A DNA stretch of 64,000 bases from Nguyenibacter vanlangensis (lineage in GTDB: Bacteria; Pseudomonadota; Alphaproteobacteria; Acetobacterales; Acetobacteraceae). The notes under the pieces are model-generated. The model saw nothing but the letters and a program-made list of their open reading frames with translations, was not told the origin of the DNA and searched no databases. Every line of letters begins with the position of its first letter. Positions within the stretch are counted from its first letter, which is position 1. The stretch lies in the NCBI RefSeq assembly GCF_038719015.1, contig NZ_CP152276.1, forward strand, positions 1,932,001-1,996,000. Direction: 5' to 3'. This document shows, one piece after another, positions 1 to 64,000 of the stretch. The translations under genes and the position numbers were made by a program.

Positions 1-347
1 ACGAGCCGCCGCCGGTGCTGCATCCCAGCATGGCGATCGTCTATCGCGAGCGCGTCACCGCGCTGCACAACGCTCTGCAGCAGGAGACCACCCGCCTGGA
101 AGCCGCTGACCTCATCCGCTCCCTGATTGAGCGTATTATGCTGACGCCGGTCGACGGCGCACTGCGCGTGGAACTGCACGGCGACTTGGCCGGCATCCTG
201 ACGATCGCGGCGGGCACAAAGCAAAAGAGCCCGACCGTTGCCGGTTCGGGCTCTGTTCTTGCATCGCAAGTCAAGATGGTTGCGGGGGAAAGCAACCAAC
301 GATACTTGCGATTGGTCGACCGCGAGATACCCCGCCTCGCCGCATGA
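1..347 (+). CDS. Serine site-specific recombinase, C-terminal fragment (runs off left edge)
   Basis: The frame is open from base 3 (residues EPPPVLHPSM) to the stop at 347, so the gene begins outside the window. The visible part resembles the C-terminal tail of large serine recombinases (resolvase/invertase family with zinc ribbon), which often carry 'LHP.MA..YR..V..L..AL' followed by a short beta segment (RVELHGDLAGIL) and a 'QVKMVAG' ending. The catalytic serine domain is not in the window. A GTG at 15 could serve as a start, but the frame is continuous upstream. It may be the integration or resolution enzyme of the element, or an unrelated phage remnant. Family identification is from remembered motifs only. 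Confidence 0.7.
   Translation, partial: EPPPVLHPSMAIVYRERVTALHNALQQETTRLEAADLIRSLIERIMLTPVDGALRVELHGDLAGILTIAAGTKQKSPTVAGSGSVLASQVKMVAGESNQRYLRLVDREIPRLAA
226..254 (+). terminator. Terminator-like GC-rich hairpin inside the recombinase 3' end
   Basis: Bases 226-237 and 242-254 form a near-perfect stem (AGAGCCCGACCG against CGGTTCGGGCTCT, one bulged T) with a 4-base loop, followed by TGTTCTT. The shape is that of an intrinsic terminator but it lies within the coding frame, about 93 bases before the stop. Confidence 0.4.
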
Positions 348-392
348 CAGAGTCACCATGCCAAAGCGCATGGGCATATCCAACTGGAATCC

Positions 393-447
393 TTGTCATA
401 GGCAATCCGCCTCATATATGATCCCATATCATGGTCAATATATGAGG
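393..447 (+). promoter_or_regulatory. Promoter and palindromic operator of the Xre-RES pair
   Basis: CCTCATATAT (410-419) and ATATATGAGG (438-447) are a perfect 10-bp inverted repeat with an 18-bp spacer. A TTGTCA at 393-398 and TATGAT at 417-422 (18-bp spacing) make a plausible promoter whose -10 overlaps the left arm. The right arm supplies the GAGG ribosome site 9 bases before the ATG at 457. Xre/MbcA-type antitoxins repress their own operons through such palindromes, so autoregulation is the natural reading. Confidence 0.6.
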
Positions 448-456
448 CACGCCGTC

Positions 457-822
457 ATGTCCGAGACCACATTCCTCTCCGACGCCTTCGATCCATCAGG
501 GCTGATCGCGGCGGAACGGCTGAGCAATATGCTGCACATCACAAGGGGTGAACTGGCCGTAACACTGGGGCTGTCGCGCGATGCCGTCTCCAAAAGCGCC
601 CGCCTCGGCCGTCCCGCCACCCAGGCGAGGCTGCGCGACATGGTCGAGATCCTCAATCGGGTCCGGCCATGGGCGGGTTCAGCCCAGCAGGCTTTTGCGT
701 GGTACCGGGCACAGCCCCTGCCCTCGTTCGGGGATCAGACTGCCGAGGCGCTCGTCCGGGAGGGCCGCGCCGATGCCGTCCGGCGCTACCTGGACCGGAT
801 TACGACCGGCGGGTACGCGTGA
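457..822 (+). CDS. Xre/MbcA/ParS-family antitoxin (DUF2384-like)
   Basis: This 121-residue protein has an N-terminal helix-turn-helix (about residues 20-65, with LGLSRDAVSKSARLG) and a C-terminal toxin-binding segment (FGDQTAEALVREGRADAV) typical of the Xre/MbcA/ParS antitoxin family. It should bind and neutralise the RES toxin encoded next and repress the operon. The start at 457 is chosen because GAGG lies 9 bases upstream; an in-frame ATG at 442 lacks such a site and falls inside the operator. The stop overlaps the GTG start of the next gene (GTGA), the usual translational coupling of such pairs. Confidence 0.85.
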   Translation: MSETTFLSDAFDPSGLIAAERLSNMLHITRGELAVTLGLSRDAVSKSARLGRPATQARLRDMVEILNRVRPWAGSAQQAFAWYRAQPLPSFGDQTAEALVREGRADAVRRYLDRITTGGYA

Positions 823-1337
823 GATTCACCGGACGCGTATTTCGGGCTCATAATCCTCGCTGGTCTTTCACCCCCTTGTCAGGCGACGGTGCGGCACGTC
901 ACGGAGGACGGTTCAATCCGGTTGGCACGGCTGCGCTCTATACCTCACTGCGCATGGAGACCGCCTGGCTCGAAGCCCAGCAGGGCTTCCCGTTCAAGCC
1001 GCAGCCTCTGACGATCTGCGCCTATGATGTCGATAGCGAACCTGTCCTCGATCTGACCGATCTGTCCGGCCTCCACGATCTTGGCTTTTCCCCCGCCACC
1101 CTCGCCTGTCCGTGGGAAGACCTTGCTGACAAGGGCGAGATGCCGCCGTCATGGGAACTGGCTAAAACACTCATGGCCCGGGACGTGGCTGGCGTCATCG
1201 TTCCGAGCTTTGCTCCCGGCGCGACACAAAACGACCGGAATCTCGTCTTCTGGAATTGGTCAGGCACCTTGCCTTCCCGCGTGATCGTCATCGATGATGA
1301 GGGGCGTCTGCCCGAAACCGCGGCGTCATGGTCGTAA
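819..1337 (+). CDS. RES-domain toxin (NAD+-degrading family)
   Basis: This 172-residue protein starts at a GTG that overlaps the antitoxin stop. It has RES-domain hallmarks: an early arginine (VFRAHNP), the GGRFN motif near residues 29-33, glutamates in METAWLE, and a serine in the late IVPSF strand; the family is named for conserved Arg, Glu and Ser. Characterised members (for example MbcT) deplete NAD+ as ADP-ribosyl-transferase-like toxins. The length is normal and no lesion is visible. It probably acts in plasmid/element maintenance or phage defence. Confidence 0.85.
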   Translation: MRFTGRVFRAHNPRWSFTPLSGDGAARHGGRFNPVGTAALYTSLRMETAWLEAQQGFPFKPQPLTICAYDVDSEPVLDLTDLSGLHDLGFSPATLACPWEDLADKGEMPPSWELAKTLMARDVAGVIVPSFAPGATQNDRNLVFWNWSGTLPSRVIVIDDEGRLPETAASWS

Positions 1338-1360
1338 ACAGCCCATGTCGGGCGGCGTTT

Positions 1361-1726
1361 TCACGGCAATGGATCGAAGAACAGGTAGAGCGCCGCGATG
1401 CGGCCGTTCTCGACGACGATGATATCGGTACCCGCATAGGACGGTGGCCGCCCGGGCTCACCAGACGTCCAGCGCAGCCGCCCGGCGAGGCCGTGCAGGT
1501 TTTCGGCCGGGGCGAGTTCGGCATAAGCAAAGCCCGGATGGGTAGCCCGGATCTTGCCCGCGACGGCGGCAATGGCGGCGCGGCCACGCGTGATGCCGGC
1601 CGGTTCGACGAAGAGCGCGTCCTCGGTGAAGAGTTCGTCTACCAGTGCGCGGCGCCGGGCATCGTCGGCCTCGCCGAAGACGCCATGCAGATTGCGTGCG
1701 AGGAGAGAAGTGACGGTATGGGTCAT
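1361..1726 (-). CDS. SnoaL/NTF2-like small protein
   Basis: This 121-residue protein has the NTF2-like cone-fold pattern: an N-terminal helix, LFTEDALFVEPAG, 'ITRGRAAIAAV', then alternating strands ending in NGRIAALYLFFDPLP. The start at 1726 (MTHTVTS) is preceded by GGAGACT about 8 bases away; upstream codons in the same frame are unlikely to be translated. Such proteins bind or isomerise small hydrophobic substrates. It lies just downstream of, and codirectional with, the SDR gene, probably in one operon under the divergent LysR regulator. Substrate unknown. Confidence 0.7.
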   Translation of the reverse strand: MTHTVTSLLARNLHGVFGEADDARRRALVDELFTEDALFVEPAGITRGRAAIAAVAGKIRATHPGFAYAELAPAENLHGLAGRLRWTSGEPGRPPSYAGTDIIVVENGRIAALYLFFDPLP

Positions 1727-1796
1727 GACGAGTCTCCATGGGCCGGCGGCCGGTCGGATCGCAATCCAATGACCGCCGGTTGTCCCATGCTGATTT

Positions 1797-2549
1797 TCAG
1801 ATCTGCTTCTGGCCGCCATCGACGAAGAGCTCGATGCCGTTGATGAAGCTTGCCTCGCTCGACGCCAGGAACAGCACGGCGCGCGCGATTTCTTCAGGCT
1901 GGGCGACCCGGCCGGAGGGGATCAGGCCGGCAAGATAGCTCTTGGTGCCCTCGGCCTGCTCGCCACCGCCAAAGAGCTGGTTCAGGCCAGCCGTGTCCGT
2001 GACGCCGGGGCTGACCGCATTCACCCGAATGTGCCGGTCCTTGAGATCGAGCATCCAGTTGCGCGCGAAACTGCGCACCGCGGCCTTGGTCGCGGAATAG
2101 ACGCTGAGCGCCGGTGTGCCCGCCGCACTGACGTTCGAGGCATTCAGCACGATCGAACCCCCATCGCGCAGCAGCGGCAGCGCCTTCTGCACGGTGAACA
2201 GCACGCCCTTGACGTTGCTGTCGAAGGTCGACTGGTAATGCTCCTCCGTGATGGCGCCCAGCGGTGCGAATTCGCCACCGCCGGCATTCGCGAACACGAC
2301 GTCGATCTGGTTGTGCGTCTGCTGGACCGCGTCATAGAGCCGGTCGATGTCCTCAAGGCGCCCCATGTCGCCACGCACGCCGGTCACCCGACCGCCGATG
2401 CTGCTGACCGCCGCATCGAGCGCGTCCTGCCGCCGCCCGGTGATGAAGACGAACGCGCCCTCATCGGCAAACGCCCTGGCCGTCGCGAGCCCGATGCCGC
2501 TCGTGCCGCCGGTGACGATCACCACCTTGCCGTCAAATCCGTATGTCAT
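1797..2549 (-). CDS. Short-chain dehydrogenase/reductase (SDR)
   Basis: This 250-residue classical SDR has the NAD(P)-binding TGGTSGIG motif at the N terminus, NAG in the fourth strand (FANAGGG), the catalytic serine (NASNVSAAG) and YSATK. GR after the second strand (ITGRR) suggests NADP preference. The start at 2549 (MTYGFDGK) has AGGGAG 8 bases upstream; a longer frame to 2597 has no better site. It is divergent from a LysR gene, a common arrangement in which the regulator controls the oxidoreductase. Substrate not predictable. Confidence 0.85.
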   Translation of the reverse strand: MTYGFDGKVVIVTGGTSGIGLATARAFADEGAFVFITGRRQDALDAAVSSIGGRVTGVRGDMGRLEDIDRLYDAVQQTHNQIDVVFANAGGGEFAPLGAITEEHYQSTFDSNVKGVLFTVQKALPLLRDGGSIVLNASNVSAAGTPALSVYSATKAAVRSFARNWMLDLKDRHIRVNAVSPGVTDTAGLNQLFGGGEQAEGTKSYLAGLIPSGRVAQPEEIARAVLFLASSEASFINGIELFVDGGQKQI

Positions 2550-2660
2550 TGGTCTGCTCCCTGTTTTCGACGCGATCTGCGTCGGTGAGACAGACATCCT
2601 CCTGGAACGATAAATCGTGTAGACAGTGATTTCTGCACACAGCGTTCACCTGGAGGAACG
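2550..2660. promoter_or_regulatory. Divergent promoter region, SDR / LysR
   Basis: This 111-bp spacer separates two divergent starts. It holds an imperfect dyad: GAACG near 2606 pairs with CGTTC near 2643, and AAATC with GATTT inside it, around a less GC-rich core. LysR proteins bind such dyads (T-N11-A type). The exact site cannot be fixed by eye. Confidence 0.4.
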
Positions 2661-3554
2661 ATGCACCGGCGCGATCTCAACGATCATGTCTATTTCGTCG
2701 CGGTCGTGGCTCATGGCGGATTTTCGGCGGCGGCACGCGTCTTGCACGAGCCGAAATCCAAGCTCAGTCGCCGCATCGCGGATCTGGAAGGTCGGCTGGG
2801 TGCGCGGCTGATCGAACGATCGAGCCGCCGCTTCCGTGTCACCGAACTCGGCCGCGCCTTTTACGAACGATGCCGCGCGATGCTGGATGAAGCCGACGCC
2901 GCCGAGGCGATCGTCAGCGCGGCCCAGGCGGAGCCGGCGGGGGTGATCCGCTTCAGTTGCCCGACCGGGATGGTGACGGTCATTACAGACTTGATCACGG
3001 GCTTTCTCGCCCGCTATCCGAAGGTGCGGCTGCAACTCATAGCCGTCGACCGGCCCGTCGATCTGATCGAGGAGCGGATTGACGTGGCGTTGCGCGTGCG
3101 CCTGGCACTGACCTCGGACGCGGCATTGACCATGCGCTCACTCGGGCATTCGGTTCGCATCATGGTGGCACACCCGCGTATCGCCATGCACGTCGCGGCC
3201 TTGGCCGATCTGGCGACTGCCCCGCTCCTGACGACCAGCGACGAAGCCGTCGACTGCATCTGGCCGCTGGTGAACGCACAGGGCGAAACCTATGAGGTTC
3301 GCAGGACGCCACGGCTTGGCTCGCACGACATGGTCGCGATGCGCGAGGCAGCGATCGCGGGCCTCGGCGTCGCCTGGCTGCCCGATCATCTTTGTCAGGA
3401 AGCGATCGACTCTGGCCAACTTGTTCAGGTCCTGCCGGAATGGACAGGTCGGGAGGGTATCGTCCATCTGGTCTTCACGACGCGCCGTGGGCTCCCGTCC
3501 GCCGTGCGCGCGTTCATCGATCACCTCGCAGCGGGCTTCCCCAAAAACCTGTGA
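2661..3554 (+). CDS. LysR-family transcriptional regulator
   Basis: This 297-residue protein has a standard LysR layout: winged HTH in residues about 5-65 (FSAAARVLHEPKSKLSRRIADLE, with ERSSRRFRVTELG following) and a periplasmic-binding-protein-like effector domain to the end. GGAGG precedes the ATG at 2661 closely. It is divergent from the SDR/NTF2-like operon at 1361-2549 and probably regulates it and itself. Effector unknown. Confidence 0.85.
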   Translation: MHRRDLNDHVYFVAVVAHGGFSAAARVLHEPKSKLSRRIADLEGRLGARLIERSSRRFRVTELGRAFYERCRAMLDEADAAEAIVSAAQAEPAGVIRFSCPTGMVTVITDLITGFLARYPKVRLQLIAVDRPVDLIEERIDVALRVRLALTSDAALTMRSLGHSVRIMVAHPRIAMHVAALADLATAPLLTTSDEAVDCIWPLVNAQGETYEVRRTPRLGSHDMVAMREAAIAGLGVAWLPDHLCQEAIDSGQLVQVLPEWTGREGIVHLVFTTRRGLPSAVRAFIDHLAAGFPKNL

Positions 3555-3704
3555 TCGATTCTGTCTCCAGGAATCCGGGACACGACATCATTGAGCCACG
3601 ATCCTCGTTCGTGCAGGCCATGTCCGCTTCCGGCGCTCCTCTGATGTCGGTTGTCGTCCGCAAACAGGCGGGAACTGACTATCTGTCTGTCCGCTCCCGC
3701 CAGA

Positions 3705-3892
3705 TCAATTCAGCACCCTGCCGATAACCGAAGAGGAAGGCTCCCGGCCAAAAATCCCGCTCGCCATGGCGACGAACGCCATATAAGCCAGCCGATCGTC
3801 ACAGCACGGCAAATACCAGGTCTGTCCGAAGGAGCCCGGCGTATTGCCCAATGTCGCTGACGCGCGGCTCGCGTCAATAATGCACCATCAAA
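3705..3892 (-). pseudogene. Possible decayed C-terminal fragment (serine-hydrolase-like)
   Basis: In the 354-bp gap between the LysR and GlxA-type genes, one minus frame reads as a protein-like C terminus (ATLGNTPGSFGQTWYLP, then LAYMAFVAMASGIFGREP) ending in TGA at 3705-3707. The frame is closed upstream by a stop near 3893 and has no start or ribosome site. The 'G.TPG..GQ.W' pattern recalls the last strand of beta-lactamase-like serine hydrolases, but the match is weak. Read as a relic; nothing else is recognisable in the gap. Confidence 0.3.
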
Positions 3893-3908
3893 GCCCGGGA
3901 CTAAACAC

Positions 3909-4880
3909 TTAGGCTCTATGACGACTTGACCGACGTAGAGCCTGTGGCGGCTGTCCATATACGCGCAGGCATGCACGACGCATGCGTTCGAGGTCGCGGA
4001 AGCCAACATGCAAGGCGATCTGGTCTAAAGGTTCGCTCGTATTTTCGATACGTGGAAGAGCGGCATCACACCGCAGGCGCTCGACTGCGCGAGCCGGTGT
4101 CTCCCCCGTCTCCACGACGAACTGTCGGGCGAACTGGCGTGGACTGATCCTCGCGACATTTGCCAGCCGCTCAACCGACAATGGCTCCCGCAAGTGCGTA
4201 TGAATATAGGCGATAGCGTCGCGAATGCGCCCCGGGCGCGGCTCCAGGTCGAGAAGAGTCGAAAACTGAGACTGACCACCACTGCGGCGATGATAAACCA
4301 CAAGTTCCCTCGCGACAGCCTTGGAATTTTCGATCCCGAAATCCTCCTCGATCATCGCCAGCGCAAGATCGATGCCGGCGGTAATGCCCGCCGAGGTCCA
4401 GATCGCACCATCGTGAATGAAAATCCGGTCGGCCTCGACCTTGAGCAAGGGGTAGCGACGCTGGAGATCAGCCGTATGACGCCAATGGGTCGTCACGCGA
4501 TGTCCGTCAAGCAGCCCGGCTGCCGCCAGAACGAACGTTCCGGTGCAGACGCTGGCGCTGCGCCGCGCATGAGGCGCCAGCATGCGCACGAGTGCAATCA
4601 GATCATTCTGCCGGGAGAGCATCTCCGTATCGGGAGCCCCCACGATCACAAGCGTATCGAGGCGCCCGGGCATAGATGGCTGGACGGTGTCGATTGTCAC
4701 TCCCGATGAACTGGCCACGAGCCCGCCGGATACCGAGACGGTCCGGATGTCATAGCCCGTCCGATGAAAGTCGCGCGCTAGATGAAACGCGCATAACGGG
4801 CCACTCACATCGAGGAGTTCGAAGCCGGGAAACACGACGAACCAAATGGCAAGGGCATCGGAGGGAGCCGGCATCATCAT
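3909..4880 (-). CDS. GlxA-type transcriptional regulator (DJ-1/PfpI domain plus AraC HTH)
   Basis: This 323-residue protein has an N-terminal DJ-1/PfpI amidotransferase-like domain (residues about 10-190, with the nucleophile-elbow cysteine in SVCTGTFVLAAAGLLDG) and a C-terminal AraC double HTH (LSVERLANVARISPRQFARQF and the second helix pair). The start at 4880 is followed by two further in-frame ATGs, with AGGGTG 4-9 bases upstream. It is divergent from the HD-domain gene at 5046; an inverted repeat lies between them. The regulator at 12724 has the same architecture. Confidence 0.85.
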   Translation of the reverse strand: MMMPAPSDALAIWFVVFPGFELLDVSGPLCAFHLARDFHRTGYDIRTVSVSGGLVASSSGVTIDTVQPSMPGRLDTLVIVGAPDTEMLSRQNDLIALVRMLAPHARRSASVCTGTFVLAAAGLLDGHRVTTHWRHTADLQRRYPLLKVEADRIFIHDGAIWTSAGITAGIDLALAMIEEDFGIENSKAVARELVVYHRRSGGQSQFSTLLDLEPRPGRIRDAIAYIHTHLREPLSVERLANVARISPRQFARQFVVETGETPARAVERLRCDAALPRIENTSEPLDQIALHVGFRDLERMRRACLRVYGQPPQALRRSSRHRA

Positions 4881-4891
4881 CTGTCACCCTA

Positions 4892-4926
4892 TGGCAGAAT
4901 ACGAGGTCTATATGTCATTTCTGCCA
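4892..4926. promoter_or_regulatory. Inverted-repeat operator candidate, GlxA-type / HD gene
   Basis: TGGCAGAA (4892-4899) and TTCTGCCA (4919-4926) form a perfect 8-bp inverted repeat with a 19-bp spacer, 12 bases upstream of the GlxA-type start and about 120 bases upstream of the HD gene. Placement suggests autoregulation and control of the divergent gene. Confidence 0.5.
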
Positions 4927-5045
4927 CCCGCGACAGAGAATAAAATCCGCATGAAACGACAGGCCTCATGAGGCAGGCAGTCGCCGGATGGTCGCGACAC
5001 CGTTGTCAGGATTGTCGGAGCCGGAAACAAAAAGGAGCTTACGCC

Positions 5046-5705
5046 ATGATAGATACGCTTCGTTCTGGGACGAGCATCAATGGCATCGTTGTGCCGGATT
5101 CCTCTCTTGGCCGCGCGATCACGGAGTTTATTCGCGATACCGAAAGCGACCTGCTCTTTAATCATTCGAGCCGCGTCTATTTCTTCGGCGCGCTTGCCGG
5201 GCAGCAGCGCGAACTGACCTTCAATCCCGAACTCCTCTATGCTGCCGCGATGTTCCACGATATCGGATTGATGCCATCGCACAGCAGCGAGACTCTTCGT
5301 TTCGAAGTTGACGGCGCCAATGCCGCACGGGACTTCCTCAAGAGTCACGATGTCGATCCATCCGACATCGAAAAGGTCTGGACGGGCATCGCCCTCCACA
5401 CGACCCCAGGCGTGCCGGAATTCATGCATCCCGTGATCGCGCTCACCACGGCCGGCGTCGAAATGGACGTTCTCGGCCTTACGTACGACCAGTATCCCGA
5501 CACGGTCCGCGAGGCAGTCGTCGCCGCCTTTCCAAGGACACCGCATTTCAAGGAAGATATCATCCAGGCATTCTACGACGGTATCCGCCATAAGCCGGAC
5601 ACGACCTTCGGTAACGTAAAGGCGGATGTGATCGCTGATAAAGAGCCGCATTTTCACAAGGGAAACTTCTGCTCAATCATCCGCACATCGCGCTGGAATG
5701 CCTGA
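5046..5705 (+). CDS. HD-domain hydrolase (cyanamide-hydratase-like)
   Basis: This 219-residue protein has HD-superfamily ligands in order: His40 (FNHSSRVYFFG), His71-Asp72 (MFHDIGL), and His118 (ALHTTPG). The overall pattern (RVYFFGAL, PELLYAAAMFHDIGL) resembles the cyanamide hydratase/HDIG-like group of small bacterial and fungal proteins rather than nucleotide phosphohydrolases. AAGGAG lies about 10 bases before the ATG at 5046. Its divergent neighbour is a GlxA-type regulator, a family that often governs nitrile/amide-type catabolic genes, which agrees loosely with a hydratase role. The substrate is inferred, not seen. Confidence 0.7.
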   Translation: MIDTLRSGTSINGIVVPDSSLGRAITEFIRDTESDLLFNHSSRVYFFGALAGQQRELTFNPELLYAAAMFHDIGLMPSHSSETLRFEVDGANAARDFLKSHDVDPSDIEKVWTGIALHTTPGVPEFMHPVIALTTAGVEMDVLGLTYDQYPDTVREAVVAAFPRTPHFKEDIIQAFYDGIRHKPDTTFGNVKADVIADKEPHFHKGNFCSIIRTSRWNA

Positions 5706-5766
5706 TCCCGCCCTCGTGCCTGTGGTTACTTGATCGTGGAGGTTTCCGCATGCCAGTCCGAGCAAT

Positions 5767-6879
5767 ATGAAGCGCAAGAAAGTCAAGAAACATTTCATGG
5801 ACATACCCCTCGGTCGCAGCCTGGTCCTGATGACCGCGCTCGCCATTATCGGTCCGGGCGCTCGTGCGACGACCGTATCGATCGATACCACTGCCGCGAA
5901 CTCGCTGCTTACGGCAGTCAGCAATCCGTTTCTGACGGAAGACCAGGCTGCGGCCGTCGTCCAGATGAAAGGTAACCAGGCCATCATTCGGAAACTGCAG
6001 GAATTCGACATACCGGCGTCAACCGCCAGTTTCGCTCGGGCTCTTTATGCCGAGGCACATGGCAAACCCATCACGGATCGAGTCGGAATGAGTTACTCAC
6101 TCGATGAAGTGAAAGGCAATATCGGCGGAATTCGTATGGTAATCACGGCAATAGAACGTGATCCAGACCATTTCCAACGGGCACTTGAAAATCGGATCGC
6201 CCGCTTTAGCCCCAGGAGCGCCAATATTCATATCAACGGGTATGTCATTGCCGGAGGAGACGGCGGAGGCTACACGTTCGGCGATACCGATTTCTATCTC
6301 AATGTCGGGAGGATTCGGGATTTGGTCCTGGCAAGGGAAGTCACGAATCACGAAATGTATCATGCCGTGCAGGGTGCCTTCTCCAAGGAGCGCGGCGCCT
6401 TCGACGATGACCCGGACCTCTCGCCCTGTCACGCGACCCGCAAACTATTCGACAACCTCTATGAGGAGGGTACAGCAGATTATGTTGGAGACCACTCTCT
6501 GATCGAGCAGGCGAAGGGCGAGGCAGCCGATCGTATCAGGGACGATGAAAGGGACGGCCTGAGGCACATAGAATGGAGTGCCTCACTTCTTGAAATGTCC
6601 GTCGATGCCCTGAACGCCAAGACACCGGTACCTTACAGCAAGGTCTATGCCGTTGGCTTTTACGGACACGCCATCCTGTACAACATCGCGTATGTAATCG
6701 CGAAAGATATCACAGCGCGTTACGGGCCTGATGGCCTGATCAAATTGCTCAGGCAGCCCTCTTACGACTATGTCCTCACCTATGTCCGCCTGCCGGAATA
6801 TGGAAAGGACCGCGACCATCCGCCTCTTGGACACGGGACCGTCGCGGCAGCACAGGTTCTCGCTGCCGGATGCAAATAA
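5767..6879 (+). CDS. Secreted HExxH metallopeptidase-like protein (DUF5700-like)
   Basis: This protein has up to 370 residues with a Sec signal: a lysine-rich start and a hydrophobic stretch (RSLVLMTALAII) ending near GARA. HEMYH at residues 195-199 is a zinc-binding HExxH motif, followed 34 residues later by EEGTADY, a plausible third ligand as in gluzincin-like families. It resembles the DUF5700 group of putative zinc peptidases. Starts at 5767 or 5797 are both possible; neither has a strong ribosome site. It stands alone, codirectional with the HD gene. Likely periplasmic; substrate unknown. Confidence 0.65.
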   Translation: MKRKKVKKHFMDIPLGRSLVLMTALAIIGPGARATTVSIDTTAANSLLTAVSNPFLTEDQAAAVVQMKGNQAIIRKLQEFDIPASTASFARALYAEAHGKPITDRVGMSYSLDEVKGNIGGIRMVITAIERDPDHFQRALENRIARFSPRSANIHINGYVIAGGDGGGYTFGDTDFYLNVGRIRDLVLAREVTNHEMYHAVQGAFSKERGAFDDDPDLSPCHATRKLFDNLYEEGTADYVGDHSLIEQAKGEAADRIRDDERDGLRHIEWSASLLEMSVDALNAKTPVPYSKVYAVGFYGHAILYNIAYVIAKDITARYGPDGLIKLLRQPSYDYVLTYVRLPEYGKDRDHPPLGHGTVAAAQVLAAGCK

Positions 6880-6898
6880 GCCAAGCCGCGGCGGCCGG

Positions 6899-7354
6899 TT
6901 ACCGTGCTTCCTGAGGGGTAGCGAGGAGGGCGTCCCTGAAGCCGCGGACCTCTTCAGTGAGGCGGACAAGATCCGATACCGGAGCACCGGACCGCTTGAG
7001 TAGGGTCGCCGCGAGGCATGTCGCATCCTGGCGCAATGCAACGCCTTTCGGACACAGCGTTACGACGACCTGGCGCTCATCATCCGGATTGCGTTGGCGC
7101 CGCACGAACTCCGCGGCTTCCAGACGCTTCACGAGAGGCGTGATCGTACTCGACTCCAGTGCGAGGCGATCGGCGATCGCTCCGACGGATTGCCCGTTCT
7201 TTTCCCAGAGTACGTTCATGACGAGATACTGCGGATAGGTGATGCCGAGCCGATCAAGCACGGGTCGATAAGCCCGGTTGATCACGATATTGGCCGAGTA
7301 GATGGCAAAACACAGATGCGCGTCCAGCGGCAGGGAATCGGGCGGGGAATCCAA
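6899..7354 (-). CDS. ohrR: OhrR-type MarR regulator (organic peroxide sensor)
   Basis: This 151-residue winged-helix MarR protein matches OhrR throughout: LCFAIYSANIVINRAYRPVLD, TYPQYLVM, and DDERQVVVTL in the wing. The peroxide-sensing cysteine falls at residue 15, as in Bacillus OhrR. I chose a TTG start at 7354, with GGAG 8 bases upstream, because it gives the family length and leaves the palindromic operator outside the gene. The frame is open back to 7444 but that extension covers the operator. It is divergent from ohr. Expected: reduced OhrR represses ohr and itself, and oxidation releases it. Confidence 0.8.
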   Translation of the reverse strand: MDSPPDSLPLDAHLCFAIYSANIVINRAYRPVLDRLGITYPQYLVMNVLWEKNGQSVGAIADRLALESSTITPLVKRLEAAEFVRRQRNPDDERQVVVTLCPKGVALRQDATCLAATLLKRSGAPVSDLVRLTEEVRGFRDALLATPQEAR

Positions 7355-7383
7355 GGTCCATCTCCATGTGGCAGGCAAGGTTT

Positions 7384-7480
7384 CTTTATCACGAAATTTG
7401 ATATCGCGATAAAGGAATAGCTTTACAAGCCCGGGCTTCGCCACTACGAGTTTATTTATCGCGATAATCTTTATCGCGAC
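7384..7480. promoter_or_regulatory. OhrR operator cluster (TATCGCGATA repeats)
   Basis: The palindrome TATCGCGATA occurs at 7402-7411 and 7457-7466, with a partial copy TATCGCGA at 7472-7479. A wider dyad CTTTATC (7384-7390) / GATAAAG (7408-7414) surrounds the first. They lie in the divergent ohrR-ohr promoter region, where OhrR would bind, one cluster near each start. Confidence 0.65.
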
Positions 7481-7498
7481 GTTGTTATGGAGGTTTCT

Positions 7499-7921
7499 AT
7501 GAACATTCTCTATCGTGCCGAAGCAACAGCCACCGGCGGACGCACCGGCTCAGCGAAATCAAGCGATGGGCGCCTGAGCGTGACGCTCGATACCCCGAAG
7601 GAACTCGGAGGGGCCGGTGGTGACGGCACCAATCCTGAGCAGCTCTTCGCAACGGGTTATTCCGCTTGTTTCCTCGGCGCCCTGAAATATGTCGCCTCGC
7701 AGAAGAAGGTGAAACTGTCCGAGGAAACCTCGGTCTCCGCGTCGATCGGTATCGGCCCGCGCGATGATGGCAAGGGCTTCGGATTGGAGATTTCCCTGAC
7801 GGTCGCCATTCCGGGCGTGGAACGCGCCGAAGCCGAGACGCTGGTCGCCCAGGCCGATATTGTCTGTCCCTATTCCTACCTTGCCCATAATGGCGCGGCC
7901 GTCAGTCTCAACGTCGCGTGA
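7499..7921 (+). CDS. ohr: Organic hydroperoxide resistance protein Ohr (OsmC family)
   Basis: This 140-residue protein belongs to the Ohr subfamily: the two redox cysteines are at residue 57 ([14 protein letters not shown]) and 123 ([14 protein letters not shown]), with the conserved Arg15 and Glu48 that assist catalysis. It reduces organic hydroperoxides through a dithiol cycle, usually recycled by a lipoylated partner. The start at 7499 has GGAGG 6 bases upstream; the ATG at 7487 is four codons earlier and less well spaced. It is divergent from ohrR. Confidence 0.92.
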
Positions 7922-8084
7922 TCGGCCTTCGAAATACACGCCGCTGGCACTTGGCCGGCGGCGGCAAGACTTCAGGCGCCGCTCCGGTCGGGATTACCAA
8001 TCTTGCACATATAGGTCATGTCCGATGCCCGGGAGGCGAAGAGACGTCTAACGCCGAAAAACACTTTCTCTCCGGCCGCGTCGT

Positions 8085-8558
8085 TCAGAGTGCATTCATG
8101 ATCAGGCGCCCAATTGCAAACTGACTCGAAAAATACCCCCTGTATTTCGGAACACCGTCCCTGGCCTTCGCGATACAATGCTCGTAGAAAACGTGCGCAC
8201 CCACGGGCGGCAAGAGTTCTGGGTATTCGAAGGTAGCGGCGCGTATGAACGCAATCTCAACCACGCCCGCACCCCATGTCTCGATGAATGCCTGGTCACA
8301 ATGCCGGCAGCGCCCTCGCTTCAAATTGGGAGGCGGCCATCGATGGTGCTTATAATTTCGGAAATCAAGAGCAGCTTCATCTTGGATCGTCACTTCGGAA
8401 CCAGGAATGATGACGACATCCGAATATGGGCTGGCCGTAAATGCCTGGCAAATCGTGCAGTGACACTTGAGGCGAACTGTGGGCATGCGTGTGATTTCAA
8501 TCGCACATGTCCCGCAGTTGCACGCAGCTCTCATCGTCTTGTGCCTGCCTTTCCCCAT
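8085..8558 (-). CDS. GFA/CENP-V family zinc protein
   Basis: This 157-residue protein has the zinc-cysteine pattern of the GFA (glutathione-dependent formaldehyde-activating) fold: CNCGTC, CHCTIC and CRHC, with FAS-like 'AFTASPYSDVVII' and 'RNYKHHRW' segments between. AGAGGTGA lies directly upstream of the ATG at 8558; a longer frame to 8603 lacks support. It follows the catalase gene on the same strand after a 93-bp gap. Members bind S-hydroxymethyl- or other glutathione adducts; whether this one is enzymatic is uncertain. Confidence 0.8.
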   Translation of the reverse strand: MGKGRHKTMRAACNCGTCAIEITRMPTVRLKCHCTICQAFTASPYSDVVIIPGSEVTIQDEAALDFRNYKHHRWPPPNLKRGRCRHCDQAFIETWGAGVVEIAFIRAATFEYPELLPPVGAHVFYEHCIAKARDGVPKYRGYFSSQFAIGRLIMNAL

Positions 8559-8651
8559 TCTCACCTCTTGCGTATTGCATTTTAAAGGATCGGCCATTCG
8601 CAATCACTTCGGAAAACTTTCCAAAAATCGGCGGCTTTCCTTGCGGTCCGT

Positions 8652-10142
8652 CTAGACGCTGAGTCCTGAAGCTCCTCCCTCCGCAAGCACCATTTGCAAT
8701 CTTGCAAGTGCGTCGTGAACCCCTGCGCCGTACTCCGGATCGGCTTTCGCGCAATTTTCTATATGGCGCTCTTGAATCGCGCGCGCTGCGCCTACGATTT
8801 GCCGCGCCGTATTTTCGCACAAAACGAGTTGCTGCGCCTTGTTCATAAGCCGGAAAAGGTCTCCTGGCTGCTTGTAGTGATCGTCATCTAGGCGATGATC
8901 CCAATGAGCCGCGTCCCCAGCTATCGAAAGCGGCGGTTCATGAAGACCATCCTGCACATTCCATTCATCGAAACGATTAGGGTAATAGGACACGGTGCGT
9001 CCCTGGTTGCCATCCATTCGCATAGCGCCATCTCGATGATAACTATGATACGGGCACTTCGGCGCATTCACGGGGATCTGATTAAAATTGACCCCAAGCC
9101 GGTAGCGTTGCGTATCACCATAGGAAAACAAGCGAGCCTGAAGCATCTTGTCGGGTGAGAAGCCGATACCCGGCACAACGTTGGCGGGAGAGAATGCAGC
9201 CTGCTCGACTTCGGCAAAATAATTCTCTGGATTTCGGTTGAGTTCCAAGTAACCGACCTCGATCAGTGGAAAATCCACCTTCGGCCAGACCTTCGTAAGA
9301 TCAAACGGATTGAATGGATATTTGCCGACCTGTTCGTCGTCCATTACCTGGATGAACAGTGTCCAGCGTGGAAACTTGCCTAGCTCGATGCACTCGAAGA
9401 GATCACGCCCGTGGCTTTCCCGATCCTTGCCGATTAACGTCTCGGCCTCGTCATCGGTCAGGTTTTCAACCCCTTGTTGGGTGCGGAAATGAAATTTGAC
9501 CCAGACCCTCTTATTTTCCGCGCTAACAAGGCTGAAAGCATGGCTACCAAACCCATGCATATGACGATAACTCTTGGGAATCCCGCGATCACTCATAACG
9601 ATCGTGACCTGATGGAGAGCCTCCGGCAACAATGTCCAAAAATCCCAGTTATTATCGGCACTTCTGAGACCAGTACGGGGATCCCGTTTGATCGCGTGGT
9701 TCAAATCTGGAAAACGCAGAGGATCTCGGAAGAAGAAAACCGGCGTATTGTTTCCAACGACATCCCAGTTGCCATCTTCCGTATAGAATTTCACGGCAAA
9801 TCCACGAATATCGCGCTCGGCGTCCGCCGCTCCGCGCTCGCCAGCAACAGTGGAGAACCTCATGAAGATCGGTGTCTGCTTCCCTGGTTCCGAGAATATC
9901 CGAGCTTTAGTGAAACGCGTTATGTCGTGGGTTACCGTGAATGTGCCATGCGCGCCGGAGCCCTTTGCGTGCATCCGTCGCTCGGGAATCACCTCGCGGT
10001 CGAAATGCGCCAATTTCTCGATCAGCCATATGTCCTGAAGCAAGGCTGGCCCCCGCGGACCCGCCGTCTCGATATTGAGATTGTCGACAACAGGAGCCCC
10101 TGTTGCGTGACTAAGCTGAGGCGGGGACGTCTTGTCGGACAT
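8652..10142 (-). CDS. katA: Monofunctional heme catalase
   Basis: This 496-residue small-subunit (clade 3-like) catalase decomposes hydrogen peroxide. The distal histidine is His58 ([14 protein letters not shown]), the distal asparagine Asn131 ([12 protein letters not shown]), and the proximal heme-ligand tyrosine Tyr341 ([12 protein letters not shown]). AAGGAG lies 7 bases before the ATG at 10142. The gene is clearly less GC-rich than its surroundings, as are the flanking GFA and AraC genes, suggesting they arrived together. The AraC regulator immediately upstream on the same strand may control it. The symbol is by family resemblance; katE/katB-type naming is possible. Confidence 0.9.
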
Positions 10143-10517
10143 ACAAAGCTCCTTAACACGGGTTTCGGAAAAGCGAGGAGCATGGTGTATGGCACATGCC
10201 GAATGACGTTCTGGAACCCCAACCCAGGCTTCTCGCGGGGACTGTCGAGTCTAAAATATGATTTGGAAACCAGCCGCTTAGCCTGTGGCTCTACAAAAGC
10301 GCAGGCACCCCATTATGTCGCATTCTTTGCGCCAATATTTTTATTATCCACACAGGGAACTCGCTAACACGGAATATGGGTTGCTTACCTTCAAAACCTA
10401 GAACAAAAAGTCCAATGCGATCTTGGATAAATCTATTGGGAAATGGACAAACCTCTGGTTTTCTGTCTTTCCTGACGCGACGCGTCCAGAAGAAAATATT
10501 TATTCGATCGCATGATT
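10143..10517. other. Non-coding gap between catalase and AraC genes
   Basis: This 375-bp AT-rich stretch has no credible gene; a long plus-strand frame into it is the antisense of the catalase gene. It must hold the catalase promoter on the minus strand. GACGCG-A-CGCGTC (10474-10486) is a short perfect dyad placed just downstream of the AraC stop codon and may be its terminator. Confidence 0.5.
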
Positions 10518-11504
10518 TTAACGGATACGCATGCGCCGACGCCACTCGCCCGGATTACACTTTTCGCGTCTCAAAAATACGCGCGCTAGATGACTTTGAT
10601 CGAAGAAGCCACATTCTAAAGAAATTTCTGATATATTCTTTTCACCCTTCATCAGCAATGCCTTTGCACGCTCGATGCGGACGTTCAATATCCATTGATG
10701 CGGCGAGATACCATTAGTCTTTTTGAAGGCATCAAAGAAATAACTAGTGGAGAGGCCGCACTGGAGCGCCAGATCCGCAATCGCAGGATTTGCGCTCAAA
10801 TCCGCCTCGACAAAACTCCTGATGCGTAGCATCTGCCACGCCGCCAATCCCCGATGACGATGGCGCCTCCCGACGCACAAATTGGCGTATCTGTTCATAA
10901 TGTGCGCGCAGCAAGCAAGAGCAACGTGGTCTATGAATGCCTGGGCTACAGGATGTTGTGCCTCCAAGGCCGGGAGCACGCTCTTGGCCAAGTGAAACAT
11001 GATCGGGTCGCAGCTGCCGAACTCTTGTTGCAGCAATCCGCCTACATGCCGCCCGCCTTGTTCATATGACAGTTCGTCAAGCGTCTGCGCAGAAACATAG
11101 ATACGAAAATGGTCAAATTTATTATGTAACCCGATAACAGGACGCTCAGTCATATCGAGAAGAAAGACTTGGCCTGGTCTCCGAATACCAGACGCCACCA
11201 ACTTTCGGCTGCCATACCGTAAATCGGGATAGGTAGCCGCAACGAGAGGCAGCTTGAATACGAACGCCTCTTCTTCAGGCGGAATGATTGAGTGACCAAG
11301 TTTCGGCTTGTCATTTCTTATTCTTGATAATGCGATACCCGGCCCCGACGAAGTAATCCGCGCCTCAATCGTCGGCGCGTGCGGCAACTGGAACCGATCA
11401 CTCAATATCTGCTCGACGGACGAATATGCCAACGTCGACACCCCTTTACCCGCGCATTGACCCGAAAGCAAACCAAGTATGATATTATTTACACCAAGGG
11501 CCAT
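10518..11504 (-). CDS. AraC-family transcriptional regulator
   Basis: This protein is about 328 residues, with a C-terminal AraC/XylS double HTH (AIADLALQCGLSTSYFFDAF, then NISEISLECGFFDQSHLARVF) and an N-terminal sensing domain without obvious homology. The ATG at 11504 (MALGVNN) has GGGTG close upstream; a TTG at 11519 would add five residues. It is less GC-rich than the backbone, like the catalase gene after it. The domain order resembles AraC regulators that respond to aromatic or oxidative signals, but no ligand can be named. Confidence 0.8.
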   Translation of the reverse strand: MALGVNNIILGLLSGQCAGKGVSTLAYSSVEQILSDRFQLPHAPTIEARITSSGPGIALSRIRNDKPKLGHSIIPPEEEAFVFKLPLVAATYPDLRYGSRKLVASGIRRPGQVFLLDMTERPVIGLHNKFDHFRIYVSAQTLDELSYEQGGRHVGGLLQQEFGSCDPIMFHLAKSVLPALEAQHPVAQAFIDHVALACCAHIMNRYANLCVGRRHRHRGLAAWQMLRIRSFVEADLSANPAIADLALQCGLSTSYFFDAFKKTNGISPHQWILNVRIERAKALLMKGEKNISEISLECGFFDQSHLARVFLRREKCNPGEWRRRMRIR

Positions 11505-11543
11505 CACCCAATCATGCAAATTCGATAGTTAGGCTTTTGTATT

Positions 11544-11729
11544 TCACTTTCCCCACCCGTGCCGTTGTTCGTAAACGGCTTCAGATATGGGGTTTGTGGA
11601 CGCGAACGCCGCCTCTTCCGCAGCCATATTGCGTGGCCTCATGTCCGAACAAGCCGCAAGGAGCAACGAAGAGAGAGAGGCCAGAAGCAAAATGGATTTT
11701 GTTTTTATTCCAAAATTACAATATGTCAT
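11544..11729 (-). CDS. Small lipoprotein
   Basis: This 61-residue protein starts with a basic region and hydrophobic core (KSILLLASLSSLLLAAC) ending in an LAAC lipobox, so the mature lipoprotein would be about 37 residues beginning at the cysteine. AAGGAG sits 8 bases before the ATG at 11729, a strong reason to accept it as real. It lies upstream of the AraC gene on the same strand, with 39 bp between them. Function unknown. Confidence 0.6.
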   Translation of the reverse strand: MTYCNFGIKTKSILLLASLSSLLLAACSDMRPRNMAAEEAAFASTNPISEAVYEQRHGWGK

Positions 11730-11797
11730 GACCACTCTCCTTATTTTATATATCGGTCAGATCATCGCAATATTCTTCAGTTTTACCGGATCGGCGA

Positions 11798-12604
11798 TCA
11801 CGCGAGATTGCTGTTGGTGTAGCGAGCGGCCGGAAGCGAACGCGAGAGGTTTGGCATCAGGGCATGGCGGGCATTTTCGTAGGCTGCCCAGTCCGCGACA
11901 TCGGGCAGCGAGGGGATCGTCACCAGCTCGCCCTGGTCCAGCCCCGCCAGAGCGGCGTCGACCATGTCCGCTGCCTTCATGACGATCTCGGACGGCAGGT
12001 GCTCGACAGGTGTCCCCGCTGCGTTCCAGAACTCGGTCGCTGTGGCACCCGGCAGAACCGCCTGGACGTTGACACCAGTACCAGCCAGTTCCTTGTGCAA
12101 TGACTGGGTCAGCGCCAGCACGAAGGCCTTGGTGCCGCCGTACACACCGTTCAGGACTTCCGGCGCAATGGCGCCAATCGACGAGATGTTGACGATCAGA
12201 CCCTGTCCACGCGCCACAAAACCCGGTAGCGCGGCATAGGTGAGTCGCGTGAGGGCGGCGACGTTCAGCCCGATCATCGCCTCCATCGCGTCGATATCGG
12301 ATTGGAGGGCGGGTGCCGTCGCGCCGACGCCGGCATTGTTGACCAGCGTGGTGATGCTGTGATCGGTCTTCAGGATGTCCGCCACCCGGCGGACGTCTGC
12401 ACCCTGAGCCAGATCGGCGGTTACGACCTCAACGGACCGCCCGGTCTCGTCGCTGATCCGCGCCGCCAGTTCGTCGAGCCGTGCGCGATTGCGAGCGACC
12501 AGGATCAGGTCATAACCGCGTCGGGCCAGCCGGTCCGCGTAGAGCGCACCGATCCCCGACGATGCTCCCGTCACCAGCGCCGTTCCCAGATGTTGCGTTG
12601 CCAT
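11798..12604 (-). CDS. Short-chain dehydrogenase/reductase (SDR)
   Basis: This 268-residue classical SDR has TGASSGIG, VARNR after strand two (NADP-type), NNAGVG, the catalytic serine (NISSIG) and YGGTK. The C-terminal extension (SLPDVADWAAYENARHALMPN) is usual in the oxidoreductase subgroup close to DltE-like short-chain reductases. The start at 12604 (MATQHLG) is preceded by AAGGA; an upstream extension to 12658 overlaps the promoter. It is divergent from the GlxA-type regulator at 12724, which presumably controls it. Confidence 0.85.
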   Translation of the reverse strand: MATQHLGTALVTGASSGIGALYADRLARRGYDLILVARNRARLDELAARISDETGRSVEVVTADLAQGADVRRVADILKTDHSITTLVNNAGVGATAPALQSDIDAMEAMIGLNVAALTRLTYAALPGFVARGQGLIVNISSIGAIAPEVLNGVYGGTKAFVLALTQSLHKELAGTGVNVQAVLPGATATEFWNAAGTPVEHLPSEIVMKAADMVDAALAGLDQGELVTIPSLPDVADWAAYENARHALMPNLSRSLPAARYTNSNLA

Positions 12605-12671
12605 TGCCTTGGTTCCTTTTCGATGCGAAGGCGTGATGCCGTCGTCTGGTAGGACCATAGGCGCGCTGGCT

Positions 12672-12710
12672 TTTGTCCTGAATGTCGTATATGCTTCAAT
12701 TCAGGACAAA
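12672..12710. promoter_or_regulatory. 12-bp perfect inverted repeat, SDR / GlxA-type divergent promoter
   Basis: TTTGTCCTGAAT (12672-12683) and ATTCAGGACAAA (12699-12710) form a perfect 12-bp inverted repeat with a 15-bp spacer, centred in the 119-bp gap between two divergent starts. The right arm runs almost into the AAGGAG site of the regulator. It is almost certainly the operator of the adjacent GlxA-type regulator. Confidence 0.7.
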
Positions 12711-12723
12711 GGAGATCGCGGCC

Positions 12724-13659
12724 ATGCAGCACGTCGGGTTTATCGTCTACCCGGGCTTCCAGATCATAGGTCTCGCCGCTGCGACGGCATTCGAGGTTGC
12801 CAATCTCGTCAGCGATCCGCCGGTCTACGAAGTATCGGTCCAATCGGAGAGCGGCGGCACGATCCGGGGATCAGACGCCGTTTCAGTCGACAGCGCGACG
12901 TTGGACGATACGCATTTCGACACCCTGATCGTCCTGGGCGGGACGGGAATCCCCGATCCGTCGCCAGGCCTGCTGGAGTACATTCGACTTGCCTCCGGAC
13001 GCGTACGTCGACTCGCATCGATCTGCACTGGCGCCTTCGTCCTGGCCGAAGCCGGATTGCTCGACGGCCGGCGCGCGACCACCCACTGGCTTCTGGCTCC
13101 TGAATTGCGAATCCGTTTTCCGGCAATCAAGGTCGAAGAAGACCGGATCTTCCTGATTGACGGCACGATCTGGACCTCGGCCGGCATGAGTGCCGGGATC
13201 GACCTCGCGCTGGCGATGATCGAAAAGGATCTGGGCCGAGAAATCGCAAGATCAGTCGCGCAGAAGCTGGTGCTCTATCACCGTCGCGCCGGTGGCCAGT
13301 CGCAGCATTCGACCTTGCTCGCACTGGAACCGAAATCGGACCGGATTCAGAGCGCCCTGGATCATGCCCGACGCAATCTGCGGAATAATCTGTCGGTCGA
13401 GGAACTGGCCGAGGCCGCGCATCTCAGTCCCCGCCAGTTCAGCCGCCTCTTTCGCGCCGAAACCGGAGAATCACCTGCCAAGGCGATCGAACAACTGCGC
13501 ATCGAAGCCGCACGCCTGATGCTGGAACAGGGTCGCCATCCGATTGAAGTCATCGCGCGTGAAACCGGCTTCGACGACCGCAACCGGATGCGCAGGGCCT
13601 TTCTGCGCGCCTATGGCGTGCCGCCGCAGGATATCAGGCGCAAGCTCGCGGACGCATAG
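12724..13659 (+). CDS. GlxA-type transcriptional regulator (DJ-1/PfpI domain plus AraC HTH)
   Basis: This 311-residue protein has an N-terminal DJ-1/PfpI domain (HVGFIVYPGFQIIGLA, elbow cysteine in SICTGAFVLAEAGLLDG) and a C-terminal AraC HTH pair (LSVEELAEAAHLSPRQFSRLF, VIARETGFDDRNRMRRAF). AAGGAG is 10 bases before the ATG at 12724; upstream in-frame ATGs at 12682 and 12691 lie inside the operator and are rejected. It resembles the regulator at 3909-4880 across its length, so the two are probably paralogues. Confidence 0.87.
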   Translation: MQHVGFIVYPGFQIIGLAAATAFEVANLVSDPPVYEVSVQSESGGTIRGSDAVSVDSATLDDTHFDTLIVLGGTGIPDPSPGLLEYIRLASGRVRRLASICTGAFVLAEAGLLDGRRATTHWLLAPELRIRFPAIKVEEDRIFLIDGTIWTSAGMSAGIDLALAMIEKDLGREIARSVAQKLVLYHRRAGGQSQHSTLLALEPKSDRIQSALDHARRNLRNNLSVEELAEAAHLSPRQFSRLFRAETGESPAKAIEQLRIEAARLMLEQGRHPIEVIARETGFDDRNRMRRAFLRAYGVPPQDIRRKLADA

Positions 13660-13669
13660 GTGCGTCCGC
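13648..13669. terminator. Hairpin between convergent GlxA-type and TetR genes
   Basis: GCGGACGCA (13648-13656), loop TAGG, TGCGTCCGC (13661-13669): a perfect 9-bp stem that spans the stop codon of the plus-strand regulator and lies just before the minus-strand TetR stop. It could terminate both transcripts; there is no T tract. Confidence 0.6.
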
Positions 13670-13674
13670 CGACC

Positions 13675-14247
13675 CTAGCCACCGATCATCAGCAACCCGG
13701 CCCGGACGCCGTTTTCCAGGATCGCATCGGACTCATTCCCCGGCCCGATCACGCGCGCCAGTTGCAGCGTGCCGATCATCAACCCATAGAGCGCCTGTGC
13801 GGTCGCCCGCCGCACCGCTGGCGTACCGGCAGGCAGGCTGTCCGCGATCTGCCCGACGAATTCCTCGCACGCGGCACGGAAGGCATCGCGCGTTTCTTCC
13901 GAATGTCGGGCGATTTCGGCCGATAGCGCGGCCGCAACACACCCCCCACCCGGATTGTCGCGATGAGACGGACTGAGATAGCGGCGCAACCAGATTTCGG
14001 GCGGCGCGCCGTCGCGGATCGCCTGCACGGTGGCACCGCCGGCATGCGCGCGCATCGTGTCCAGTGTCTGGCGAACGAGATCCTCTTTCGACTCGAAATG
14101 TGTGTAGAACGCGCCGTTGGTCAGGCCGGCATCCGCCATCAGCCCGGCAACACCGGCCGCCGCGATCCCGTCCTGGCGAAAGCGCCGGCCCGCCACGTCG
14201 ATGATATGCCGACGCGTTTCCTCCCGATGACCTTTTTGATAGCGCAT
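13675..14247 (-). CDS. TetR-family repressor
   Basis: This 190-residue protein has a TetR N-terminal HTH (residues about 8-55, AAAGVAGLMADAGLTNGAFYTHFESKE pattern) and a C-terminal ligand domain of the NemR/AcrR-like group (WLRRYLSPSHRDNPGGGCVAAAL). The start at 14247 (MRYQKGH) has GAGAGGG upstream; the longer frame to 14316 would run through the operator. It is divergent from an SDR and MATE pump operon, which it probably represses. The conserved cysteine after GGG (GGGCVAA) is the position used for electrophile sensing in NemR-like relatives, an inference only. Confidence 0.85.
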   Translation of the reverse strand: MRYQKGHREETRRHIIDVAGRRFRQDGIAAAGVAGLMADAGLTNGAFYTHFESKEDLVRQTLDTMRAHAGGATVQAIRDGAPPEIWLRRYLSPSHRDNPGGGCVAAALSAEIARHSEETRDAFRAACEEFVGQIADSLPAGTPAVRRATAQALYGLMIGTLQLARVIGPGNESDAILENGVRAGLLMIGG

Positions 14248-14291
14248 CCGTCCCTCTCGTCCCTGCCACCCGAAATTTACGGCCGCACCCA

Positions 14292-14328
14292 TTGCATTAC
14301 AATTGTAATATGACATTATGATCGTAAT
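14292..14328. promoter_or_regulatory. Palindromic TetR operator and SDR promoter
   Basis: ATTACAATTGTAAT (14296-14309) is a perfect 14-bp palindrome; a degenerate second copy, ATTATGATCGTAAT, follows at 14315-14328. A TTGCAT at 14292-14297 could be the -35 box of the plus-strand promoter, with the second copy over the -10. This is the natural binding site for the adjacent TetR repressor. Confidence 0.65.
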
Positions 14329-14347
14329 CTAATCGGAGACACAGACC

Positions 14348-15127
14348 GTGAGACTACGTGACAAGATCGCCCTGATCACGGGCGGCAACAGTGGCATCGG
14401 CCTCGCGACGGCCGAGCGTTTCGTTGAGGAAGGGGCCCGCGTCGCGATCACGGGCCGCGACCAGAAGACACTCGACGCGGCGGTAACGAAGCTGGGGCCG
14501 AATGCACTGGCGATACAGGCCGACCTGACCGAGGACGGCGCGGCCGAGCGTGCGGTCGCCGCCACGATCGAGCGGTTCGGCGCGCTCGATATCCTGTTCC
14601 TCAATGCCGGTATCGCCGGCAATACACCTGTCGGCGCCACCAGCCGGGCACAGTTCGAACAGGTCCTCGCGACCAACCTGACCGCCGTCTTCTTCACCGT
14701 GCAAGCGGCCGCGCCTCACCTGAAGGAGGGTGGATCGATCATCCTCAACGGGTCGGTACACCAGGTATTGGGCATTCCAGGTGCCTCGGCCTATGCAGCC
14801 AGCAAGGGCGGCATCGGCGCGATGAACCGGGTGCTGGCATCGGAATTCGCGCCCCGTGGCATCCGGGTGAACAATGTGGTGCCGGGTGCCACCCGCACGC
14901 CGATCTGGCGGACATTCGCCGCGACGCCCGAAGAGCTGGAAAAGCTGGAAGCCGTCTACTCACGCGGTATTCCGCTGGGCCATCTCGGCGAGGCCGTGGA
15001 TATCGCCAACGCGGTGCTGTTCCTGGCCTCCGACGAGGCGCGGCACGTCACCGGCACCGAGATCGTCGTCGATGGCGGCACGATCGGCGCGCCTGCCGGC
15101 GCCCCGATTTTCCGCGCCGAAACGTAA
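14348..15127 (+). CDS. Short-chain dehydrogenase/reductase (SDR)
   Basis: This 259-residue classical SDR has TGGNSGIG, ITGRD (NADP-type), LNAGIAG, the serine in NGSVHQV, and YAASK. GTG start at 14348 with GGAG about 10 bases upstream. It closely follows the pattern of small glucose-dehydrogenase-like SDRs often found next to TetR regulators. It is followed at 11 bp by the MATE gene, so the two form an operon under the divergent TetR. Likely role: reduction of a reactive carbonyl compound; substrate not established. Confidence 0.87.
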   Translation: MRLRDKIALITGGNSGIGLATAERFVEEGARVAITGRDQKTLDAAVTKLGPNALAIQADLTEDGAAERAVAATIERFGALDILFLNAGIAGNTPVGATSRAQFEQVLATNLTAVFFTVQAAAPHLKEGGSIILNGSVHQVLGIPGASAYAASKGGIGAMNRVLASEFAPRGIRVNNVVPGATRTPIWRTFAATPEELEKLEAVYSRGIPLGHLGEAVDIANAVLFLASDEARHVTGTEIVVDGGTIGAPAGAPIFRAET

Positions 15128-15137
15128 GACGACCGCG

Positions 15138-16565
15138 ATGTCGGAGAGCACCAACGAGAGGATCGTCGATCTCGTCGACATCACCCCGATCAGCGAGCCT
15201 CGCGTGGCGGATCGCAAGGCGCGGACTCGCGACGCCATCCTGACCGGACCGATCGTCGGAACATTGATGCGGCTTGCGCTGCCGACGATCGCCGTACTCC
15301 TGGCCCAGACGGCGGTCGGGGTGGCCGAAACCTACTATGTCGGTGCCCTGGGGACCGAGGCGCTGGCTGGCGTGGCACTGGTTTTTCCCGTCTATATGCT
15401 GATGGTCACCATGTCGAACGGTGGCCTGGGCAGCGGGGTGGCGTCGGCGCTCGCGCGGGCGATCGGCGCCGGGCGGCAGCACGACGCCGACGCGCTGGTG
15501 CTGCATACCATCGTGTTGGCCGCGATCGCCGGCACCGTTTTTACCGCCGGACTGCTCTGGGGCGGTCCAGCGCTCTATGGCGCTTTGGGCGGGAACGGCC
15601 TGTCCCTGCGCGCGGCACTATCATACTCGAATACCGTTTTCGGCGGCGCCGTCGCCATCTGGATCGTCAACCTGCTATCCGCCGCCCTGCGCGGGGCGGG
15701 GAACGTAAGGGTACCCGCATTGGTGACCCTGGTCGGGGCCGCGATCATGATCCCGGCTTCTCCCGCCCTGATTTTCGGCTTCGGGCCGATCCCGCGTCTC
15801 GGCGTCGGAGGCGCAGGACTCGCGTTCGTGCTCTATTACGTCTGCGCGCTGATCGTCCTGTTACGCTACATGGCCTCGGGCCGATCGGGCTTGAAACTGC
15901 GGATGGCACGCCTCGAATGGCGCCTGTTCGCGGATATCCTGAAAGTGGGCATCCCCACGGCGCTGAATACGGTACAGACGAATCTGACCGTCATCATCTT
16001 GACCGGTGCGGTTGGCGGCCTCGGCGTCGATGCCATTGCGGGATATGGCATCGCCTCCCGGCTCGATTACGTGATGATCCCGATCCTGTTCGGCCTGTCC
16101 TCGGCCGTGCTGACCATGGTCGGGATCGCGGTAGGCGCGGGACAGGCCGCTCGCGCGCGAAGGATTGCCTTGATCGGCGCAAGCGTGGGCGGCGCCTTCG
16201 CGGAAATCGTCGGGCTGGCCGTCGCCTTGGCCCCCACACTCTGGAGTGGCCTGTTCACCGGACAGGCGCCCGTCACGATAATCGCCACGACCTATCTGAC
16301 CATGGTGGCACCCACATACGGCTTCATGGCGGCGGGATTCGTGTTTGCCTTCGCCGCCCAGGGCGCAGGCCATGCCCTGTGGCCTTTCCTCGCCTATACT
16401 ATGCGGACGCTACTGGCGGCGGGCGGCGGGATCGTTGCCGTGCATGTCCTCCACGCCGGAATGGTGGGCCTGTCAGCGGTCGTGGCGGCATCCTATATCG
16501 TTTTTGCCCCAATCTGCGGTGTGCCGATGCTGTCCCGTCGCCTGTGGCGTGTTTCCGCGAAATAG
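15138..16565 (+). CDS. MATE-family multidrug efflux pump
   Basis: This 475-residue inner-membrane protein has about 12 hydrophobic segments in two similar halves, beginning LMRLALPTIAVLLAQTAVGVAETYYVG, the usual first helix of NorM/DinF-like MATE antiporters, with the second-half equivalent at DILKVGIPTALNTVQTNL. A soluble N-terminal tail of about 40 residues precedes it. The start at 15138 is 11 bp after the SDR stop. It probably exports cationic drugs or toxic metabolites in exchange for H+ or Na+. It is probably in the TetR regulon. Confidence 0.9.
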   Translation: MSESTNERIVDLVDITPISEPRVADRKARTRDAILTGPIVGTLMRLALPTIAVLLAQTAVGVAETYYVGALGTEALAGVALVFPVYMLMVTMSNGGLGSGVASALARAIGAGRQHDADALVLHTIVLAAIAGTVFTAGLLWGGPALYGALGGNGLSLRAALSYSNTVFGGAVAIWIVNLLSAALRGAGNVRVPALVTLVGAAIMIPASPALIFGFGPIPRLGVGGAGLAFVLYYVCALIVLLRYMASGRSGLKLRMARLEWRLFADILKVGIPTALNTVQTNLTVIILTGAVGGLGVDAIAGYGIASRLDYVMIPILFGLSSAVLTMVGIAVGAGQAARARRIALIGASVGGAFAEIVGLAVALAPTLWSGLFTGQAPVTIIATTYLTMVAPTYGFMAAGFVFAFAAQGAGHALWPFLAYTMRTLLAAGGGIVAVHVLHAGMVGLSAVVAASYIVFAPICGVPMLSRRLWRVSAK

Positions 16566-16610
16566 GACACCGCTTGACACATAAAGACCACCGTGAAGCG
16601 ACTGCCACGC

Positions 16611-18104
16611 TCAGCGGTGCAGATCGATATCGTCCTGTTCCATTCGGTATCGGACCGAGAAAATATCATCTCCCGACATGATCGCTCCGCGCCCCAGCGG
16701 ACGCCCCTGTTCCCAGTTCGACAGCCCGAGTTCGGGCTTGTCGAGGGCATAGTGGCCGTCGGCCCAACGAGTAAATCCATTGCCGACGAATGGCGCGTTC
16801 ACCGCATCGAAAAAGCGATTCTGCGCAGTCCTGTCCTCGCTGATCAGGGATGCGACGAAGCGGGGACTGTCCTGGTCAAACAGAGAGATGGCCTCTTCCA
16901 GGCCGTCGACGACGACGAACGAAATTTCAGGCGTTTCGTCCCACGCCCACTCTGTCGACAAGCGCGCATGGGGCAACATGGTCGCGACCGGCTCATCGAC
17001 GACCCGGCCCTCCCGCGTGGTTATGACCACGGTGGAAAAGAGAGAAGCAGGAAGATAATCTTCCGATCCTTCCAGAACATGGATGCGAAAGCCTCCGATC
17101 GGCGACGCGGCCCGTTCCATGCCCTCAAGCAAGGCGGGAACCAGATCGGCGACACGCGCCCTGTCGATGCAACAGACATTCAGCGTGTTGCACACTTTCC
17201 GGTCCAGCGAAGCAGCGACGGCCGAGATGAAGCGCGCTCTGTCCGCATGCGCATCGGCGATCAGCCACGCGCCGCCGGTCCCGTGCAAACTGACCGCCAC
17301 GCCGCATTGGCGCGCAACTTCACCCAGTTGCGCCACCGCAGGACCGGAACCACGCACGACGGCCACTCCCAATCGCCGGTCGGAGAGCATCGCCCAGGCC
17401 GCTGCCCGCTCCTGACGCGCGATCAACCTGACGGCGTCGTCGGGCAACCCACTGCGGGACAACGCGGGTCGGATGGCATGATCCATCATGCATCGCGCGG
17501 TCTCGGAAGCATCCCGCCCGATCCTGATCAAGGCCGTATTACCGTTGCGCAGAACGCCCGTGGCGTCCACGAGGACATTGGGACGCCCTTCGAAGATGAA
17601 GCCGACGACACCGACCGGTGCCCTGCTGACGGATACCGTCCAGCCATCATGCTGTCGTATGTCGATATCGGCATGACGATACCCTTCGGACGCGGCCCAG
17701 ATGCGCAGCCCGCGTATCATTCCGTCGCGCGCCGTAGACCCTAATGCCAGCCGCCCGGTCGATCGGCCGGTCGCACGGGCATTGGCGACATCACGCGCGT
17801 TTGCCTCGACGATTCTGGACCAGACCGCGTCATCTTCCAACAGATCCACGAACGCCTCAAAAAACGCGACAATCTGTATGTCCGATCTGGCCGCCAACGC
17901 CTTGAAGGCCACCGAAGACGCAGAAATATCGTCGCGCACTGCGTTGCGAATATCCGCCGGTATATGAAGCAACGCCCCGTCGGTCTGGCATACGACCAGC
18001 ATGTCGCCGGCCCGAAATTCATTCGCCAAGCCGGCCGGTACGCTGACGGCACGATCCCCTCCAAACGGGATCAACATGCCCGGGATGAGCCGATCGAGCT
18101 GCAT
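16611..18104 (-). CDS. Aldehyde dehydrogenase superfamily protein, ProA-like with long N terminus
   Basis: This 497-residue protein resembles glutamate-5-semialdehyde dehydrogenase (ProA), with APVGVVGFI, FEGRPNVLVD (171-180) and the catalytic cysteine region RKVCNTLNVCC (Cys305). ProA is usually about 420 residues with its cysteine near 255, so this protein has about 60-75 extra N-terminal residues. It stands alone on the minus strand between efflux genes rather than with proB or obgE. AAGGA precedes the ATG at 18104. It may act on a different gamma-phosphate or free aldehyde; I do not assign it to proline synthesis. Confidence 0.7.
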   Translation of the reverse strand: MQLDRLIPGMLIPFGGDRAVSVPAGLANEFRAGDMLVVCQTDGALLHIPADIRNAVRDDISASSVAFKALAARSDIQIVAFFEAFVDLLEDDAVWSRIVEANARDVANARATGRSTGRLALGSTARDGMIRGLRIWAASEGYRHADIDIRQHDGWTVSVSRAPVGVVGFIFEGRPNVLVDATGVLRNGNTALIRIGRDASETARCMMDHAIRPALSRSGLPDDAVRLIARQERAAAWAMLSDRRLGVAVVRGSGPAVAQLGEVARQCGVAVSLHGTGGAWLIADAHADRARFISAVAASLDRKVCNTLNVCCIDRARVADLVPALLEGMERAASPIGGFRIHVLEGSEDYLPASLFSTVVITTREGRVVDEPVATMLPHARLSTEWAWDETPEISFVVVDGLEEAISLFDQDSPRFVASLISEDRTAQNRFFDAVNAPFVGNGFTRWADGHYALDKPELGLSNWEQGRPLGRGAIMSGDDIFSVRYRMEQDDIDLHR

Positions 18105-18140
18105 CTTCGACGCGTCCTTATCTTTGTTTTCGGGACGTAG

Positions 18141-18159
18141 GGAGCGCTAAAAGCGCTCC
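18141..18159 (-). terminator. Hairpin after the RND pump gene
   Basis: GGAGCGCT (18141-18148), loop AAA, AGCGCTCC (18152-18159): a perfect 8-bp stem directly after the RND stop codon on the minus strand, in the 55-bp gap before the ProA-like gene. Position and shape fit a terminator; there is no long U tract. Confidence 0.55.
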
Positions 18160-21100
18160 TTACTCTTTGGAAGCCCCCGTGAAATCCTTCGCCACCTCCG
18201 GCTCGCCATCGTCAGGCTCGTTCGTCGGCTTTATGCGATACCAGATCGCATAGAGTGCCGGCAGGAACATCAGGATCAGCCCGGTGCCGGCCGCCGTGCC
18301 GCCGATCAGCGTATAGGCCAGCGAGCCCCAGAACACCGATTCCGTCAGCGGGATGAAAGCCAGCACGGCCGCCAGGGCCGTCAGAATAACCGGGCGGGCA
18401 CGCTGCACGGTCGCCTCGACCACCGAATGGAACGGATCGAGCCCCGCCGCCTGATTGACCTTGATCTGTCCGATCAGGATCAACGTGTTGCGCATCAGGA
18501 TGCCCGATAGGCCGATCAGGCCCAGGATCGCGTTGAAGCCGAACGGCTGATGAAAGATCAGCAGGGTCGGCACGGTCCCGATCAGCCCCAGCGGGGCCGT
18601 CAGGAACACCATGAACATGCCGGAGATGGACCGGGTCTCGAACACCAGGACGATCAGGGTCAGCAGGATCATCACCGGAAAGATCGGCACCAGGGCCTTG
18701 TTTGCCTTTCCGGATTCTTCCGCGTTGCCGCCGGCCTCAATACGATAGCCGGGGGGCAGCGTCGCGCGGACGGGCGCCAAAGCCTGATCGACCTCCGCCG
18801 TGACCTGCGGCGGCTGCAGGTTTTCGTCGATATCGCTCTGTACCGTGATCGTCGGGATCCGGTCGCGCCGACGCAGGATAGGGTCTTCGGCACGGATCTC
18901 GACATGACCGATCTGGCTGAGCGGTATCAATTGGCCCGTGCGGTTGCTGATGGTCATGTCACCCAGCTTCGCCGGGTCCAGACGATCGGGTCCCGCGCTG
19001 CGAACCACGAGCTCGACGGTCCGGACGTCCTCGCGAACCTGCGTGACCGGCACGCCCAGCAGCAGGAACTGGATCTGTTCGGATGCTTCCTGAGAGGACA
19101 GTCCGATCAGTTGCAGCCGCGCCTGGTCCAGCACGAAATGCGCCGTCTGTACGCGCTCACCCCAATCGGCATTGACCTGCCGCGTATGCGGATTGTTCCG
19201 CATGATCGTGCCGACCTGGGCCGCGATATCGCGCACCCGATCCGCATCCGGTCCCATGACACGGAACATGACCGGGAAATGGGTGTAGGGGCCGAAGACG
19301 AACTGCGTCACACGGATCCGGGCATCAGGCGCCATCCCCTGGGCCACGGCCTGGCGCATGCGATCGCGCAAGCGGTCGCGGTCCTGGGCACTCGGTGTCA
19401 GGACGACGATCTTCGCGAAGGAAGGGTCGGGCAGTTCGGGGTTGTACGCCAGGAAGAAACGCGGCGCACCAGCGCCCACATAGCTGGTGACGATCCTCGC
19501 CTCGGGCTGTGTCTTCAACCAGGCCTCCACACGGGCCGTGACCCGCGTGGTGGCTTCGATACTGGTACCCTCCGGCATCTGCACCTCGGCCAGCAGTTCC
19601 GGGCGGTCCGAACTGGGGAAGAATTGCTGCCGGACAGAACCCATCCCGACGAAGGCCAGCAGGAACAACGCCAGCACCGCCCCCGCGACCATGAACTTGC
19701 GGCGCACGACCCACACGACCAGACGCCGGAAGCGGCGGTAATTGGGCGTGGCGTAGATATGTTCGTAGGCGCCGTCGATCCGCTTGATGTCCGGCAGCAG
19801 CTTGACACCGAGATAGGGCGTGAACACCACGGCCACGAACCAGGAGGTCAGCAGCGCATAGCCGACGATCCAGAAAATGTTGCCGGCATACTCGCCGGCG
19901 GTCGAGCGCGCGAAGCCGACCGGGGTGAAACCGATGATCGTGACCAGCGTGCCGGCCAGCATCGGAGCCGCCGTGTGGCTCCAGGCATAGGCGGCGGCCT
20001 TCGTGCGTTCGTACCCTTCCTCCAGCTTCACCACCATCATCTCAATCGCGATGATCGCGTCATCGACCAGAAGGCCCAGCGAGATGATCAGCGCCCCCAG
20101 CGTGATACGGTCCAGCGCCCGACCTGTCACCAGCATGATGACCATGACGATCGACAGCGTCAGCGGCACGGCGGCCGCGACGACGATGCCGACCCGCCAG
20201 CCCAGGCTTACCAGGCTGACGACCATCACCACCGCGAGGGCCACGAAAAACTTCAGCATGAACTCGCCGACGGCGGCATGAATGATGCCGGCCTGGTCAA
20301 CGATTTTCGTCAGCGTGACGCCGGCGGGTAGCCTCGCCCCCAGCGTCTTCTCTGCTGCGGCCAGAGACTGGCCGAGCTTCAGCCCGTTCCAGTGATCCTG
20401 CATCACGACGTTCAGCACCAGAGTCTGGGCCCCGGCATGCCTGACAAGGTAGGTCGGTGGGTCCTCATACCCCCGCTCCACCGTCGCGATGTCCGAGATC
20501 TTGAAAGTCCTGCCGCCCGCCGCGATGGGGATGTCGCGAATTTTCTCCAGGTCGTCCAGCGCGCCGTCCAGCCGCACGAAGACCTGCGGGCCGCGCGTAT
20601 CGATCGAACCCGCGGCCGTCACCGCATTCTGACGCTGAAGTGCCGCGAACACGTCCTGGGCGCTGATCCCGAGCGTGAGCAGTCTGGCATTGGAAAAATT
20701 GACGAAGATCTGTTCCGGCCGTTCGCCGATAATATCAACCTTGCGCACGCCCGGCACATGCAGCAGGCGCTGCCGCACCGTTTCCGCCTGCCGGACCAGC
20801 AGGCGTTCGGGCAATCCATGACCGTCCAACGCATAGACCGCGAAATCGACATCGGAATACTCGTCATTGACGAACGGTCCCTGCACGCCCCTCGGCAGAA
20901 GGGGCATGGTGTCGTACAGCTTCTTGCGCGTCTGGTAGAATTGCTCGGGAACGGCCGCAGGCGGCGTGTTGTCCTTGAGCGTGACCATCATCAGCGCCAG
21001 GCCTGGCCGGGTCAATGTTTCCACCCGGTCGTACCATTGCAGTTCCTGCACGCGCTTTTCCAGAGGATCGGCCACCAGATCCTGCATTTCCTGCGCCGTG

Positions 21101-21270
21101 GCGCCTGGCCAGACAGCGGTCGCCGTCAGGGTTTTGACGGTGAATGCGGGGTCCTCGGCACGCCCGAGGCTGAAAAACGCATAAGCACCCGACAAAGCCA
21201 GTGCCACGATCAGGAACAATGTGATCCCACGCTCGCGCACCGCAAGGGCGGACAGGTTGAATCCGCTCAT
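18160..21270 (-). CDS. RND efflux pump inner-membrane permease (AcrB family)
   Basis: This 1036-residue protein has the RND layout: first transmembrane helix (ITLFLIVALALSGAYAFFSL), a large periplasmic loop, a central membrane bundle with GLLVDDAIIAIE (the proton-relay helix), a second loop, and a second bundle (GLIGLSGILMRNTLILIG) ending at residue ~1010. It is the proton-driven substrate pump of a tripartite system. Its ATG overlaps the adaptor stop (ATGA), so the two are translationally coupled. The subfamily looks like the short-loop HAE1-like pumps of alphaproteobacteria; substrates unknown. Confidence 0.93.
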   Translation of the reverse strand: MSGFNLSALAVRERGITLFLIVALALSGAYAFFSLGRAEDPAFTVKTLTATAVWPGATAQEMQDLVADPLEKRVQELQWYDRVETLTRPGLALMMVTLKDNTPPAAVPEQFYQTRKKLYDTMPLLPRGVQGPFVNDEYSDVDFAVYALDGHGLPERLLVRQAETVRQRLLHVPGVRKVDIIGERPEQIFVNFSNARLLTLGISAQDVFAALQRQNAVTAAGSIDTRGPQVFVRLDGALDDLEKIRDIPIAAGGRTFKISDIATVERGYEDPPTYLVRHAGAQTLVLNVVMQDHWNGLKLGQSLAAAEKTLGARLPAGVTLTKIVDQAGIIHAAVGEFMLKFFVALAVVMVVSLVSLGWRVGIVVAAAVPLTLSIVMVIMLVTGRALDRITLGALIISLGLLVDDAIIAIEMMVVKLEEGYERTKAAAYAWSHTAAPMLAGTLVTIIGFTPVGFARSTAGEYAGNIFWIVGYALLTSWFVAVVFTPYLGVKLLPDIKRIDGAYEHIYATPNYRRFRRLVVWVVRRKFMVAGAVLALFLLAFVGMGSVRQQFFPSSDRPELLAEVQMPEGTSIEATTRVTARVEAWLKTQPEARIVTSYVGAGAPRFFLAYNPELPDPSFAKIVVLTPSAQDRDRLRDRMRQAVAQGMAPDARIRVTQFVFGPYTHFPVMFRVMGPDADRVRDIAAQVGTIMRNNPHTRQVNADWGERVQTAHFVLDQARLQLIGLSSQEASEQIQFLLLGVPVTQVREDVRTVELVVRSAGPDRLDPAKLGDMTISNRTGQLIPLSQIGHVEIRAEDPILRRRDRIPTITVQSDIDENLQPPQVTAEVDQALAPVRATLPPGYRIEAGGNAEESGKANKALVPIFPVMILLTLIVLVFETRSISGMFMVFLTAPLGLIGTVPTLLIFHQPFGFNAILGLIGLSGILMRNTLILIGQIKVNQAAGLDPFHSVVEATVQRARPVILTALAAVLAFIPLTESVFWGSLAYTLIGGTAAGTGLILMFLPALYAIWYRIKPTNEPDDGEPEVAKDFTGASKE

Positions 21271-22367
21271 TGCATCGCGACCTTTGTCGAGGCGATCTGG
21301 ACATGCTCGCCGACATGCAACTCGTGACCGCCGGCCGCCGCGATCAGCATGCCCGGGCGAAGATCCGCGCCGCGCGCGATCGTCGCCGTATCCTCGCCGA
21401 TATGTGCGATCTGTACCGGATGAAAGCTGACCTTCGATGAGCGAGCATCCACGCTCCAGACGCCGGGCCCCTTGCCCTCGTCATCGACGGCGCCCAACGG
21501 CACGACGAGCGCGGTCGGATCGTCGCTGGCTTCAGGCAGGTGGACACGCACCGTCGCCCCCAGCGGCGCGTCCGCGCCTGGCCCGTCCATGACGTAACGG
21601 GCCTCGAACGTGCGGGTACGCGGGTCGGCGGCGTCGGACAATTGCCGCAGATGCGCGGACACACGGGAACCCTCGTCATACAGTTCAGCTTCCGCCGCGG
21701 AATGCAGGATCGGACGCACCCCTTCCGGCAGGTCGATTGCGGCCTCGCGCGGGCCGGCGTGTGCCAGCACGATCACGGTCTGGCCGGCCGCGACGACATG
21801 CCCCGGTTCCGCCAGGGTCTGGACGACGACACCGTCTTCATCCGCCCGCAGCAGGGAATAATCGTCTTGGTTGCGAGCAATCTTCTCCTGCGCGATCGCC
21901 GCGTCCAGTTGCGCGCGGGCGCTGTCCGCTGCGGCCTTCACCTGATCGTAGGCCGAGGCCGCCACGGCACCGGTCGCGACAAGGCCGCGATAGCGACGCT
22001 CATCCGCCGCAGCCTGGACCCAACGGGCATGCAACGATGCCACACTGCCGACCTGAGTCGTCACGGCATGGAGGTAATCCGTCGGGTCCAGGCGCATCAG
22101 CACCTGCCCCTTTGAGACAGTCTGTCCCGTGTCGACCAGGCGTTCGACGATCTTGCCGGACACGCGAAAGCCGAGATCGCTTTGGACGCGGGCCGCTACG
22201 ACCCCCGTGTAGACATGCTCGGCAGTCGCTACGGATTCGATCCGCACCGTCTCCACGATACGGTCGGCCGTGCGCGGATCAGGATCGTCTTTGGGCTTGC
22301 AGGCCGACAGCCCGAAAACGGTGCAGATGCCGGCCGCTGCAAAAAGGGATAGGCGTGTTCCAGCCAT
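21267..22367 (-). CDS. RND efflux periplasmic adaptor (membrane fusion lipoprotein)
   Basis: This 366-residue protein has a lipoprotein signal with LSAC lipobox (residues about 20-23), a first barrel/lipoyl half (GFRVSGKIVERLVDTGQTVSKGQVLMRLD), a helical hairpin (coiled coil about residues 105-165), the second lipoyl half (ADEDGVVVQTLAEPGHVVAAGQ), then beta-barrel and membrane-proximal domains. It links the RND permease to the outer membrane channel. GGGAG lies 8 bases before the ATG at 22367. The TetR-type operator motif is just upstream. Confidence 0.92.
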   Translation of the reverse strand: MAGTRLSLFAAAGICTVFGLSACKPKDDPDPRTADRIVETVRIESVATAEHVYTGVVAARVQSDLGFRVSGKIVERLVDTGQTVSKGQVLMRLDPTDYLHAVTTQVGSVASLHARWVQAAADERRYRGLVATGAVAASAYDQVKAAADSARAQLDAAIAQEKIARNQDDYSLLRADEDGVVVQTLAEPGHVVAAGQTVIVLAHAGPREAAIDLPEGVRPILHSAAEAELYDEGSRVSAHLRQLSDAADPRTRTFEARYVMDGPGADAPLGATVRVHLPEASDDPTALVVPLGAVDDEGKGPGVWSVDARSSKVSFHPVQIAHIGEDTATIARGADLRPGMLIAAAGGHELHVGEHVQIASTKVAMQ

Positions 22368-22406
22368 GTTCGGGCTCCCAACGGGTTTGGAAGCCCAAAT
22401 TGTACA

Positions 22407-22433
22407 CGAGTGACCGTATTGTCAATTGGTCAC
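22407..22433. promoter_or_regulatory. TetR operator at the adaptor-RND promoter
   Basis: GTGACC (22410-22415) and GGTCAC (22428-22433) are an inverted repeat within CGAGTGACC...GGTCACA. The CGAGTGAC half-site (22407-22414) is shared with the larger operator at 23120-23149. On the minus strand TTGACA and TACAAT flank it in promoter-like positions. Confidence 0.6.
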
Positions 22434-22452
22434 ATAAAGCCCCATGCTAAAT

Positions 22453-23061
22453 TCACGGCGCGAGGCTTCTCAAGACGAGACTGGCCAGCGTCGCCGCATC
22501 ATCGTCCAGCGTGTCCATGTGCTGTTCGAGCAGGAGGGGATGATAGATCGACTGCAGGACCAGCATGATGGCGTGACAGGTCTCATCAACGGGCGTCTTG
22601 CGCTCGAACTCGCCGCCCTCGCGGCCTTCGCGGATCAGGTGCTCGACCATACCACGCAATGCATCGGCAAAACTCCTGGCAGACGTCCACTCCTCCTCCA
22701 CCGCCGAATAGACGATGTCGTGCAATTTGCGTTCGTGCGAAAACAGCGCAACCGTATTGCGCGCCAGAGCAAGGAAAACCCTGCGCATTCTGTCGGAAGC
22801 CGGCTTGTCGTCCTCGACGATCGCCTCGATATCCGCGCGCATCTTGCCGTGCTGGAGCGCGCAGATCGCCTCGCCGATCGCCTTCTTCGATTCAAAGAAT
22901 TTATAGATATAGGCTTTCGACAGACCGATGGCGTCGGCCAGATCGGCCATCGTGGTCTTCTTGTATCCGTAATGCCCGAAATGCTCGATGGCCGCCGTCA
23001 TGATCTGATCCCGGCGCTCGTGATCGACCGGGCCACGTTGTCCAGTGTGAGGCGCGCGCAT
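22453..23061 (-). CDS. TetR-family repressor of the RND pump
   Basis: This 202-residue protein has a canonical TetR HTH (MADLADAIGLSKAYIYKFFESKKAIGEAI, residues about 38-66) and an all-helical ligand domain. The ATG at 23061 has AGGGG upstream. It lies between the adaptor-RND operon (downstream, same strand) and the divergent outer-membrane channel gene, the usual place for a pump repressor. Matching half-sites in both pump promoters support its control of all three parts. Confidence 0.87.
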   Translation of the reverse strand: MRAPHTGQRGPVDHERRDQIMTAAIEHFGHYGYKKTTMADLADAIGLSKAYIYKFFESKKAIGEAICALQHGKMRADIEAIVEDDKPASDRMRRVFLALARNTVALFSHERKLHDIVYSAVEEEWTSARSFADALRGMVEHLIREGREGGEFERKTPVDETCHAIMLVLQSIYHPLLLEQHMDTLDDDAATLASLVLRSLAP

Positions 23062-23112
23062 CCTGTTTCCCCTGGCTGAATTTGACGTCTTAGATAAGAT
23101 ACAGGCGGCGAA

Positions 23113-23149
23113 TTGACAACGAGTGACTGTTATGTATATCAGTCACTCG
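23113..23149. promoter_or_regulatory. TetR operator and promoter, TetR / outer membrane channel
   Basis: CGAGTGACTG (23120-23129) and CAGTCACTCG (23140-23149) form a perfect 10-bp inverted repeat with a 10-bp spacer. A TTGACA (23113-23118) with TATATC 16 bases later gives a plus-strand promoter that the operator covers from spacer to -10. The half-site recurs at the adaptor promoter. Confidence 0.75.
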
Positions 23150-23197
23150 ACTACAGCCGGACAACGCATGTCCGAGGCTTATCAGAGGTCGAACGCC

Positions 23198-24685
23198 ATG
23201 AATCCCACGCTTCCTGCAACAAGGCGGAACACGGCACCTCCGCGCCACCGGGCAACGACCGGATTGCTGAAGCCGGCCATCGCGCTCTCCGTTGCAATGA
23301 TGATGTCCGCATGTGCGGTCGGCCCGGATTACAGGGCGCCGGATGTGCGTCTCCGTCCTTTTCACAGTGCGGCAGCCATCGGCGCCCGGCACGCCACGGC
23401 GGCACCGTCGCTCGACGCATGGTGGGAGGGATTTCACGATCCTGAACTGGTGCGCATCGAACAGCGTGTGCTGATCCAGAATTTGGATCTCGCGGCCGCC
23501 ATGGCCCGCGTCCGCCAGGCGCAGGGCGCCGCGGAAGCGGCCACCGCACGCCTGTTGCCGACGCTGGATTTCGCCCCGCAGGCCTCCGCGAACCGGTTGT
23601 CGCAGGAGGGGCTGATCGGCCATGTCGTACGGACCGTCCCCGGTTTCCACCGTGACTATCGCACTTATGACGTCAGCGGCGCGGCAAGCTGGGAAATCGA
23701 TTTGTTCGGCGGCCTCAGGCGCGGGCAGGAAGCCGCGCGGGACGAGGAAGAGGCCGCGCAGGTGGAACGCGTGGGTGAGCGTATCACCGTGGCGGCCGAC
23801 GCCGCCGACGCTTATTTCCAGATCCGGGGAGACCAGGCACGGCTGGCCGTCGCGGAACAGCAGATTACCGTGGACGCCCATCTGCTGGATCTGGTTCGCC
23901 AGCGACGCACGCGGGGTATTTCGAACGAGCGGGAGCTCGCCCAGGCCGAAGCGTTGCTGCAATCCGCGCGCCAGACCGTACCGTTGATCCGCATTGCCCT
24001 CGAAGCCCAGCTCAATCGTCTTGACGTGCTGATGGGCGCGCAGCCCGGCAGCTATGCCGCCGAGTTGGGAAGGCCGTCCGACATCCCGGCCGTTCCGTCC
24101 ATCGGCGGTAGCGACAAGCCCACGGACATGCTGCGTCGCCGGCCCGACATTCTGGCGGCCGAACGCCGTCTGGCGGCATCGAACGCACGGATCGGCGAGG
24201 CGCTGGGCGATTACTATCCCAAATTGTCACTCACCGGAATTCTGGGCTTTCAAAGCCTCAGTCCCAACAAACTTTTCACAGCACCCGGTTTTCAGGCGAC
24301 GGGATCCGGAGCAATTCGCTGGCGGATCTTCGATTTCGGCAAGATCGACGCCGAGGTGCAGCAGGCACGGGGCGCCAATGCCGAGGCTCTGGCGCGCTAC
24401 CGGCTGACGGTCCTGCATGCGGCCGAAGATGTAGAAAATGCTTTCACGACCCTAGTGCAGACGGAGCAGCGCACAGGCGACCTGCAGACTGAAGTCGCCT
24501 CGCTGACCCGCGCGCGCGATCTTTCCCAGCAATCCTTCCAGGCGGGTGTCATTCCTTTGACGGACGTGCTTGACGCAGATCGGCAACTTCTGGACTCGCA
24601 GGATCAACTGGCCCTCAACCGGGCAAACGCGGCCCGCGCGGCCGTAAGTTCATTCAGAGCGCTGGGTGGAGGCTGGCCCACATGA
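23198..24685 (+). CDS. Outer membrane efflux channel lipoprotein (NodT/OprM family)
   Basis: This 495-residue TolC-like channel has a lipoprotein signal ending MMMSAC, the AVGPDYRAP opening typical of NodT/OprM proteins, and two repeated helical-barrel halves (AAAMARVRQAQGAAEAATARLLP first, LAQAEALLQSARQ and LAASNARIGEALGDYYPKLSL later). GAGG about 9 bases upstream supports the ATG at 23198 over in-frame ATGs at 23123 and 23168, which lie in the operator/promoter. It forms the exit duct for the divergent adaptor-RND pair. Confidence 0.9.
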   Translation: MNPTLPATRRNTAPPRHRATTGLLKPAIALSVAMMMSACAVGPDYRAPDVRLRPFHSAAAIGARHATAAPSLDAWWEGFHDPELVRIEQRVLIQNLDLAAAMARVRQAQGAAEAATARLLPTLDFAPQASANRLSQEGLIGHVVRTVPGFHRDYRTYDVSGAASWEIDLFGGLRRGQEAARDEEEAAQVERVGERITVAADAADAYFQIRGDQARLAVAEQQITVDAHLLDLVRQRRTRGISNERELAQAEALLQSARQTVPLIRIALEAQLNRLDVLMGAQPGSYAAELGRPSDIPAVPSIGGSDKPTDMLRRRPDILAAERRLAASNARIGEALGDYYPKLSLTGILGFQSLSPNKLFTAPGFQATGSGAIRWRIFDFGKIDAEVQQARGANAEALARYRLTVLHAAEDVENAFTTLVQTEQRTGDLQTEVASLTRARDLSQQSFQAGVIPLTDVLDADRQLLDSQDQLALNRANAARAAVSSFRALGGGWPT

Positions 24686-24793
24686 CGGAGTTGATCCGGC
24701 AGGCGTGGCAGAAGATAGGCTCTTTGCTCTTCTGCATGATGATCGTCCTGCTTGTTCGAGGCGCCGCGATCGTGACCCACACTCGCTCGCGTC

Positions 24794-25672
24794 ATGCAAA
24801 GCGGAGATCTTGAATATTTCAAGCTTGCCGTGGAGGCCGGCAGTCTGACACGGGCAGCCATGATTCGTGGCGTGAGAGTTTCTACCTTCGCCCGTGCCAT
24901 CGACAGGCTCGAAGATGAGCTTGGCGTCACCCTCTTGGAGCGAAACCACACCGGGATTCGTCTGACGGCAGCCGGGAGCGTGGTATTCCAGAGAATTTCC
25001 TTTTTGCTCGATGATCTCGATGAGGTCAAATCCTTGTGCGAGATACTTGGAACGGGCCACCGGGGAGTCGTTCGGATCGGCAGCCTGCTACCTCCAGTCG
25101 GCGGGAGGTTCAAGCTTGTGTTATCGGCTTGGAAGAGAAAACATCCCGACATAAGGATAATTTTTCATGAGATGGGAACACGAGATCTTCGGTCTGCGTT
25201 GTTTCGGAATCGTTTGGACGTGATTTTCTTTACACCATACGTTCGATCCGATGCCATAGAATCTCTCCCGTTTTTCAACGAAAATCTGGTTTTGGCGTTA
25301 CCAAGCGAGCACCCGTTAGGCCGCCGCAGGAGCCTGACATGTGATGAGGTACGGAATGAAACATTCCTGGTCCAAGATTGGGGACGCGATTATAGCATAA
25401 GGGACCATTATACTGAGATTTTGGGCAAGGATGTCACCATCGAAACGCATCCGGCCGGAAAGCAATCGGTATTCGCGCTTGTAAGCGCAGGATATGGTGT
25501 GACACTCGCCGTTAAAAGCCAGGCGGAGCGAGGCTTTCCGGGCGTCATTTTCCGGGCGCTTCGGAGGAGTGATGCCCACCTCAAAATTCACCTTGGCTGG
25601 GATGCCAACCGCCAGGATGCGGTTACGGGGCGTTTCGTCGCCTTTATCCGCGATCTTGTTCGGCAGAGCTGA
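24794..25672 (+). CDS. LysR-family regulator at the conjugation-module boundary
   Basis: This 292-residue LysR protein has an N-terminal HTH (LTRAAMIRGVRVSTFARAIDRLEDELG) and a substrate-binding-like domain. Its last 29 bases overlap convergently with the DUF2274 gene at the end of the trb operon. In related elements a LysR gene commonly occupies this place next to trbI, so it may be part of the element rather than cargo. It is noticeably less GC-rich than the trb genes. No strong ribosome site is visible before the ATG. Confidence 0.8.
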   Translation: MQSGDLEYFKLAVEAGSLTRAAMIRGVRVSTFARAIDRLEDELGVTLLERNHTGIRLTAAGSVVFQRISFLLDDLDEVKSLCEILGTGHRGVVRIGSLLPPVGGRFKLVLSAWKRKHPDIRIIFHEMGTRDLRSALFRNRLDVIFFTPYVRSDAIESLPFFNENLVLALPSEHPLGRRRSLTCDEVRNETFLVQDWGRDYSIRDHYTEILGKDVTIETHPAGKQSVFALVSAGYGVTLAVKSQAERGFPGVIFRALRRSDAHLKIHLGWDANRQDAVTGRFVAFIRDLVRQS

Positions 25673-25889
25673 TGCGAGGACGCCGTGCCTTGGAAAACGC
25701 TCTGTCACCTTCCATGAAGCGCGCAAGCATCGGCGCAATCAGCTTTGCCGGCACGATTTCGGCCTGGCCGCTCTCACGCGCCAGCAGCCGCCCGTATTCG
25801 ACCAGATCGCGATGCACTGCGGCAGGAAGTTCCACGGTGAGCCGCACCGGCTTGTCATCCGCGATCGGCCCAAGCCGGAGTTTCGTCAT
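25644..25889 (-). CDS. DUF2274-family small protein
   Basis: This 81-residue protein has a ribbon-helix-helix-like core (PVRLTVELPAAVHRDLVEYGRLLA), characteristic of the DUF2274 proteins that usually follow trbI in alpha- and gammaproteobacterial conjugation clusters. Its start overlaps the trbI stop by 4 bp. A DNA-binding or regulatory role in transfer is possible but unproven. Confidence 0.8.
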   Translation of the reverse strand: MTKLRLGPIADDKPVRLTVELPAAVHRDLVEYGRLLARESGQAEIVPAKLIAPMLARFMEGDRAFSKARRPRISSAEQDRG

Positions 25890-27046
25890 CGGGAAACCTC
25901 CTGTCCATAGGGGGTGAGCACCAGGTCACGATGCACCATCACCCGCACCGGGAAGCCGGGCCGGATGATGTTGGTGGGCTGGATATTCAGCGAGCGTCCG
26001 ACGATCTGCTCGCCAATCTGGTTGAAGCCTTGCGAGCCGCCGGTGCGCAGGGCCTGGGCAATGCCATTACCGCCGCTAATATCCGCTTCGGAACCCACAC
26101 TAAGGATGGTCGAGACCAGAGCGGCCTTGAACACCTCGCCCCAATGGTTGTCGGTCTGGTCCTGCAACCCGGCGTAGCCGGCCGCATCCGCAGCCGGTTC
26201 GTTCTCCAGCACGATCGAATCAGTCGTCCCGCGCATCAGCCGGGTCCAGACCAGCAGCACACGGGTCTGCCCGTAGGCGATCTGGGAATCATAGCGGCCG
26301 ATCAGCTTCGCTCCCTGCGGGATCAGCAGGATATGCCCGGTCGGAGAGTCATAGACGTTCTCCGTCACCTGGGCGGTGACCTCGCCCGGCAGGTCCGAAC
26401 GGATACCGGTGATCAGCGCACCGGGTATGATCGAGCCCGCCTGGAGCACGTAAGGGCTGGCAGCCGGCGTCAGACGCTCGGCGCTGACGGTGCGGTGATC
26501 GACCGGGCCGTCGAGGAATGCCTGCTTGCGATCGGCAGGAGCGCCGCTGGACTGGGCCGCGGTCGCGCCCGCTGCCGCCGGCGTCGCAACATCCCGACCC
26601 ATCTGTGTCTGGGTGAACAGATGGCTGACCCGCGCCGCTTCCTGCTCCTGGGCGATGCGCTGCTTTTCCGGGTCGGCCGGTGCCGCCGGTGTCGCCATAC
26701 CGGGCGCGCTCACACCCGCCCGTAGCAACGGCCCTCCAAGGTCGCCGGGCAACGGCGGTCCGAGGCGCGGCGGATGGCTATAGTCTCCCGGCAGATTGGC
26801 CAACCCGTCGGGCGTGGTGCGACTGCCGGTATTGTAGAGTTCGGCGTTGCTCTTCGGTGGCACTGGCTTCAGCGCCAGATAAAGCGCGCCGCCGATGCTG
26901 CCCACGGCGATGACCGACAGGCCGAGAATCACCTTGCGCGACAGCCGCGTGACCGGCGGCCGGGTTGCCCGCAGCCGCATCTCGCCCGGCGGCCTGACGG
27001 CGGCCCCTGGCGTTTCGGTGCCGCCATTTCCGGCGCTTTCGCTCAT
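25886..27046 (-). CDS. trbI: TrbI, VirB10-like type IV secretion core protein
   Basis: This 386-residue protein has a cytoplasmic N terminus, one transmembrane helix (KVILGLSVIAVGSIGGALYLA), a proline-rich periplasmic linker and a C-terminal VirB10/TrbI beta-barrel (LQAGSIIPGALITGIRSDLPGEV, ILLIPQGAKLIGRYDS). It spans both membranes and gates the mating channel. ATG at 27046 overlaps the trbG stop (ATGA). An open extension to 27205 is excluded by that coupling. Confidence 0.93.
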   Translation of the reverse strand: MSESAGNGGTETPGAAVRPPGEMRLRATRPPVTRLSRKVILGLSVIAVGSIGGALYLALKPVPPKSNAELYNTGSRTTPDGLANLPGDYSHPPRLGPPLPGDLGGPLLRAGVSAPGMATPAAPADPEKQRIAQEQEAARVSHLFTQTQMGRDVATPAAAGATAAQSSGAPADRKQAFLDGPVDHRTVSAERLTPAASPYVLQAGSIIPGALITGIRSDLPGEVTAQVTENVYDSPTGHILLIPQGAKLIGRYDSQIAYGQTRVLLVWTRLMRGTTDSIVLENEPAADAAGYAGLQDQTDNHWGEVFKAALVSTILSVGSEADISGGNGIAQALRTGGSQGFNQIGEQIVGRSLNIQPTNIIRPGFPVRVMVHRDLVLTPYGQEVSR

Positions 27047-28029
27047 GACCGCCGCGTCCCGTCGGTGCGGACAATGCGCACGACCTGCTGATGCTTCGCC
27101 CCCAGCCGCAGTTCGGCGGCGGCAAACAGGCGATCGACGATCATCCGATTGCCGCGCACCCGGTAGTTCACCAACTGGCCGTCGCCCTGCGGGCCGATCA
27201 CCCACAATGGCGGCATCTCGCCCTGGGCAATGCCAGTGGGAAACTCGATGATGACCTGCCGCCCGTCATCGAATGCCCGCAATGGGCGCCACGGCGCCTC
27301 GTCGCCCTCGACCCGGTAGCGGAAATTCAGCGCGTCGAGATCGACACCGGTCACGACCGAAGCCGCGAGATCCGCGTCACGATCCTGGCCGCGCAGGGCG
27401 ACAATCTGGTCCTGCGGATAGTCCCAGGACACCGAGGCCATATAGGTCCACTCATCGGAGCGCAGTTCCAGATGATAGGTCCGCCGGTTGGTATTGATGA
27501 CCAGGTTGGTGGCCAGGTCCGGGCGGGTCGGCTTGAGCAGGATATGAATCCGCGTGCCCGCCCCTGCCCCGCTCTCGGTGCCGCCGATAATCCAGCGTAC
27601 GGTATCGCCGGCAGCGACCGGACCGGAGCCGACCAGCTTTTCGCCGGGCTGCAGCGCGATATCGGTGATCTCCCCCGGCGCCGCGTAGAGCTGATAGAGC
27701 GCGCCCTCGGAGAACGGATAGACCTGGATCGCATTGAGATAGCCGGCCCGCGTCGGCTGGATCCGTGCCGCACTGTTGGCGCGCTCGACCCGCTGATGGG
27801 GATCCGTCGGTTCCGGCGCCGCGTGGCGGTATGGGATCGGCTTGAGCTGTCCCGGCAGCGGCAGAGGCTCTGGCAGCGCCACCACCTGCACCGGCTTGGG
27901 CGGCTCGGGCATCAGGACCGCCGGCCTGGGCGTATCGTCGTATCTGATGGCAGGCGGCTTCCATGAGGAGCAGGCCGCAAGCGGCGCCAGCAGGATCAAG
28001 AACGGCGCGATGGTGTTGAGGGTGCGCAT
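27043..28029 (-). CDS. trbG: TrbG, VirB9-like type IV secretion protein
   Basis: This 328-residue protein has a lipoprotein-like signal (LILLAPLAAC), a proline-rich stretch, and the VirB9/TrbG domain (YPFSEGALYQLYAAPGEITDIALQPGEK; DGRQVIIEFP). It forms the outer-membrane ring with TrbI and TrbH/VirB7-like partners. ATG at 28029 shares one base with the trbF stop (TGATG). Confidence 0.93.
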   Translation of the reverse strand: MRTLNTIAPFLILLAPLAACSSWKPPAIRYDDTPRPAVLMPEPPKPVQVVALPEPLPLPGQLKPIPYRHAAPEPTDPHQRVERANSAARIQPTRAGYLNAIQVYPFSEGALYQLYAAPGEITDIALQPGEKLVGSGPVAAGDTVRWIIGGTESGAGAGTRIHILLKPTRPDLATNLVINTNRRTYHLELRSDEWTYMASVSWDYPQDQIVALRGQDRDADLAASVVTGVDLDALNFRYRVEGDEAPWRPLRAFDDGRQVIIEFPTGIAQGEMPPLWVIGPQGDGQLVNYRVRGNRMIVDRLFAAAELRLGAKHQQVVRIVRTDGTRRS

Positions 28030-28709
28030 CAGCCGAGTTCCCTGGACCAGTTGAGGGCGTGGATGTAGATGCCGAGCGGGTTCTTGCGCAGCCGCTCGGC
28101 ATCGGTGGGGGTAGTGACGACGATGGTCAGGATCGCGCTCCAGCGCTCGGTGGCGGCCAGCGCACCGTCGACATAACGGCGCTCGATCCATTCCACCCGG
28201 AAGCTGTCGTCGGAGGCGCGGATGACGCTGGCGATCTCGACCGCCACCTGCATCTTGCCGATTCGGCTGAACGGGTCGCTGGTGCGGGCATAATCGTTCA
28301 GGGCCAGAGCGCCGCGATCGGTGACGTAGTTATAGGCGTCGAGCCAGTTCTGGCGCAGCACCACCGGATCGGCCGGAATGCCGCGCACCTCGGAGATGAA
28401 GCGCGCCAGATACCAAGCGATCTGCGGATCGGTCGGCCGATAGGCAGCGGTCGCCGGACCGACGGCCTGCGCCTGGCCGAGATGGTCGATCTGCACCACC
28501 CAGGGAGTGATGGTGCCGCGCAGCGACTGCCAGACCAGCCCGGCGCCCAGGCCGCCGCTCAAAGCGAGACAGCCGAAGAAGGCCAGCCGCCAGTTGCGCG
28601 CCTGGACACGGGCTGAGCCGATGCGGTCGTCCCAGACCTGACCGGCCTTGTGATAGGGCGTCTCGGGCTCCGGTGTGTTGCCGAAACGCATGGTGGGGCG
28701 GCGGAACAT
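28029..28709 (-). CDS. trbF: TrbF, VirB8-like inner-membrane assembly protein
   Basis: This 226-residue protein has an N-terminal cytoplasmic tail, one transmembrane helix (WRLAFFGCLALSGGLGAGLVW) and a periplasmic NTF2-like VirB8 domain (QIAWYLARFISEVRGIPADP; RVEWIERRY). It follows trbL after two bases. Confidence 0.93.
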   Translation of the reverse strand: MFRRPTMRFGNTPEPETPYHKAGQVWDDRIGSARVQARNWRLAFFGCLALSGGLGAGLVWQSLRGTITPWVVQIDHLGQAQAVGPATAAYRPTDPQIAWYLARFISEVRGIPADPVVLRQNWLDAYNYVTDRGALALNDYARTSDPFSRIGKMQVAVEIASVIRASDDSFRVEWIERRYVDGALAATERWSAILTIVVTTPTDAERLRKNPLGIYIHALNWSRELG

Positions 28710-28711
28710 GG

Positions 28712-29974
28712 TTATTCTCCTTCCGAGAGATCGACGTCATGGCCACCGCTGGGCCGGTCTCCGCCCTTGATCGCCTGCGCGGCGGCATCAGCCCCGCCCT
28801 TGATCCGGTTGTTGCGCTGCATCCGGCTGGCCCAGGCCGGTGGTTTGCCGGCCGCACCCGCTCCACCGCCACCAGCACCCGAAGCGGTCGCACCACCAGC
28901 GCCGCCGGTCGCGGCCGCCCCGCCGGCCTGATAGCTGGTGCGGACACTGGCCGCCGCCCTGCGCAACGGACTGGCGGCGGCAGACAATCCAGTCCTGGCG
29001 ACACCGGCCGCGCCGCCAGCGCGATAGGCGGCGGTGGTGCCGCCGGCGACAAAGGCGCCGCCACGCACGGCGGCTGCCGCAGCCCCCACGGCAAGACCAG
29101 CACCCGACGCGGCCGCCACACCAGCGCCGACCACCCCGGCCGCAGTGGCGACGGCGGAGCCCGCGCCCAGTTGCGGACCTCCGGCGATCAGGCCGTTGGC
29201 CAATGCCGGGCCGAACACGGTCAGGCCGAGCAAGGTCAGGGAGGCGAGAATCAGGGTCAGCGCATCATTGATGGTGGGCGGATTATTGAAACCGCTGGTG
29301 AACTGGCCGAACACCGTCGAGCCGATGCCGACGATGACGGCCAGCATCAGCACCTTGATCCCGGACGACACCACGTTGCCCAGCACCTTCTCGGCGAGGA
29401 AGGCGGTGCGGCCGAACAGGCCGAACGGCACCAGTACGAACCCGGCGAGCGTGGTCAGCTTGAACTCGATCAGCGCCACGAAGAGCTGAATCGCCATGAC
29501 GAAGAAGCTGATGACCACGATCAGCCAGGCAATCAGTAGCACCGCGATCTGGATCGCATTGTTGAAGATGGCGACAAACCCGACCAGCGAGGAGATCGAG
29601 GTCAGGATCGGCTTGCCGGCATCGATGCCGACCTGCGCCAGCCGACCGGGCTGGAGAAGCTGCGCCTGGGTGAGATGACCACCGCCGGCCTCGATGCCGA
29701 GCCCGGCAAAGGATTCATAGATGATCCGTGCCAGCCCGTTGAAGTTGCCGATAATGAAAGCAAACAGTCCGATGAACAGGGTCTTGCGGACCAGCCGCGC
29801 CAGCACGTCCTCATCCGGCGCCAGCGCCCAGAACAGCCCGGCCAGGGTGATGTCGATGGTGATCAACACACCGGCGAGCCAGTGAACATCGCCCTGCACC
29901 AGACCGAAGCCGGAATCGATATACTGGGTGAAGATGGCAAGGAAATTGTCGATGACGCCGGTGCCCTGCTGCAT
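28712..29974 (-). CDS. trbL: TrbL, VirB6-like polytopic mating-channel protein
   Basis: This 420-residue protein has about seven hydrophobic segments in residues 35-290 (VLITIDITLAGLFWAL, LFIGLFAFIIGNF, VLLIAWLIVVISFFVMAIQLF and others), then a glycine/alanine-rich soluble tail, as in TrbL of IncP-like systems. It forms part of the inner-membrane pore. There is a 4-bp gap from trbK. Confidence 0.92.
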   Translation of the reverse strand: MQQGTGVIDNFLAIFTQYIDSGFGLVQGDVHWLAGVLITIDITLAGLFWALAPDEDVLARLVRKTLFIGLFAFIIGNFNGLARIIYESFAGLGIEAGGGHLTQAQLLQPGRLAQVGIDAGKPILTSISSLVGFVAIFNNAIQIAVLLIAWLIVVISFFVMAIQLFVALIEFKLTTLAGFVLVPFGLFGRTAFLAEKVLGNVVSSGIKVLMLAVIVGIGSTVFGQFTSGFNNPPTINDALTLILASLTLLGLTVFGPALANGLIAGGPQLGAGSAVATAAGVVGAGVAAASGAGLAVGAAAAAVRGGAFVAGGTTAAYRAGGAAGVARTGLSAAASPLRRAAASVRTSYQAGGAAATGGAGGATASGAGGGGAGAAGKPPAWASRMQRNNRIKGGADAAAQAIKGGDRPSGGHDVDLSEGE

Positions 29975-29978
29975 GGCG

Positions 29979-30257
29979 TCACCGTGTCACGTCGGGCGAG
30001 AAGAAGCGCTTGCGACTCTCGGCCCAGATCGCGACACAAGCCGGATCGCCGTCGGCCTTCATGCCCAGCGCCTGACAGCGCGCCAGATCCGAGGCGAGTG
30101 CGTCATGGTCCGATTGCATAACCACTGCCGCATGCGACGCCTGGTCCCGCTCCGCTTCCCGGCGGGCGTGCAGGGCCGATGCCATGAGCAGGGCGATCAG
30201 CAGAATAATGCCGATCGCCCGCCCCATCGTCGGCGCATCGGGTCGACGCCAGCGCAT
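29979..30257 (-). CDS. trbK: TrbK-alt, putative entry-exclusion protein
   Basis: This 92-residue protein has one N-terminal membrane helix (AIGIILLIALLMASALHA) and the ending DLARCQALGMKADGDPACV, AIWAESRKRFF, the hallmark of the 'TrbK-alt' proteins that sit between trbJ and trbL. Its ATG at 30257 shares a base with the trbJ stop (TGATG), which settles the start within a longer open frame. It should block redundant entry of the same element. Confidence 0.82.
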   Translation of the reverse strand: MRWRRPDAPTMGRAIGIILLIALLMASALHARREAERDQASHAAVVMQSDHDALASDLARCQALGMKADGDPACVAIWAESRKRFFSPDVTR

Positions 30258-31003
30258 CAGTGGAACATCTGCGCGGTGCCAGGCGTGTAGCCGGTACCGT
30301 AATTGAGGAAATTCGTCAGTTGTGCCCTGCCCTGCTCCTCGCTCTCGACCTGACGCGCGCCTTCCAGCGCCTGGGCGCGGCCCATCGCCGTGACGACCGC
30401 GGTGAGATCGGCAAGCTGGCGCGTCTGCAGCGCGGCAAGCTGGTTCCCCGATTGCGCGGCCTGCAAGGCGCCGGTGGCCGCCTGGCTCGAGGTGACCAGA
30501 CTGTCGATCTGGCTGCGCGTGGCCTCGAGATTCTCCACCGCCCCGGTCTGCACGCGCAGCCCGTCCTGATAGGCGCCCCGCGCGTTCTGCCATCGCGTCT
30601 GGGCGTCGGCGGTCATCTGCGCCGCCGAACTCGGGCTCGCCAGCGCCTGCGGATAGGTCTGGGTGAAGGCCTGATCGATGCTGGTCAGGTTATAGGAGAG
30701 CCCCTGCGCCTGGCCGACGATCTGCTCGGTCTGCTGGATTGATTGCTCCAAGGGAGCCAGCACCGAGAGCGGCAGATTGGCGAGGTTGCGGGCCTGGTTC
30801 TCCAGCATGGTCGCCTCATTGAGCAGGCTCTGCGCCTGCTGGTTGACCTGCTGCAATTCCCGCGCCGCGATCAGCACCGTCTGGACATGGGCCGCACCGT
30901 CATAGACCGCCCATTGCGCCTGGGCCGGGCTGCTCACAGAAAACGGCAGCACCAGGACAGCGCCAAATAGGAAAGCCGTTTTCATTGTCTGCGTGTTTTT
31001 CAT
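30257..31003 (-). CDS. trbJ: TrbJ, VirB5-like minor pilus protein
   Basis: This 248-residue secreted protein has a signal peptide (MKTAFLFGAVLVLPFSVSSPAQA) and long amphipathic helices rich in Gln/Ala (ELQQVNQQAQSLLNEATMLE), as in TrbJ/VirB5. ATG at 31003 shares a base with the trbE stop; an in-frame ATG six codons later is the alternative. Confidence 0.9.
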   Translation of the reverse strand: MKNTQTMKTAFLFGAVLVLPFSVSSPAQAQWAVYDGAAHVQTVLIAARELQQVNQQAQSLLNEATMLENQARNLANLPLSVLAPLEQSIQQTEQIVGQAQGLSYNLTSIDQAFTQTYPQALASPSSAAQMTADAQTRWQNARGAYQDGLRVQTGAVENLEATRSQIDSLVTSSQAATGALQAAQSGNQLAALQTRQLADLTAVVTAMGRAQALEGARQVESEEQGRAQLTNFLNYGTGYTPGTAQMFH

Positions 31004-33426
31004 GATCCCTCTCCCGGCCTGAGCATTTCGATCGCCCAGTCCACGCCCCTGTGCGTCAGCCACGCGGCCGCAAAACCATCACGGCCGTGCCGGGCGAAGA
31101 TCCGGTCGATCGCGACCTGGTCGTCGGGCGACGACGCGGCGGTGAAGGCCAGCGCCACCTCAGACAGGCCGAGATCGAACAGCCGGTTGCCCCGCCGGGA
31201 CTGGCAGTAATAGTCGCGCTTGGGCGTGGCCCGGCTGAGGATCTCGATCTGGCGGTCGTTCAACCCGAACCGGCGATAGATGGCGGTGATCTGCGGCTCC
31301 AGCGCCCGGTCATTGGGCAGGAACACCCGCGTCGGGCAGCTTTCGATCAGGGCCGGTGCGATCGGACTGGCGTCGATATCGGCCAGCGACTGGGTGGCGA
31401 AGATGACGGAGGCGTTCTTCTTGCGCAGCGTCTTCAGCCATTCCCGGAGTTGCCCGGCGAAGGCGCGATCATCCAGCGCCAGCCAGCCCTCGTCGATGAT
31501 CAGCAACGTCGGGCTGCCGTCGAAGCGATCTTCGATGCGGTGGAACAGATAGGACAGCACGGCGGACGCGGCACCCGAACCGATCAGACCCTCGATCTCG
31601 AAGGCCTGGATATCGGCGACACCAAGACGCTCATGTTCAGCGTCGAGCAACTGTCCCCACGGACCGCCGACACAATAAGGTTGGAGCGCCTGCTTCAGCG
31701 CCAGTGACTGGAGCAGCGCCGACAGGCCGGTAATGGTGCGTTCCGCGACCGGGGCCGAACCCAGCGAGGTCAACGCCGACCACAGATGCTCCTTGAGGTC
31801 GGGGGCGACGGTGACGCCCTCGCGCTCCAGCAGGCTCGCGACCCATTCCGCCGCCCAGGCCCGATCACCCGGCTCGTCGACCCGCGCCAGCGGCTGCAAC
31901 GCGACAGGGTCGTTGCCATCCTGTGCCAGCGCGCCACCGAGATCATGCCAGTCGCCACCCATCGCCAGCGTTGCCGCACGGATCGAGCCACCGAAATCGA
32001 AGGCGAAGATCCGGGCGCCGGCATAGCGACGGAACTGCATCGCCATGAAGGCCAGCAGCACGGACTTGCCGGCACCCGTCGGCCCGGCGATCAGCGTGTG
32101 GCCGACATCGCCGACATGCAGCGCGAAGCGGAACGGGGTCGAACCCTCGGTACGGGCATAGAACAGCGGCGGAGCGTCAAAATGCCCGTCCCGCTCCGGC
32201 CCGGCCCATACGGCGGAGAGCGGAATCATATGCGCGAGATTCAGGGTCGAGACACAGGGCTGGCGGACATTGGCGTAGACATGACCCGGCAGGCTGCCGA
32301 ACCAGGCCTCGAGCGCGTTCACCGTCTCACGCATGCAGGTGAAGTCGCGACCCTGGATGGTCTTCTCCACCAGCCGCAGCCGGTCGGCGGCGGCGGTCGG
32401 ATCCTCGTCCCATACCGTGACGGTGGCGGTGACATAGGCTTGCCCGACCTGGTCGGTGCCGAGTTCCTGCAGGGCGGCATCGGCGTCGGCCGCCTTGTTG
32501 GCGGCATCGGAATCGAGCAGCACCGACGCCTCATTGGTCATCACCTCCTTGAGGATAGCCATGATGGATTTGCGCTTGGCGAACCACTGTCGCCGGATCC
32601 GGCCCAGTACTTTCGTGGCATCGGTGCGGTCGAGGCAGATCGCCCGCGTCGACCAGCGATAGGGAAAGGCCAGCCGGTTCAGTTCATCCAGCAGGCCGGG
32701 CCAGGTCTGGGTCGGGAAGCCGGTGACGGTGAGCGTGCGCAGGTGGGCATCGCCCAGGCGGGGTTCCAGGCCGCCAGTCAGTTCCTCATCGACCAGGATC
32801 GCATCGAGGTGCATCGGGATTTCCGGCACCCGCACCCGCTGCATGCGCGTGGAGATGCAGGAATGGAGATAGGTCAGGGTTTCGCCGTCATCGAGCCAGT
32901 CGGCCTCCGGCATGAAGCCGTCGAGCAACGCCATTACCCGGTCAGTCTGGTCGATGAAACCTGCGACCACGGCCTGCCACTCGGAGCCGCCACTGGCGCG
33001 GTTCTCATAGAGCCAGGCTTCCGCGCGGGCCGCATCGTCCGCCGGTGGCAGCCAGACCAGGGTCAGGAAATAGCGGCTCTCGTAATGCGCGCCCTCTTCC
33101 TCGAACTGCGCGCGGCGCTCGGCGTCGACCAGTTCGGAGGCCGGATCCGGGAATGGGCTGGCGGGATAGCCGCGTGCTTGCCGACGCTGCGCCTCGACAA
33201 AAATGGCCCAGCCGGAACCGAGCCGGCGCAAGGCATTATTCAGCCGGGACGTGATGGCGACCAGTTCGGACGCGGTCGAGGACTCCAGGTCTGGACCACG
33301 AAAGCGCGCGGTGCGCTGGAAGGCACCGTCCTTGTTCAGCACCACGCCCCCGGCGACCAGCACCGCCCAGGGCAGGAAATCGGCCAGCCGGTCGCGGCGA
33401 TGGCGGTATTCGGCGAGGTTCAGCAT
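31000..33426 (-). CDS. trbE: TrbE, VirB4-like secretion ATPase
   Basis: This 808-residue protein has the CagE/TrbE/VirB4 N-terminal domain and a C-terminal RecA-like ATPase domain with Walker A GPTGAGKSVLL (about residue 445) and Walker B LLIIDEGWLALDD. It powers pilus assembly and substrate transfer at the inner membrane. It follows trbD after 7 bp. Confidence 0.95.
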   Translation of the reverse strand: MLNLAEYRHRRDRLADFLPWAVLVAGGVVLNKDGAFQRTARFRGPDLESSTASELVAITSRLNNALRRLGSGWAIFVEAQRRQARGYPASPFPDPASELVDAERRAQFEEEGAHYESRYFLTLVWLPPADDAARAEAWLYENRASGGSEWQAVVAGFIDQTDRVMALLDGFMPEADWLDDGETLTYLHSCISTRMQRVRVPEIPMHLDAILVDEELTGGLEPRLGDAHLRTLTVTGFPTQTWPGLLDELNRLAFPYRWSTRAICLDRTDATKVLGRIRRQWFAKRKSIMAILKEVMTNEASVLLDSDAANKAADADAALQELGTDQVGQAYVTATVTVWDEDPTAAADRLRLVEKTIQGRDFTCMRETVNALEAWFGSLPGHVYANVRQPCVSTLNLAHMIPLSAVWAGPERDGHFDAPPLFYARTEGSTPFRFALHVGDVGHTLIAGPTGAGKSVLLAFMAMQFRRYAGARIFAFDFGGSIRAATLAMGGDWHDLGGALAQDGNDPVALQPLARVDEPGDRAWAAEWVASLLEREGVTVAPDLKEHLWSALTSLGSAPVAERTITGLSALLQSLALKQALQPYCVGGPWGQLLDAEHERLGVADIQAFEIEGLIGSGAASAVLSYLFHRIEDRFDGSPTLLIIDEGWLALDDRAFAGQLREWLKTLRKKNASVIFATQSLADIDASPIAPALIESCPTRVFLPNDRALEPQITAIYRRFGLNDRQIEILSRATPKRDYYCQSRRGNRLFDLGLSEVALAFTAASSPDDQVAIDRIFARHGRDGFAAAWLTHRGVDWAIEMLRPGEGS

Positions 33427-33433
33427 AGCGCCC

Positions 33434-33700
33434 TCACCCGACCAGATGGGTGGGATAGCGCAGATGCCGCCGCACCACGTCGACGAACGCGGGATCCCGC
33501 TTGGCCGCCCAGACCGCGGCGAGATGGCCGACCAGCCAGAAGATCCCGCCGGCGATCCACAGCCGCAGCCCGAGGCCGACTGCCGCCGACAGCGTGCCGT
33601 TGACGATCGCCACCGCGCGCGGCGCCCCGCCGAGCAGGATCGGCTCGATCAGGGCGCGATGCACCGGGGCAGTGAAGCCGGGGATGGTGTCCGGTTCCAT
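33434..33700 (-). CDS. trbD: TrbD, VirB3-like membrane protein
   Basis: This 88-residue protein has two adjacent hydrophobic segments (APRAVAIVNGTLSAAVGLGL, WIAGGIFWLVGHLAAVW) after a short N terminus (GFTAPVHRALIEPILLGG), the TrbD/VirB3 pattern. The ATG at 33700 shares one base with the trbC stop, which fixes the start inside a longer open frame. Confidence 0.9.
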   Translation of the reverse strand: MEPDTIPGFTAPVHRALIEPILLGGAPRAVAIVNGTLSAAVGLGLRLWIAGGIFWLVGHLAAVWAAKRDPAFVDVVRRHLRYPTHLVG

Positions 33701-34026
33701 CAGATGAGTGCCCCGCCCGAGAAGGAGAAGAAGGACAGGAAGAAGCTGGACGCGGCGAAGGCGATCGACAGGCCGAAGACGATCTGGATCAGGCGGCGGA
33801 AGCCGCCCGACGTCTCGCCGAAGGCCAGGGTCAGACCGGTCACGGTAATGATGATCACCGAGATGATCTTGGCCACCGGCCCCTGCACGGATTCCAGGAT
33901 CTCGTTGAGCGGGGTTTCCCACGGCATGCTGGAGCCCGAGGCGTAGGCCGGCGCCGACAGCAGGGCGAGCGAGAGGGTGGCGCCAGCCACGGCAAAGCGG
34001 TGGCGCAGGGCAATCATGCTTGTCAT
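33700..34026 (-). CDS. trbC: TrbC, VirB2-like pilin
   Basis: This 108-residue prepilin has a long signal peptide ending APAYASGS and two hydrophobic helices (VAKIISVIIITVTGLTLAFG, LIQIVFGLSIAFAASSFFLS), as in TrbC/VirB2. The TraF peptidase encoded at 57594-58136 would mature and perhaps cyclise it. The ATG at 34026 overlaps the trbB stop (ATGA). Confidence 0.92.
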   Translation of the reverse strand: MTSMIALRHRFAVAGATLSLALLSAPAYASGSSMPWETPLNEILESVQGPVAKIISVIIITVTGLTLAFGETSGGFRRLIQIVFGLSIAFAASSFFLSFFSFSGGALI

Positions 34027-34991
34027 GACGGATCTCCGGCGGATGCGAGGATGTAGTCCCCGTCCGGGGCCAGGCCCCCGACGGTGGCGAGTTCGGCCAG
34101 CCGACGTGCGTTGCCGCGCCCGGACAGCACCGCGATCACGTCGATGGTCTCGGCGATCAGGGCGCGCGGCACGGTGACGACGGCTTCCTGGATCAGCTGC
34201 TCCAGCCGACGCAGGGCGCCGATCGCCGAACCCGCATGCAGGGTGCCGACGCCGCCGGGATGGCCGGTGCCCCAGGCCTTGAGCAGGTCCAGCGCCTCGG
34301 CGCCGCGCACCTCGCCGATCGGAATCCGGTCGGGACGCAGGCGCAGCGAAGAGCGCACCAGGTCGGAGAGCGAGGCTGCACCGTCCCTGGTGCGCAGGGC
34401 GACCAGATTGGGGGCCGCGCATTGCAATTCGCGGGTGTCCTCGATCAGCACCACCCGGTCGCCAGTCTGCGCGATCTCGGCCAGCAGGGCATTGACCAGT
34501 GTGGTCTTGCCGGTGGAGGTGCCGCCGGCAACCAGGATGTTCTTCCGCTCGGCGACGGCGCGGCGCAGAAACGCGGCCTGTGCGGCGGTCATGATCCCGG
34601 ACGCCACGTAATCGTCGAGCGAGAACACCGCGATGGCCGGGCGCCGGATCGCGAAGCAGGGCGCGGCCACTACTGGCGGCACCAGCCCCTCGAACCGCTC
34701 CCCGCTTCCCGGCAGCTCGGCGGAGACACGCGGACTGCCCGGATGGACCTCGGCCCCGACATGGTGGGCGACCAGGCGGACGATCCGCTCGGCGTCGGCG
34801 GGCGTGATCCGGGTGCCGGTGTCCTCCATCCCGCCGGCCAGCCGGTCGATCCACAGTCGACCATCGGGATTGAGCATCACCTCGGCGATCGACGGATCAT
34901 CGAGATGCCCGGCAATTGCCGGGCCGAGGGCGGTGCGCAGCATGCGCGTGCCACGGGCGACGGCTTCGGAACGGAAGGGAGCAACGGACAC
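34023..34991 (-). CDS. trbB: TrbB, VirB11-like secretion ATPase
   Basis: This 322-residue hexameric ATPase has Walker [12 protein letters not shown], the Asp box ([12 protein letters not shown]) and a Walker B/His-box region ([30 protein letters not shown]). The GTG start at 34991 has only a weak ribosome site. In uninterrupted clusters trbB follows copG; here a 15-kb insertion on the other strand separates them, so trbB may now depend on a new promoter. Confidence 0.93.
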
Positions 34992-35307
34992 AGGAAACCC
35001 CGCATTTGACCTCCCAAGGGAGGCGATGGATCAGCGGGGTCGATTAGAAAGAGGCAGGAACACGGAAGCGCAACAAGTCTCTGGGGCCGTAGGGCGCTGG
35101 GATAGAAGAACTTGCATAGGAGTAAAGTGCGTTTGGGCGATGACGGGGCGACAGGGCGCTGCTACCGTTTTCTGGAATCGACCACGACACGGACCTGCAT
35201 GACCAGGCCTTACCCACCGGCATTCTAGCGGCGGCTCCACCCCGCGCACGAAGCGTGATATGCATATTTCAGAGTATCACCCACGAAGATGGCGTCGAAA
35301 AGAGTCT
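34992..35307. other. Non-coding left border of the DISARM island
   Basis: No credible gene lies in this 316-bp gap. It must hold the promoter of the drmD operon (plus) and possibly a new one for trbB (minus). ACCCCGC (34997-35003) pairs with GCGGGGT (35034-35040), enclosing CCTCCC-AA-GGGAGG (35010-35023): a nested dyad directly upstream of trbB. I see no obvious direct repeat matching the right border. Confidence 0.45.
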
Positions 35308-38300
35308 ATGACTGCCGGCCGTAAAGACATTCAGGAAGGCGATTTTGTCGAAGTGCGAGGCAAGCCTTGGCTTGTCGAAGCATTGGTTGGCGACGATAGC
35401 GACCTACCCGCCTTAAGTCTGTCCTGCATTTCGGATGACGCCCAGGGCGAGCGGCTTGACGTCCTCTGGGACGCCGAGATTGCCAGAAGGGTCCTCGACG
35501 AGGATCGATGGTCGAATGTGGGTGTGGGCTCTCCCGACAGCGCGGATGTTCTGGCGGCGCATATCCGGGCGATCCGATGGCGCTCCGCGACAGCCGCCGA
35601 TCGGGACCTGTTGCAAGCGCCGTTTCGCGCCGGGATCAGGCTTGATGCCTATCAGCTTCTCCCTCTTCGCAAGGCGTTGCGTCTGCCGCGCGTCAATTTG
35701 CTGATCGCCGACGATGTCGGTCTCGGCAAGACGATCGAAGCGGGCCTTGTCGCGCGGGAACTCCTGCTCAGACGGCGGGTGGACTTCATCGTGATCGCGG
35801 CGCCGCCGGCGATGACGGTCCAGTGGAAGGACGAGTTGGAGGCGAAGTTCGGCCTCTCCTTCGAGATCATAGACCGGGACCGCATCAGCGATCTGCGGCG
35901 CCTACGGGGGTTCTCCGTCAATCCGTGGACCACGGGTTCACGCTTTATCGTGTCGCATCGCCTGCTGACCGATGAAACCTATGCTGCGGGCCTGCGCGAT
36001 GTCCTCGATGAATTTCGGGCGAAGGCTTTGTTCGTTCTGGACGAGGCCCACCACGCGGCCCCATCCGCAGGCACGCGTTACGCCGTTTCCAGCCAGCTCA
36101 CGAAAGCGGTTAGGGAACTCGCGGAACGCTTCGAGCACCGGCTGTTCCTGACCGCCACACCTCATAACGGGCATTCCAACAGCTTTTCCGCCCTTCTCGA
36201 AATGCTCGACCCGCAACGCTTCACGCGCGGTGTCGAGGTCCGGCCGCGCGATCTGGATCCGGTCATGGTGCGCCGGCTGAAGGCCGATCTCCGCCGTCTC
36301 GGCGAGGCCTTCCCGGAACGAGTGGTCGAGCCGATCCCGATCAACGGCCTGCCGGAAGATGCTCCCGAACTGGCGCTCGCACGACTGCTCGCCGCCTATG
36401 GCGAACTGCGCATGAAGCGCATCGCGAAGCTGAGCAGTCAGAAGGCGGCGCTCGCCAAGCTGGCCTTTGTCGGCCTTCAGCAGAGGCTTCTGTCGTCGAC
36501 CGCCGCCTTCGCCCGAACGCTGAAGACCCATCGCGTCACCCTGCAAAAAGTGCTGGACGGCGAAGAGATCGCGCGCGCGACGGCGGCAGCAACCGCGTTC
36601 GTGACAGCCCCGACACCGGAGGACAACATCGAACTGGGCTTGGAAGAGGAAGACGCCGAAAAGGCGATGGCCGCCGATGAAGATGCGGAAGCGGCCACGG
36701 CCTCTGCGGCTGGCGTCGTCGACGCCACGCTTGAGGACTTGCGCGCCGAATTGGCGATCGTCGATGAGATGCTCGCGCTGGCCGAAAAGCATGCCGCTCG
36801 GCCCGACGCGCGCGTCAACTGGCTGATTGGGTGGATCCGCAAGTCCATGTTGGACGGCCGGCAGTGGAATCGCCGCCGGCTGATCATCTTCACCGAGTGG
36901 GAGGATACGAGGCGCTGGCTGGAAAGGCGGTTGCGGGAAGCGCTGGCTGATACCGATGACATTGACGAACGGATCGGTGTCTTCAGCGGCACCACGGGGT
37001 CGGATCGCCGCGAGCAGATCAAGCACGCCTTCAACGCCGATCCCGATGGGGAGCCCTTGCGGGTTCTGATCTGCACCGATGCAGCACGGGAGGGCATCAA
37101 CCTTCAATCTTACTGCTCGGACCTCCTGCATTTCGATCTGCCGTGGAATCCGTCGCGCCTGGAGCAGCGGAACGGCCGTATCGATCGCAAGCTCCAGCCT
37201 GCAAAGCAGGTCTTCTGTCGCTACTTCCGGTACGAGCAACGCGAGGCGGACATTGTTCTCGACGCGCTGGTCTGGAAGACGGAGACCATTCGCGAGGAAC
37301 TCGGCTCAGTCGGGCAGGTCATCGAGGATCGCATCGCCAAGCGGCTGGCCGAAGACGGCATCGGGCACGGACAGGGAAAGGCGCTCGCTCATGCCATCTC
37401 CAATGAGAACGACACGGAGCGGCTCGGCACGGCCCAGTCGGAAATGGACGACGAGGCGAAGGCCCGCCACGAGCGCCTTCTGAAGGAACAAGACGATCTG
37501 AGACGAGTCCTTGAACGCTCCCGCGAGAGGGTCGGCGTCGATCCCGACGATCTTAAGCGGGTCGCTGCCGCCGCGCTGTCGCGCGCGGGCTTCGCCCTCG
37601 ATAACGCGCGCGGCCAGAGCGTCGGCAGGACCGATACCTATCGGCTGGATCCGTCCGATCCTACGTTCTCCAAGGACGCAGGGTGGGATGACGCCTTCGA
37701 CGATCTACGTGTCCGGCCGCGCAAGCGCGGTGAGCGGCTGGGCGATTGGCGGCGCAACGCTCCGATCCGGGCGATCGCTTTCGAGCCTCCGGTTCTCGAT
37801 GATGGTCGCGATGCGACTGACGTCGTGCAGGTGCATCTGGAGCATCGCCTAGTCAGGCGTCTCATATCCCGCTTTTTGAGTCAGGGGTTCCAGTCGAACT
37901 TATCCCGGCTTTCGGTGATCATCGGCCCCGGCGCCCAGCCGCGCGTGGTGCTAATGGGCCGCCTCGCCGTTTATGGCGCCGGCGCGGCCCGGCTGCATGA
38001 GGAGATCATTCCGATCACGGCCATCTGGACGGAGTCCGAACGTGGCCAAAAGCCGCTCCGAGCGCTGGGAGAGAGTGGCGAGGAAAGAACGCTCAACCAA
38101 CTCGAGGAGGCGCTGCGCATCGCGCGCGAAGCCCCCGCCTCCGCAGTGACACGGATACAGGCCCTCGTCGCTCAAGACATAGCTGACCTAACCCCCGCCC
38201 TCGAAACCATCGCGAACGAACGCCTTGCCACGGTCAAAGCCCAGCTCGCCAAGCGGGGAGACGAGGAGGCGCACTCACTCCATGCTCTTCTGGAGAATCA

Positions 38301-38541
38301 AAAGAAAAACATTCTTAAGGCAGTAGAGAAGCACAATCCCAATCAGCCAGATCTTTTTGAAGAGGAAAGGCGGGAGCATCAAGCCAATCGCCGGTATTGG
38401 GACGTTCGTCTCACCAGCATAGAAAATGAAATTCGCGACGAGCCACAGCGTCTGCGCGGCTCCTATGAAGTGAAGGCCCATCGGCTGGAGCCGGTCGGCA
38501 TCGTCTATCTCTGGCCGGTGTCGGGTGAGCGCGATGGCTGA
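35308..38541 (+). CDS. drmD: DrmD, DISARM SNF2-like helicase
   Basis: This 1077-residue SF2 helicase begins with a small N-terminal domain (GDFVEVRGKPWLVE). The motor shows a Q-like RLDAYQLLPL, Walker A DDVGLGKT at 135-142, DEAH at 245-248 and FLTATPHNGH. The second RecA domain has IIFTEWEDTRRWL and DAAREGINLQ, with LEQRNGRIDR as motif VI. Its length and position before an Eco57I-like methyltransferase identify it as DrmD of class 1 DISARM. The ATG at 35308 is used; an in-frame ATG at 35260 would add 16 residues and neither has a good ribosome site. The last bases overlap drmMI. The C-terminal 350 residues, rich in charged helices, are typical of the family. Confidence 0.85.
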   Translation: MTAGRKDIQEGDFVEVRGKPWLVEALVGDDSDLPALSLSCISDDAQGERLDVLWDAEIARRVLDEDRWSNVGVGSPDSADVLAAHIRAIRWRSATAADRDLLQAPFRAGIRLDAYQLLPLRKALRLPRVNLLIADDVGLGKTIEAGLVARELLLRRRVDFIVIAAPPAMTVQWKDELEAKFGLSFEIIDRDRISDLRRLRGFSVNPWTTGSRFIVSHRLLTDETYAAGLRDVLDEFRAKALFVLDEAHHAAPSAGTRYAVSSQLTKAVRELAERFEHRLFLTATPHNGHSNSFSALLEMLDPQRFTRGVEVRPRDLDPVMVRRLKADLRRLGEAFPERVVEPIPINGLPEDAPELALARLLAAYGELRMKRIAKLSSQKAALAKLAFVGLQQRLLSSTAAFARTLKTHRVTLQKVLDGEEIARATAAATAFVTAPTPEDNIELGLEEEDAEKAMAADEDAEAATASAAGVVDATLEDLRAELAIVDEMLALAEKHAARPDARVNWLIGWIRKSMLDGRQWNRRRLIIFTEWEDTRRWLERRLREALADTDDIDERIGVFSGTTGSDRREQIKHAFNADPDGEPLRVLICTDAAREGINLQSYCSDLLHFDLPWNPSRLEQRNGRIDRKLQPAKQVFCRYFRYEQREADIVLDALVWKTETIREELGSVGQVIEDRIAKRLAEDGIGHGQGKALAHAISNENDTERLGTAQSEMDDEAKARHERLLKEQDDLRRVLERSRERVGVDPDDLKRVAAAALSRAGFALDNARGQSVGRTDTYRLDPSDPTFSKDAGWDDAFDDLRVRPRKRGERLGDWRRNAPIRAIAFEPPVLDDGRDATDVVQVHLEHRLVRRLISRFLSQGFQSNLSRLSVIIGPGAQPRVVLMGRLAVYGAGAARLHEEIIPITAIWTESERGQKPLRALGESGEERTLNQLEEALRIAREAPASAVTRIQALVAQDIADLTPALETIANERLATVKAQLAKRGDEEAHSLHALLENQKKNILKAVEKHNPNQPDLFEEERREHQANRRYWDVRLTSIENEIRDEPQRLRGSYEVKAHRLEPVGIVYLWPVSGERDG

Positions 38542-41500
38542 TGCTCTCTACCGCGATCGGGACCTCGAATGGCTCGATCACGTCAAGCCGGTCGGGCTGG
38601 TCGTAGCACCCAGCGTTCTCAAGGAATTGGGCCTGACGCCGCTGCATCAGAGCCCCGTCGATACCGCCGAGGCCGCCGAGCGCCTCAATCCGGATGAGCC
38701 CGGACCGGCGCTGCCCGATCCTTGGGCCTTCATGGAACAGGTGCTCGGCTGGAACGCCGCCCATGTCGCGGGAGCGCCAGGCGGACCGGAGCTGCCGGAC
38801 ACTTTGGTTGTGAGCCTGCCCGAGCAAGCGACGACACTGGCGCCGACCTGGGCCGTCGCTGAACTCGGCCAGAACGGCCAGCCTTGGCAGCTACTCGTCC
38901 GCATCGAGGTACCCGGCATCGAGCCTGATGGCCGCGCTCAGCTCGACGGTTGGGAAGCCTCGCCGCATCAGCGCTTCGAGCGGCTGCTGAGGGACACCGG
39001 CGTATTCGCCGGGCTGCTGATCACCGATCAGGAGCTGCGTCTCGTCTATGCCCCGCGCGGCGAGACGTCCGGCTATCTCGCCTTCCCGCTGCGCCCGCTT
39101 GGGCTCGTGGCCGGACGGCCAATGCTCGGCGGGCTGAAGCTGCTTCTCGACAGCTTCCGCCTGTTCTCGGACGCGGACGAGCGCCGCCTTCCTGCTCTCC
39201 TGAAGAAGAGCCGTGACGCCCAGGCGTCGGTCTCGACTGAACTCGCTGGCCAGGTCCTCGGCGCGCTGCATGAGCTGCTCCGTGGCCTCGATGCGGCCGA
39301 TGCCGATTTGGTGCGGGAACTGGCGCGGTCGAACCCCGGCCACCTTTACGAGGGGCTGCTCACCGTTCTCATGCGGCTGGTCTTCATCCTCTATGCCGAG
39401 GATCGCGATCTGCTGCCGTCACGCGCCGACGCCCGCGCGCGGGGGATCTATGAGACCAGCTATTCGGTCCGCGGCCTCTACGCGAGGCTCGCCGAGGACG
39501 CCGCGCTCAACCCGGACACCATGGACGAGCGGTGCGGCGGTTGGGGGCAGTTGCTCGTGCTCTTCCGGTTGATCCACAAGGGGCATCCGTCGCACTTCGT
39601 TCAAGCGCGCGGCGGCAAGCTCTTCGATTCCGACGAGTTCCCCTTCCTGGAAGGCCGCGCCGCCAAGGACGATGCGCCGCGTATCCTGAGCGTGTCGGAC
39701 GGGTGCATTCTGCGCATCCTTGAAGGGCTGATGACCCTGAAGCTGCGCGGGCATGAGCGCGAGCGCCTGTCCTACCGCACGCTGGATGTCGAACAGATCG
39801 GCTCGGTCTACGAGACGGTGATGGGCTTCACCGTCGAGGCGGCCAGGAGCAGCGTAATCGCAATCAAAGCCGGCAAGAACAACCGGACGCCAGTGTTTGT
39901 GGCCCTCGACGAACTGCTGGCCCGCAAGGGCAAGGACCGGATCAAGGACCTGAAGGAGAATGTTGGCCGGTTGCTTACGCCCGCGCAGGCGAAGCCCGTC
40001 GAGGCTGCGAAGAGCGTCGAGGAACTGGCCGCGGCCTTCGAGGGCATGGTGGATGAGCGCGGATCGCCGCGCCACGTCATGGCGCCAGCGGGAACGCCGA
40101 TCCTCCAGCCGACCGGCGAGCGCCGCCGCACTGGCAGTCACTATACACCGCGCAGCCTGACCCAGCCGATCGCCGCCCACGCGCTGGAACCGGCTTTCTC
40201 GCGGCTGGGGCCGGATGCGACGCCGGAACAGATTCTCGATCTGAAGGTCTGCGATCCGGCGATGGGTTCGGGCGCGTTTCTGGTGGAGGCCTGCCGCACC
40301 ATCGCTACGCGGCTGGTCAACGCTTGGCTCCGTTGGCCCGAGAAACGGCCGACGATCCCGCTTGATGAAGACGAGGATCTGCACGCCCGCCGCCTTGTCG
40401 CACAGAACTGCCTTTACGGTGTGGACAAGAATCCCCGCGCGGTCGATCTGGCGCGGCTGTCTCTATGGTTGGCGACACTGGCTAAAGATCACGAGTTCAC
40501 CTTCCTCGATCATGCGTTGAAATGCGGGGACAGCCTGGTAGGCCTCAATACCCAGCAGCTGAGCGGCGGAAACTGGGACAATGCCCGGGTGCGCAGCACT
40601 CTTATCGGGCAGGCCGTCAGCGAGCGCGTGGCGAAGCTGGCCGCGCATCGCGACGCAATCCGCAATGCGCCCGACGACGTTTCGCTGGCAATCCAGCAAT
40701 CCCGCCACGCCATCGCGGAGAACGAAGCGGCGCTGGTCCGCCTGATCGGCGATGCGATCGTCGCTGCCTTCTTTAAGAACGATAAGGCCAAGCAGCGGAT
40801 TGACGAGGTGCGTTACGTTACCACCATGGCGGGCACCACCAATTGGTGGGATGGCCTGCGCAATATCGCTGTCTCGTTGGAGGGCGGAGAGCATCCTATC
40901 CGGCCCTTTCACTGGGAAGTGGAATTTCCCGAAGTGTTTGGGCGGGAGAATCCCGGCTTCGACGCTATCGTCGGCAATCCGCCTTTCGCCGGAAAGAACA
41001 CGACTATTGCCGGAAATCGCGCGAACTACTTGCCTTGGCTGCAAACGCTGCATCCGGGCGCGCATGGGAATGCCGATCTTGTCGCGCATTTCTTCCGCCG
41101 CGCCTTCGGGCTCTTGCGGGACGGCGGAACCTTTGGGCTGATCGCGACCAATACCATCGGACAGGGCGACACCCGCGACACCGGGCTGACGACGATACTC
41201 CGCGAGGGTGGTACGATCATGCGGGCGACCCGGCGGCTGAAATGGCCCGGCGAAGCTGCGGTGGTCGTCAGCGTGGTGCATGTGCTCAAGGGTGCAGTAG
41301 CCTCGCCGGTGCTTGACGGCAGGCGGGTGCGGCGGGTTTCGGCCTATCTGGTCGAGGGCGATCTCGACACCGCGCCCGAGCGTCTGACGGCAAATGCGCG
41401 CAAGGCATTTGTCGGTTCCTATGTGCTCGGCATGGGCTTTACTTTCGACGACGTGGCAGCGGCCAAGGGCGAGGCCGAAAGCCTTGAGACGATGCGCGCG

Positions 41501-42547
41501 CTGATCGACAAAGACGCGCGCAATGCGGAGCGGATTTTCCCCTATATTGGCGGTGAGGAGGTCAATACCTCGCCGACCCACGCCTATCGTCGCTATGTGA
41601 TCGACTTCTTCGACAGACCACTCAGGCGGGATTCCTCGTTGATGTCCTGGTTCCTCAACGAAGGTTCAGACGCTTGCGGCAAACGCCGCCGAGAGTGGTT
41701 ACGAGATGGGATCGTGCCAAGTGATTATCCGGACGAGGTCGCGGAGGACTGGCCTGATCTGATCGAGATCGTGCGGCGCCGAGTGAAGCCTGAACGCGAT
41801 CCGCAAAAGCGTGATGCTCTGCGTGTCCGCTGGTGGCAATATGCGGAAAAACGTCCTGGGCTCTATCGCGCTATTGCACCATTGGACCGGGTGTTGGTTC
41901 GATCGCTGACAAGCGCTCACTTTCCGACTTTCTCTTGGCTACCCCACGCTTATGTCTACGATCAGACCAACATAGTCTGGGCTTCAGAGTGCTTTGGAAT
42001 GCAAGCGGCGCTTTCATCACGGGCGCACGAGATTTGGGTGCGTTTTCTTGGCGCGACCATGAAGGACGATAGTCGATACAACATTGCCGACTGTTTCGAG
42101 ACTTTCCCATTCCCGGAAGGTTTCGAAACCTTGCCCGTACTCGAAGCTGCCGGGAGGACTTATCACGATCACCGCGCCGAGCTGATGGTCGCCCGCAACG
42201 AGGGCATGACCAGGACCTACAACCGCTTCCAGGATCGGCATGACAACGCCGCCGACATCGTGCGGCTGCGCGACCTGCACACCGAAATGGATCGCGCGGT
42301 GCTCGAAACTTATGGCTGGCACGATCTCGCCGCCCGCGTCGTGCCGATCTTCCTCGACGAGTCCAACGAAGACGACCACACCTATCAGGGCCGCCTTTTC
42401 TGGCCCTCCGAGTTCCGCGACGAAGTTCTCGCTCGCCTTCTCGCGCTCAATGCCGAACGCCATGCCGAGGAAATGCGCCGGGACTTGGCGGGACAACCGG
42501 GCACCGAAGACGACGAGCAGGCTCAGGAAGACGAGCTTATCGAGTAA
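38534..42547 (+). CDS. drmMI: DrmMI, DISARM class 1 adenine-N6 methyltransferase
   Basis: This 1337-residue Eco57I-like methyltransferase has a SAM-binding motif DPAMGSGAFLVEACR from residue 574 and the catalytic NPPF at 815-818 (VGNPPFAGKN). Long N-terminal and C-terminal regions probably recognise the target. No nuclease motif is evident. In DISARM it marks host DNA so that the DrmAB(D) machinery spares it. The ATG at 38534 overlaps the drmD stop by 8 bases (a GTG at 38525 is an alternative), so translation is coupled. Confidence 0.87.
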   Translation: MADALYRDRDLEWLDHVKPVGLVVAPSVLKELGLTPLHQSPVDTAEAAERLNPDEPGPALPDPWAFMEQVLGWNAAHVAGAPGGPELPDTLVVSLPEQATTLAPTWAVAELGQNGQPWQLLVRIEVPGIEPDGRAQLDGWEASPHQRFERLLRDTGVFAGLLITDQELRLVYAPRGETSGYLAFPLRPLGLVAGRPMLGGLKLLLDSFRLFSDADERRLPALLKKSRDAQASVSTELAGQVLGALHELLRGLDAADADLVRELARSNPGHLYEGLLTVLMRLVFILYAEDRDLLPSRADARARGIYETSYSVRGLYARLAEDAALNPDTMDERCGGWGQLLVLFRLIHKGHPSHFVQARGGKLFDSDEFPFLEGRAAKDDAPRILSVSDGCILRILEGLMTLKLRGHERERLSYRTLDVEQIGSVYETVMGFTVEAARSSVIAIKAGKNNRTPVFVALDELLARKGKDRIKDLKENVGRLLTPAQAKPVEAAKSVEELAAAFEGMVDERGSPRHVMAPAGTPILQPTGERRRTGSHYTPRSLTQPIAAHALEPAFSRLGPDATPEQILDLKVCDPAMGSGAFLVEACRTIATRLVNAWLRWPEKRPTIPLDEDEDLHARRLVAQNCLYGVDKNPRAVDLARLSLWLATLAKDHEFTFLDHALKCGDSLVGLNTQQLSGGNWDNARVRSTLIGQAVSERVAKLAAHRDAIRNAPDDVSLAIQQSRHAIAENEAALVRLIGDAIVAAFFKNDKAKQRIDEVRYVTTMAGTTNWWDGLRNIAVSLEGGEHPIRPFHWEVEFPEVFGRENPGFDAIVGNPPFAGKNTTIAGNRANYLPWLQTLHPGAHGNADLVAHFFRRAFGLLRDGGTFGLIATNTIGQGDTRDTGLTTILREGGTIMRATRRLKWPGEAAVVVSVVHVLKGAVASPVLDGRRVRRVSAYLVEGDLDTAPERLTANARKAFVGSYVLGMGFTFDDVAAAKGEAESLETMRALIDKDARNAERIFPYIGGEEVNTSPTHAYRRYVIDFFDRPLRRDSSLMSWFLNEGSDACGKRRREWLRDGIVPSDYPDEVAEDWPDLIEIVRRRVKPERDPQKRDALRVRWWQYAEKRPGLYRAIAPLDRVLVRSLTSAHFPTFSWLPHAYVYDQTNIVWASECFGMQAALSSRAHEIWVRFLGATMKDDSRYNIADCFETFPFPEGFETLPVLEAAGRTYHDHRAELMVARNEGMTRTYNRFQDRHDNAADIVRLRDLHTEMDRAVLETYGWHDLAARVVPIFLDESNEDDHTYQGRLFWPSEFRDEVLARLLALNAERHAEEMRRDLAGQPGTEDDEQAQEDELIE

Positions 42548-42557
42548 CCCAGCGCCA

Positions 42558-42578
42558 CCGGCCCGAAATCAGGGCCGG
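42558..42578. terminator. Hairpin between drmMI and the convergent DUF2188 gene
   Basis: CCGGCCC (42558-42564), loop GAAATCA, GGGCCGG (42572-42578): a perfect 7-bp stem between two convergent reading frames, overlapping the last codons of the minus-strand gene. It could end the drmD-drmMI transcript, which would make the downstream genes a separate unit. No T tract follows. Confidence 0.5.
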
Positions 42579-42772
42579 CGCCACTTATCGGGATGAGCCC
42601 GATTCGTGTTGCGGACGCGCTCGACAAGCACGTCGCCGCCGCGCTCTTGAGCCCAGTCGATCGCCGCGCCCTGTGTCGGCCGCACGACGCTCGCCCGCTC
42701 GGAGCCGGGCTTGCGAACCGCGTAGTCGCCCGTCTCGGGGCGACGCTCGATGAACATTCTCTTGTCAGCCAT
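42569..42772 (-). CDS. DUF2188-family small protein
   Basis: This 67-residue protein resembles DUF2188: a short beta strand (FIERRPETGDYAVRKPGSERAS), a helix (PTQGAAIDWAQERGG) and a strand ending VLVERVRNTNRAHPDKW. GGGAG lies about 8 bases before the ATG at 42772. It is the only gene of the DISARM island on the minus strand. Its promoter overlaps the palindrome shared with the XRE-ImmA gene. DUF2188 proteins are of unknown function and frequent on mobile elements. Confidence 0.7.
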   Translation of the reverse strand: MADKRMFIERRPETGDYAVRKPGSERASVVRPTQGAAIDWAQERGGDVLVERVRNTNRAHPDKWRRP

Positions 42773-42821
42773 GGGGAAAACTCCCAATTGGGTTCACCGC
42801 CCGAATCGGCGGCCTGATCGC

Positions 42822-42859
42822 AATATAATCTTGCAATCTAGAGTCCGCAAGATTATCCA
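42822..42859. promoter_or_regulatory. Divergent promoter and palindromic operator, DUF2188 / XRE-ImmA
   Basis: ATAATCTTGC (42825-42834) and GCAAGATTAT (42847-42856) form a perfect 10-bp inverted repeat with a 12-bp spacer. On the minus strand TTGCGG (42845-42850) and TATATT (42822-42827), 17 bp apart, form a good promoter for DUF2188; on the plus strand TTGCAA (42831-42836) and TATCCA (42854-42859), also 17 bp apart, form a weaker one for the regulator. The operator covers both, so one bound repressor would silence both. Confidence 0.7.
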
Positions 42860-42878
42860 GCATCCAGGAGACAGCAGC

Positions 42879-43991
42879 ATGACCAATCTCATTGGAGCGC
42901 GGATCAAGGCCCTGCGGGAGGAACGAAGCCTCTCTCAGGACGACCTCGCGCGCCTCTTCGGCTTCAAGGATCGGCAGACGGTCTCCGCTATCGAGACCGG
43001 CGAGCGCCGCGTCACGGCGGACGAACTGCTCCTTGCCGTCGAGAAGCTCGGGACGTCGCTCGACTATTTCACCGATCCCTTCCTGTTGGTCGGCGAAGGA
43101 CGCTTTTCTTGGCGGCAGACCAATGTCGGCTCGGGTGTTCTGAACGGCTATGAGCGCAGCGCAGGCCGTTGGATCGCGGCCTTTCGGGTGATCGCGCCCC
43201 AGGTCGGGAGGGCGAGCCCATTGCTGCGCCGGGCCCTCGGCCTGACGCGCCACTCGCGGTTCGAGGATGCGATGGAGGCCGGCGAGCGCTTCGCGGCCGA
43301 GTTCGATCTCGGTGAGGTGCCCGCCCAGCGTCTGGCCGAGGTGACGGAGCGCGAGCTAGGGATACTCGTGCTCATGGTCGATGCCTTTGAGGGCATCTCG
43401 GGCGCCGCCTGCCGTCTGCCGGAGCTGGATGTCGTGCTGATCAATCGTCACGAGGTGGAGGGCCGGCGTCACTTCGACTTGGCGCACGAGCTGTTCCACA
43501 TCCTCACCTGGGATGCGATGCCGCCCGAGCACTCGGAGGAAGCCAAGGAGGTCGGTGGCAACCGCGTCGAGCAGCTCGCCAACAATTTCGCTTCGGCGGT
43601 GCTCATGCCGAAGACCGCGCTCGCGCGCTATGGTGAATGGGCGGAGCTTGGCGACGACGACCTCATTGCAAAGCTCAATGCCACCGCCGATGAATTGCTG
43701 GTCACGGCTTCCGCGCTCAAATGGCGGCTGGTCGCACTTGACCGGCTGAAGCCGGTGCGTGCGCGCGCGATCTCCGACGCGGCGCTGCGAAACAACGGGC
43801 ACAATGGACGCGGGGCGCCCAAGGTCGTGCCGCCACTTCTGTTCTCGAAGCCATTCATGGAAGTGATCGCCCTCGCAATCGACGAGGGCCGGGTTTCGAC
43901 CCGCCGCGCTGCGGGCCTGCTCGATCTCACTGTCGAGGACCTGACGGACCTCTTCGTTGCGCACGGGGTCGAGCCCCCGGCCGAGCTATGA
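42879..43991 (+). CDS. XRE HTH plus ImmA/IrrE metallopeptidase regulator
   Basis: This 370-residue fusion has an XRE helix-turn-helix in residues 4-60 (IKALREERSLSQDDLARLFGF; TVSAIETGERR) and an ImmA/IrrE (COG2856) zinc peptidase domain with HELFH at 203-207 and the follow-up helix EQLANNFASAVLMPK. Such proteins bind DNA and can cleave themselves or a partner repressor in response to a signal. AGGAG lies before the ATG at 42879. The gene is followed after 7 bp by the PIN gene. Together they resemble Xre-COG2856 toxin-antitoxin-like pairs. It probably controls itself, DUF2188 and, through the operon, drmA-drmB. Confidence 0.85.
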   Translation: MTNLIGARIKALREERSLSQDDLARLFGFKDRQTVSAIETGERRVTADELLLAVEKLGTSLDYFTDPFLLVGEGRFSWRQTNVGSGVLNGYERSAGRWIAAFRVIAPQVGRASPLLRRALGLTRHSRFEDAMEAGERFAAEFDLGEVPAQRLAEVTERELGILVLMVDAFEGISGAACRLPELDVVLINRHEVEGRRHFDLAHELFHILTWDAMPPEHSEEAKEVGGNRVEQLANNFASAVLMPKTALARYGEWAELGDDDLIAKLNATADELLVTASALKWRLVALDRLKPVRARAISDAALRNNGHNGRGAPKVVPPLLFSKPFMEVIALAIDEGRVSTRRAAGLLDLTVEDLTDLFVAHGVEPPAEL

Positions 43992-43998
43992 GGCGACC

Positions 43999-44514
43999 AT
44001 GGCGCGGCACCGCGGGCCAGTTCTGGTCGACACGAACGTCATTCTCGAATCCCACCGGATCGGCGCATGGGCGGCGCTAGCCGGTGGCTATCCGGTCGAG
44101 ACGGTCGAGGACTGCGTGACCGAGACCCAGACGGGTTTCCAACGGCGGCGGGCGGAGCAGCAGATTGATGCAGCGGCCCTGCGTGCGTCGCTGGCGGGGG
44201 TTCACGCGCCGGGAGATCGCGAGATTGCGGCAGCGGTCGTGAGAGCGCCCGACATTGCGCTGGACATCGGTGAGCGCTCGCTCTGGGCGCACGCGCTGAC
44301 CCGGACCGATGGCTGGATCCTGTGCGGGCCGGACAAGGCCAGTCTGCGCTTCGGCGTCCGGCTCGGCCATCGTGATCGGCTTGTCGCCTTGGAGCGGCTT
44401 CTCGAAGACGCAGGCTATCGGCCGAAGGAACCCCTGAAACTGGCGTACACGAGCAAGTGGCTGGAGAAGACTCTCGGCGAGCTTGTCCTTTCGGAAGGAG
44501 TGGGCCGGACATGA
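43999..44514 (+). CDS. PIN-domain protein (putative ribonuclease)
   Basis: This 171-residue protein begins with the PIN signature VLVDTNVILE (first acidic residue Asp near position 10). Further candidate metal ligands are the glutamate in CVTETQ, the acidic pair in DIGERSLWAHAL and the aspartate in ILCGPDKASLRFG. PIN proteins are Mg2+-dependent ribonucleases and common toxins. The ATG at 43999 is 7 bp after the regulator stop; the stop overlaps the drmA start (ATGA). Its setting inside DISARM, between an XRE-ImmA regulator and drmA, suggests an abortive or regulatory RNase. Which acidic residues are catalytic is inferred. Confidence 0.72.
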   Translation: MARHRGPVLVDTNVILESHRIGAWAALAGGYPVETVEDCVTETQTGFQRRRAEQQIDAAALRASLAGVHAPGDREIAAAVVRAPDIALDIGERSLWAHALTRTDGWILCGPDKASLRFGVRLGHRDRLVALERLLEDAGYRPKEPLKLAYTSKWLEKTLGELVLSEGVGRT

Positions 44515-47500
44515 CAAGCTCAGTCGACATTCGCGCTCATCTCGTCGATCTGTTTCGCCGCGATCTCATCGGCCCCGGCCCGCAGGACGCCGATCTTGCG
44601 ACCGAGCGGCTGAATGAGAGCCCTTCGCGCTGGTATTTGACCGGCTTCCTCGCGCCGGCTGAAGATCCGCTCGGTCTTGAAGGCGAGGATGACGACGACG
44701 ATCCATCGGCCCAGGAGGAAATGGAGATCGACGTCGAGGAGTCCGACACCGACGGCGCTGGAGGCGCGGCTGGCGACAATGAGGAGCCGGAGACGCCAAA
44801 CACCAAGCGTCGATTTCTTCCTTCATCCATCGGATTGACGGTTCTACTCGCGCCGGATGTCACCGAGATCGAAGCGCTTGTCTCTTGGGGCGACTACCGC
44901 ACTGAGCCACCCCTGCCGGAAAGCGTGCTGTTGCCCGAGCCGCTTCCAGAAGAAGAAGTCGGCGAGGACGGCAAGCCCAAGCGCGGCGCGCGACCGATGG
45001 TGGACTGGGTTCGCATACCCAAGGCACAGACGGTGCGCGTTCCGGTCGTGGATGGGCGCGGCGTGCCGGTTGTCGTCCCCGAGAGTGCCGCTGAGCAGCG
45101 GCGCGGCGGCGGGCTGGTGTTGGAGACCCACTCTCGGCTGTTCAGCTACCAGACCCCGGAGGGGACGACGGAGACAGTCCGCGCGCTCACGGTCTTTCTC
45201 GTGAACCGCCGCCTGACGGTCCATCGGTTTTACTCCGACGTCAGCTTCATATTCCAGGCGCGGCTCGAACTCGTTTGCGAGCGTGGCTTCCGTCCTCGTC
45301 GCGACCTCTCCGGCTACAATTCGCAGGACTGGGATTTGCGGGTCGGCGATCTCCACTATCGCGATGTTCTTGAATGGGCAGTGGGTCGCAACATTGCCGC
45401 TGATTGGGAGACCAGCGAGGAATGGAATGCGCCAGTTAAGCGCGTCTGGACCAATCCCCTGCCGACTGCCGAGGTGGAGCGGGTCGCGCCCAACGAGGAT
45501 GCCAGCCTGAAGACCGCCGTCACCTTCGGCATGGAGCCTCTGGCGCAAGTCGCGGACGCCGGAGGCGCGGCTCTGGCGCAGGCGCTCGGCCAGCTCCCAA
45601 AGCTCTACGAGCTATGGATCGACGCGGAACGGCTCAAGCTGCCGTCGCTCGCGCCGCGACGCGGCCAGACCGGTGCCCATCTGATTGCCGAGATGGAGGC
45701 GGCGAAAGACCGGATCGCCGCCGGTATTCAACTCCTGGCGCAGAACGACAAGGCGCGCTCGGCATTCCGGTTCATGAACCTTGCAGTCGCCATGGCGGCG
45801 CGCCGCAGGAATGCTGGCGCTTCGGGGGACCCGCAAGCGATGCCGACGCCAACGTGGCGACCGTTCCAGCTTGCCTTCATCCTGCTCAATCTCTCCGGGC
45901 TGGCGGAGCGGACGCATCCGGATCGCGAGATCGCCGATCTCTTGTTCTTCCCAACCGGCGGCGGCAAGACGGAGGCCTATCTCGGTCTCGCTGCCTTTGT
46001 CATCGCCCATCGACGCCTCTCGGGGGCGGGCTTGCTTGGGGCAGGTGTGGCCGTGATCATGCGCTACACCCTGCGGTTGCTGACGCTCGATCAGTTGGCC
46101 CGTGCCGCCGGCGTAGTTTGCGCGCTCGAATTGATGCGGACCGATCCGGCCAATGCCAGCGAGCAAGGCCGCTGCTTACTCGGTGATTGGCCGATCGAGA
46201 TCGGCCTGTGGGTCGGTTCGGATGCGTCGCCCAACAGGCTCGGGGGGCGTGGCAAGTCGGACGAAACCACGGCTGTCGGTCGGGTGCGGCGTTTTCGGAA
46301 CGGTCGAGACAAACGCGCGCCAGCGCCGCTAAAGGCGTGCCCTTGGTGCGGCACGGAATTCACGCCTTCGTCCTTCGCCTGCATGCCTAACGAGCACGCA
46401 CCGACAAACCTTGAGATACGCTGTGCCAATTCGAATTGCGACTTCAGCCGCAATCGGCCACTGCCTGTCCTCACGGTTGATGAGCCGATCTACCGGCGCT
46501 TGCCCGCATTCCTGATCGCGACGGTGGACAAGTTCGCGGCGCTCCCCTGGGTGGGTGAGACCGGCGCCTTCTTCGGTCATGTCGATCGCTTCGCGGCTGG
46601 CGCGGGCTTCTACGGTGCGGCCGAGCCAGGCGAAGGGCAGCCTTTAGGCAACGGTTGGTCGCTCGACCCGCCCGACCTCATCATCCAGGACGAGCTGCAC
46701 CTCATTTCCGGTCCGCTCGGAACGGTCGCGGGCCTCTACGAAGCGGCGATCGACCAGTTGGCGTCCCGTCGATACGGCGAGCGTGTCGTGCGCCCGAAGA
46801 TCGTCGCTTCGACCGCGACGGTGCGCCGAGCCACGGACCAGATCGCCGCTTTGTTCGATCGCAAGACGACCAGTATCTTCCCGCCCTCCGGGATCGATCG
46901 GACTGACAGCTTTTTCGCCCGGACCGTGCCGGCGACCAAAGACCCGGCACGTATGTATATGGGCATCGCCGCCCAGGGCCGGGGGCCGAAGCTGGTGTTC
47001 CTACGGTCGCTTACCAGTTTGCTGGCAGCGGCGCAGGCTGAGTTCGATGCCAATACCGTAGCCGGTGGCGGCAGCAATCCGGCCGATCCTTACATGACCG
47101 CTGTCTGCTACTTCAACGCGCTGCGCGAGTTGGGCGGAGCGCGGAGGATCGTTGAGGATGAGGTCCGGGATCGCGCGGCGCGCTACGGGGCGCAGCGCCA
47201 CCGGATCGACCCTCCCGATCGTCCCTTTGCCGATCGACGCATTAAGGAACCGATGGAGCTGACTTCGCGCGTTTCGACGGATGAGGTCGCGAAGGCCAAG
47301 CAACGGCTGGAACTGCGCTTTGGGGCGGGGGCCGATCCTGTCGACGTGGCGCTTGCCACGAACATGATCTCGGTCGGTCTCGACATCACCCGCCTCGGTC
47401 TCATGCTCGTCCAAGGGCAGCCGAAGACAGCGGCAGAGTATATTCAGGCGACCAGTCGAGTCGGCCGCGATCCCGGACGCCCTGGATTGGTGTTGGCGGT

Positions 47501-48056
47501 GCTGAATATGCACAAGCCACGCGACCGCATGCACTTTGAGCAATTCGGCCAATTCCACCGGACGTTCTATCGCGCTGTCGAGGCCACCAGCGTAACACCC
47601 TGGGCTGCTCGCGCGCTGGATCGCGCGCTTGCGGCTGTCGTCGTCGCAGCGGCACGGCATATCGATTCGACGCTGACGCCCGAGACGGCCGTCGTCGCCT
47701 TCAAGAATAACCCGGCAGTACGGACTACTGTCCGCAATGCGATCCTGGCGCGAGCCCCCGCAAGCATGGTCGCGGGCGGCCACGCGACATTGGGTGCCGC
47801 GATAGATGCTATCGCCGATGCCTGGATCACAACCGCCGATGATCAATCGGCAGGAGGCAACACATTTGCCTACGCCCAGAAGAAGAGCCCCCACCGCTTG
47901 CTGCACATGCCGCTCGATGGGGCGATCCCGAACCTTTCCGATCAACACCGGTTGTTTGTGGCAGGACGATCAATGCGGGACGTGGAGGCCAGCGTCGATT
48001 TGAAGGTCCGTGACCCTCGCGGCCAAAAGATAGCCAATGCGGATGACCTCGCATGA
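44511..48056 (+). CDS. drmA: DrmA, DISARM helicase
   Basis: This 1181-residue protein has DrmA hallmarks: an acidic N-terminal insert (residues about 60-95), Walker A PTGGGKT at 481-487, the unusual Walker B QDELHLISG (DELH at 727-730), a zinc ribbon formed by Cys610/Cys613 and Cys638/Cys643, and motif VI QATSRVGRD starting at 979. DrmA forms the DNA-binding DrmAB complex that recognises phage DNA with a 5' overhang. Its ATG overlaps the PIN stop and its stop overlaps drmB (ATGA both times), so PIN-drmA-drmB are translated as a coupled unit. Confidence 0.87.
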   Translation: MTSSVDIRAHLVDLFRRDLIGPGPQDADLATERLNESPSRWYLTGFLAPAEDPLGLEGEDDDDDPSAQEEMEIDVEESDTDGAGGAAGDNEEPETPNTKRRFLPSSIGLTVLLAPDVTEIEALVSWGDYRTEPPLPESVLLPEPLPEEEVGEDGKPKRGARPMVDWVRIPKAQTVRVPVVDGRGVPVVVPESAAEQRRGGGLVLETHSRLFSYQTPEGTTETVRALTVFLVNRRLTVHRFYSDVSFIFQARLELVCERGFRPRRDLSGYNSQDWDLRVGDLHYRDVLEWAVGRNIAADWETSEEWNAPVKRVWTNPLPTAEVERVAPNEDASLKTAVTFGMEPLAQVADAGGAALAQALGQLPKLYELWIDAERLKLPSLAPRRGQTGAHLIAEMEAAKDRIAAGIQLLAQNDKARSAFRFMNLAVAMAARRRNAGASGDPQAMPTPTWRPFQLAFILLNLSGLAERTHPDREIADLLFFPTGGGKTEAYLGLAAFVIAHRRLSGAGLLGAGVAVIMRYTLRLLTLDQLARAAGVVCALELMRTDPANASEQGRCLLGDWPIEIGLWVGSDASPNRLGGRGKSDETTAVGRVRRFRNGRDKRAPAPLKACPWCGTEFTPSSFACMPNEHAPTNLEIRCANSNCDFSRNRPLPVLTVDEPIYRRLPAFLIATVDKFAALPWVGETGAFFGHVDRFAAGAGFYGAAEPGEGQPLGNGWSLDPPDLIIQDELHLISGPLGTVAGLYEAAIDQLASRRYGERVVRPKIVASTATVRRATDQIAALFDRKTTSIFPPSGIDRTDSFFARTVPATKDPARMYMGIAAQGRGPKLVFLRSLTSLLAAAQAEFDANTVAGGGSNPADPYMTAVCYFNALRELGGARRIVEDEVRDRAARYGAQRHRIDPPDRPFADRRIKEPMELTSRVSTDEVAKAKQRLELRFGAGADPVDVALATNMISVGLDITRLGLMLVQGQPKTAAEYIQATSRVGRDPGRPGLVLAVLNMHKPRDRMHFEQFGQFHRTFYRAVEATSVTPWAARALDRALAAVVVAAARHIDSTLTPETAVVAFKNNPAVRTTVRNAILARAPASMVAGGHATLGAAIDAIADAWITTADDQSAGGNTFAYAQKKSPHRLLHMPLDGAIPNLSDQHRLFVAGRSMRDVEASVDLKVRDPRGQKIANADDLA

Positions 48057-49918
48057 CCAAGAACGCACAGCGTCTGAGCCAACTGATTTCCACCTTCGGG
48101 CCGGGAGCCATGATCGACTTGCCGACAAGGTCGGTTGTGGTCGCCGGGCTCGAATTTTGGGACATGCCGCCCACCTCTTTCGCGACCATCTCGGAGCCGC
48201 GGCTGACGGCGAGACTGGAACAGATCCTCAAGGATCAGGGACGTCTAGACCCGAACAGCAGCCTGTCTCTGCGCACCCCGCCGATTGCACCGGACAGCCC
48301 GACCGCACTGCCAGCCGGAGTTACCGCGCCGATCTTCCCGACATGGTTCGTCTGTGAGTTGGCCGACGTCTTGACCGTGGGCTCCGGAACGATCCGGCGC
48401 CGTCGTCTCGTGCGATGGCAGGACCTGGACACCAGAGGGCGCCGTCGCTTCATTTTTGACGACGGGCGAAAATCGGATGTGACACCAATCCGGTTCGTAG
48501 CAGCTTGCGAAAAAGGCCATTTGCAGGACATCGACTGGCGGTGGGTCGTCCATGGGCCGGTCCAGTGCCAGGAGCCGCTTTGGGTCGAGGAAAAAGGGAC
48601 GAGCGCGGACCCTGCCGACACGAGCATCGTATGCGGCTGCGGTAAGAACCTTTCGCTTCAGGACGCCTTCCAACCTGGGCGTTTGGGGAAATGCCAGGGC
48701 GAGCGGCCCTGGTTGCTGGATCGGGATCCTGACGGCTGCGGGGAAAATCTGAAGCTTCTCACCCGGACAGCTACGAACACCTACTTCCCGCAAGTCTACA
48801 CGGTTATCTCGTTACCGAGCGCGGTGGATGATTTGACCCGATTGGTTGGTGAACTCGCAGGCGAACTGACGAACGTCGCGTCAGCCCAGGACGTCGCTAT
48901 AGCCAAGAAATTCAACAACAAAGTATCCGCGTCGCTCGGCACTTACAGTGACGATGAGATTTTCGAACGCCTCGAACGCCTTCGTGCGGGAGCACAGGCC
49001 GATGCGTCCCGGTCTCCCAAGATGTCCGAGTTCGACGTGTTCGCGAGTGGCCACCAACAAATCGGGCAAAATCACCCGACAGCCAAGCTCTACGCGGAAA
49101 CTCTTCCGCGGACGGCATGGGTTGACTCAAGTGTCAGTGTTGACACCTCGGCCATAAAGAACCTCGTCGCCGTTCATCGCCTGAGAGAGGTGTCGAGCCT
49201 GTACGGCTTCACGCGATTCGAAGCCGCACCCACGAGTTCGGACGGCGACATCGAGGACATCCAACTGGCCGTTCGCGGTGCGCCGATCTCGCGGGGAGCA
49301 GACTGGTTGCCTGCCATCGAGCAATTCGGCGAAGGGCTCTTCATCCACATTGACGAGCAGGCGGTGAACCGCTGGCTTCAGACCCCTGACGTCGTCAGCC
49401 GCCAGGCAAGTCTGCTTCGCGGTTACGGACATTGGCGTACCAGATTCTCTGGAGGCGCCCCGAACTATCCGGGAACGGCCTATACGCTGCTCCACTCGCT
49501 CTCTCATGCCTTGATGGCCGAGATCGCGCTCGACAGCGGATATCCCGCGAGTTCTCTGAAGGAACGCATCTACGCACTCAGTGACGCCGGCAACGGCGGT
49601 GTTCCTGTGAGATGCGGAATCTTGATCTACACGGCAACGCCCGGCGCTCAAGGTACATTGGGCGGGCTCGTCGCTGCCGGATCGCGATTCTCCAGCATTC
49701 TGCGAAGTGCGCTCGATCGGCTGATGATCTGCTCGAATGACCCGGTTTGTTCGGACCATGAGCCGGATGGCCGCAGCGGGGACAGGGCAACCCACGGTGC
49801 TGCCTGTCACGGGTGCCTGCTCATCGCGGAAACGAGTTGCGAGATGCGGAACTTGTTCCTTGACAGAAGTTTACTGATTCAAACAATGGCACATCATCAA
49901 TCAAATTTTTTCGATTGA
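48053..49918 (+). CDS. drmB: DrmB, DISARM DUF1998 protein
   Basis: This 621-residue protein starts ISTFGPGAMIDLP, the conserved DrmB opening, and ends with a DUF1998 region (LLHSLSHALMAEIALDSGYP; GILIYTATPGAQGTLGGLV). The cysteines CSNDPVC and CHGCLLIAETSC are likely zinc ligands. DrmB partners DrmA in loading onto foreign DNA. The coding region ends 84 bp before the converging copG gene; no phospholipase-D gene (drmC) follows, and none lies elsewhere in the window. Confidence 0.87.
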   Translation: MTKNAQRLSQLISTFGPGAMIDLPTRSVVVAGLEFWDMPPTSFATISEPRLTARLEQILKDQGRLDPNSSLSLRTPPIAPDSPTALPAGVTAPIFPTWFVCELADVLTVGSGTIRRRRLVRWQDLDTRGRRRFIFDDGRKSDVTPIRFVAACEKGHLQDIDWRWVVHGPVQCQEPLWVEEKGTSADPADTSIVCGCGKNLSLQDAFQPGRLGKCQGERPWLLDRDPDGCGENLKLLTRTATNTYFPQVYTVISLPSAVDDLTRLVGELAGELTNVASAQDVAIAKKFNNKVSASLGTYSDDEIFERLERLRAGAQADASRSPKMSEFDVFASGHQQIGQNHPTAKLYAETLPRTAWVDSSVSVDTSAIKNLVAVHRLREVSSLYGFTRFEAAPTSSDGDIEDIQLAVRGAPISRGADWLPAIEQFGEGLFIHIDEQAVNRWLQTPDVVSRQASLLRGYGHWRTRFSGGAPNYPGTAYTLLHSLSHALMAEIALDSGYPASSLKERIYALSDAGNGGVPVRCGILIYTATPGAQGTLGGLVAAGSRFSSILRSALDRLMICSNDPVCSDHEPDGRSGDRATHGAACHGCLLIAETSCEMRNLFLDRSLLIQTMAHHQSNFFD

Positions 49919-50002
49919 TGCGACAGTAGAGGTGCAGGGTCCATCCTTCTATGTTGACGCTGGCTTTATAGAAGCATTGCGGGCAGACGATGGACCGCCG
50001 AT
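49919..50002. other. Right border of the DISARM island
   Basis: In this 84-bp gap one plus frame stays open from 49878 to a TAG at 50004-50006 and reads protein-like (FYVDAGFIEALRADDGPPI). It has no start with a ribosome site and is too short to identify. It may be the tail of an earlier cargo gene left at the insertion point, or chance. Confidence 0.3.
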
Positions 50003-50437
50003 TTAGGAATTTTGCTCTTGGCCGATAGGCTCCAAATCCAGCCTGACCTCGTCATCCAGCGTCATCCCACGTGCGAGCCGTCGCCCGACAGCTTCAACAA
50101 AGCCGTCATATCGCTCCCGCCCCTTGCTTTGCGCCGCAGCCAAAGCCGCATCCGGCAGCGGCGGCGTGCTGGTCAGCCAGAACCGCACGAACACGGCGAG
50201 CGATTCATTGGCGATGGTGACCCGTTGTTCCATCCGCTCCAGCTGCCGCGTCATCCGGTCCAGCCGCCGGGCCAGTGCGGCTTCAAGTCGCTCCGCCCCG
50301 TCCGGCGACAGAAATGACGCCAGCGCCGTTTCCACGATCAGCGCCTGCGGTACCTTCTTGCGGGCCGCGTAATCGGCGAGCCTGACGCTGAGATCGGCGG
50401 GTAGCCGGATCGTGTGCTTGATCCGCATGGCAGTCAT
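50003..50437 (-). CDS. CopG/RHH-family protein of the traG-trb cluster
   Basis: This 144-residue protein has an N-terminal ribbon-helix-helix (KHTIRLPADLSVRLADYAARKK) and a coiled-coil-like middle (RLDRMTRQLERMEQRV). It is the CopG-type gene that routinely lies between traG and trbB. ATG at 50437 overlaps the traG stop (ATGA). In this window the downstream neighbour is not trbB but the right edge of the DISARM island. It is a probable regulator of the transfer genes. Confidence 0.85.
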   Translation of the reverse strand: MTAMRIKHTIRLPADLSVRLADYAARKKVPQALIVETALASFLSPDGAERLEAALARRLDRMTRQLERMEQRVTIANESLAVFVRFWLTSTPPLPDAALAAAQSKGRERYDGFVEAVGRRLARGMTLDDEVRLDLEPIGQEQNS

Positions 50438-52416
50438 AGCCCCATCCGGTCGGCAGGATCGAGCGAGACCTGTCGCGCAAGCGCCCGCTCCCCGCGTCTC
50501 ACGGTCTGTGCCCGTGTGGCGTCATCCTCCAATTCCTCGTCGGGCGGCTCGAACTCATGCACCGGCTTCCTCGGTTTGGGCGCGATTTCCTCCTGTTCCT
50601 GCAGTTCCGGCTCACGGCGAATGCCGCCATTGGCGGGGTCGTCGTCTCCGTTACCCGGTGTCGCCGGCTGCACCACGTCGGCCCAATCCCCCGGCGGCTG
50701 CGGTCCGATGGGCGGCGTTCCCTCCGGAGACGCCGACGGTTCGAACCGGGGCGGCGGAAGGATACGCGCGGCCAGTTCGGCATCCTCGAAATAGCGTGCC
50801 TTGCGCGCCCGGATCGGAGAACAGCCGGAGACCAGCACCAGTTCCTCGTCAGGGGAAAGCTGCATGATCTCGCCGGGTGTCAATAGCGGCCGCGCGGTTT
50901 CATGGCGTGTCACCATCAGATGCCCGAGCCACGGCGACAGCCGATGCCCAGCATAGTTCTTCGCGTCACGGATCTCGGTCGCAGTGCCAAGCGCATCGGA
51001 CACCCGCTTGGCGGTCCGTTCGTCGTTGGTCGCGAAACTGACCCGGACATGACAATTATCGAGGATCGAATTGTTCTGTCCGTAGGCTTTCTCGATCTGG
51101 TTCAGGCTCTGGCCAATCAGGAAACTCTTGATGCCGTACCCCGCCATGAAGGCCAGCGCACTCTCGAAGAAATCCAGCCGCCCGAGCGCCGGGAACTCGT
51201 CGAGCATCAGCAGCAACCGATGGCGACGCTTTGCCTCCAGTTCCTCGGTCAGTCGGCGGCCGATCTGGTTCAGCACCAGGCGGACCAGTGGCTTGGTGCG
51301 GCTGATGTCCGAAGGGGGCACCACCAGATAGAGCGTCGCCGGATGGGTGCCAGCCACGAGGTCGCGGATCCGCCAGTCGCAGCGGCGCGTCACATGGGCC
51401 ACGACCGGATCGCGATAGAGGCCAAGGAACGACATGGCAGTGGACAGCACGCCCGAGCGTTCATTGTCGCTCTTGTTCAGCAGTTCCCGCGCCGAACTGG
51501 CAACCACGGGATGGACGCCCTTTTTGCCAAGATGCGGCGTGGTCATCATGGCACGCAATGTGGTCTCAATCGCCCGTTTGGGGTCGGAGAGGAAATTGGC
51601 GACCCCGGCCAGGGTCTTGTCCTCCTCGGCGTAGAGGACATGCAGGATGGTGCCGACCAACAGCGCGTGGCTGGTCTTCTCCCAATGGTTCCGCTTCTCA
51701 AGGGCGCCCTCGGGATCGACCAGCACGTCGGCGATGTTCTGCACGTCGCGGACCTCGCGCTCGCCGCGCCGGACTTCCAGCAGCGGGTTGTAGGCGGCGC
51801 TGGCGAGATTAGTCGGGTCGAACAGCAGCACCGGCCCGAAGCGGACGCGCCATCCGGCGGTCAAAGTCCAGTTCTCGCCCTTGATGTCATGGACGATGGC
51901 GGCACCCGGCCAGGTCAGCAGCGTCGGCACCACCAGCCCGACGCCCTTGCCAGATCGGGTGGGAGCAAAGCACAGCACATGCTCCGGCCCATCATGACGA
52001 AGATAGGCATCAGCGGAGCGACCGAGCACCACGCCATCGGGGGCGAGCAGCCCGGCACGGCGGATCTCCCGCGGGTCTGCCCAGTGCGCCGAACCATAGG
52101 TGGTGGCGCGTTTCTTTTCGCGGGCACGCCACACCGCCATCGTAATTGCGACGATGACGGCGGCAATGCCGCCCGATGCCGCGATGTAACCGCCGGTGGT
52201 GAAGATATCCGGAGCATAGGCGTCATAGGCGAACCACCACCAGAAGAATTCCGGCGGATAATAGACCGACCAGCCGAGCAGCGTGAACCACGAAGCGCCA
52301 AGCTGCGGCTGGAAGCCGAGCCGCCACGCAGTCCATTGCGTCGCGGCCCAGGTGAAAGCGAGGATCAGGGTGTTGACGGAAAACACCGATCCCCAGAGGA
52401 TCTTGGTCTGATTCAT
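50434..52416 (-). CDS. traG: TraG, VirD4-type conjugative coupling protein
   Basis: This 660-residue protein has two N-terminal membrane segments, Walker A APTRSGKGVGL, Walker B LLLMLDEFPALGRLDFF and the VirD4/TraG conserved GQSLNQIEKAYG. It brings the relaxase-DNA complex to the Trb channel. The ATG at 52416 (MNQTK) is favoured; an ATG three codons upstream exists. The C-terminal 120 residues are proline/glutamate-rich and probably disordered. Confidence 0.94.
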   Translation of the reverse strand: MNQTKILWGSVFSVNTLILAFTWAATQWTAWRLGFQPQLGASWFTLLGWSVYYPPEFFWWWFAYDAYAPDIFTTGGYIAASGGIAAVIVAITMAVWRAREKKRATTYGSAHWADPREIRRAGLLAPDGVVLGRSADAYLRHDGPEHVLCFAPTRSGKGVGLVVPTLLTWPGAAIVHDIKGENWTLTAGWRVRFGPVLLFDPTNLASAAYNPLLEVRRGEREVRDVQNIADVLVDPEGALEKRNHWEKTSHALLVGTILHVLYAEEDKTLAGVANFLSDPKRAIETTLRAMMTTPHLGKKGVHPVVASSARELLNKSDNERSGVLSTAMSFLGLYRDPVVAHVTRRCDWRIRDLVAGTHPATLYLVVPPSDISRTKPLVRLVLNQIGRRLTEELEAKRRHRLLLMLDEFPALGRLDFFESALAFMAGYGIKSFLIGQSLNQIEKAYGQNNSILDNCHVRVSFATNDERTAKRVSDALGTATEIRDAKNYAGHRLSPWLGHLMVTRHETARPLLTPGEIMQLSPDEELVLVSGCSPIRARKARYFEDAELAARILPPPRFEPSASPEGTPPIGPQPPGDWADVVQPATPGNGDDDPANGGIRREPELQEQEEIAPKPRKPVHEFEPPDEELEDDATRAQTVRRGERALARQVSLDPADRMGL

Positions 52417-52572
52417 GACGATCACCGATCAAGGAGATCGGCGCCGCTGACTTCAATCCCTGAGTTGAGACAATGGGTTTCCCGGATAGTTCCGGATAAA
52501 AATCGGATCTACCCCCGGACGCCAGATCACTCGACCGAGGGCCGACCGGCGCAGCGATTCCCACTCCACGCG
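52417..52572. other. Gap upstream of traG
   Basis: This 156-bp gap lies between traG and the ParE gene. It probably contains a traG promoter on the minus strand, because the toxin-antitoxin and DUF488 cargo now separate traG from the relaxase gene. I cannot assign a clear promoter or terminator. Confidence 0.35.
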
Positions 52573-52863
52573 TCAGAGATAGTGTTTCGGTTCCTGGCGC
52601 TGATGCAGGACACGAACAATGAAAATCCCCTCATCCGTCTTCCGATAGAACACGGCGTGACTGTCATGGACGAAGCGGAAATAGCCGGGCCGCAGATCAC
52701 CGATATCGGCTCCCATGTCGGGATAGGTCGCCAGCGTCTCGAAGGCCGCATGCAGGTCGAGGATATAGCGCTCGGCCCGCGTCCAACCCCAGTTCCGGAT
52801 CGAAAGCGCGATAATGGCCTGAACGTCGGAATCCGCTTCGCCGGAAAGCGTGTAGCTAGGCAT
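52573..52863 (-). CDS. parE: ParE/RelE-family toxin
   Basis: This 96-residue protein has the ParE fold pattern: N-terminal strand, two helices (SDVQAIIALSIRNWGWTRAERYILDLHAAFETLA), then DMGADIGDLRPGYFRFVHDSHAVFYRKTDEGIFIVRVLH. It is probably a gyrase-poisoning or mRNA-cutting toxin. The start overlaps the antitoxin stop by 8 bp. The pair probably stabilises the element; it sits in the cargo block between traG and the relaxase. Confidence 0.87.
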   Translation of the reverse strand: MPSYTLSGEADSDVQAIIALSIRNWGWTRAERYILDLHAAFETLATYPDMGADIGDLRPGYFRFVHDSHAVFYRKTDEGIFIVRVLHQRQEPKHYL

Positions 52864-53104
52864 CCGTCGCGTCGTGGACCGTCTTCATCGCCGCGAGGAT
52901 GTCGGGGATCGTCCGCTTGCTCACACCGCTCCATTCGCCCTGAACCAGAGCCTCGACCAGAGCCTGCCTTTCCTCGGCCTGTGTCTGGTCACGCCGGATC
53001 AGGTCGCGCACGTAATCGCTGACGCTGGCATATTGCCCGCTGTCGATACGGCGCTGCACCCAATCACGCATCGGATCCGGCATGGATACATTCATGGAAG
53101 CCAT
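52856..53104 (-). CDS. parD: ParD-family antitoxin
   Basis: This 82-residue protein has a ribbon-helix-helix (SMNVSMPDPMRDWVQRRI, SVSDYVRDLIRRDQ) of the ParD/CC2985 type and a C-terminal toxin-binding tail. The ATG at 53104 has GGGAG 7 bases upstream; another ATG two codons earlier is too close to that site. It should bind ParE and repress the operon. Confidence 0.87.
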   Translation of the reverse strand: MASMNVSMPDPMRDWVQRRIDSGQYASVSDYVRDLIRRDQTQAEERQALVEALVQGEWSGVSKRTIPDILAAMKTVHDATDA

Positions 53105-53126
53105 CGTCATTCTCCCTTTGGGTCAC

Positions 53127-53155
53127 GATGGCAGATAATGGCACAATTTGCCATC
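53127..53155. promoter_or_regulatory. ParDE operator candidate
   Basis: GATGGCA (53127-53133) and TGCCATC (53149-53155) form a 7-bp inverted repeat with a 15-bp spacer, just upstream of the parD start on the minus strand; ATGGCA also recurs directly at 53138. The position suits autoregulation by ParD. Confidence 0.45.
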
Positions 53156-53277
53156 ACAATGCCAACCAGCTGCGCTCGTCACTGCTTTCCCAAATGGTCT
53201 ACCTTCTGACAAACTGGGGAGCATGACCGCAGCCGAAACACCTTGACATCACCGTCAAACCAGATTCCAACCTACTC

Positions 53278-53781
53278 ATGGGCAAAAAAAGCACCACTCT
53301 AGCGACGATCGGTTACGAGTCGGCAGACTTGGACGATTTTCTCGCAACGCTGGCGCGCTGCGGAGTAACACGGGTCATCGATATCCGAGAGATAGCGATC
53401 TCCCGGCGTCGTGGATTTGCGAAAAGCGCTTTGTCCTCCGCTCTCTTGAATTCTGGTATCGACTATGTCCACCTCCGCGGCTTAGGGGATCCCAAAGAAG
53501 GAAGACTCGCGGCGCGTTCCGGCGACTATTTTCGCTTTGAACGAGTTTTTCATCAACATATGAAAACAGACGCAGCACAAAGAGACCTGCGTACTGCAGC
53601 CATCCTCGCCGCAGAGGGTGGCGCGTGTCTTCTATGTTTCGAACGGGACTATCGGACATGTCATCGTACGATTGTCGCCCAAGCTCTGTCCAAAATCGTG
53701 CCCCTGACAATACGTAACCTGGGTGTGAGTGCTGGCCTTGCAAAACAGTCCCAATCGGAAAGACTACTCGCGTTTGCCTAA
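53278..53781 (+). CDS. DUF488-family protein
   Basis: This 167-residue protein carries the DUF488 signatures in order: TIGYES near the N terminus, VIDIRE, SRRRGFAKSALSSAL, YVHLRGLGDPKEGRLAA, and CLLCFERDYRTCHRTIVA with its Cys-Cys-His group. DUF488 proteins have no established activity; the Cys/Arg/His pattern suggests a small nucleic-acid or redox enzyme. No good ribosome site is seen, but TTGAC/GTCAA (53243-53258) is a small dyad just upstream. The gene overlaps the next one by 53 bp and both are distinctly less GC-rich than the transfer genes on either side. Confidence 0.75.
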   Translation: MGKKSTTLATIGYESADLDDFLATLARCGVTRVIDIREIAISRRRGFAKSALSSALLNSGIDYVHLRGLGDPKEGRLAARSGDYFRFERVFHQHMKTDAAQRDLRTAAILAAEGGACLLCFERDYRTCHRTIVAQALSKIVPLTIRNLGVSAGLAKQSQSERLLAFA

Positions 53782-54541
53782 AACAGGCCGCGAGGAAGCA
53801 CTAATACTGGTTAAGGCGCTTCCTCACGTGGGTCAACGACATGGGGAAACAGTCTGTTGTGCAGGCGTGACCAGAAACGGCGAGTGGCGAAGGCAGTATC
53901 CCATTCACTTTCGCCGCCTGCGGGACGAAGGCCAATTTAAAAGGTGGCAGTGGATTGAATACGACTGGATCGCCCCCGGAAACGATGATCGGCGACGAGA
54001 AAGTCGAAGAGTACAAGAAGACACGATTCAAGTTGGCAAGAGCATATCAAAAACAGAGCGGGCTGCGTTTTTAGCACCTCTTATTACGAGATCAACCGCT
54101 GAGGCCATGTCCCAAGGACAAAGTCTTACTCTCGTTCGCCCAATAGAAAGCCGTTTTCACTGGAAGGCGAAAACAGAACGTCAAATTGCAGACGAACGCC
54201 AAGCATATGAATCAGCAGCCCGTCAGACATCATTTTTAGATCAGGATTTAGCGGCCCTAGACCCATGTCCTTACGCGTTCCATTTCGATTGGAAGGACGC
54301 TAACGGAGCTTCCCATAAATCGACCTGCGATGACTGGGAAACGGCAGCCATGTTTTACCGGCGTGAAAAGGCAGTAGGAGCCAAGGGAGCACTCGCCGAA
54401 ATGAGCAAGGCCTTCAATGAACAATACCCACAAAATGGAATGGTCTTTGCATTGGGCACCCATTCCCGAAGAGCTGAACAATGGCTGCTTGTTGGTGTCA
54501 TACGACTAGACGAACAAAAGCAGGCAGGTCTTGCTGTTTGA
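53729..54541 (+). CDS. Unrecognised protein coupled to DUF488
   Basis: This protein is up to 270 residues. I do not recognise the family. The start is uncertain: GTG at 53729 or TTG at 53738, both inside the DUF488 gene, because the first good homologous-looking residues (KTGREEALILVKALPHVG) begin at once. Visible features include CCAGVTRNGEWRRQYPIHFR, a basic central region, CPYAFHFDWKD, and a last strand FALGTHSRRAEQWLLVGVI. There is no signal peptide or membrane segment. The two cysteines before GVT and CPY are candidate functional residues. It is less GC-rich than neighbours and ends 23 bp before the converging relaxase stop. Confidence 0.55.
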   Translation: MLALQNSPNRKDYSRLPKTGREEALILVKALPHVGQRHGETVCCAGVTRNGEWRRQYPIHFRRLRDEGQFKRWQWIEYDWIAPGNDDRRRESRRVQEDTIQVGKSISKTERAAFLAPLITRSTAEAMSQGQSLTLVRPIESRFHWKAKTERQIADERQAYESAARQTSFLDQDLAALDPCPYAFHFDWKDANGASHKSTCDDWETAAMFYRREKAVGAKGALAEMSKAFNEQYPQNGMVFALGTHSRRAEQWLLVGVIRLDEQKQAGLAV

Positions 54542-54564
54542 GTGATGCAGCAAGTGACTTTAGA

Positions 54565-56319
54565 TTAAATCCCGAGCCCGCGCTTCCGCCCAAAATTCCA
54601 ATCCACCGCCCCGCCCGGCGACATGGCGCCGGAAACCTGTCGCCCGAGCTTCTGCTCCAGCGCCGGGCGCCACGGCACGAGCTGGAAGCCCAGCCCGTCA
54701 TCGACCATGGCAAACCGACCCGAGGACAGGGCCACCCGCTGGCGATAGACCCCCGAGACGATCTCGCCTTCCTTCGCGGGCCGATGCTCCAGCCCGGTCT
54801 GCGCCGCAAGCCGGACCGCCGCCTGATCGAGATCGCGCTGGCGCAGGGTGCCGATCAGGTCGGGCGCAAACACCACGCGCTCGACCTGCCGCCGGGCCAG
54901 CCCCATGGAGGCGAGATGGTCGATCCGCTGCGCCATCGCCTCACGGACCTCGGCCCCGAAGCCCGCATTGGCCAGCGCCGGATCCTTCGCGAGCAACTGG
55001 CGGTCGAGCCAGGTCGCGCCGGGCGCCGTCACCTGCTCGGCCAGCGTGAAATCCGAGCGCGTCGCCAGTGACAGACGCTGCTTGCCCTTCGTGTCCTCCC
55101 AACTCCGGGTCTCAACGATCGCACCGGTCCTGGCATCGCCGGTCAGATCCAGATCGGGGAAGCGGACATGATGCGTCCGCCCGTCGGTGCCGGCGATCAC
55201 CGCGTAACCCGAGCCCTTCAACTCGTCATCCAACCCGCGCTCCACCAGCCGGCCAATGACGGGATCGGCCAGCCGTTCGCCGTGGATCGCGAAACCCGCA
55301 ACATCGGGTTCTACCCCGCCACCGGACATGGCGCGGTGCATGGTCTTGATGATGTCGCCCCGGATGGAAAGATCACGCAGCGTGGTTTCCAAGCCCGGCT
55401 TGAGGGTCCAGCGTGCCACCCCGACCTGTTCGGCGAGACCAAGCCCTTCCAGCTTGGTCGCCCGGCCGACCAGCAGGCGGCGCAGTTGCGGGTCTTCGGC
55501 TCCTGCACCGGGACGGAGATCGACGATGCCGCCCCCTTCATCGCTGATGTCCTGCAACGCGCGATCGAGGCTGGTCCAGCGGTCGGCACCGATCTCCGTC
55601 TCCAGGGCGGTGCGGATTTCCTGCTCGCTGCGCGGGCCAAGTTCCAGCGTCACCCGTTCGGCGGCGCGGTCGCGCAGGCCCTGACTGATATAGGCGCGGC
55701 TGATGACCAGATCCTTGCCGTCATCAGCGATACCGCGCACCAGGATGTGGACGTGCGGATTGTCGGTATTCCAGTGATCCACCCCGACCCAGTCCAGCTT
55801 CGTGCCGAGGTCGCGCTCCATGTCCTGCATCAGTTCCCGCGCGAAGCCCCTCAGATCCTCCATCCGCGCCGCGTCCTCGGGCGAGACGATGAAGCGGAAA
55901 TGGTGCCGGTCGTCAGCGCAGCGCTCAGCGAAGGCCTTGCTGTCCGCTTCGTCGGACCCGGCATCGAACAGATGGGCCCTGGCACCGTCGCGGGTCACGC
56001 CCTCCCGCCTGAGATAGGCAATGTGCCGGGCGAGCGGCGCGGACCGGAACCGCGTGCCCTGCTGACGGACCACCCGCGCCTTGACCACGACGCGACGGGC
56101 ATTGCTGCGCAGCCGCATGGAAAGTGCTGCTCGTCGCCCGCGCCCGAAGCGGGAGCCGCCACCGCCTCCCCTGCCCTTCGCGCCGAACCGGGTGCCGATA
56201 TGACCGGCCCTCTTCGCGGCACGCATGACCTCGCCGACGAAGGATTTCGGACGTGCGCCCTGATTGCCATGCTGGATGCGTCCAGGCCGGACAGTCAGGC
56301 CGTCATCGCGCGTCGCCAT
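54565..56319 (-). CDS. Relaxase/mobilisation nuclease with DUF3363-type C terminus
   Basis: This 584-residue protein has a relaxase domain in the N-terminal half, with the histidine motif DNPHVHILVRG preceded by GVDHWN, and a long C-terminal region of the DUF3363 type (EPDVAGFAIHGERLADPVIGRLVERGLDDEL; SSGRFAMVDDGLGFQLVPWRP). A basic glycine-rich stretch (KGRGGGGGSRFGRGRR) precedes the domain. It nicks the transfer origin and pilots DNA. The ATG at 56319 has GGAGAG 7 bases before; the frame is open to 56430 without support. Confidence 0.88.
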   Translation of the reverse strand: MATRDDGLTVRPGRIQHGNQGARPKSFVGEVMRAAKRAGHIGTRFGAKGRGGGGGSRFGRGRRAALSMRLRSNARRVVVKARVVRQQGTRFRSAPLARHIAYLRREGVTRDGARAHLFDAGSDEADSKAFAERCADDRHHFRFIVSPEDAARMEDLRGFARELMQDMERDLGTKLDWVGVDHWNTDNPHVHILVRGIADDGKDLVISRAYISQGLRDRAAERVTLELGPRSEQEIRTALETEIGADRWTSLDRALQDISDEGGGIVDLRPGAGAEDPQLRRLLVGRATKLEGLGLAEQVGVARWTLKPGLETTLRDLSIRGDIIKTMHRAMSGGGVEPDVAGFAIHGERLADPVIGRLVERGLDDELKGSGYAVIAGTDGRTHHVRFPDLDLTGDARTGAIVETRSWEDTKGKQRLSLATRSDFTLAEQVTAPGATWLDRQLLAKDPALANAGFGAEVREAMAQRIDHLASMGLARRQVERVVFAPDLIGTLRQRDLDQAAVRLAAQTGLEHRPAKEGEIVSGVYRQRVALSSGRFAMVDDGLGFQLVPWRPALEQKLGRQVSGAMSPGGAVDWNFGRKRGLGI

Positions 56320-56565
56320 GGTCCGCTCTCCGCTCTGTTTCGCCCCTGACGGCGCTCGGATCGTTGAAAACATTATGAAAAATGCCCGGACAGCCGCAGG
56401 CGGTGCGTGGTGAGAAGACAAATTCCCCAATCAAACTAACCACATGCACCCCCGAAGGAGCGGTGCTTTTACCTTGCCGTCCTTCCCTCCGTTGCCTGTC
56501 TCCCCCCGGCACCCCATCCCCAAGGCACCCATAGCCCGCCAGCGCCCGATGGACCGGAACGAGGG
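56320..56565. other. Non-coding gap upstream of the relaxase; candidate oriT region
   Basis: In this 246-bp gap between relaxase and transglycosylase genes there are imperfect repeats GTGCGTGGT (56403-56411) / ACCACATGCAC (56439-56449) and GCACC (56446-56450) / GGTGC (56462-56466). Transfer origins commonly lie directly beside the relaxase gene and contain such repeats. No nic site can be proposed with confidence. Confidence 0.4.
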
Positions 56566-57267
56566 TCATCGACGTGCTTCCCCATGCCCTGAGGCGATGA
56601 ACAGCCCGGTCGATTGCGGTGCGAGCGCCGTCCAGTCGGTCAGCCGGGAACCAGATGCATGTGCCGGATCGTGCGCGCTTTCGACGGACCGGGACGCATC
56701 GCCCATGCGCAGGAATGAGGCCGGAAAGAGGGAAGAGTCCTGCCATGATGGTGCAGCCAGAGCACCGACCGCGATGTCATCGGCGAGCGGAAGAGCCAGC
56801 CGCGCACTGACGGATGCGACGTAGTTCCGCGTCTCGGCAGGCAACGGTCGGCCGGTTGCGAGATGTTCGTCGTAACGTGCGGGACCGGCATTGTAGGCGG
56901 CCAGAAACCCGGCCTCGCCGTAGCGGTCCCGCATCCAGCGCAGATAGGTCGCACCCGCCAGAATGTTGTCGTGCGGGTCGAACGGATCGTCGCCGAGACC
57001 GAGCGACGTGCGCAGGCTGGCCCATGTGCCGGGCATCACCTGCATGAGCCCCATAGCACCCGCCGATGACACGGCCCGCGCGTCGCCCATGCTCTCCACA
57101 TGCAGGACGGCAGCAATCCATGAGGCCGGAATCTGCGCGCGCGTGGCCGCCTCCGTGATCATATCGGCGTATGGATCAGCCTGCGCCATGCGAACGGGTG
57201 ACACGGAAACCAGCACGGCAACCAGCGCGTTCGCGACAAGATCGCGAACCTTCCTACCGCCGGTCAT
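56566..57267 (-). CDS. Lytic transglycosylase (SLT domain)
   Basis: This 233-residue protein has a signal peptide (VANALVAVLVSVSPVRMAQA) and an SLT-type lysozyme domain: catalytic glutamate in AVLHVESMGDARAVSSAGAMGLMQVMPGTW, then GATYLRWMRDRYG and FLAAYNAGP. It opens the peptidoglycan locally for assembly of the mating channel. The start overlaps the end of DUF736 by 14 bp, in the same operon. Confidence 0.92.
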   Translation of the reverse strand: MTGGRKVRDLVANALVAVLVSVSPVRMAQADPYADMITEAATRAQIPASWIAAVLHVESMGDARAVSSAGAMGLMQVMPGTWASLRTSLGLGDDPFDPHDNILAGATYLRWMRDRYGEAGFLAAYNAGPARYDEHLATGRPLPAETRNYVASVSARLALPLADDIAVGALAAPSWQDSSLFPASFLRMGDASRSVESAHDPAHASGSRLTDWTALAPQSTGLFIASGHGEARR

Positions 57268-57592
57268 CGCGCTTCACCGGACGGTTCCAGACCAGATGAA
57301 AGGCACGCCCCTGACGGTCGGACTGGAACAGATTGGCGCGGATCGGCTGCGCCAGCATGGGGTCATCGAGAACGAGCGAGAGGTAAGTGCCCGCCTTCTC
57401 GCCGGTGCGTTTCCAGGCCGCACCGATCTCCGGTCCGGCGTCAGCGTCACCGAGATGGACACGATAATCGGGCGCGTGCTCGGCGTCCGACGATGTTGCC
57501 GGCACGATCGTCAGTTCGACGTCGAGGGCGAGCGTGCGCAGGCGACCGGCGAAGCCGTCAGCCGTGCGCGTGAAAGTACCGATCTGGGCCAT
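57254..57592 (-). CDS. DUF736-family protein
   Basis: This 112-residue protein has IGTFTRTADGFAGRLRTLALDVELTIVPA at the N terminus and DYRVHLGDADAGPEIGAAWKRTGEK in the middle, the DUF736 pattern. These small proteins are nearly always found in alphaproteobacterial plasmid and ICE maintenance blocks, beside traF. Function unknown. It starts 1 bp after the traF stop. Confidence 0.88.
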   Translation of the reverse strand: MAQIGTFTRTADGFAGRLRTLALDVELTIVPATSSDAEHAPDYRVHLGDADAGPEIGAAWKRTGEKAGTYLSLVLDDPMLAQPIRANLFQSDRQGRAFHLVWNRPVKRDDRR

Positions 57593-57593
57593 G

Positions 57594-58136
57594 TCAGCCT
57601 CGTTTCTGCTTGGGATTGGGAGAAATCGGTGACGCCATGAGCCACAGCGGCTGCGCGCGGCCGAGCACCGCAGCGACCGGCAGGATGCCGAAATAGCGGC
57701 CGTCGAGACTGGTCGGGACTGCCGGGTTCATGACGAAGATCTGGCCAGGCAGGACGTGCCGGCAGCCTTGCCAGACCGGCAGCGGACGGCCGCGATGGTC
57801 GCGGGCGAGTGCCTCACCGAACGCCTTCCCATCGACCGTTACGGCAGCACCAATGCGACAGACCAGTTGCCCCGGCAGTGCCGCGACCGGCTTGAGCAAG
57901 GGCACGCCGAGCGGCAGATAGCCACCGCGCTCCAGCGTCGCGGCAATGTCGGCCGGGGGCCTGATCGCGATCAGGTCGCCGACATGCAGGATGCGCGCCG
58001 ATTGCAGGCGATACAGGCCGACCGGTGTGCTGGCGGTGACGTTCCAGATCAGCCGGGGTGCCGGACGGATCACCACTGACGTGCCAGCACCTAGGATTGC
58101 GAAATACGTGGCAAAGAACCAGCCGAAGCGCGTCAT
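57594..58136 (-). CDS. traF: TraF-type S26 signal peptidase (pilin maturation)
   Basis: This 180-residue protein has one N-terminal membrane helix, the catalytic serine in NVTASTPVGLYRL, the lysine region KPVAALPGQLVCRIG, and the C-terminal MNPAVPTSLDGRYFGILP of S26C/TraF peptidases. It is expected to process the TrbC prepilin. ATG at 58136 overlaps the DUF2840 stop (ATGA), which selects this start within a much longer open frame. Confidence 0.9.
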   Translation of the reverse strand: MTRFGWFFATYFAILGAGTSVVIRPAPRLIWNVTASTPVGLYRLQSARILHVGDLIAIRPPADIAATLERGGYLPLGVPLLKPVAALPGQLVCRIGAAVTVDGKAFGEALARDHRGRPLPVWQGCRHVLPGQIFVMNPAVPTSLDGRYFGILPVAAVLGRAQPLWLMASPISPNPKQKRG

Positions 58137-58597
58137 GACACCGCCCTCCGACGCAGCCAGGCGTGGTGGCGGTCGCGTGTGTAGGGACGTGACGCCTGCC
58201 CCGCGAGCATCCGATTGTGCAGATGCCGCCAATGCTCGGGCGCGACATCGACCGGCTCGATGCCGATGGCTTCGATACGATCGACAGCTTCCAGCACCAG
58301 CCGGACCTTCGGCCAGCCGCTCTGGCGCAGCAGACTTTCGCCACCGGGCCGCACGAACGGCACCGTCTGATAGGGCTCGCCGGGAGCGGTGACGCGCACG
58401 ATGTCGATGCAGGATACCACCGTACCGTAATCGTTCGCTGCCCAGCGCAGGAACGCGAACACGCTGTCCGGCGGAAAGCTCAGTATCCGCCGACGACGAT
58501 CGAGAATCTGCTCGTGCGTGGCATGACCAAAACGGATCCAGTGCTCGATGCGCTTCTCGATCCAGGTCAGTTCGACATGAGCGAGGATGTCGGTCAT
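58133..58597 (-). CDS. DUF2840-family protein
   Basis: This 154-residue protein resembles DUF2840: THVELTWIEKRIEHWIRFG-like opening (HVELTWIEKRIEHWIRFG), SVFAFLRWAANDYGTV and the Arg/Trp-rich ending. GGAGATG is 9 bases before the ATG at 58597, which overlaps the previous stop by 4 bp. It is a fixed member of this plasmid maintenance block; function unknown. Confidence 0.85.
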   Translation of the reverse strand: MTDILAHVELTWIEKRIEHWIRFGHATHEQILDRRRRILSFPPDSVFAFLRWAANDYGTVVSCIDIVRVTAPGEPYQTVPFVRPGGESLLRQSGWPKVRLVLEAVDRIEAIGIEPVDVAPEHWRHLHNRMLAGQASRPYTRDRHHAWLRRRAVS

Positions 58598-58836
58598 GGC
58601 ACATCTCCAGAAGTATCGGGGAACTCGCGGGCCAGCAGGGCGCGCAGCATGTCGGCGACCGTGATGCCACGCTGGAACGCCGCGACCTTGAGCCGGGCGC
58701 GCAGCGCCGGCGTGACGTCGATGGTCAGCCGAGCGGTGAAACTGTTGGGGGCGGCAGGCTTGTCCGGCGCCCTGACCCAGCGTTCCGGGTCGGCGGGGCG
58801 GGACGCGAAACCGGGCAGCGTACGACGCTCTGTCAT
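58594..58836 (-). CDS. Ribbon-helix-helix partition-type protein
   Basis: This 80-residue protein has a disordered N terminus (about 30 residues) and a C-terminal ribbon-helix-helix (ARLTIDVTPALRARLKVAAFQRG, TVADMLRALLAREF). This layout matches small centromere-binding partners of plasmid ParA proteins (ParG-like). It overlaps both neighbours by 4 bp and lies two genes after parA, so it is the likely ParB-equivalent. Confidence 0.75.
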   Translation of the reverse strand: MTERRTLPGFASRPADPERWVRAPDKPAAPNSFTARLTIDVTPALRARLKVAAFQRGITVADMLRALLAREFPDTSGDVP

Positions 58837-59576
58837 GGCGATATTCCCTCGCCGAGCGGCAGCACGGACGCGATACGGTCGCGCGCCTTCTGCGCCATGA
58901 CAGGATCGATCTCGCAGCCGACATAACGCCGGCCGGTCAGCCGGCAGGCGACGCCTACGGCACCAGAGCCGGCGAACCAGTCGCCCACCAGACCACCCGG
59001 CGGGCAGCTCGTGCGGATCAGGATCTCCAGCAACGCCACCGGCTTCTCGGTCGGGTGGATGGCGCGGCCATGGGTATTGCGGACCGGAATCACGGAGCGC
59101 ATCAGGCGCGGGCCACCGTCCTCGCTGACGTAATGGCCGGCGTCGATCTGGCCCATGTGGGGCGGCCGGTGTTTCCGTCGTACCGTGCGTGCCCGCGCGT
59201 CGGGCGTGGTCGGAACCACGTTGTAGACGGCGCGCCAGGGCGTATCGTCGCGATAGAACTGGACGATCAACTCGTGTACGCGCCGGAACCGATCGGCATG
59301 GAAGCTGGAGCCGTTCTGCTTCTCCCACACCAGTTCCTGGGCATATTTCCAGCCCGCATTCCGAAATACCGCGTTGGAGGCAAGGAAACTCCGCAGGGAG
59401 CCGAAGACCCAGAGCGAACCGCTGGGTTTCAGGGCAGCGAGCGCCTTGCCGGGCCAGTCCACCACGCGCCGGTCCCAGGCGAGCGACGTATCGCCATAGG
59501 GCGGGTCGGCCAGAATCATGTCGTAGGGGCCATGCCAGGGCATCAGGAGCGCGCTGTCGCCGGTCAGCAGGGTCAT
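58833..59576 (-). CDS. Site-specific DNA methyltransferase (beta-type)
   Basis: This 247-residue methyltransferase has the catalytic motif DPPYGDTSLAWD near residue 27 and the SAM-binding motif WFAGSGAVGVACRLTGRRYVG near the C terminus, the beta-class order (CcrM/Dam-like N6-adenine or N4-cytosine). PTEKP before the second motif is usual in the family. No restriction enzyme accompanies it. It may help the element avoid restriction or regulate its own replication. It overlaps parA by 4 bp. Confidence 0.88.
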   Translation of the reverse strand: MTLLTGDSALLMPWHGPYDMILADPPYGDTSLAWDRRVVDWPGKALAALKPSGSLWVFGSLRSFLASNAVFRNAGWKYAQELVWEKQNGSSFHADRFRRVHELIVQFYRDDTPWRAVYNVVPTTPDARARTVRRKHRPPHMGQIDAGHYVSEDGGPRLMRSVIPVRNTHGRAIHPTEKPVALLEILIRTSCPPGGLVGDWFAGSGAVGVACRLTGRRYVGCEIDPVMAQKARDRIASVLPLGEGISP

Positions 59577-60211
59577 GATACCAACCCCCCGATCTCGGCC
59601 GTCAGGGCGGCGATTTCGCGGGCGGCAATCCCTTGGGGGTGCAGGTCGCACACCAGACGGCCGGTGCGCGCGGCGTCGGCGAACGCGACCCGCTGACCGA
59701 TCCGCGCCACCAGAGCGGCAGGCTCATGCCCGGCGAGTGCGAGCCGGGTTTCACGGGCGATGACCGTGCGTGCGGCGCAACGGTTGAGCACGAACCGGGC
59801 GACCAGACCGGGACGGAAGAGCCGCGCCTCCTCCAACAGCCGCAGCATCTCGGCCGAGGCCCAGCCGTCAAAGGGCGAGGGCTGCGCCGGGATCAGCACC
59901 AGGTCGGCGGCCAGCAGGGCCGAGCGCAGCAATGCCGCCACGCGCGGCGGCCCGTCGATGACGACGTGATCCGCCCCCTGAGCCAGTGCTGGAGCTTCGT
60001 GATGCAGCGTGTCGCGCGCCAGCCCCATGACACCGAACAGCCGGGGCAGTCCTTCCCGCGCGCGCTGCGCCGACCAGTCCAGCGCCGAGCCCTGCGGGTC
60101 GGCATCGATGACCGTCACGCGCTGACCTTCCCGAGCCCATTGGCCCGCGAGATGCAGCGCCAGCGTCGTCTTGCCGACGCCGCCCTTCTGGTTGAGGAAG
60201 GCCACGATCAC
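59573..60211 (-). CDS. parA: ParA partition ATPase
   Basis: This 212-residue protein is a small ParA/MinD ATPase with the deviant Walker A KGGVGKTTLALHLAG, Walker A' DADPQGS and DHVVIDGPPR. No N-terminal HTH, so it is of the ParA-small (type Ib) kind. The GTG at 60211 (reading MIVAFLNQKGG) has GGAGAGG upstream and overlaps the repA stop; the frame extends to 60235. It would segregate the element with the RHH protein at 58594. Confidence 0.9.
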   Translation of the reverse strand: MIVAFLNQKGGVGKTTLALHLAGQWAREGQRVTVIDADPQGSALDWSAQRAREGLPRLFGVMGLARDTLHHEAPALAQGADHVVIDGPPRVAALLRSALLAADLVLIPAQPSPFDGWASAEMLRLLEEARLFRPGLVARFVLNRCAARTVIARETRLALAGHEPAALVARIGQRVAFADAARTGRLVCDLHPQGIAAREIAALTAEIGGLVS

Positions 60212-61272
60212 CGCCCCTCTCCGGGGGTTATCCACAGATCGGGCGGGGTGCCAACATCCTTAAAGTTAGACTCTTTTAAGTTAGATTCTAAGTTAAGGGG
60301 GTCATAACCCACTGATTCAATGTCGCGATTCGGCGATTTCTGTTCACGTAAGCACGGTTTCGCTGTTCCCGAAGTCACGGCTTTCGCCGGTTCGGGCGTT
60401 CCCGATAGCACGGAGGGACTCACAGTTTGTCCACATGGGGATGTGGATAACTTGTCGCGAGAAAAGGTCAGGATTTCGCGGCCATCCATGGTCCGCTCGA
60501 CCGCCAGGCGATAGCCGGGCAATGGCTGCCGCTGGACGATGGCGCGGAGTTCGAACGCGAAGCGACGATAGGGCGACAGACTGGCGGATTTGAGATGCAG
60601 GACGCGGAAATCGAATTTCCAGCCTGAACGCTGGCGGCCGCCATGCTTGCGGACCAGCCGATAGAGCCAACGCTCCATTCCGCCGGTCAGCCGGAAATAG
60701 GCCGGGTCGATGGTCAGCACCAGCGCGTCATCGAGCACGGCCTGGTAAAACCAGTCCGGCAGGATCAACTCGACCACGCGGGCACGGCCCTCTTGCGTGG
60801 TATGCCGCTTCCATTCGTTGATCCAGGAAAAGCGGTGCAACTGTCCCGCACCGGCGTGGCGCAGCGAAGTCTTGATCGTGGTGGATTGCAGCCGGTCGAG
60901 AGCCGCTTCCAGCCGTTGGTAATCCCGTGCGCTGTCGCCCCGGCCGATGAAGGCCAGGATCTCATGCGGGGTCGCCACCATCAGACGCGAGGTGCAACGA
61001 CCCGCGTCGCGGGCTTCCACGATCTGGCTCGCCGCCCAGATCAGCACGTCCGCATCCCAGATCGTCGCCATGCCGTATTCGCAGGTCGCTTCAACGCGAA
61101 TGGTGACGTCCGGCGTCCGGAAATCGATCGGCACGGTCCGCGATGTCTTGGACAGGCTGAAGAACGGGAACGCCATCAGATCCTGCGCGTCGCGTGGAGC
61201 GAGTTTGCCGGGGATAGCGCGGAACACCGCAAGTTTCGCGCGCTCGGACTGGTTCCGATCGGGCGTGCGCAT
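60208..61272 (-). CDS. repA: Replication initiator protein (RepA-like)
   Basis: This 354-residue protein matches the alphaproteobacterial 'replication initiator protein A' family: FPFFSLSKTSRTVPIDF near the N terminus, CEYGMATIWDADVLIWAASQI, then RDYQRLEAALDRLQSTTIKTSLR and WLYRLVRKHGGRQRSGWKF. The C-terminal 90 residues are low in homology and likely disordered. A replication gene in the block suggests that the element can replicate autonomously, at least after excision. ATG at 61272 shares a base with the HTH gene stop. Confidence 0.88.
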   Translation of the reverse strand: MRTPDRNQSERAKLAVFRAIPGKLAPRDAQDLMAFPFFSLSKTSRTVPIDFRTPDVTIRVEATCEYGMATIWDADVLIWAASQIVEARDAGRCTSRLMVATPHEILAFIGRGDSARDYQRLEAALDRLQSTTIKTSLRHAGAGQLHRFSWINEWKRHTTQEGRARVVELILPDWFYQAVLDDALVLTIDPAYFRLTGGMERWLYRLVRKHGGRQRSGWKFDFRVLHLKSASLSPYRRFAFELRAIVQRQPLPGYRLAVERTMDGREILTFSRDKLSTSPCGQTVSPSVLSGTPEPAKAVTSGTAKPCLREQKSPNRDIESVGYDPLNLESNLKESNFKDVGTPPDLWITPGEGR

Positions 61273-61565
61273 CAGCGTCGGCTCCCGCGTGAGGTCGCCG
61301 GTGTCGGCGGGATCAGCGGGCTTCGCCGCGCGGCCGCCGGCACGGTGCCGGCGGTGGTGTCCGAGGTATGGGCGCGTGCCCCGCTCTCGACCCAGGCCTG
61401 CAGTTCATCGACCCGATAGACCACGCGGCCGCCGAGCTTCGAATAGCGCGGTCCGGTGCCGTAAATCCGGTGTTTTTCCAGGGTGCGAATGGACAGTCCG
61501 ACGAAGCGCGAGGCGTCGGGCGTGCGCAGATAGCGCGGCGGCAGATCGCTGTAATTGGCGGACAT
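61272..61565 (-). CDS. Helix-turn-helix (MerR/AlpA-like) DNA-binding protein
   Basis: This 97-residue protein has an excisionase-type winged helix (RYLRTPDASRFVGLSIRTLEKHRIYG, GPRYSKLGGRVVYRVDELQAWVE). It leads the repA-parA operon and probably regulates it, or acts as a recombination directionality factor. The ATG at 61565 is the first in frame. A disordered tail of about 30 residues follows. Confidence 0.85.
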   Translation of the reverse strand: MSANYSDLPPRYLRTPDASRFVGLSIRTLEKHRIYGTGPRYSKLGGRVVYRVDELQAWVESGARAHTSDTTAGTVPAAARRSPLIPPTPATSRGSRR

Positions 61566-61651
61566 GAGAAGGCTCCGTGATCGCTGTCTGGGGCCGCGGG
61601 ACAGATGCGGCCAGCGGGGATCAGCCTGGCGGAACGGGGTCTTGCGGAACT

Positions 61652-61685
61652 AGGACCGATCTCACCGGGGGGCGAGATCGGTCCT
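61652..61685. terminator. 12-bp perfect hairpin between dnaE2 and the HTH-repA operon
   Basis: AGGACCGATCTC (61652-61663) and GAGATCGGTCCT (61674-61685) form a perfect 12-bp stem with a 10-base G-rich loop. It lies about 50 bases past the dnaE2 stop on the minus strand and about 87 bases before the HTH gene. Terminator of the dnaE2 transcript is the simplest reading; an operator of the repA operon is possible. No T tract follows. Confidence 0.5.
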
Positions 61686-61734
61686 GGACAAGCGGATAGA
61701 ATGGCCGTGACGGCTCCCGCCGCCGGTCACTGAA

Positions 61735-64000
61735 TCAATGAAAGTTTCTTGATTTCACTGAGAGCGTCTCAACAGAATGATCCGCGACGGCGCCACTCGC
61801 CCGGTCAAAATCGCGGTTGCCTACATCGGCGAGCAACGCGGAGAGATCGGTGATCTCCAGGGCCACCAGATGCACGACTTCGCCTTCCTTCTGGAGCCGC
61901 CCCTTGATGCCGAGCATCTGCCCCGCGAGGACGACACGGCGATATTTTTCGAAAATATCCTTCCAGATGATAACATTAAGGACGCCGCTTTCGTCCTCCA
62001 GAGTCAGGAACACGACGCCTTCGGCGGAGCCGGGGCGCTGGCGCACCAGGACCAGGCCTGCGGCATCCAGCCGCCTGCCGTCGCGCGCCTCATGGGCTTC
62101 GCGGCAGGAAAGAAATTTCCGCTGGCGCAGATCGTCGCGGAGAAAGGCGACGGGATGATCGCGCAGCGTCAGGCCGATCCGGTTATAATCGCGCGTGACC
62201 TCGGCCCCGGCCCGCATCGGCTGGAGCAGCACGTCCGGCTCCTCGGCCTCGCGGGCGACCGCCGCGAACAGCGGCAAAGGCTCGTCCCGCAACGCCTTGA
62301 TCGCCCATAGCGCTTCTCGCCGGGCGAGGCCGAGCGCCGGCCGGAAGGCATCGGCTTCCGCGAGATGGGTGAGTGCCGCGACCGGCACGCCGGCGCGGCG
62401 CCAGAGATCGTCCACCGATGCGAAGGCCCGTGCCCCGCGCGCCGCCACGATGCGGGCGGCGTCGGTGTTGGCCAGACCCTTGACCAGGCTCATGCCGAGC
62501 CGGACGGCGAACCGGCCGCCCGCCGTTTCCGGCCCTTCCAGCGCGCTGTCCCAGCGGGAGGCGTTGACGCAGACCGGCCGGATCTCGACGCCATGCTCGC
62601 GTGCGTCGCGCACCAGTTGCGCGGGCGCGTAGAAGCCCATCGGCTGGCTGTTCAGGAGTGCTGCGAGGAACACGTCGGGATGATGGCATTTCAGCCAGGA
62701 GGAGGAATAAGCGAGAATCGCGAAACTTGCTGCATGGCTCTCCGGGAATCCATAGGATCCGAACCCTTCGAGCTGCTGGAATATTCGCTCGGCGAATTCT
62801 TCCGTATACCCGTTCGCCTTCATGCCCTCGACCAGCTTGGTCTGGAACCGGCCGATCGTGCCGGTGTTCTTGAAGGTGGCCATCGCGCGACGTAATTGAT
62901 CGGCCTCGCTGGCGGTGAAATCAGCACACACCATGGCCACCTGCATCGCCTGTTCCTGAAACAGCGGGATGCCCAAGGTCTTTTTCAGGACCTTTTCCAG
63001 TTCCGGGGTGGGATACTCTTCCGGCTCGATTCCCTCACGCCGGCGCAGATAGGGATGGACCATATCCCCCTGAATCGGACCGGGGCGGACGATGGCGACC
63101 TCGATCACCAGGTCGTAGAACACGCGCGGTTTCAGCCGTGGCAGCATCGACATCTGCGCCCGGCTTTCGATCTGGAAGACGCCGATGGTGTCCGCCCGGC
63201 GGATCATGGCGTAGGTCAGCGGGTCCTCGGCCGGCATGGTGGCGAGCGCGAAGCACTGCCCCTTATGCTCGGCCAGAAGGTCGAGCCCCTTCTTCATGCA
63301 GGTGAGCATGCCCAGCGCCAGGATATCGACCTTCATGAATTTGAGGACGTCGATATCGTCCTTGTCCCATTCGATGATCTGACGATCCTCCATCGCGGCG
63401 GGCTCGATCGGCACCAGTTCATCCAGCCTGTCGTGGGTCAGAACGAAGCCCCCCGGGTGCTGCGACAAATGGCGGGGCACGCCGATCAGGCAGCACGCCA
63501 GATCCAGCGTCAGCCGGATGCGCCGATCGGACAGGTCGATACCGGTATCCCTGAACTGCTCCGGATCGGCATTTTTCGACCAGCCCCAGATCTGACCGGA
63601 CAAGGTGCCGATCAGATCCTCGGGCAGGCCCATCACTTTGCCCACATCCCTCAACGCGCCCTTGGCACGGTATCGGATCACCACCGCGGTCAGGGCGGCG
63701 CGCTCACGGCCATAATGCCCATAGACCCACTGGATCACCTGCTCGCGCCGCGCATGCTCGAAATCGACGTCAATATCCGGCGGCTCGCCCCGCTCCTCCG
63801 ATACGAACCGCTCGAACAGCAGCGAATTGCGCGCCGGATCGATGGCGGTAATGCCCAACACGTAGCAGACCGCGCTATTGGCCGCCGAGCCACGCCCCTG
63901 ACAGAGAATGTCCTGACTGCGGGCATAGCGGACAATGCTGTTCACGGTGAGAAAATACGGCGCGTAATTCATACGCCCGATCAGGGCGAGTTCGTGATTC
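61735..64000 (-). CDS. dnaE2: DnaE2 error-prone DNA polymerase, C-terminal three quarters (runs off right edge)
   Basis: The visible 755 residues of a minus-strand gene start outside the window and end at 61735. The C-family polymerase alpha active site includes [17 protein letters not shown] and the aspartates of [17 protein letters not shown]; fingers and OB-fold follow ([45 protein letters not shown]). The short C terminus lacking a tau-binding region marks DnaE2/ImuC rather than DnaE1. In alphaproteobacteria it works with ImuA and ImuB in SOS mutagenesis; those genes would lie beyond the right edge if linked. Confidence 0.92.

Follow-up and report, generated by a model that had tools for sequence, protein, structure and literature searches.

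A class 1 DISARM variant with an XRE-ImmA/PIN gene pair before drmA and a predicted operator of its own

Class 1 DISARM is drmD-drmMI-drmABC. The locus considered here, in a window of 64,000 nucleotides from Nguyenibacter vanlangensis, has no detectable drmC and carries a regulator gene and a PIN gene between drmMI and drmA, which raises the question of whether this pair is an accident, a passenger, a replacement for DrmC or a working part of the system. Since the pair recurs before drmA and drmB behind a shared predicted control site, the locus represents a variant form of a known defence system rather than an accidental insertion.

Composition of the locus

The features of the locus are as follows.

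35260..38541, plus strand: drmD, SNF2-like helicase (PADLOC, NCBIfam; alternative in-frame ATG at 35308)
38525..42547, plus strand: drmMI, adenine methyltransferase with MmeI-like regions (PADLOC DrmMI; Eco57I and MmeI_Mtase matches)
42569-42772, minus strand: small DUF2188 gene (Pfam PF09954, 27.2 bits, cut-off 22)
42820..42856, no strand: predicted operator, an inverted repeat upstream of xre-immA
42879..43991, plus strand: xre-immA, XRE helix-turn-helix and ImmA/IrrE metalloprotease (Pfam, PADLOC)
43999..44514, plus strand: PIN-fold protein of 171 aa, candidate RNase toxin (AlphaFold model, conserved acidic residues)
44511..48056, plus strand: drmA helicase (NCBIfam DISARM_DrmAS; nearest PDB chain 7s9v)
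48053..49918, plus strand: drmB (DUF1998/MZB) (NCBIfam DrmB_fam; MZB match)

A sequence-only reading had described drmD, drmMI, drmA and drmB as intact and in the usual order, and the profile searches bear this out. DrmD matched PADLOC with E 5e-297 and NCBIfam DISARM_DrmD with 1011 bits (cut-off 610), DrmA matched DISARM_DrmAS with 1115 bits (cut-off 950), DrmB matched DrmB_fam with 530 bits (cut-off 240), and DrmMI gave 1225 bits with PADLOC and has its NPPF motif at residue 818. None of the four genes contains an internal stop; the start of drmMI overlaps the end of drmD, and drmB overlaps drmA by 4 nt. The PDB chain closest to DrmA is 7s9v (562 bits), which we take to be the Serratia DrmA of Bravo 2022 (PMC9142583). 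DrmD, DrmMI, DrmA and DrmB are thus encoded together, as in class 1 DISARM, and the limits first proposed, 35308..49918, fit this arrangement, 35308 being a second in-frame ATG of drmD.

The absence of drmC, also claimed from the letters alone, agrees with the searches: the gene is not found as the last of the locus, a profile that does detect drmC in other loci gave no match at 25001-62000, and a Nostoc DrmC query, run without a positive control, gave none in the whole 4.75-Mb genome, so that no drmC was found elsewhere either. The DrmA clade of the window has 30 members, and drmC was found in none; 27 of them are real tests, since in L006, L008 and L011 the sequence ends less than 500 nt past drmB. 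A scan for HKD motifs in the 24 PIN loci, covering reading frames 140 to 899 codons long, found a protein of the PLD family in L024 only (annotated as such); other frames with a single motif occur in L012, L015, L018, L021, L024 and L028, and two of these frames are annotated transposases. DrmC is described as dispensable and often missing from operons (Bravo 2022, PMC9142583), and on this basis we did not treat it as defining the class.

Three genes had been placed between drmMI and drmA. The XRE-ImmA and PIN genes do stand directly before drmA, but the DUF2188 gene lies on the opposite strand and is present in 7 of the 23 loci that cover the slot, and we therefore rejected it as a component of the unit.

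It should be noted that the locus sits among conjugation genes; PADLOC found no defence family in ten genes at 4968-27205.

Recurrence and free form of the pair

The PIN gene lies directly before drmA in 24 of the 30 loci of one DrmA clade and in all 18 close relatives of DrmA with this position on their contig, so that the insertion is found in other drmA contexts and the pair is not confined to this genome. In 23 of the 24 PIN-bearing loci xre-immA precedes PIN; the contig of the remaining one, L006, begins inside PIN. The spacing is tight, with a gap of 6-7 nt between immA and PIN in 21/23 loci and an overlap of 4 nt between PIN and drmA in 17/23; in the window, likewise, the drmA ATG and the PIN stop overlap by 4 nt. 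Pairwise identity tracks that of drmA (rho 0.81 for PIN and 0.85 for immA; for comparison 0.90 for drmB, 0.96 for drmD and 0.55 for drmMI, where part of the rows are fragmentary). Since the PIN tree does not agree in full with that of DrmA, the module may have been captured more than once. In evenly drawn species samples, only 2 of 7 class 1 loci besides the window carry the module.

Plasmids and viral contigs carry the same pair with no DISARM. With the PIN alignment as query, 41 relatives were found on viral contigs; in 39 of them immA comes immediately before PIN, and the stretches taken from these contigs contained no drm genes; scans of viral contigs with a single PIN or a single DrmA sequence gave no relative, and a PIN match was absent from INPHARED phages. 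Free pairs are also present in L036, L037 and L061. As in the XRE-COG2856 + PIN and RosmerTA-like systems, XRE-ImmA and its toxin-like neighbour thus form a mobile unit of two genes, and from this distribution the pair in DISARM resembles a module that was captured from the predicted toxin-antitoxin systems of XRE-ImmA with PIN.

The PIN protein itself has no sequence match in Pfam, NCBIfam, PADLOC, PHROGs or the PDB, nor to a curated PIN family at E 1; one of 51 relatives matches such a family weakly (E 0.033). Its AlphaFold model (pLDDT 91.3) has VapC/PIN proteins among the best PDB structural matches, the named ones being mostly VapC-type RNases and RNA-processing PIN domains, and the acidic residues D11, E42, D89, E92 and D112 are each kept in 145-147 of 147 sequences, as in a PIN nuclease. 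The predicted fold and the free-standing module make a role as an RNase or suicide arm, raised in the sequence-only reading, plausible.

That reading had also offered PIN as a replacement for the missing DrmC, that is, a non-orthologous nuclease recruited by DrmAB against phage nucleic acid. PIN and drmC do not occur together in any of the 44 loci of the tree (11 with drmC, 24 with PIN, the place after drmB being cut off in 3 of these 24), and the 4-nt overlap with drmA would fit such a partnership. However, six loci of the same clade, all with the spot in view, have neither drmC nor PIN, so the mutual exclusion follows one clade; the pair also exists free of DISARM, the fold matches point mostly to RNases and RNA processing, and DrmC is itself reported to be dispensable. 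The replacement is thus unsupported, and we consider it improbable. From the same six loci it follows that the module is not essential to DISARM; in the module-less loci L025, L027, L031, L125 and L126 the drmMI and drmA frames overlap.

The regulator and its predicted operator

The start of xre-immA is likely at 42879. The open frame from 42750 matches HTH_3 (49 bits) and Peptidase_M78 (41 bits), both over the cut-off; the metalloprotease motif HELFH occupies residues 203-207 of the protein, and the HEXXH residues are invariant in 38/38 aligned ImmA sequences. With PADLOC, RmrA was the best match (E 5e-18), followed by capP (E 4e-15) and capH (E 7e-6). Foldseek ranked a ComR regulator first and returned 7t5t (CapP), 3dte (IrrE) and 8sln (PprI-ssDNA) with E 1e-3 to 2e-3; as no match reached E 0.001 or better, the ImmA fold match is modest. 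With a helix-turn-helix repressor domain and an HEXXH ImmA protease domain in one chain, upstream of an immune operon, XRE-ImmA resembles CapH and CapP fused into one protein.

Upstream of the immA ATG by 22 nt lies a perfect inverted repeat, ATAATCTTGC-N12-GCAAGATTAT, at 42825-42856, with an extra half-site just 5' of it that is degenerate in the window. The palindrome precedes xre-immA in all 23 pair-bearing DISARM loci, with at most 2 mismatches and a fixed 10-nt spacing, and across loci the half-sites have identities of 0.99 and 0.91 and the spacer 0.47. It is absent upstream of drmD in the 16 loci with that stretch in view, and is present within 1 mismatch in only 14 of 37 free modules tested. 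A crude scan for promoters and terminators around the operator found nothing, and thus no sigma-70-like promoter. The structure of the operon together with this predicted operator, which the sequence-only reading had passed over, points to control of drmAB by the unit as well.

Recurrence in 24 loci, with conserved active-site residues and a conserved operator, refutes the notion of a chance insertion unique to this window or a misread coding region, to which we give practically no weight. An unlikely reading, though one to be weighed, makes the pair a selfish addiction unit that stabilises the element carrying DISARM and contributes nothing to defence: operons of XRE-COG2856 with PIN are of a predicted mobile toxin-antitoxin kind (PMC2701414), and DISARM lies here amid conjugation genes, but the common predicted operator and the close linkage with drmAB, both retained across many families, suggest that the pair does more than ride along, and addiction alone would not need a fixed place before drmA.

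Proposed regulation and known systems

Overall, we favour, at a probability of about 0.6, a captured inducible repressor of drmAB combined with a held-back PIN RNase as a second, abortive layer. A free two-gene module of XRE-ImmA repressor-protease and PIN toxin would have been captured between drmMI and drmA and then kept, splitting DISARM into drmD-drmMI and xre-immA-PIN-drmA-drmB, the latter behind the operator of the module. While the cell is at rest, the XRE domain would keep the operator promoter repressed and XRE-ImmA would keep PIN inactive, the methylase being made from elsewhere than the repressed promoter. Upon infection or DNA damage the ImmA domain would inactivate the repressor, the trigger perhaps being ssDNA, which activates PprI and CapP (PMC10904395, PMC13373217). 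Loss of the repressor would induce DrmAB, and the released PIN would act as an RNase halting growth in cells where DISARM is failing. What we observe is the order of the genes, their recurrence and tight spacing, the conserved operator, the linked inheritance, the free form, and conserved active-site residues in proteins of predicted fold; from these we infer repression, sensing of ssDNA, proteolysis, toxicity and whatever role the pair has in defence.

Relatives of CapH/CapP near DISARM and pairs of XRE-ImmA with PIN are already known separately. Compared with class 1 DISARM, the window keeps drmD, drmMI, drmA and drmB in order but adds xre-immA and PIN with their own predicted operator and is without detectable drmC. 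In controller (C) proteins of restriction-modification systems, too, an XRE-type regulator heads restriction genes, and the helix-turn-helix of the window is weakly related to C.AhdI and C.BclI; unlike them, the present regulator also contains an ImmA protease domain and is paired with PIN. In CBASS and other immune operons, CapH+CapP regulators likewise put a helix-turn-helix repressor and an ImmA/IrrE protease in front of the immune genes, and their association with DISARM is in print (PMC10693628; also PMC13373217, citing Lau 2022), whereas here one fused protein is paired with a PIN gene and control of drmAB is predicted. RosmerTA and XRE-COG2856 + PIN modules share the XRE-ImmA fusion (RmrA being the best PADLOC match) beside a toxin-like gene, a pairing with PIN that was predicted in 2009 (PMC2701414) and that NetFlax also showed (PMC10440598); they differ in that the window PIN, a candidate toxin, is unmatched in the family databases and locked into DISARM. 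ShdA homologues of Shield are embedded in Pseudomonas DISARM loci (PMC10270631), also foreign defence genes within a DISARM operon, but ShdA is an RmuC-domain protein from a different host group.

With a protease-repressor, a candidate PIN RNase and DrmAB behind one predicted operator, the switching of DISARM and its role without DrmC become testable in a single locus; if the favoured reading is true, a DNA-targeting defence would carry an abortive back-up within its own operon. More tentatively, the drmMI-drmA junction may be a cargo slot for abortive guards, in this clade a fused CapH-CapP/PIN unit, by now a stable additional component, that times drmAB, with methylation first and restriction upon an ssDNA-type signal, and causes death or arrest of the cell once a phage defeats DISARM. 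Other candidate guards are the slot contents of L033, a pair formed by a PARIS-like or Septu-like ATPase and DUF4435, and of L029, MqsA with a SecB-like chaperone.

The DISARM core and its surroundings

The window holds an ordinary class 1 DISARM core with a conserved, captured regulator/PIN module directly 5' of drmA. The genes of the locus are listed below.

Genes of the DISARM locus in the window
35260-38541, plus strand: drmD (NCBIfam above cut-off; PADLOC)
38525-42547, plus strand: drmMI (PADLOC)
42569-42772, minus strand: DUF2188 gene
42879-43991, plus strand: xre-immA (XRE helix-turn-helix and ImmA/IrrE metalloprotease)
43999-44514, plus strand: PIN-fold gene
44511-48056, plus strand: drmA (NCBIfam above cut-off; PADLOC)
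48053-49918, plus strand: drmB (NCBIfam above cut-off; PADLOC)

The sequence-only reading had described drmD, drmMI, drmA and drmB as present and intact, and this holds: NCBIfam calls DrmD, DrmA and DrmB, PADLOC calls all four (giving no cut-off for these calls), and there are no internal stops in these genes, in xre-immA or in the PIN gene. There is indeed a DUF2188 gene between drmMI and drmA, encoded on the minus strand, opposite to the DISARM genes. The reported lack of drmC was borne out, with none found in window 25001-62000 and no match to a DrmC query in the whole genome, a search run without a positive control.

Conjugation genes, all on the minus strand, flank the locus (25886-34991 and 50434-56430). 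Because DISARM sits between trb-type genes on one side (TrbI, TrbL, a TrbE-like ATPase and a T2SSE-type ATPase) and traG with a DUF3363 relaxase on the other, it looks like the cargo of an integrated conjugative element. Elsewhere in the window, a catalase and an AraC-type regulator (8652-11519) lie in a region whose G+C, 0.50-0.54, is below that of most of the window.

Recurrence of the pair and its coupling to drmA

The drmA context was searched for the same insertion, and the pair is not confined to the window. A DrmA scan of one genome per species (84,980 species) gave 19 close-relative loci, at 74-87% identity plus one 94% fragment; the fragment does not reach the spot before drmA, leaving 18 loci. 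PIN lies directly 5' of drmA in all 18, with xre-immA 5' of it in 17, the contig of the other (L006) beginning within PIN. The pair also precedes drmA on three plasmids (L023, L024, L028) and in two genomes from the even phylum draw (L062, L063), so that 24 PIN-bearing DISARM loci are known, window included. The DISARM on one contig with the pair (L017) is of the alphaproteobacterial type; this contig bears the label Streptomyces sp. AcH 505 and is perhaps a contaminant.

The species scan is biased to close relatives, and evenly drawn samples of 398 genomes of the phylum and 385 of the class give a fairer count. Reading their individual loci yielded seven class 1 loci, window excluded: two with the pair, three with drmC and two with neither. 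This tally leaves out L065 (drmD not found; its drmMI-like piece is truncated at the edge), L067 (a 3.4-kb contig) and DrmA-like genes lacking drmD and drmMI. PIN occurs in 3/385 class genomes: that of the window, the one with the free pair L061 and the one with a weak match, L003. The L003 match (G365:C2:15996-16424; 36%, E 5e-4) lies inside an 842-codon open frame and is perhaps a fusion.

Spacing within the module is tight. Between immA and PIN lie 6-7 nt in 21/23 loci (16 nt in L015, 3 nt in L063), and PIN overlaps drmA by 4 nt in 17/23; the separation is 5 nt in L004, L005, L014 and L020, and two loci with an unsure start, L028 and L063, deviate. Pairwise identities correlate with those of drmA at rho 0.81 for PIN, 0.85 for immA, 0.90 for drmB and 0.55 for drmMI (label-shuffle maxima 0.58, 0.72, 0.51 and 0.50, respectively). 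PIN and immA are therefore near drmB and higher than drmMI, whose rho may be depressed because some of its rows are fragments or split genes.

Absence of drmC as a probable clade trait

The sequence-only reading had further proposed that PIN may replace the missing DrmC, and the DrmA tree does not support this. In this quick tree (n = 44), no drmC was found in one clade of 30, with 24 members carrying PIN and six without it; in L006, L008 and L011 the sequence stops <500 nt from drmB, and drmC cannot be judged there. L126 is basal on a long branch and unsurely placed; minus it, the counts are 24 and five. All 11 loci with drmC fall outside the clade, drmC and PIN occur together in 0/44, and at least three label changes are needed for each. 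Because the six PIN-less members also lack drmC, and given the label changes, the absence of drmC is better read from the tree as a clade trait than as a consequence of PIN. DrmC is described as dispensable and frequently absent in passages of Bravo 2022 (PMC9142583).

Among the pair-less members, the drmMI and drmA frames overlap in five (L025, L027, L031, L125, L126), and in L026 a different 306-codon frame fills the slot between them. In the Methylocystis DISARM (L024:8734-9867), a gene annotated as phospholipase D family lies between drmMI and the regulator; its product has no PADLOC or Pfam matches.

Free modules, the predicted operator and other cargo

A PIN-alignment scan of 2.9 million viral contigs gave 41 loci at 34-53% identity. 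Directly upstream of PIN lies xre-immA in 39 of them, a few showing only its end; in L097 it adjoins PIN on the opposite strand, and the PIN gene of L095 lies at the edge of its contig. No drm genes occur in the fetched stretches of these 41 loci. The pair also stands alone on Rhizobium (L036) and Burkholderia (L037) plasmids. A 67-row PIN tree clusters the DISARM copies separately from every viral copy except L076, which is basal, and nests L036 and L061 among them. The tree, built from a short protein, reads as a mobile module captured by DISARM, with some exits.

The module is present, recurs and has a common predicted operator, a perfect 10-nt inverted repeat at 42825-42856 ending 22 nt 5' of the immA start. 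An exact search finds this pattern at a single place in the window and in 0/100 shuffles. With identical 10-nt spacing, it is found in 23/23 aligned loci at ≤2 mismatches (21 at ≤1); among 150-base stretches drawn at random from these loci, with true sites left in, 22/4600 contain it at ≤1 and 27/4600 at ≤2. Alignment identity is 0.99 and 0.91 in the half-sites, 0.79 in the 4 nt following them, 0.47 in the spacer, and 0.58 and 0.36 in the left and right flanks. Most aligned rows have a third half-site immediately upstream, of which the window's copy is degenerate. The operator was not found before drmD in the 16 loci with that stretch in view; five further sequences begin at or within drmD. 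Among free modules, 14/37 have it at ≤1 mismatch, and the repeat is also present in L037, which the automated script could not anchor.

HEXXH is invariant in 38/38 aligned XRE-ImmA sequences. In PADLOC the window's regulator scores 63 bits against RmrA of RosmerTA, 54 bits against capP and 25 bits against capH. The top-ranked structural match of its predicted model (pLDDT 86.3) is a ComR regulator; CapP, IrrE and PprI-ssDNA match at E 1e-3 to 2e-3, with further regulators among the same rows. According to passages of two sources, ssDNA activates CapP and PprI, which then cleave a repressor (PMC13373217, PMC10904395). The captured module would probably control drmAB and probably add an abortive RNase.

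CapH/CapP modules are placed 5' of CBASS, and in association with DISARM and Pycsar, by a passage citing earlier work (PMC10693628), whereas the window's regulator has the XRE and ImmA domains in one protein. Predicted operons of XRE-COG2856 with PIN or RelE toxins appear in a passage of Makarova 2009 (PMC2701414). The passages retrieved on DISARM and PIN domains do not describe this pair; our incomplete literature search did not find DISARM, ImmA and PIN combined, a combination that may be already reported.

Other loci carry different cargo between drmMI and drmA: in a Trichormus plasmid (L033:9880-11863), an ATPase matching PtuA/AriA and a DUF4435 protein matching AriB weakly; in a Thiodictyon plasmid (L029:10741-11890), genes for the antitoxin MqsA and a SecB-like chaperone immediately 5' of drmA. 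Shield ShdA is placed within Pseudomonas DISARM in a passage of PMC10270631. Defence or toxin-antitoxin cargo therefore seems to enter this slot recurrently. By eye, the slot ORFs of about 275-305 codons are alike in L011:1264-2091, L013:7439-8311 and L026:11013-11930, one of these loci being without the PIN pair, and so are proteins of ~210-220 aa encoded after drmMI and before xre-immA in L004, L005, L014, L018, L019, L020 and L062.
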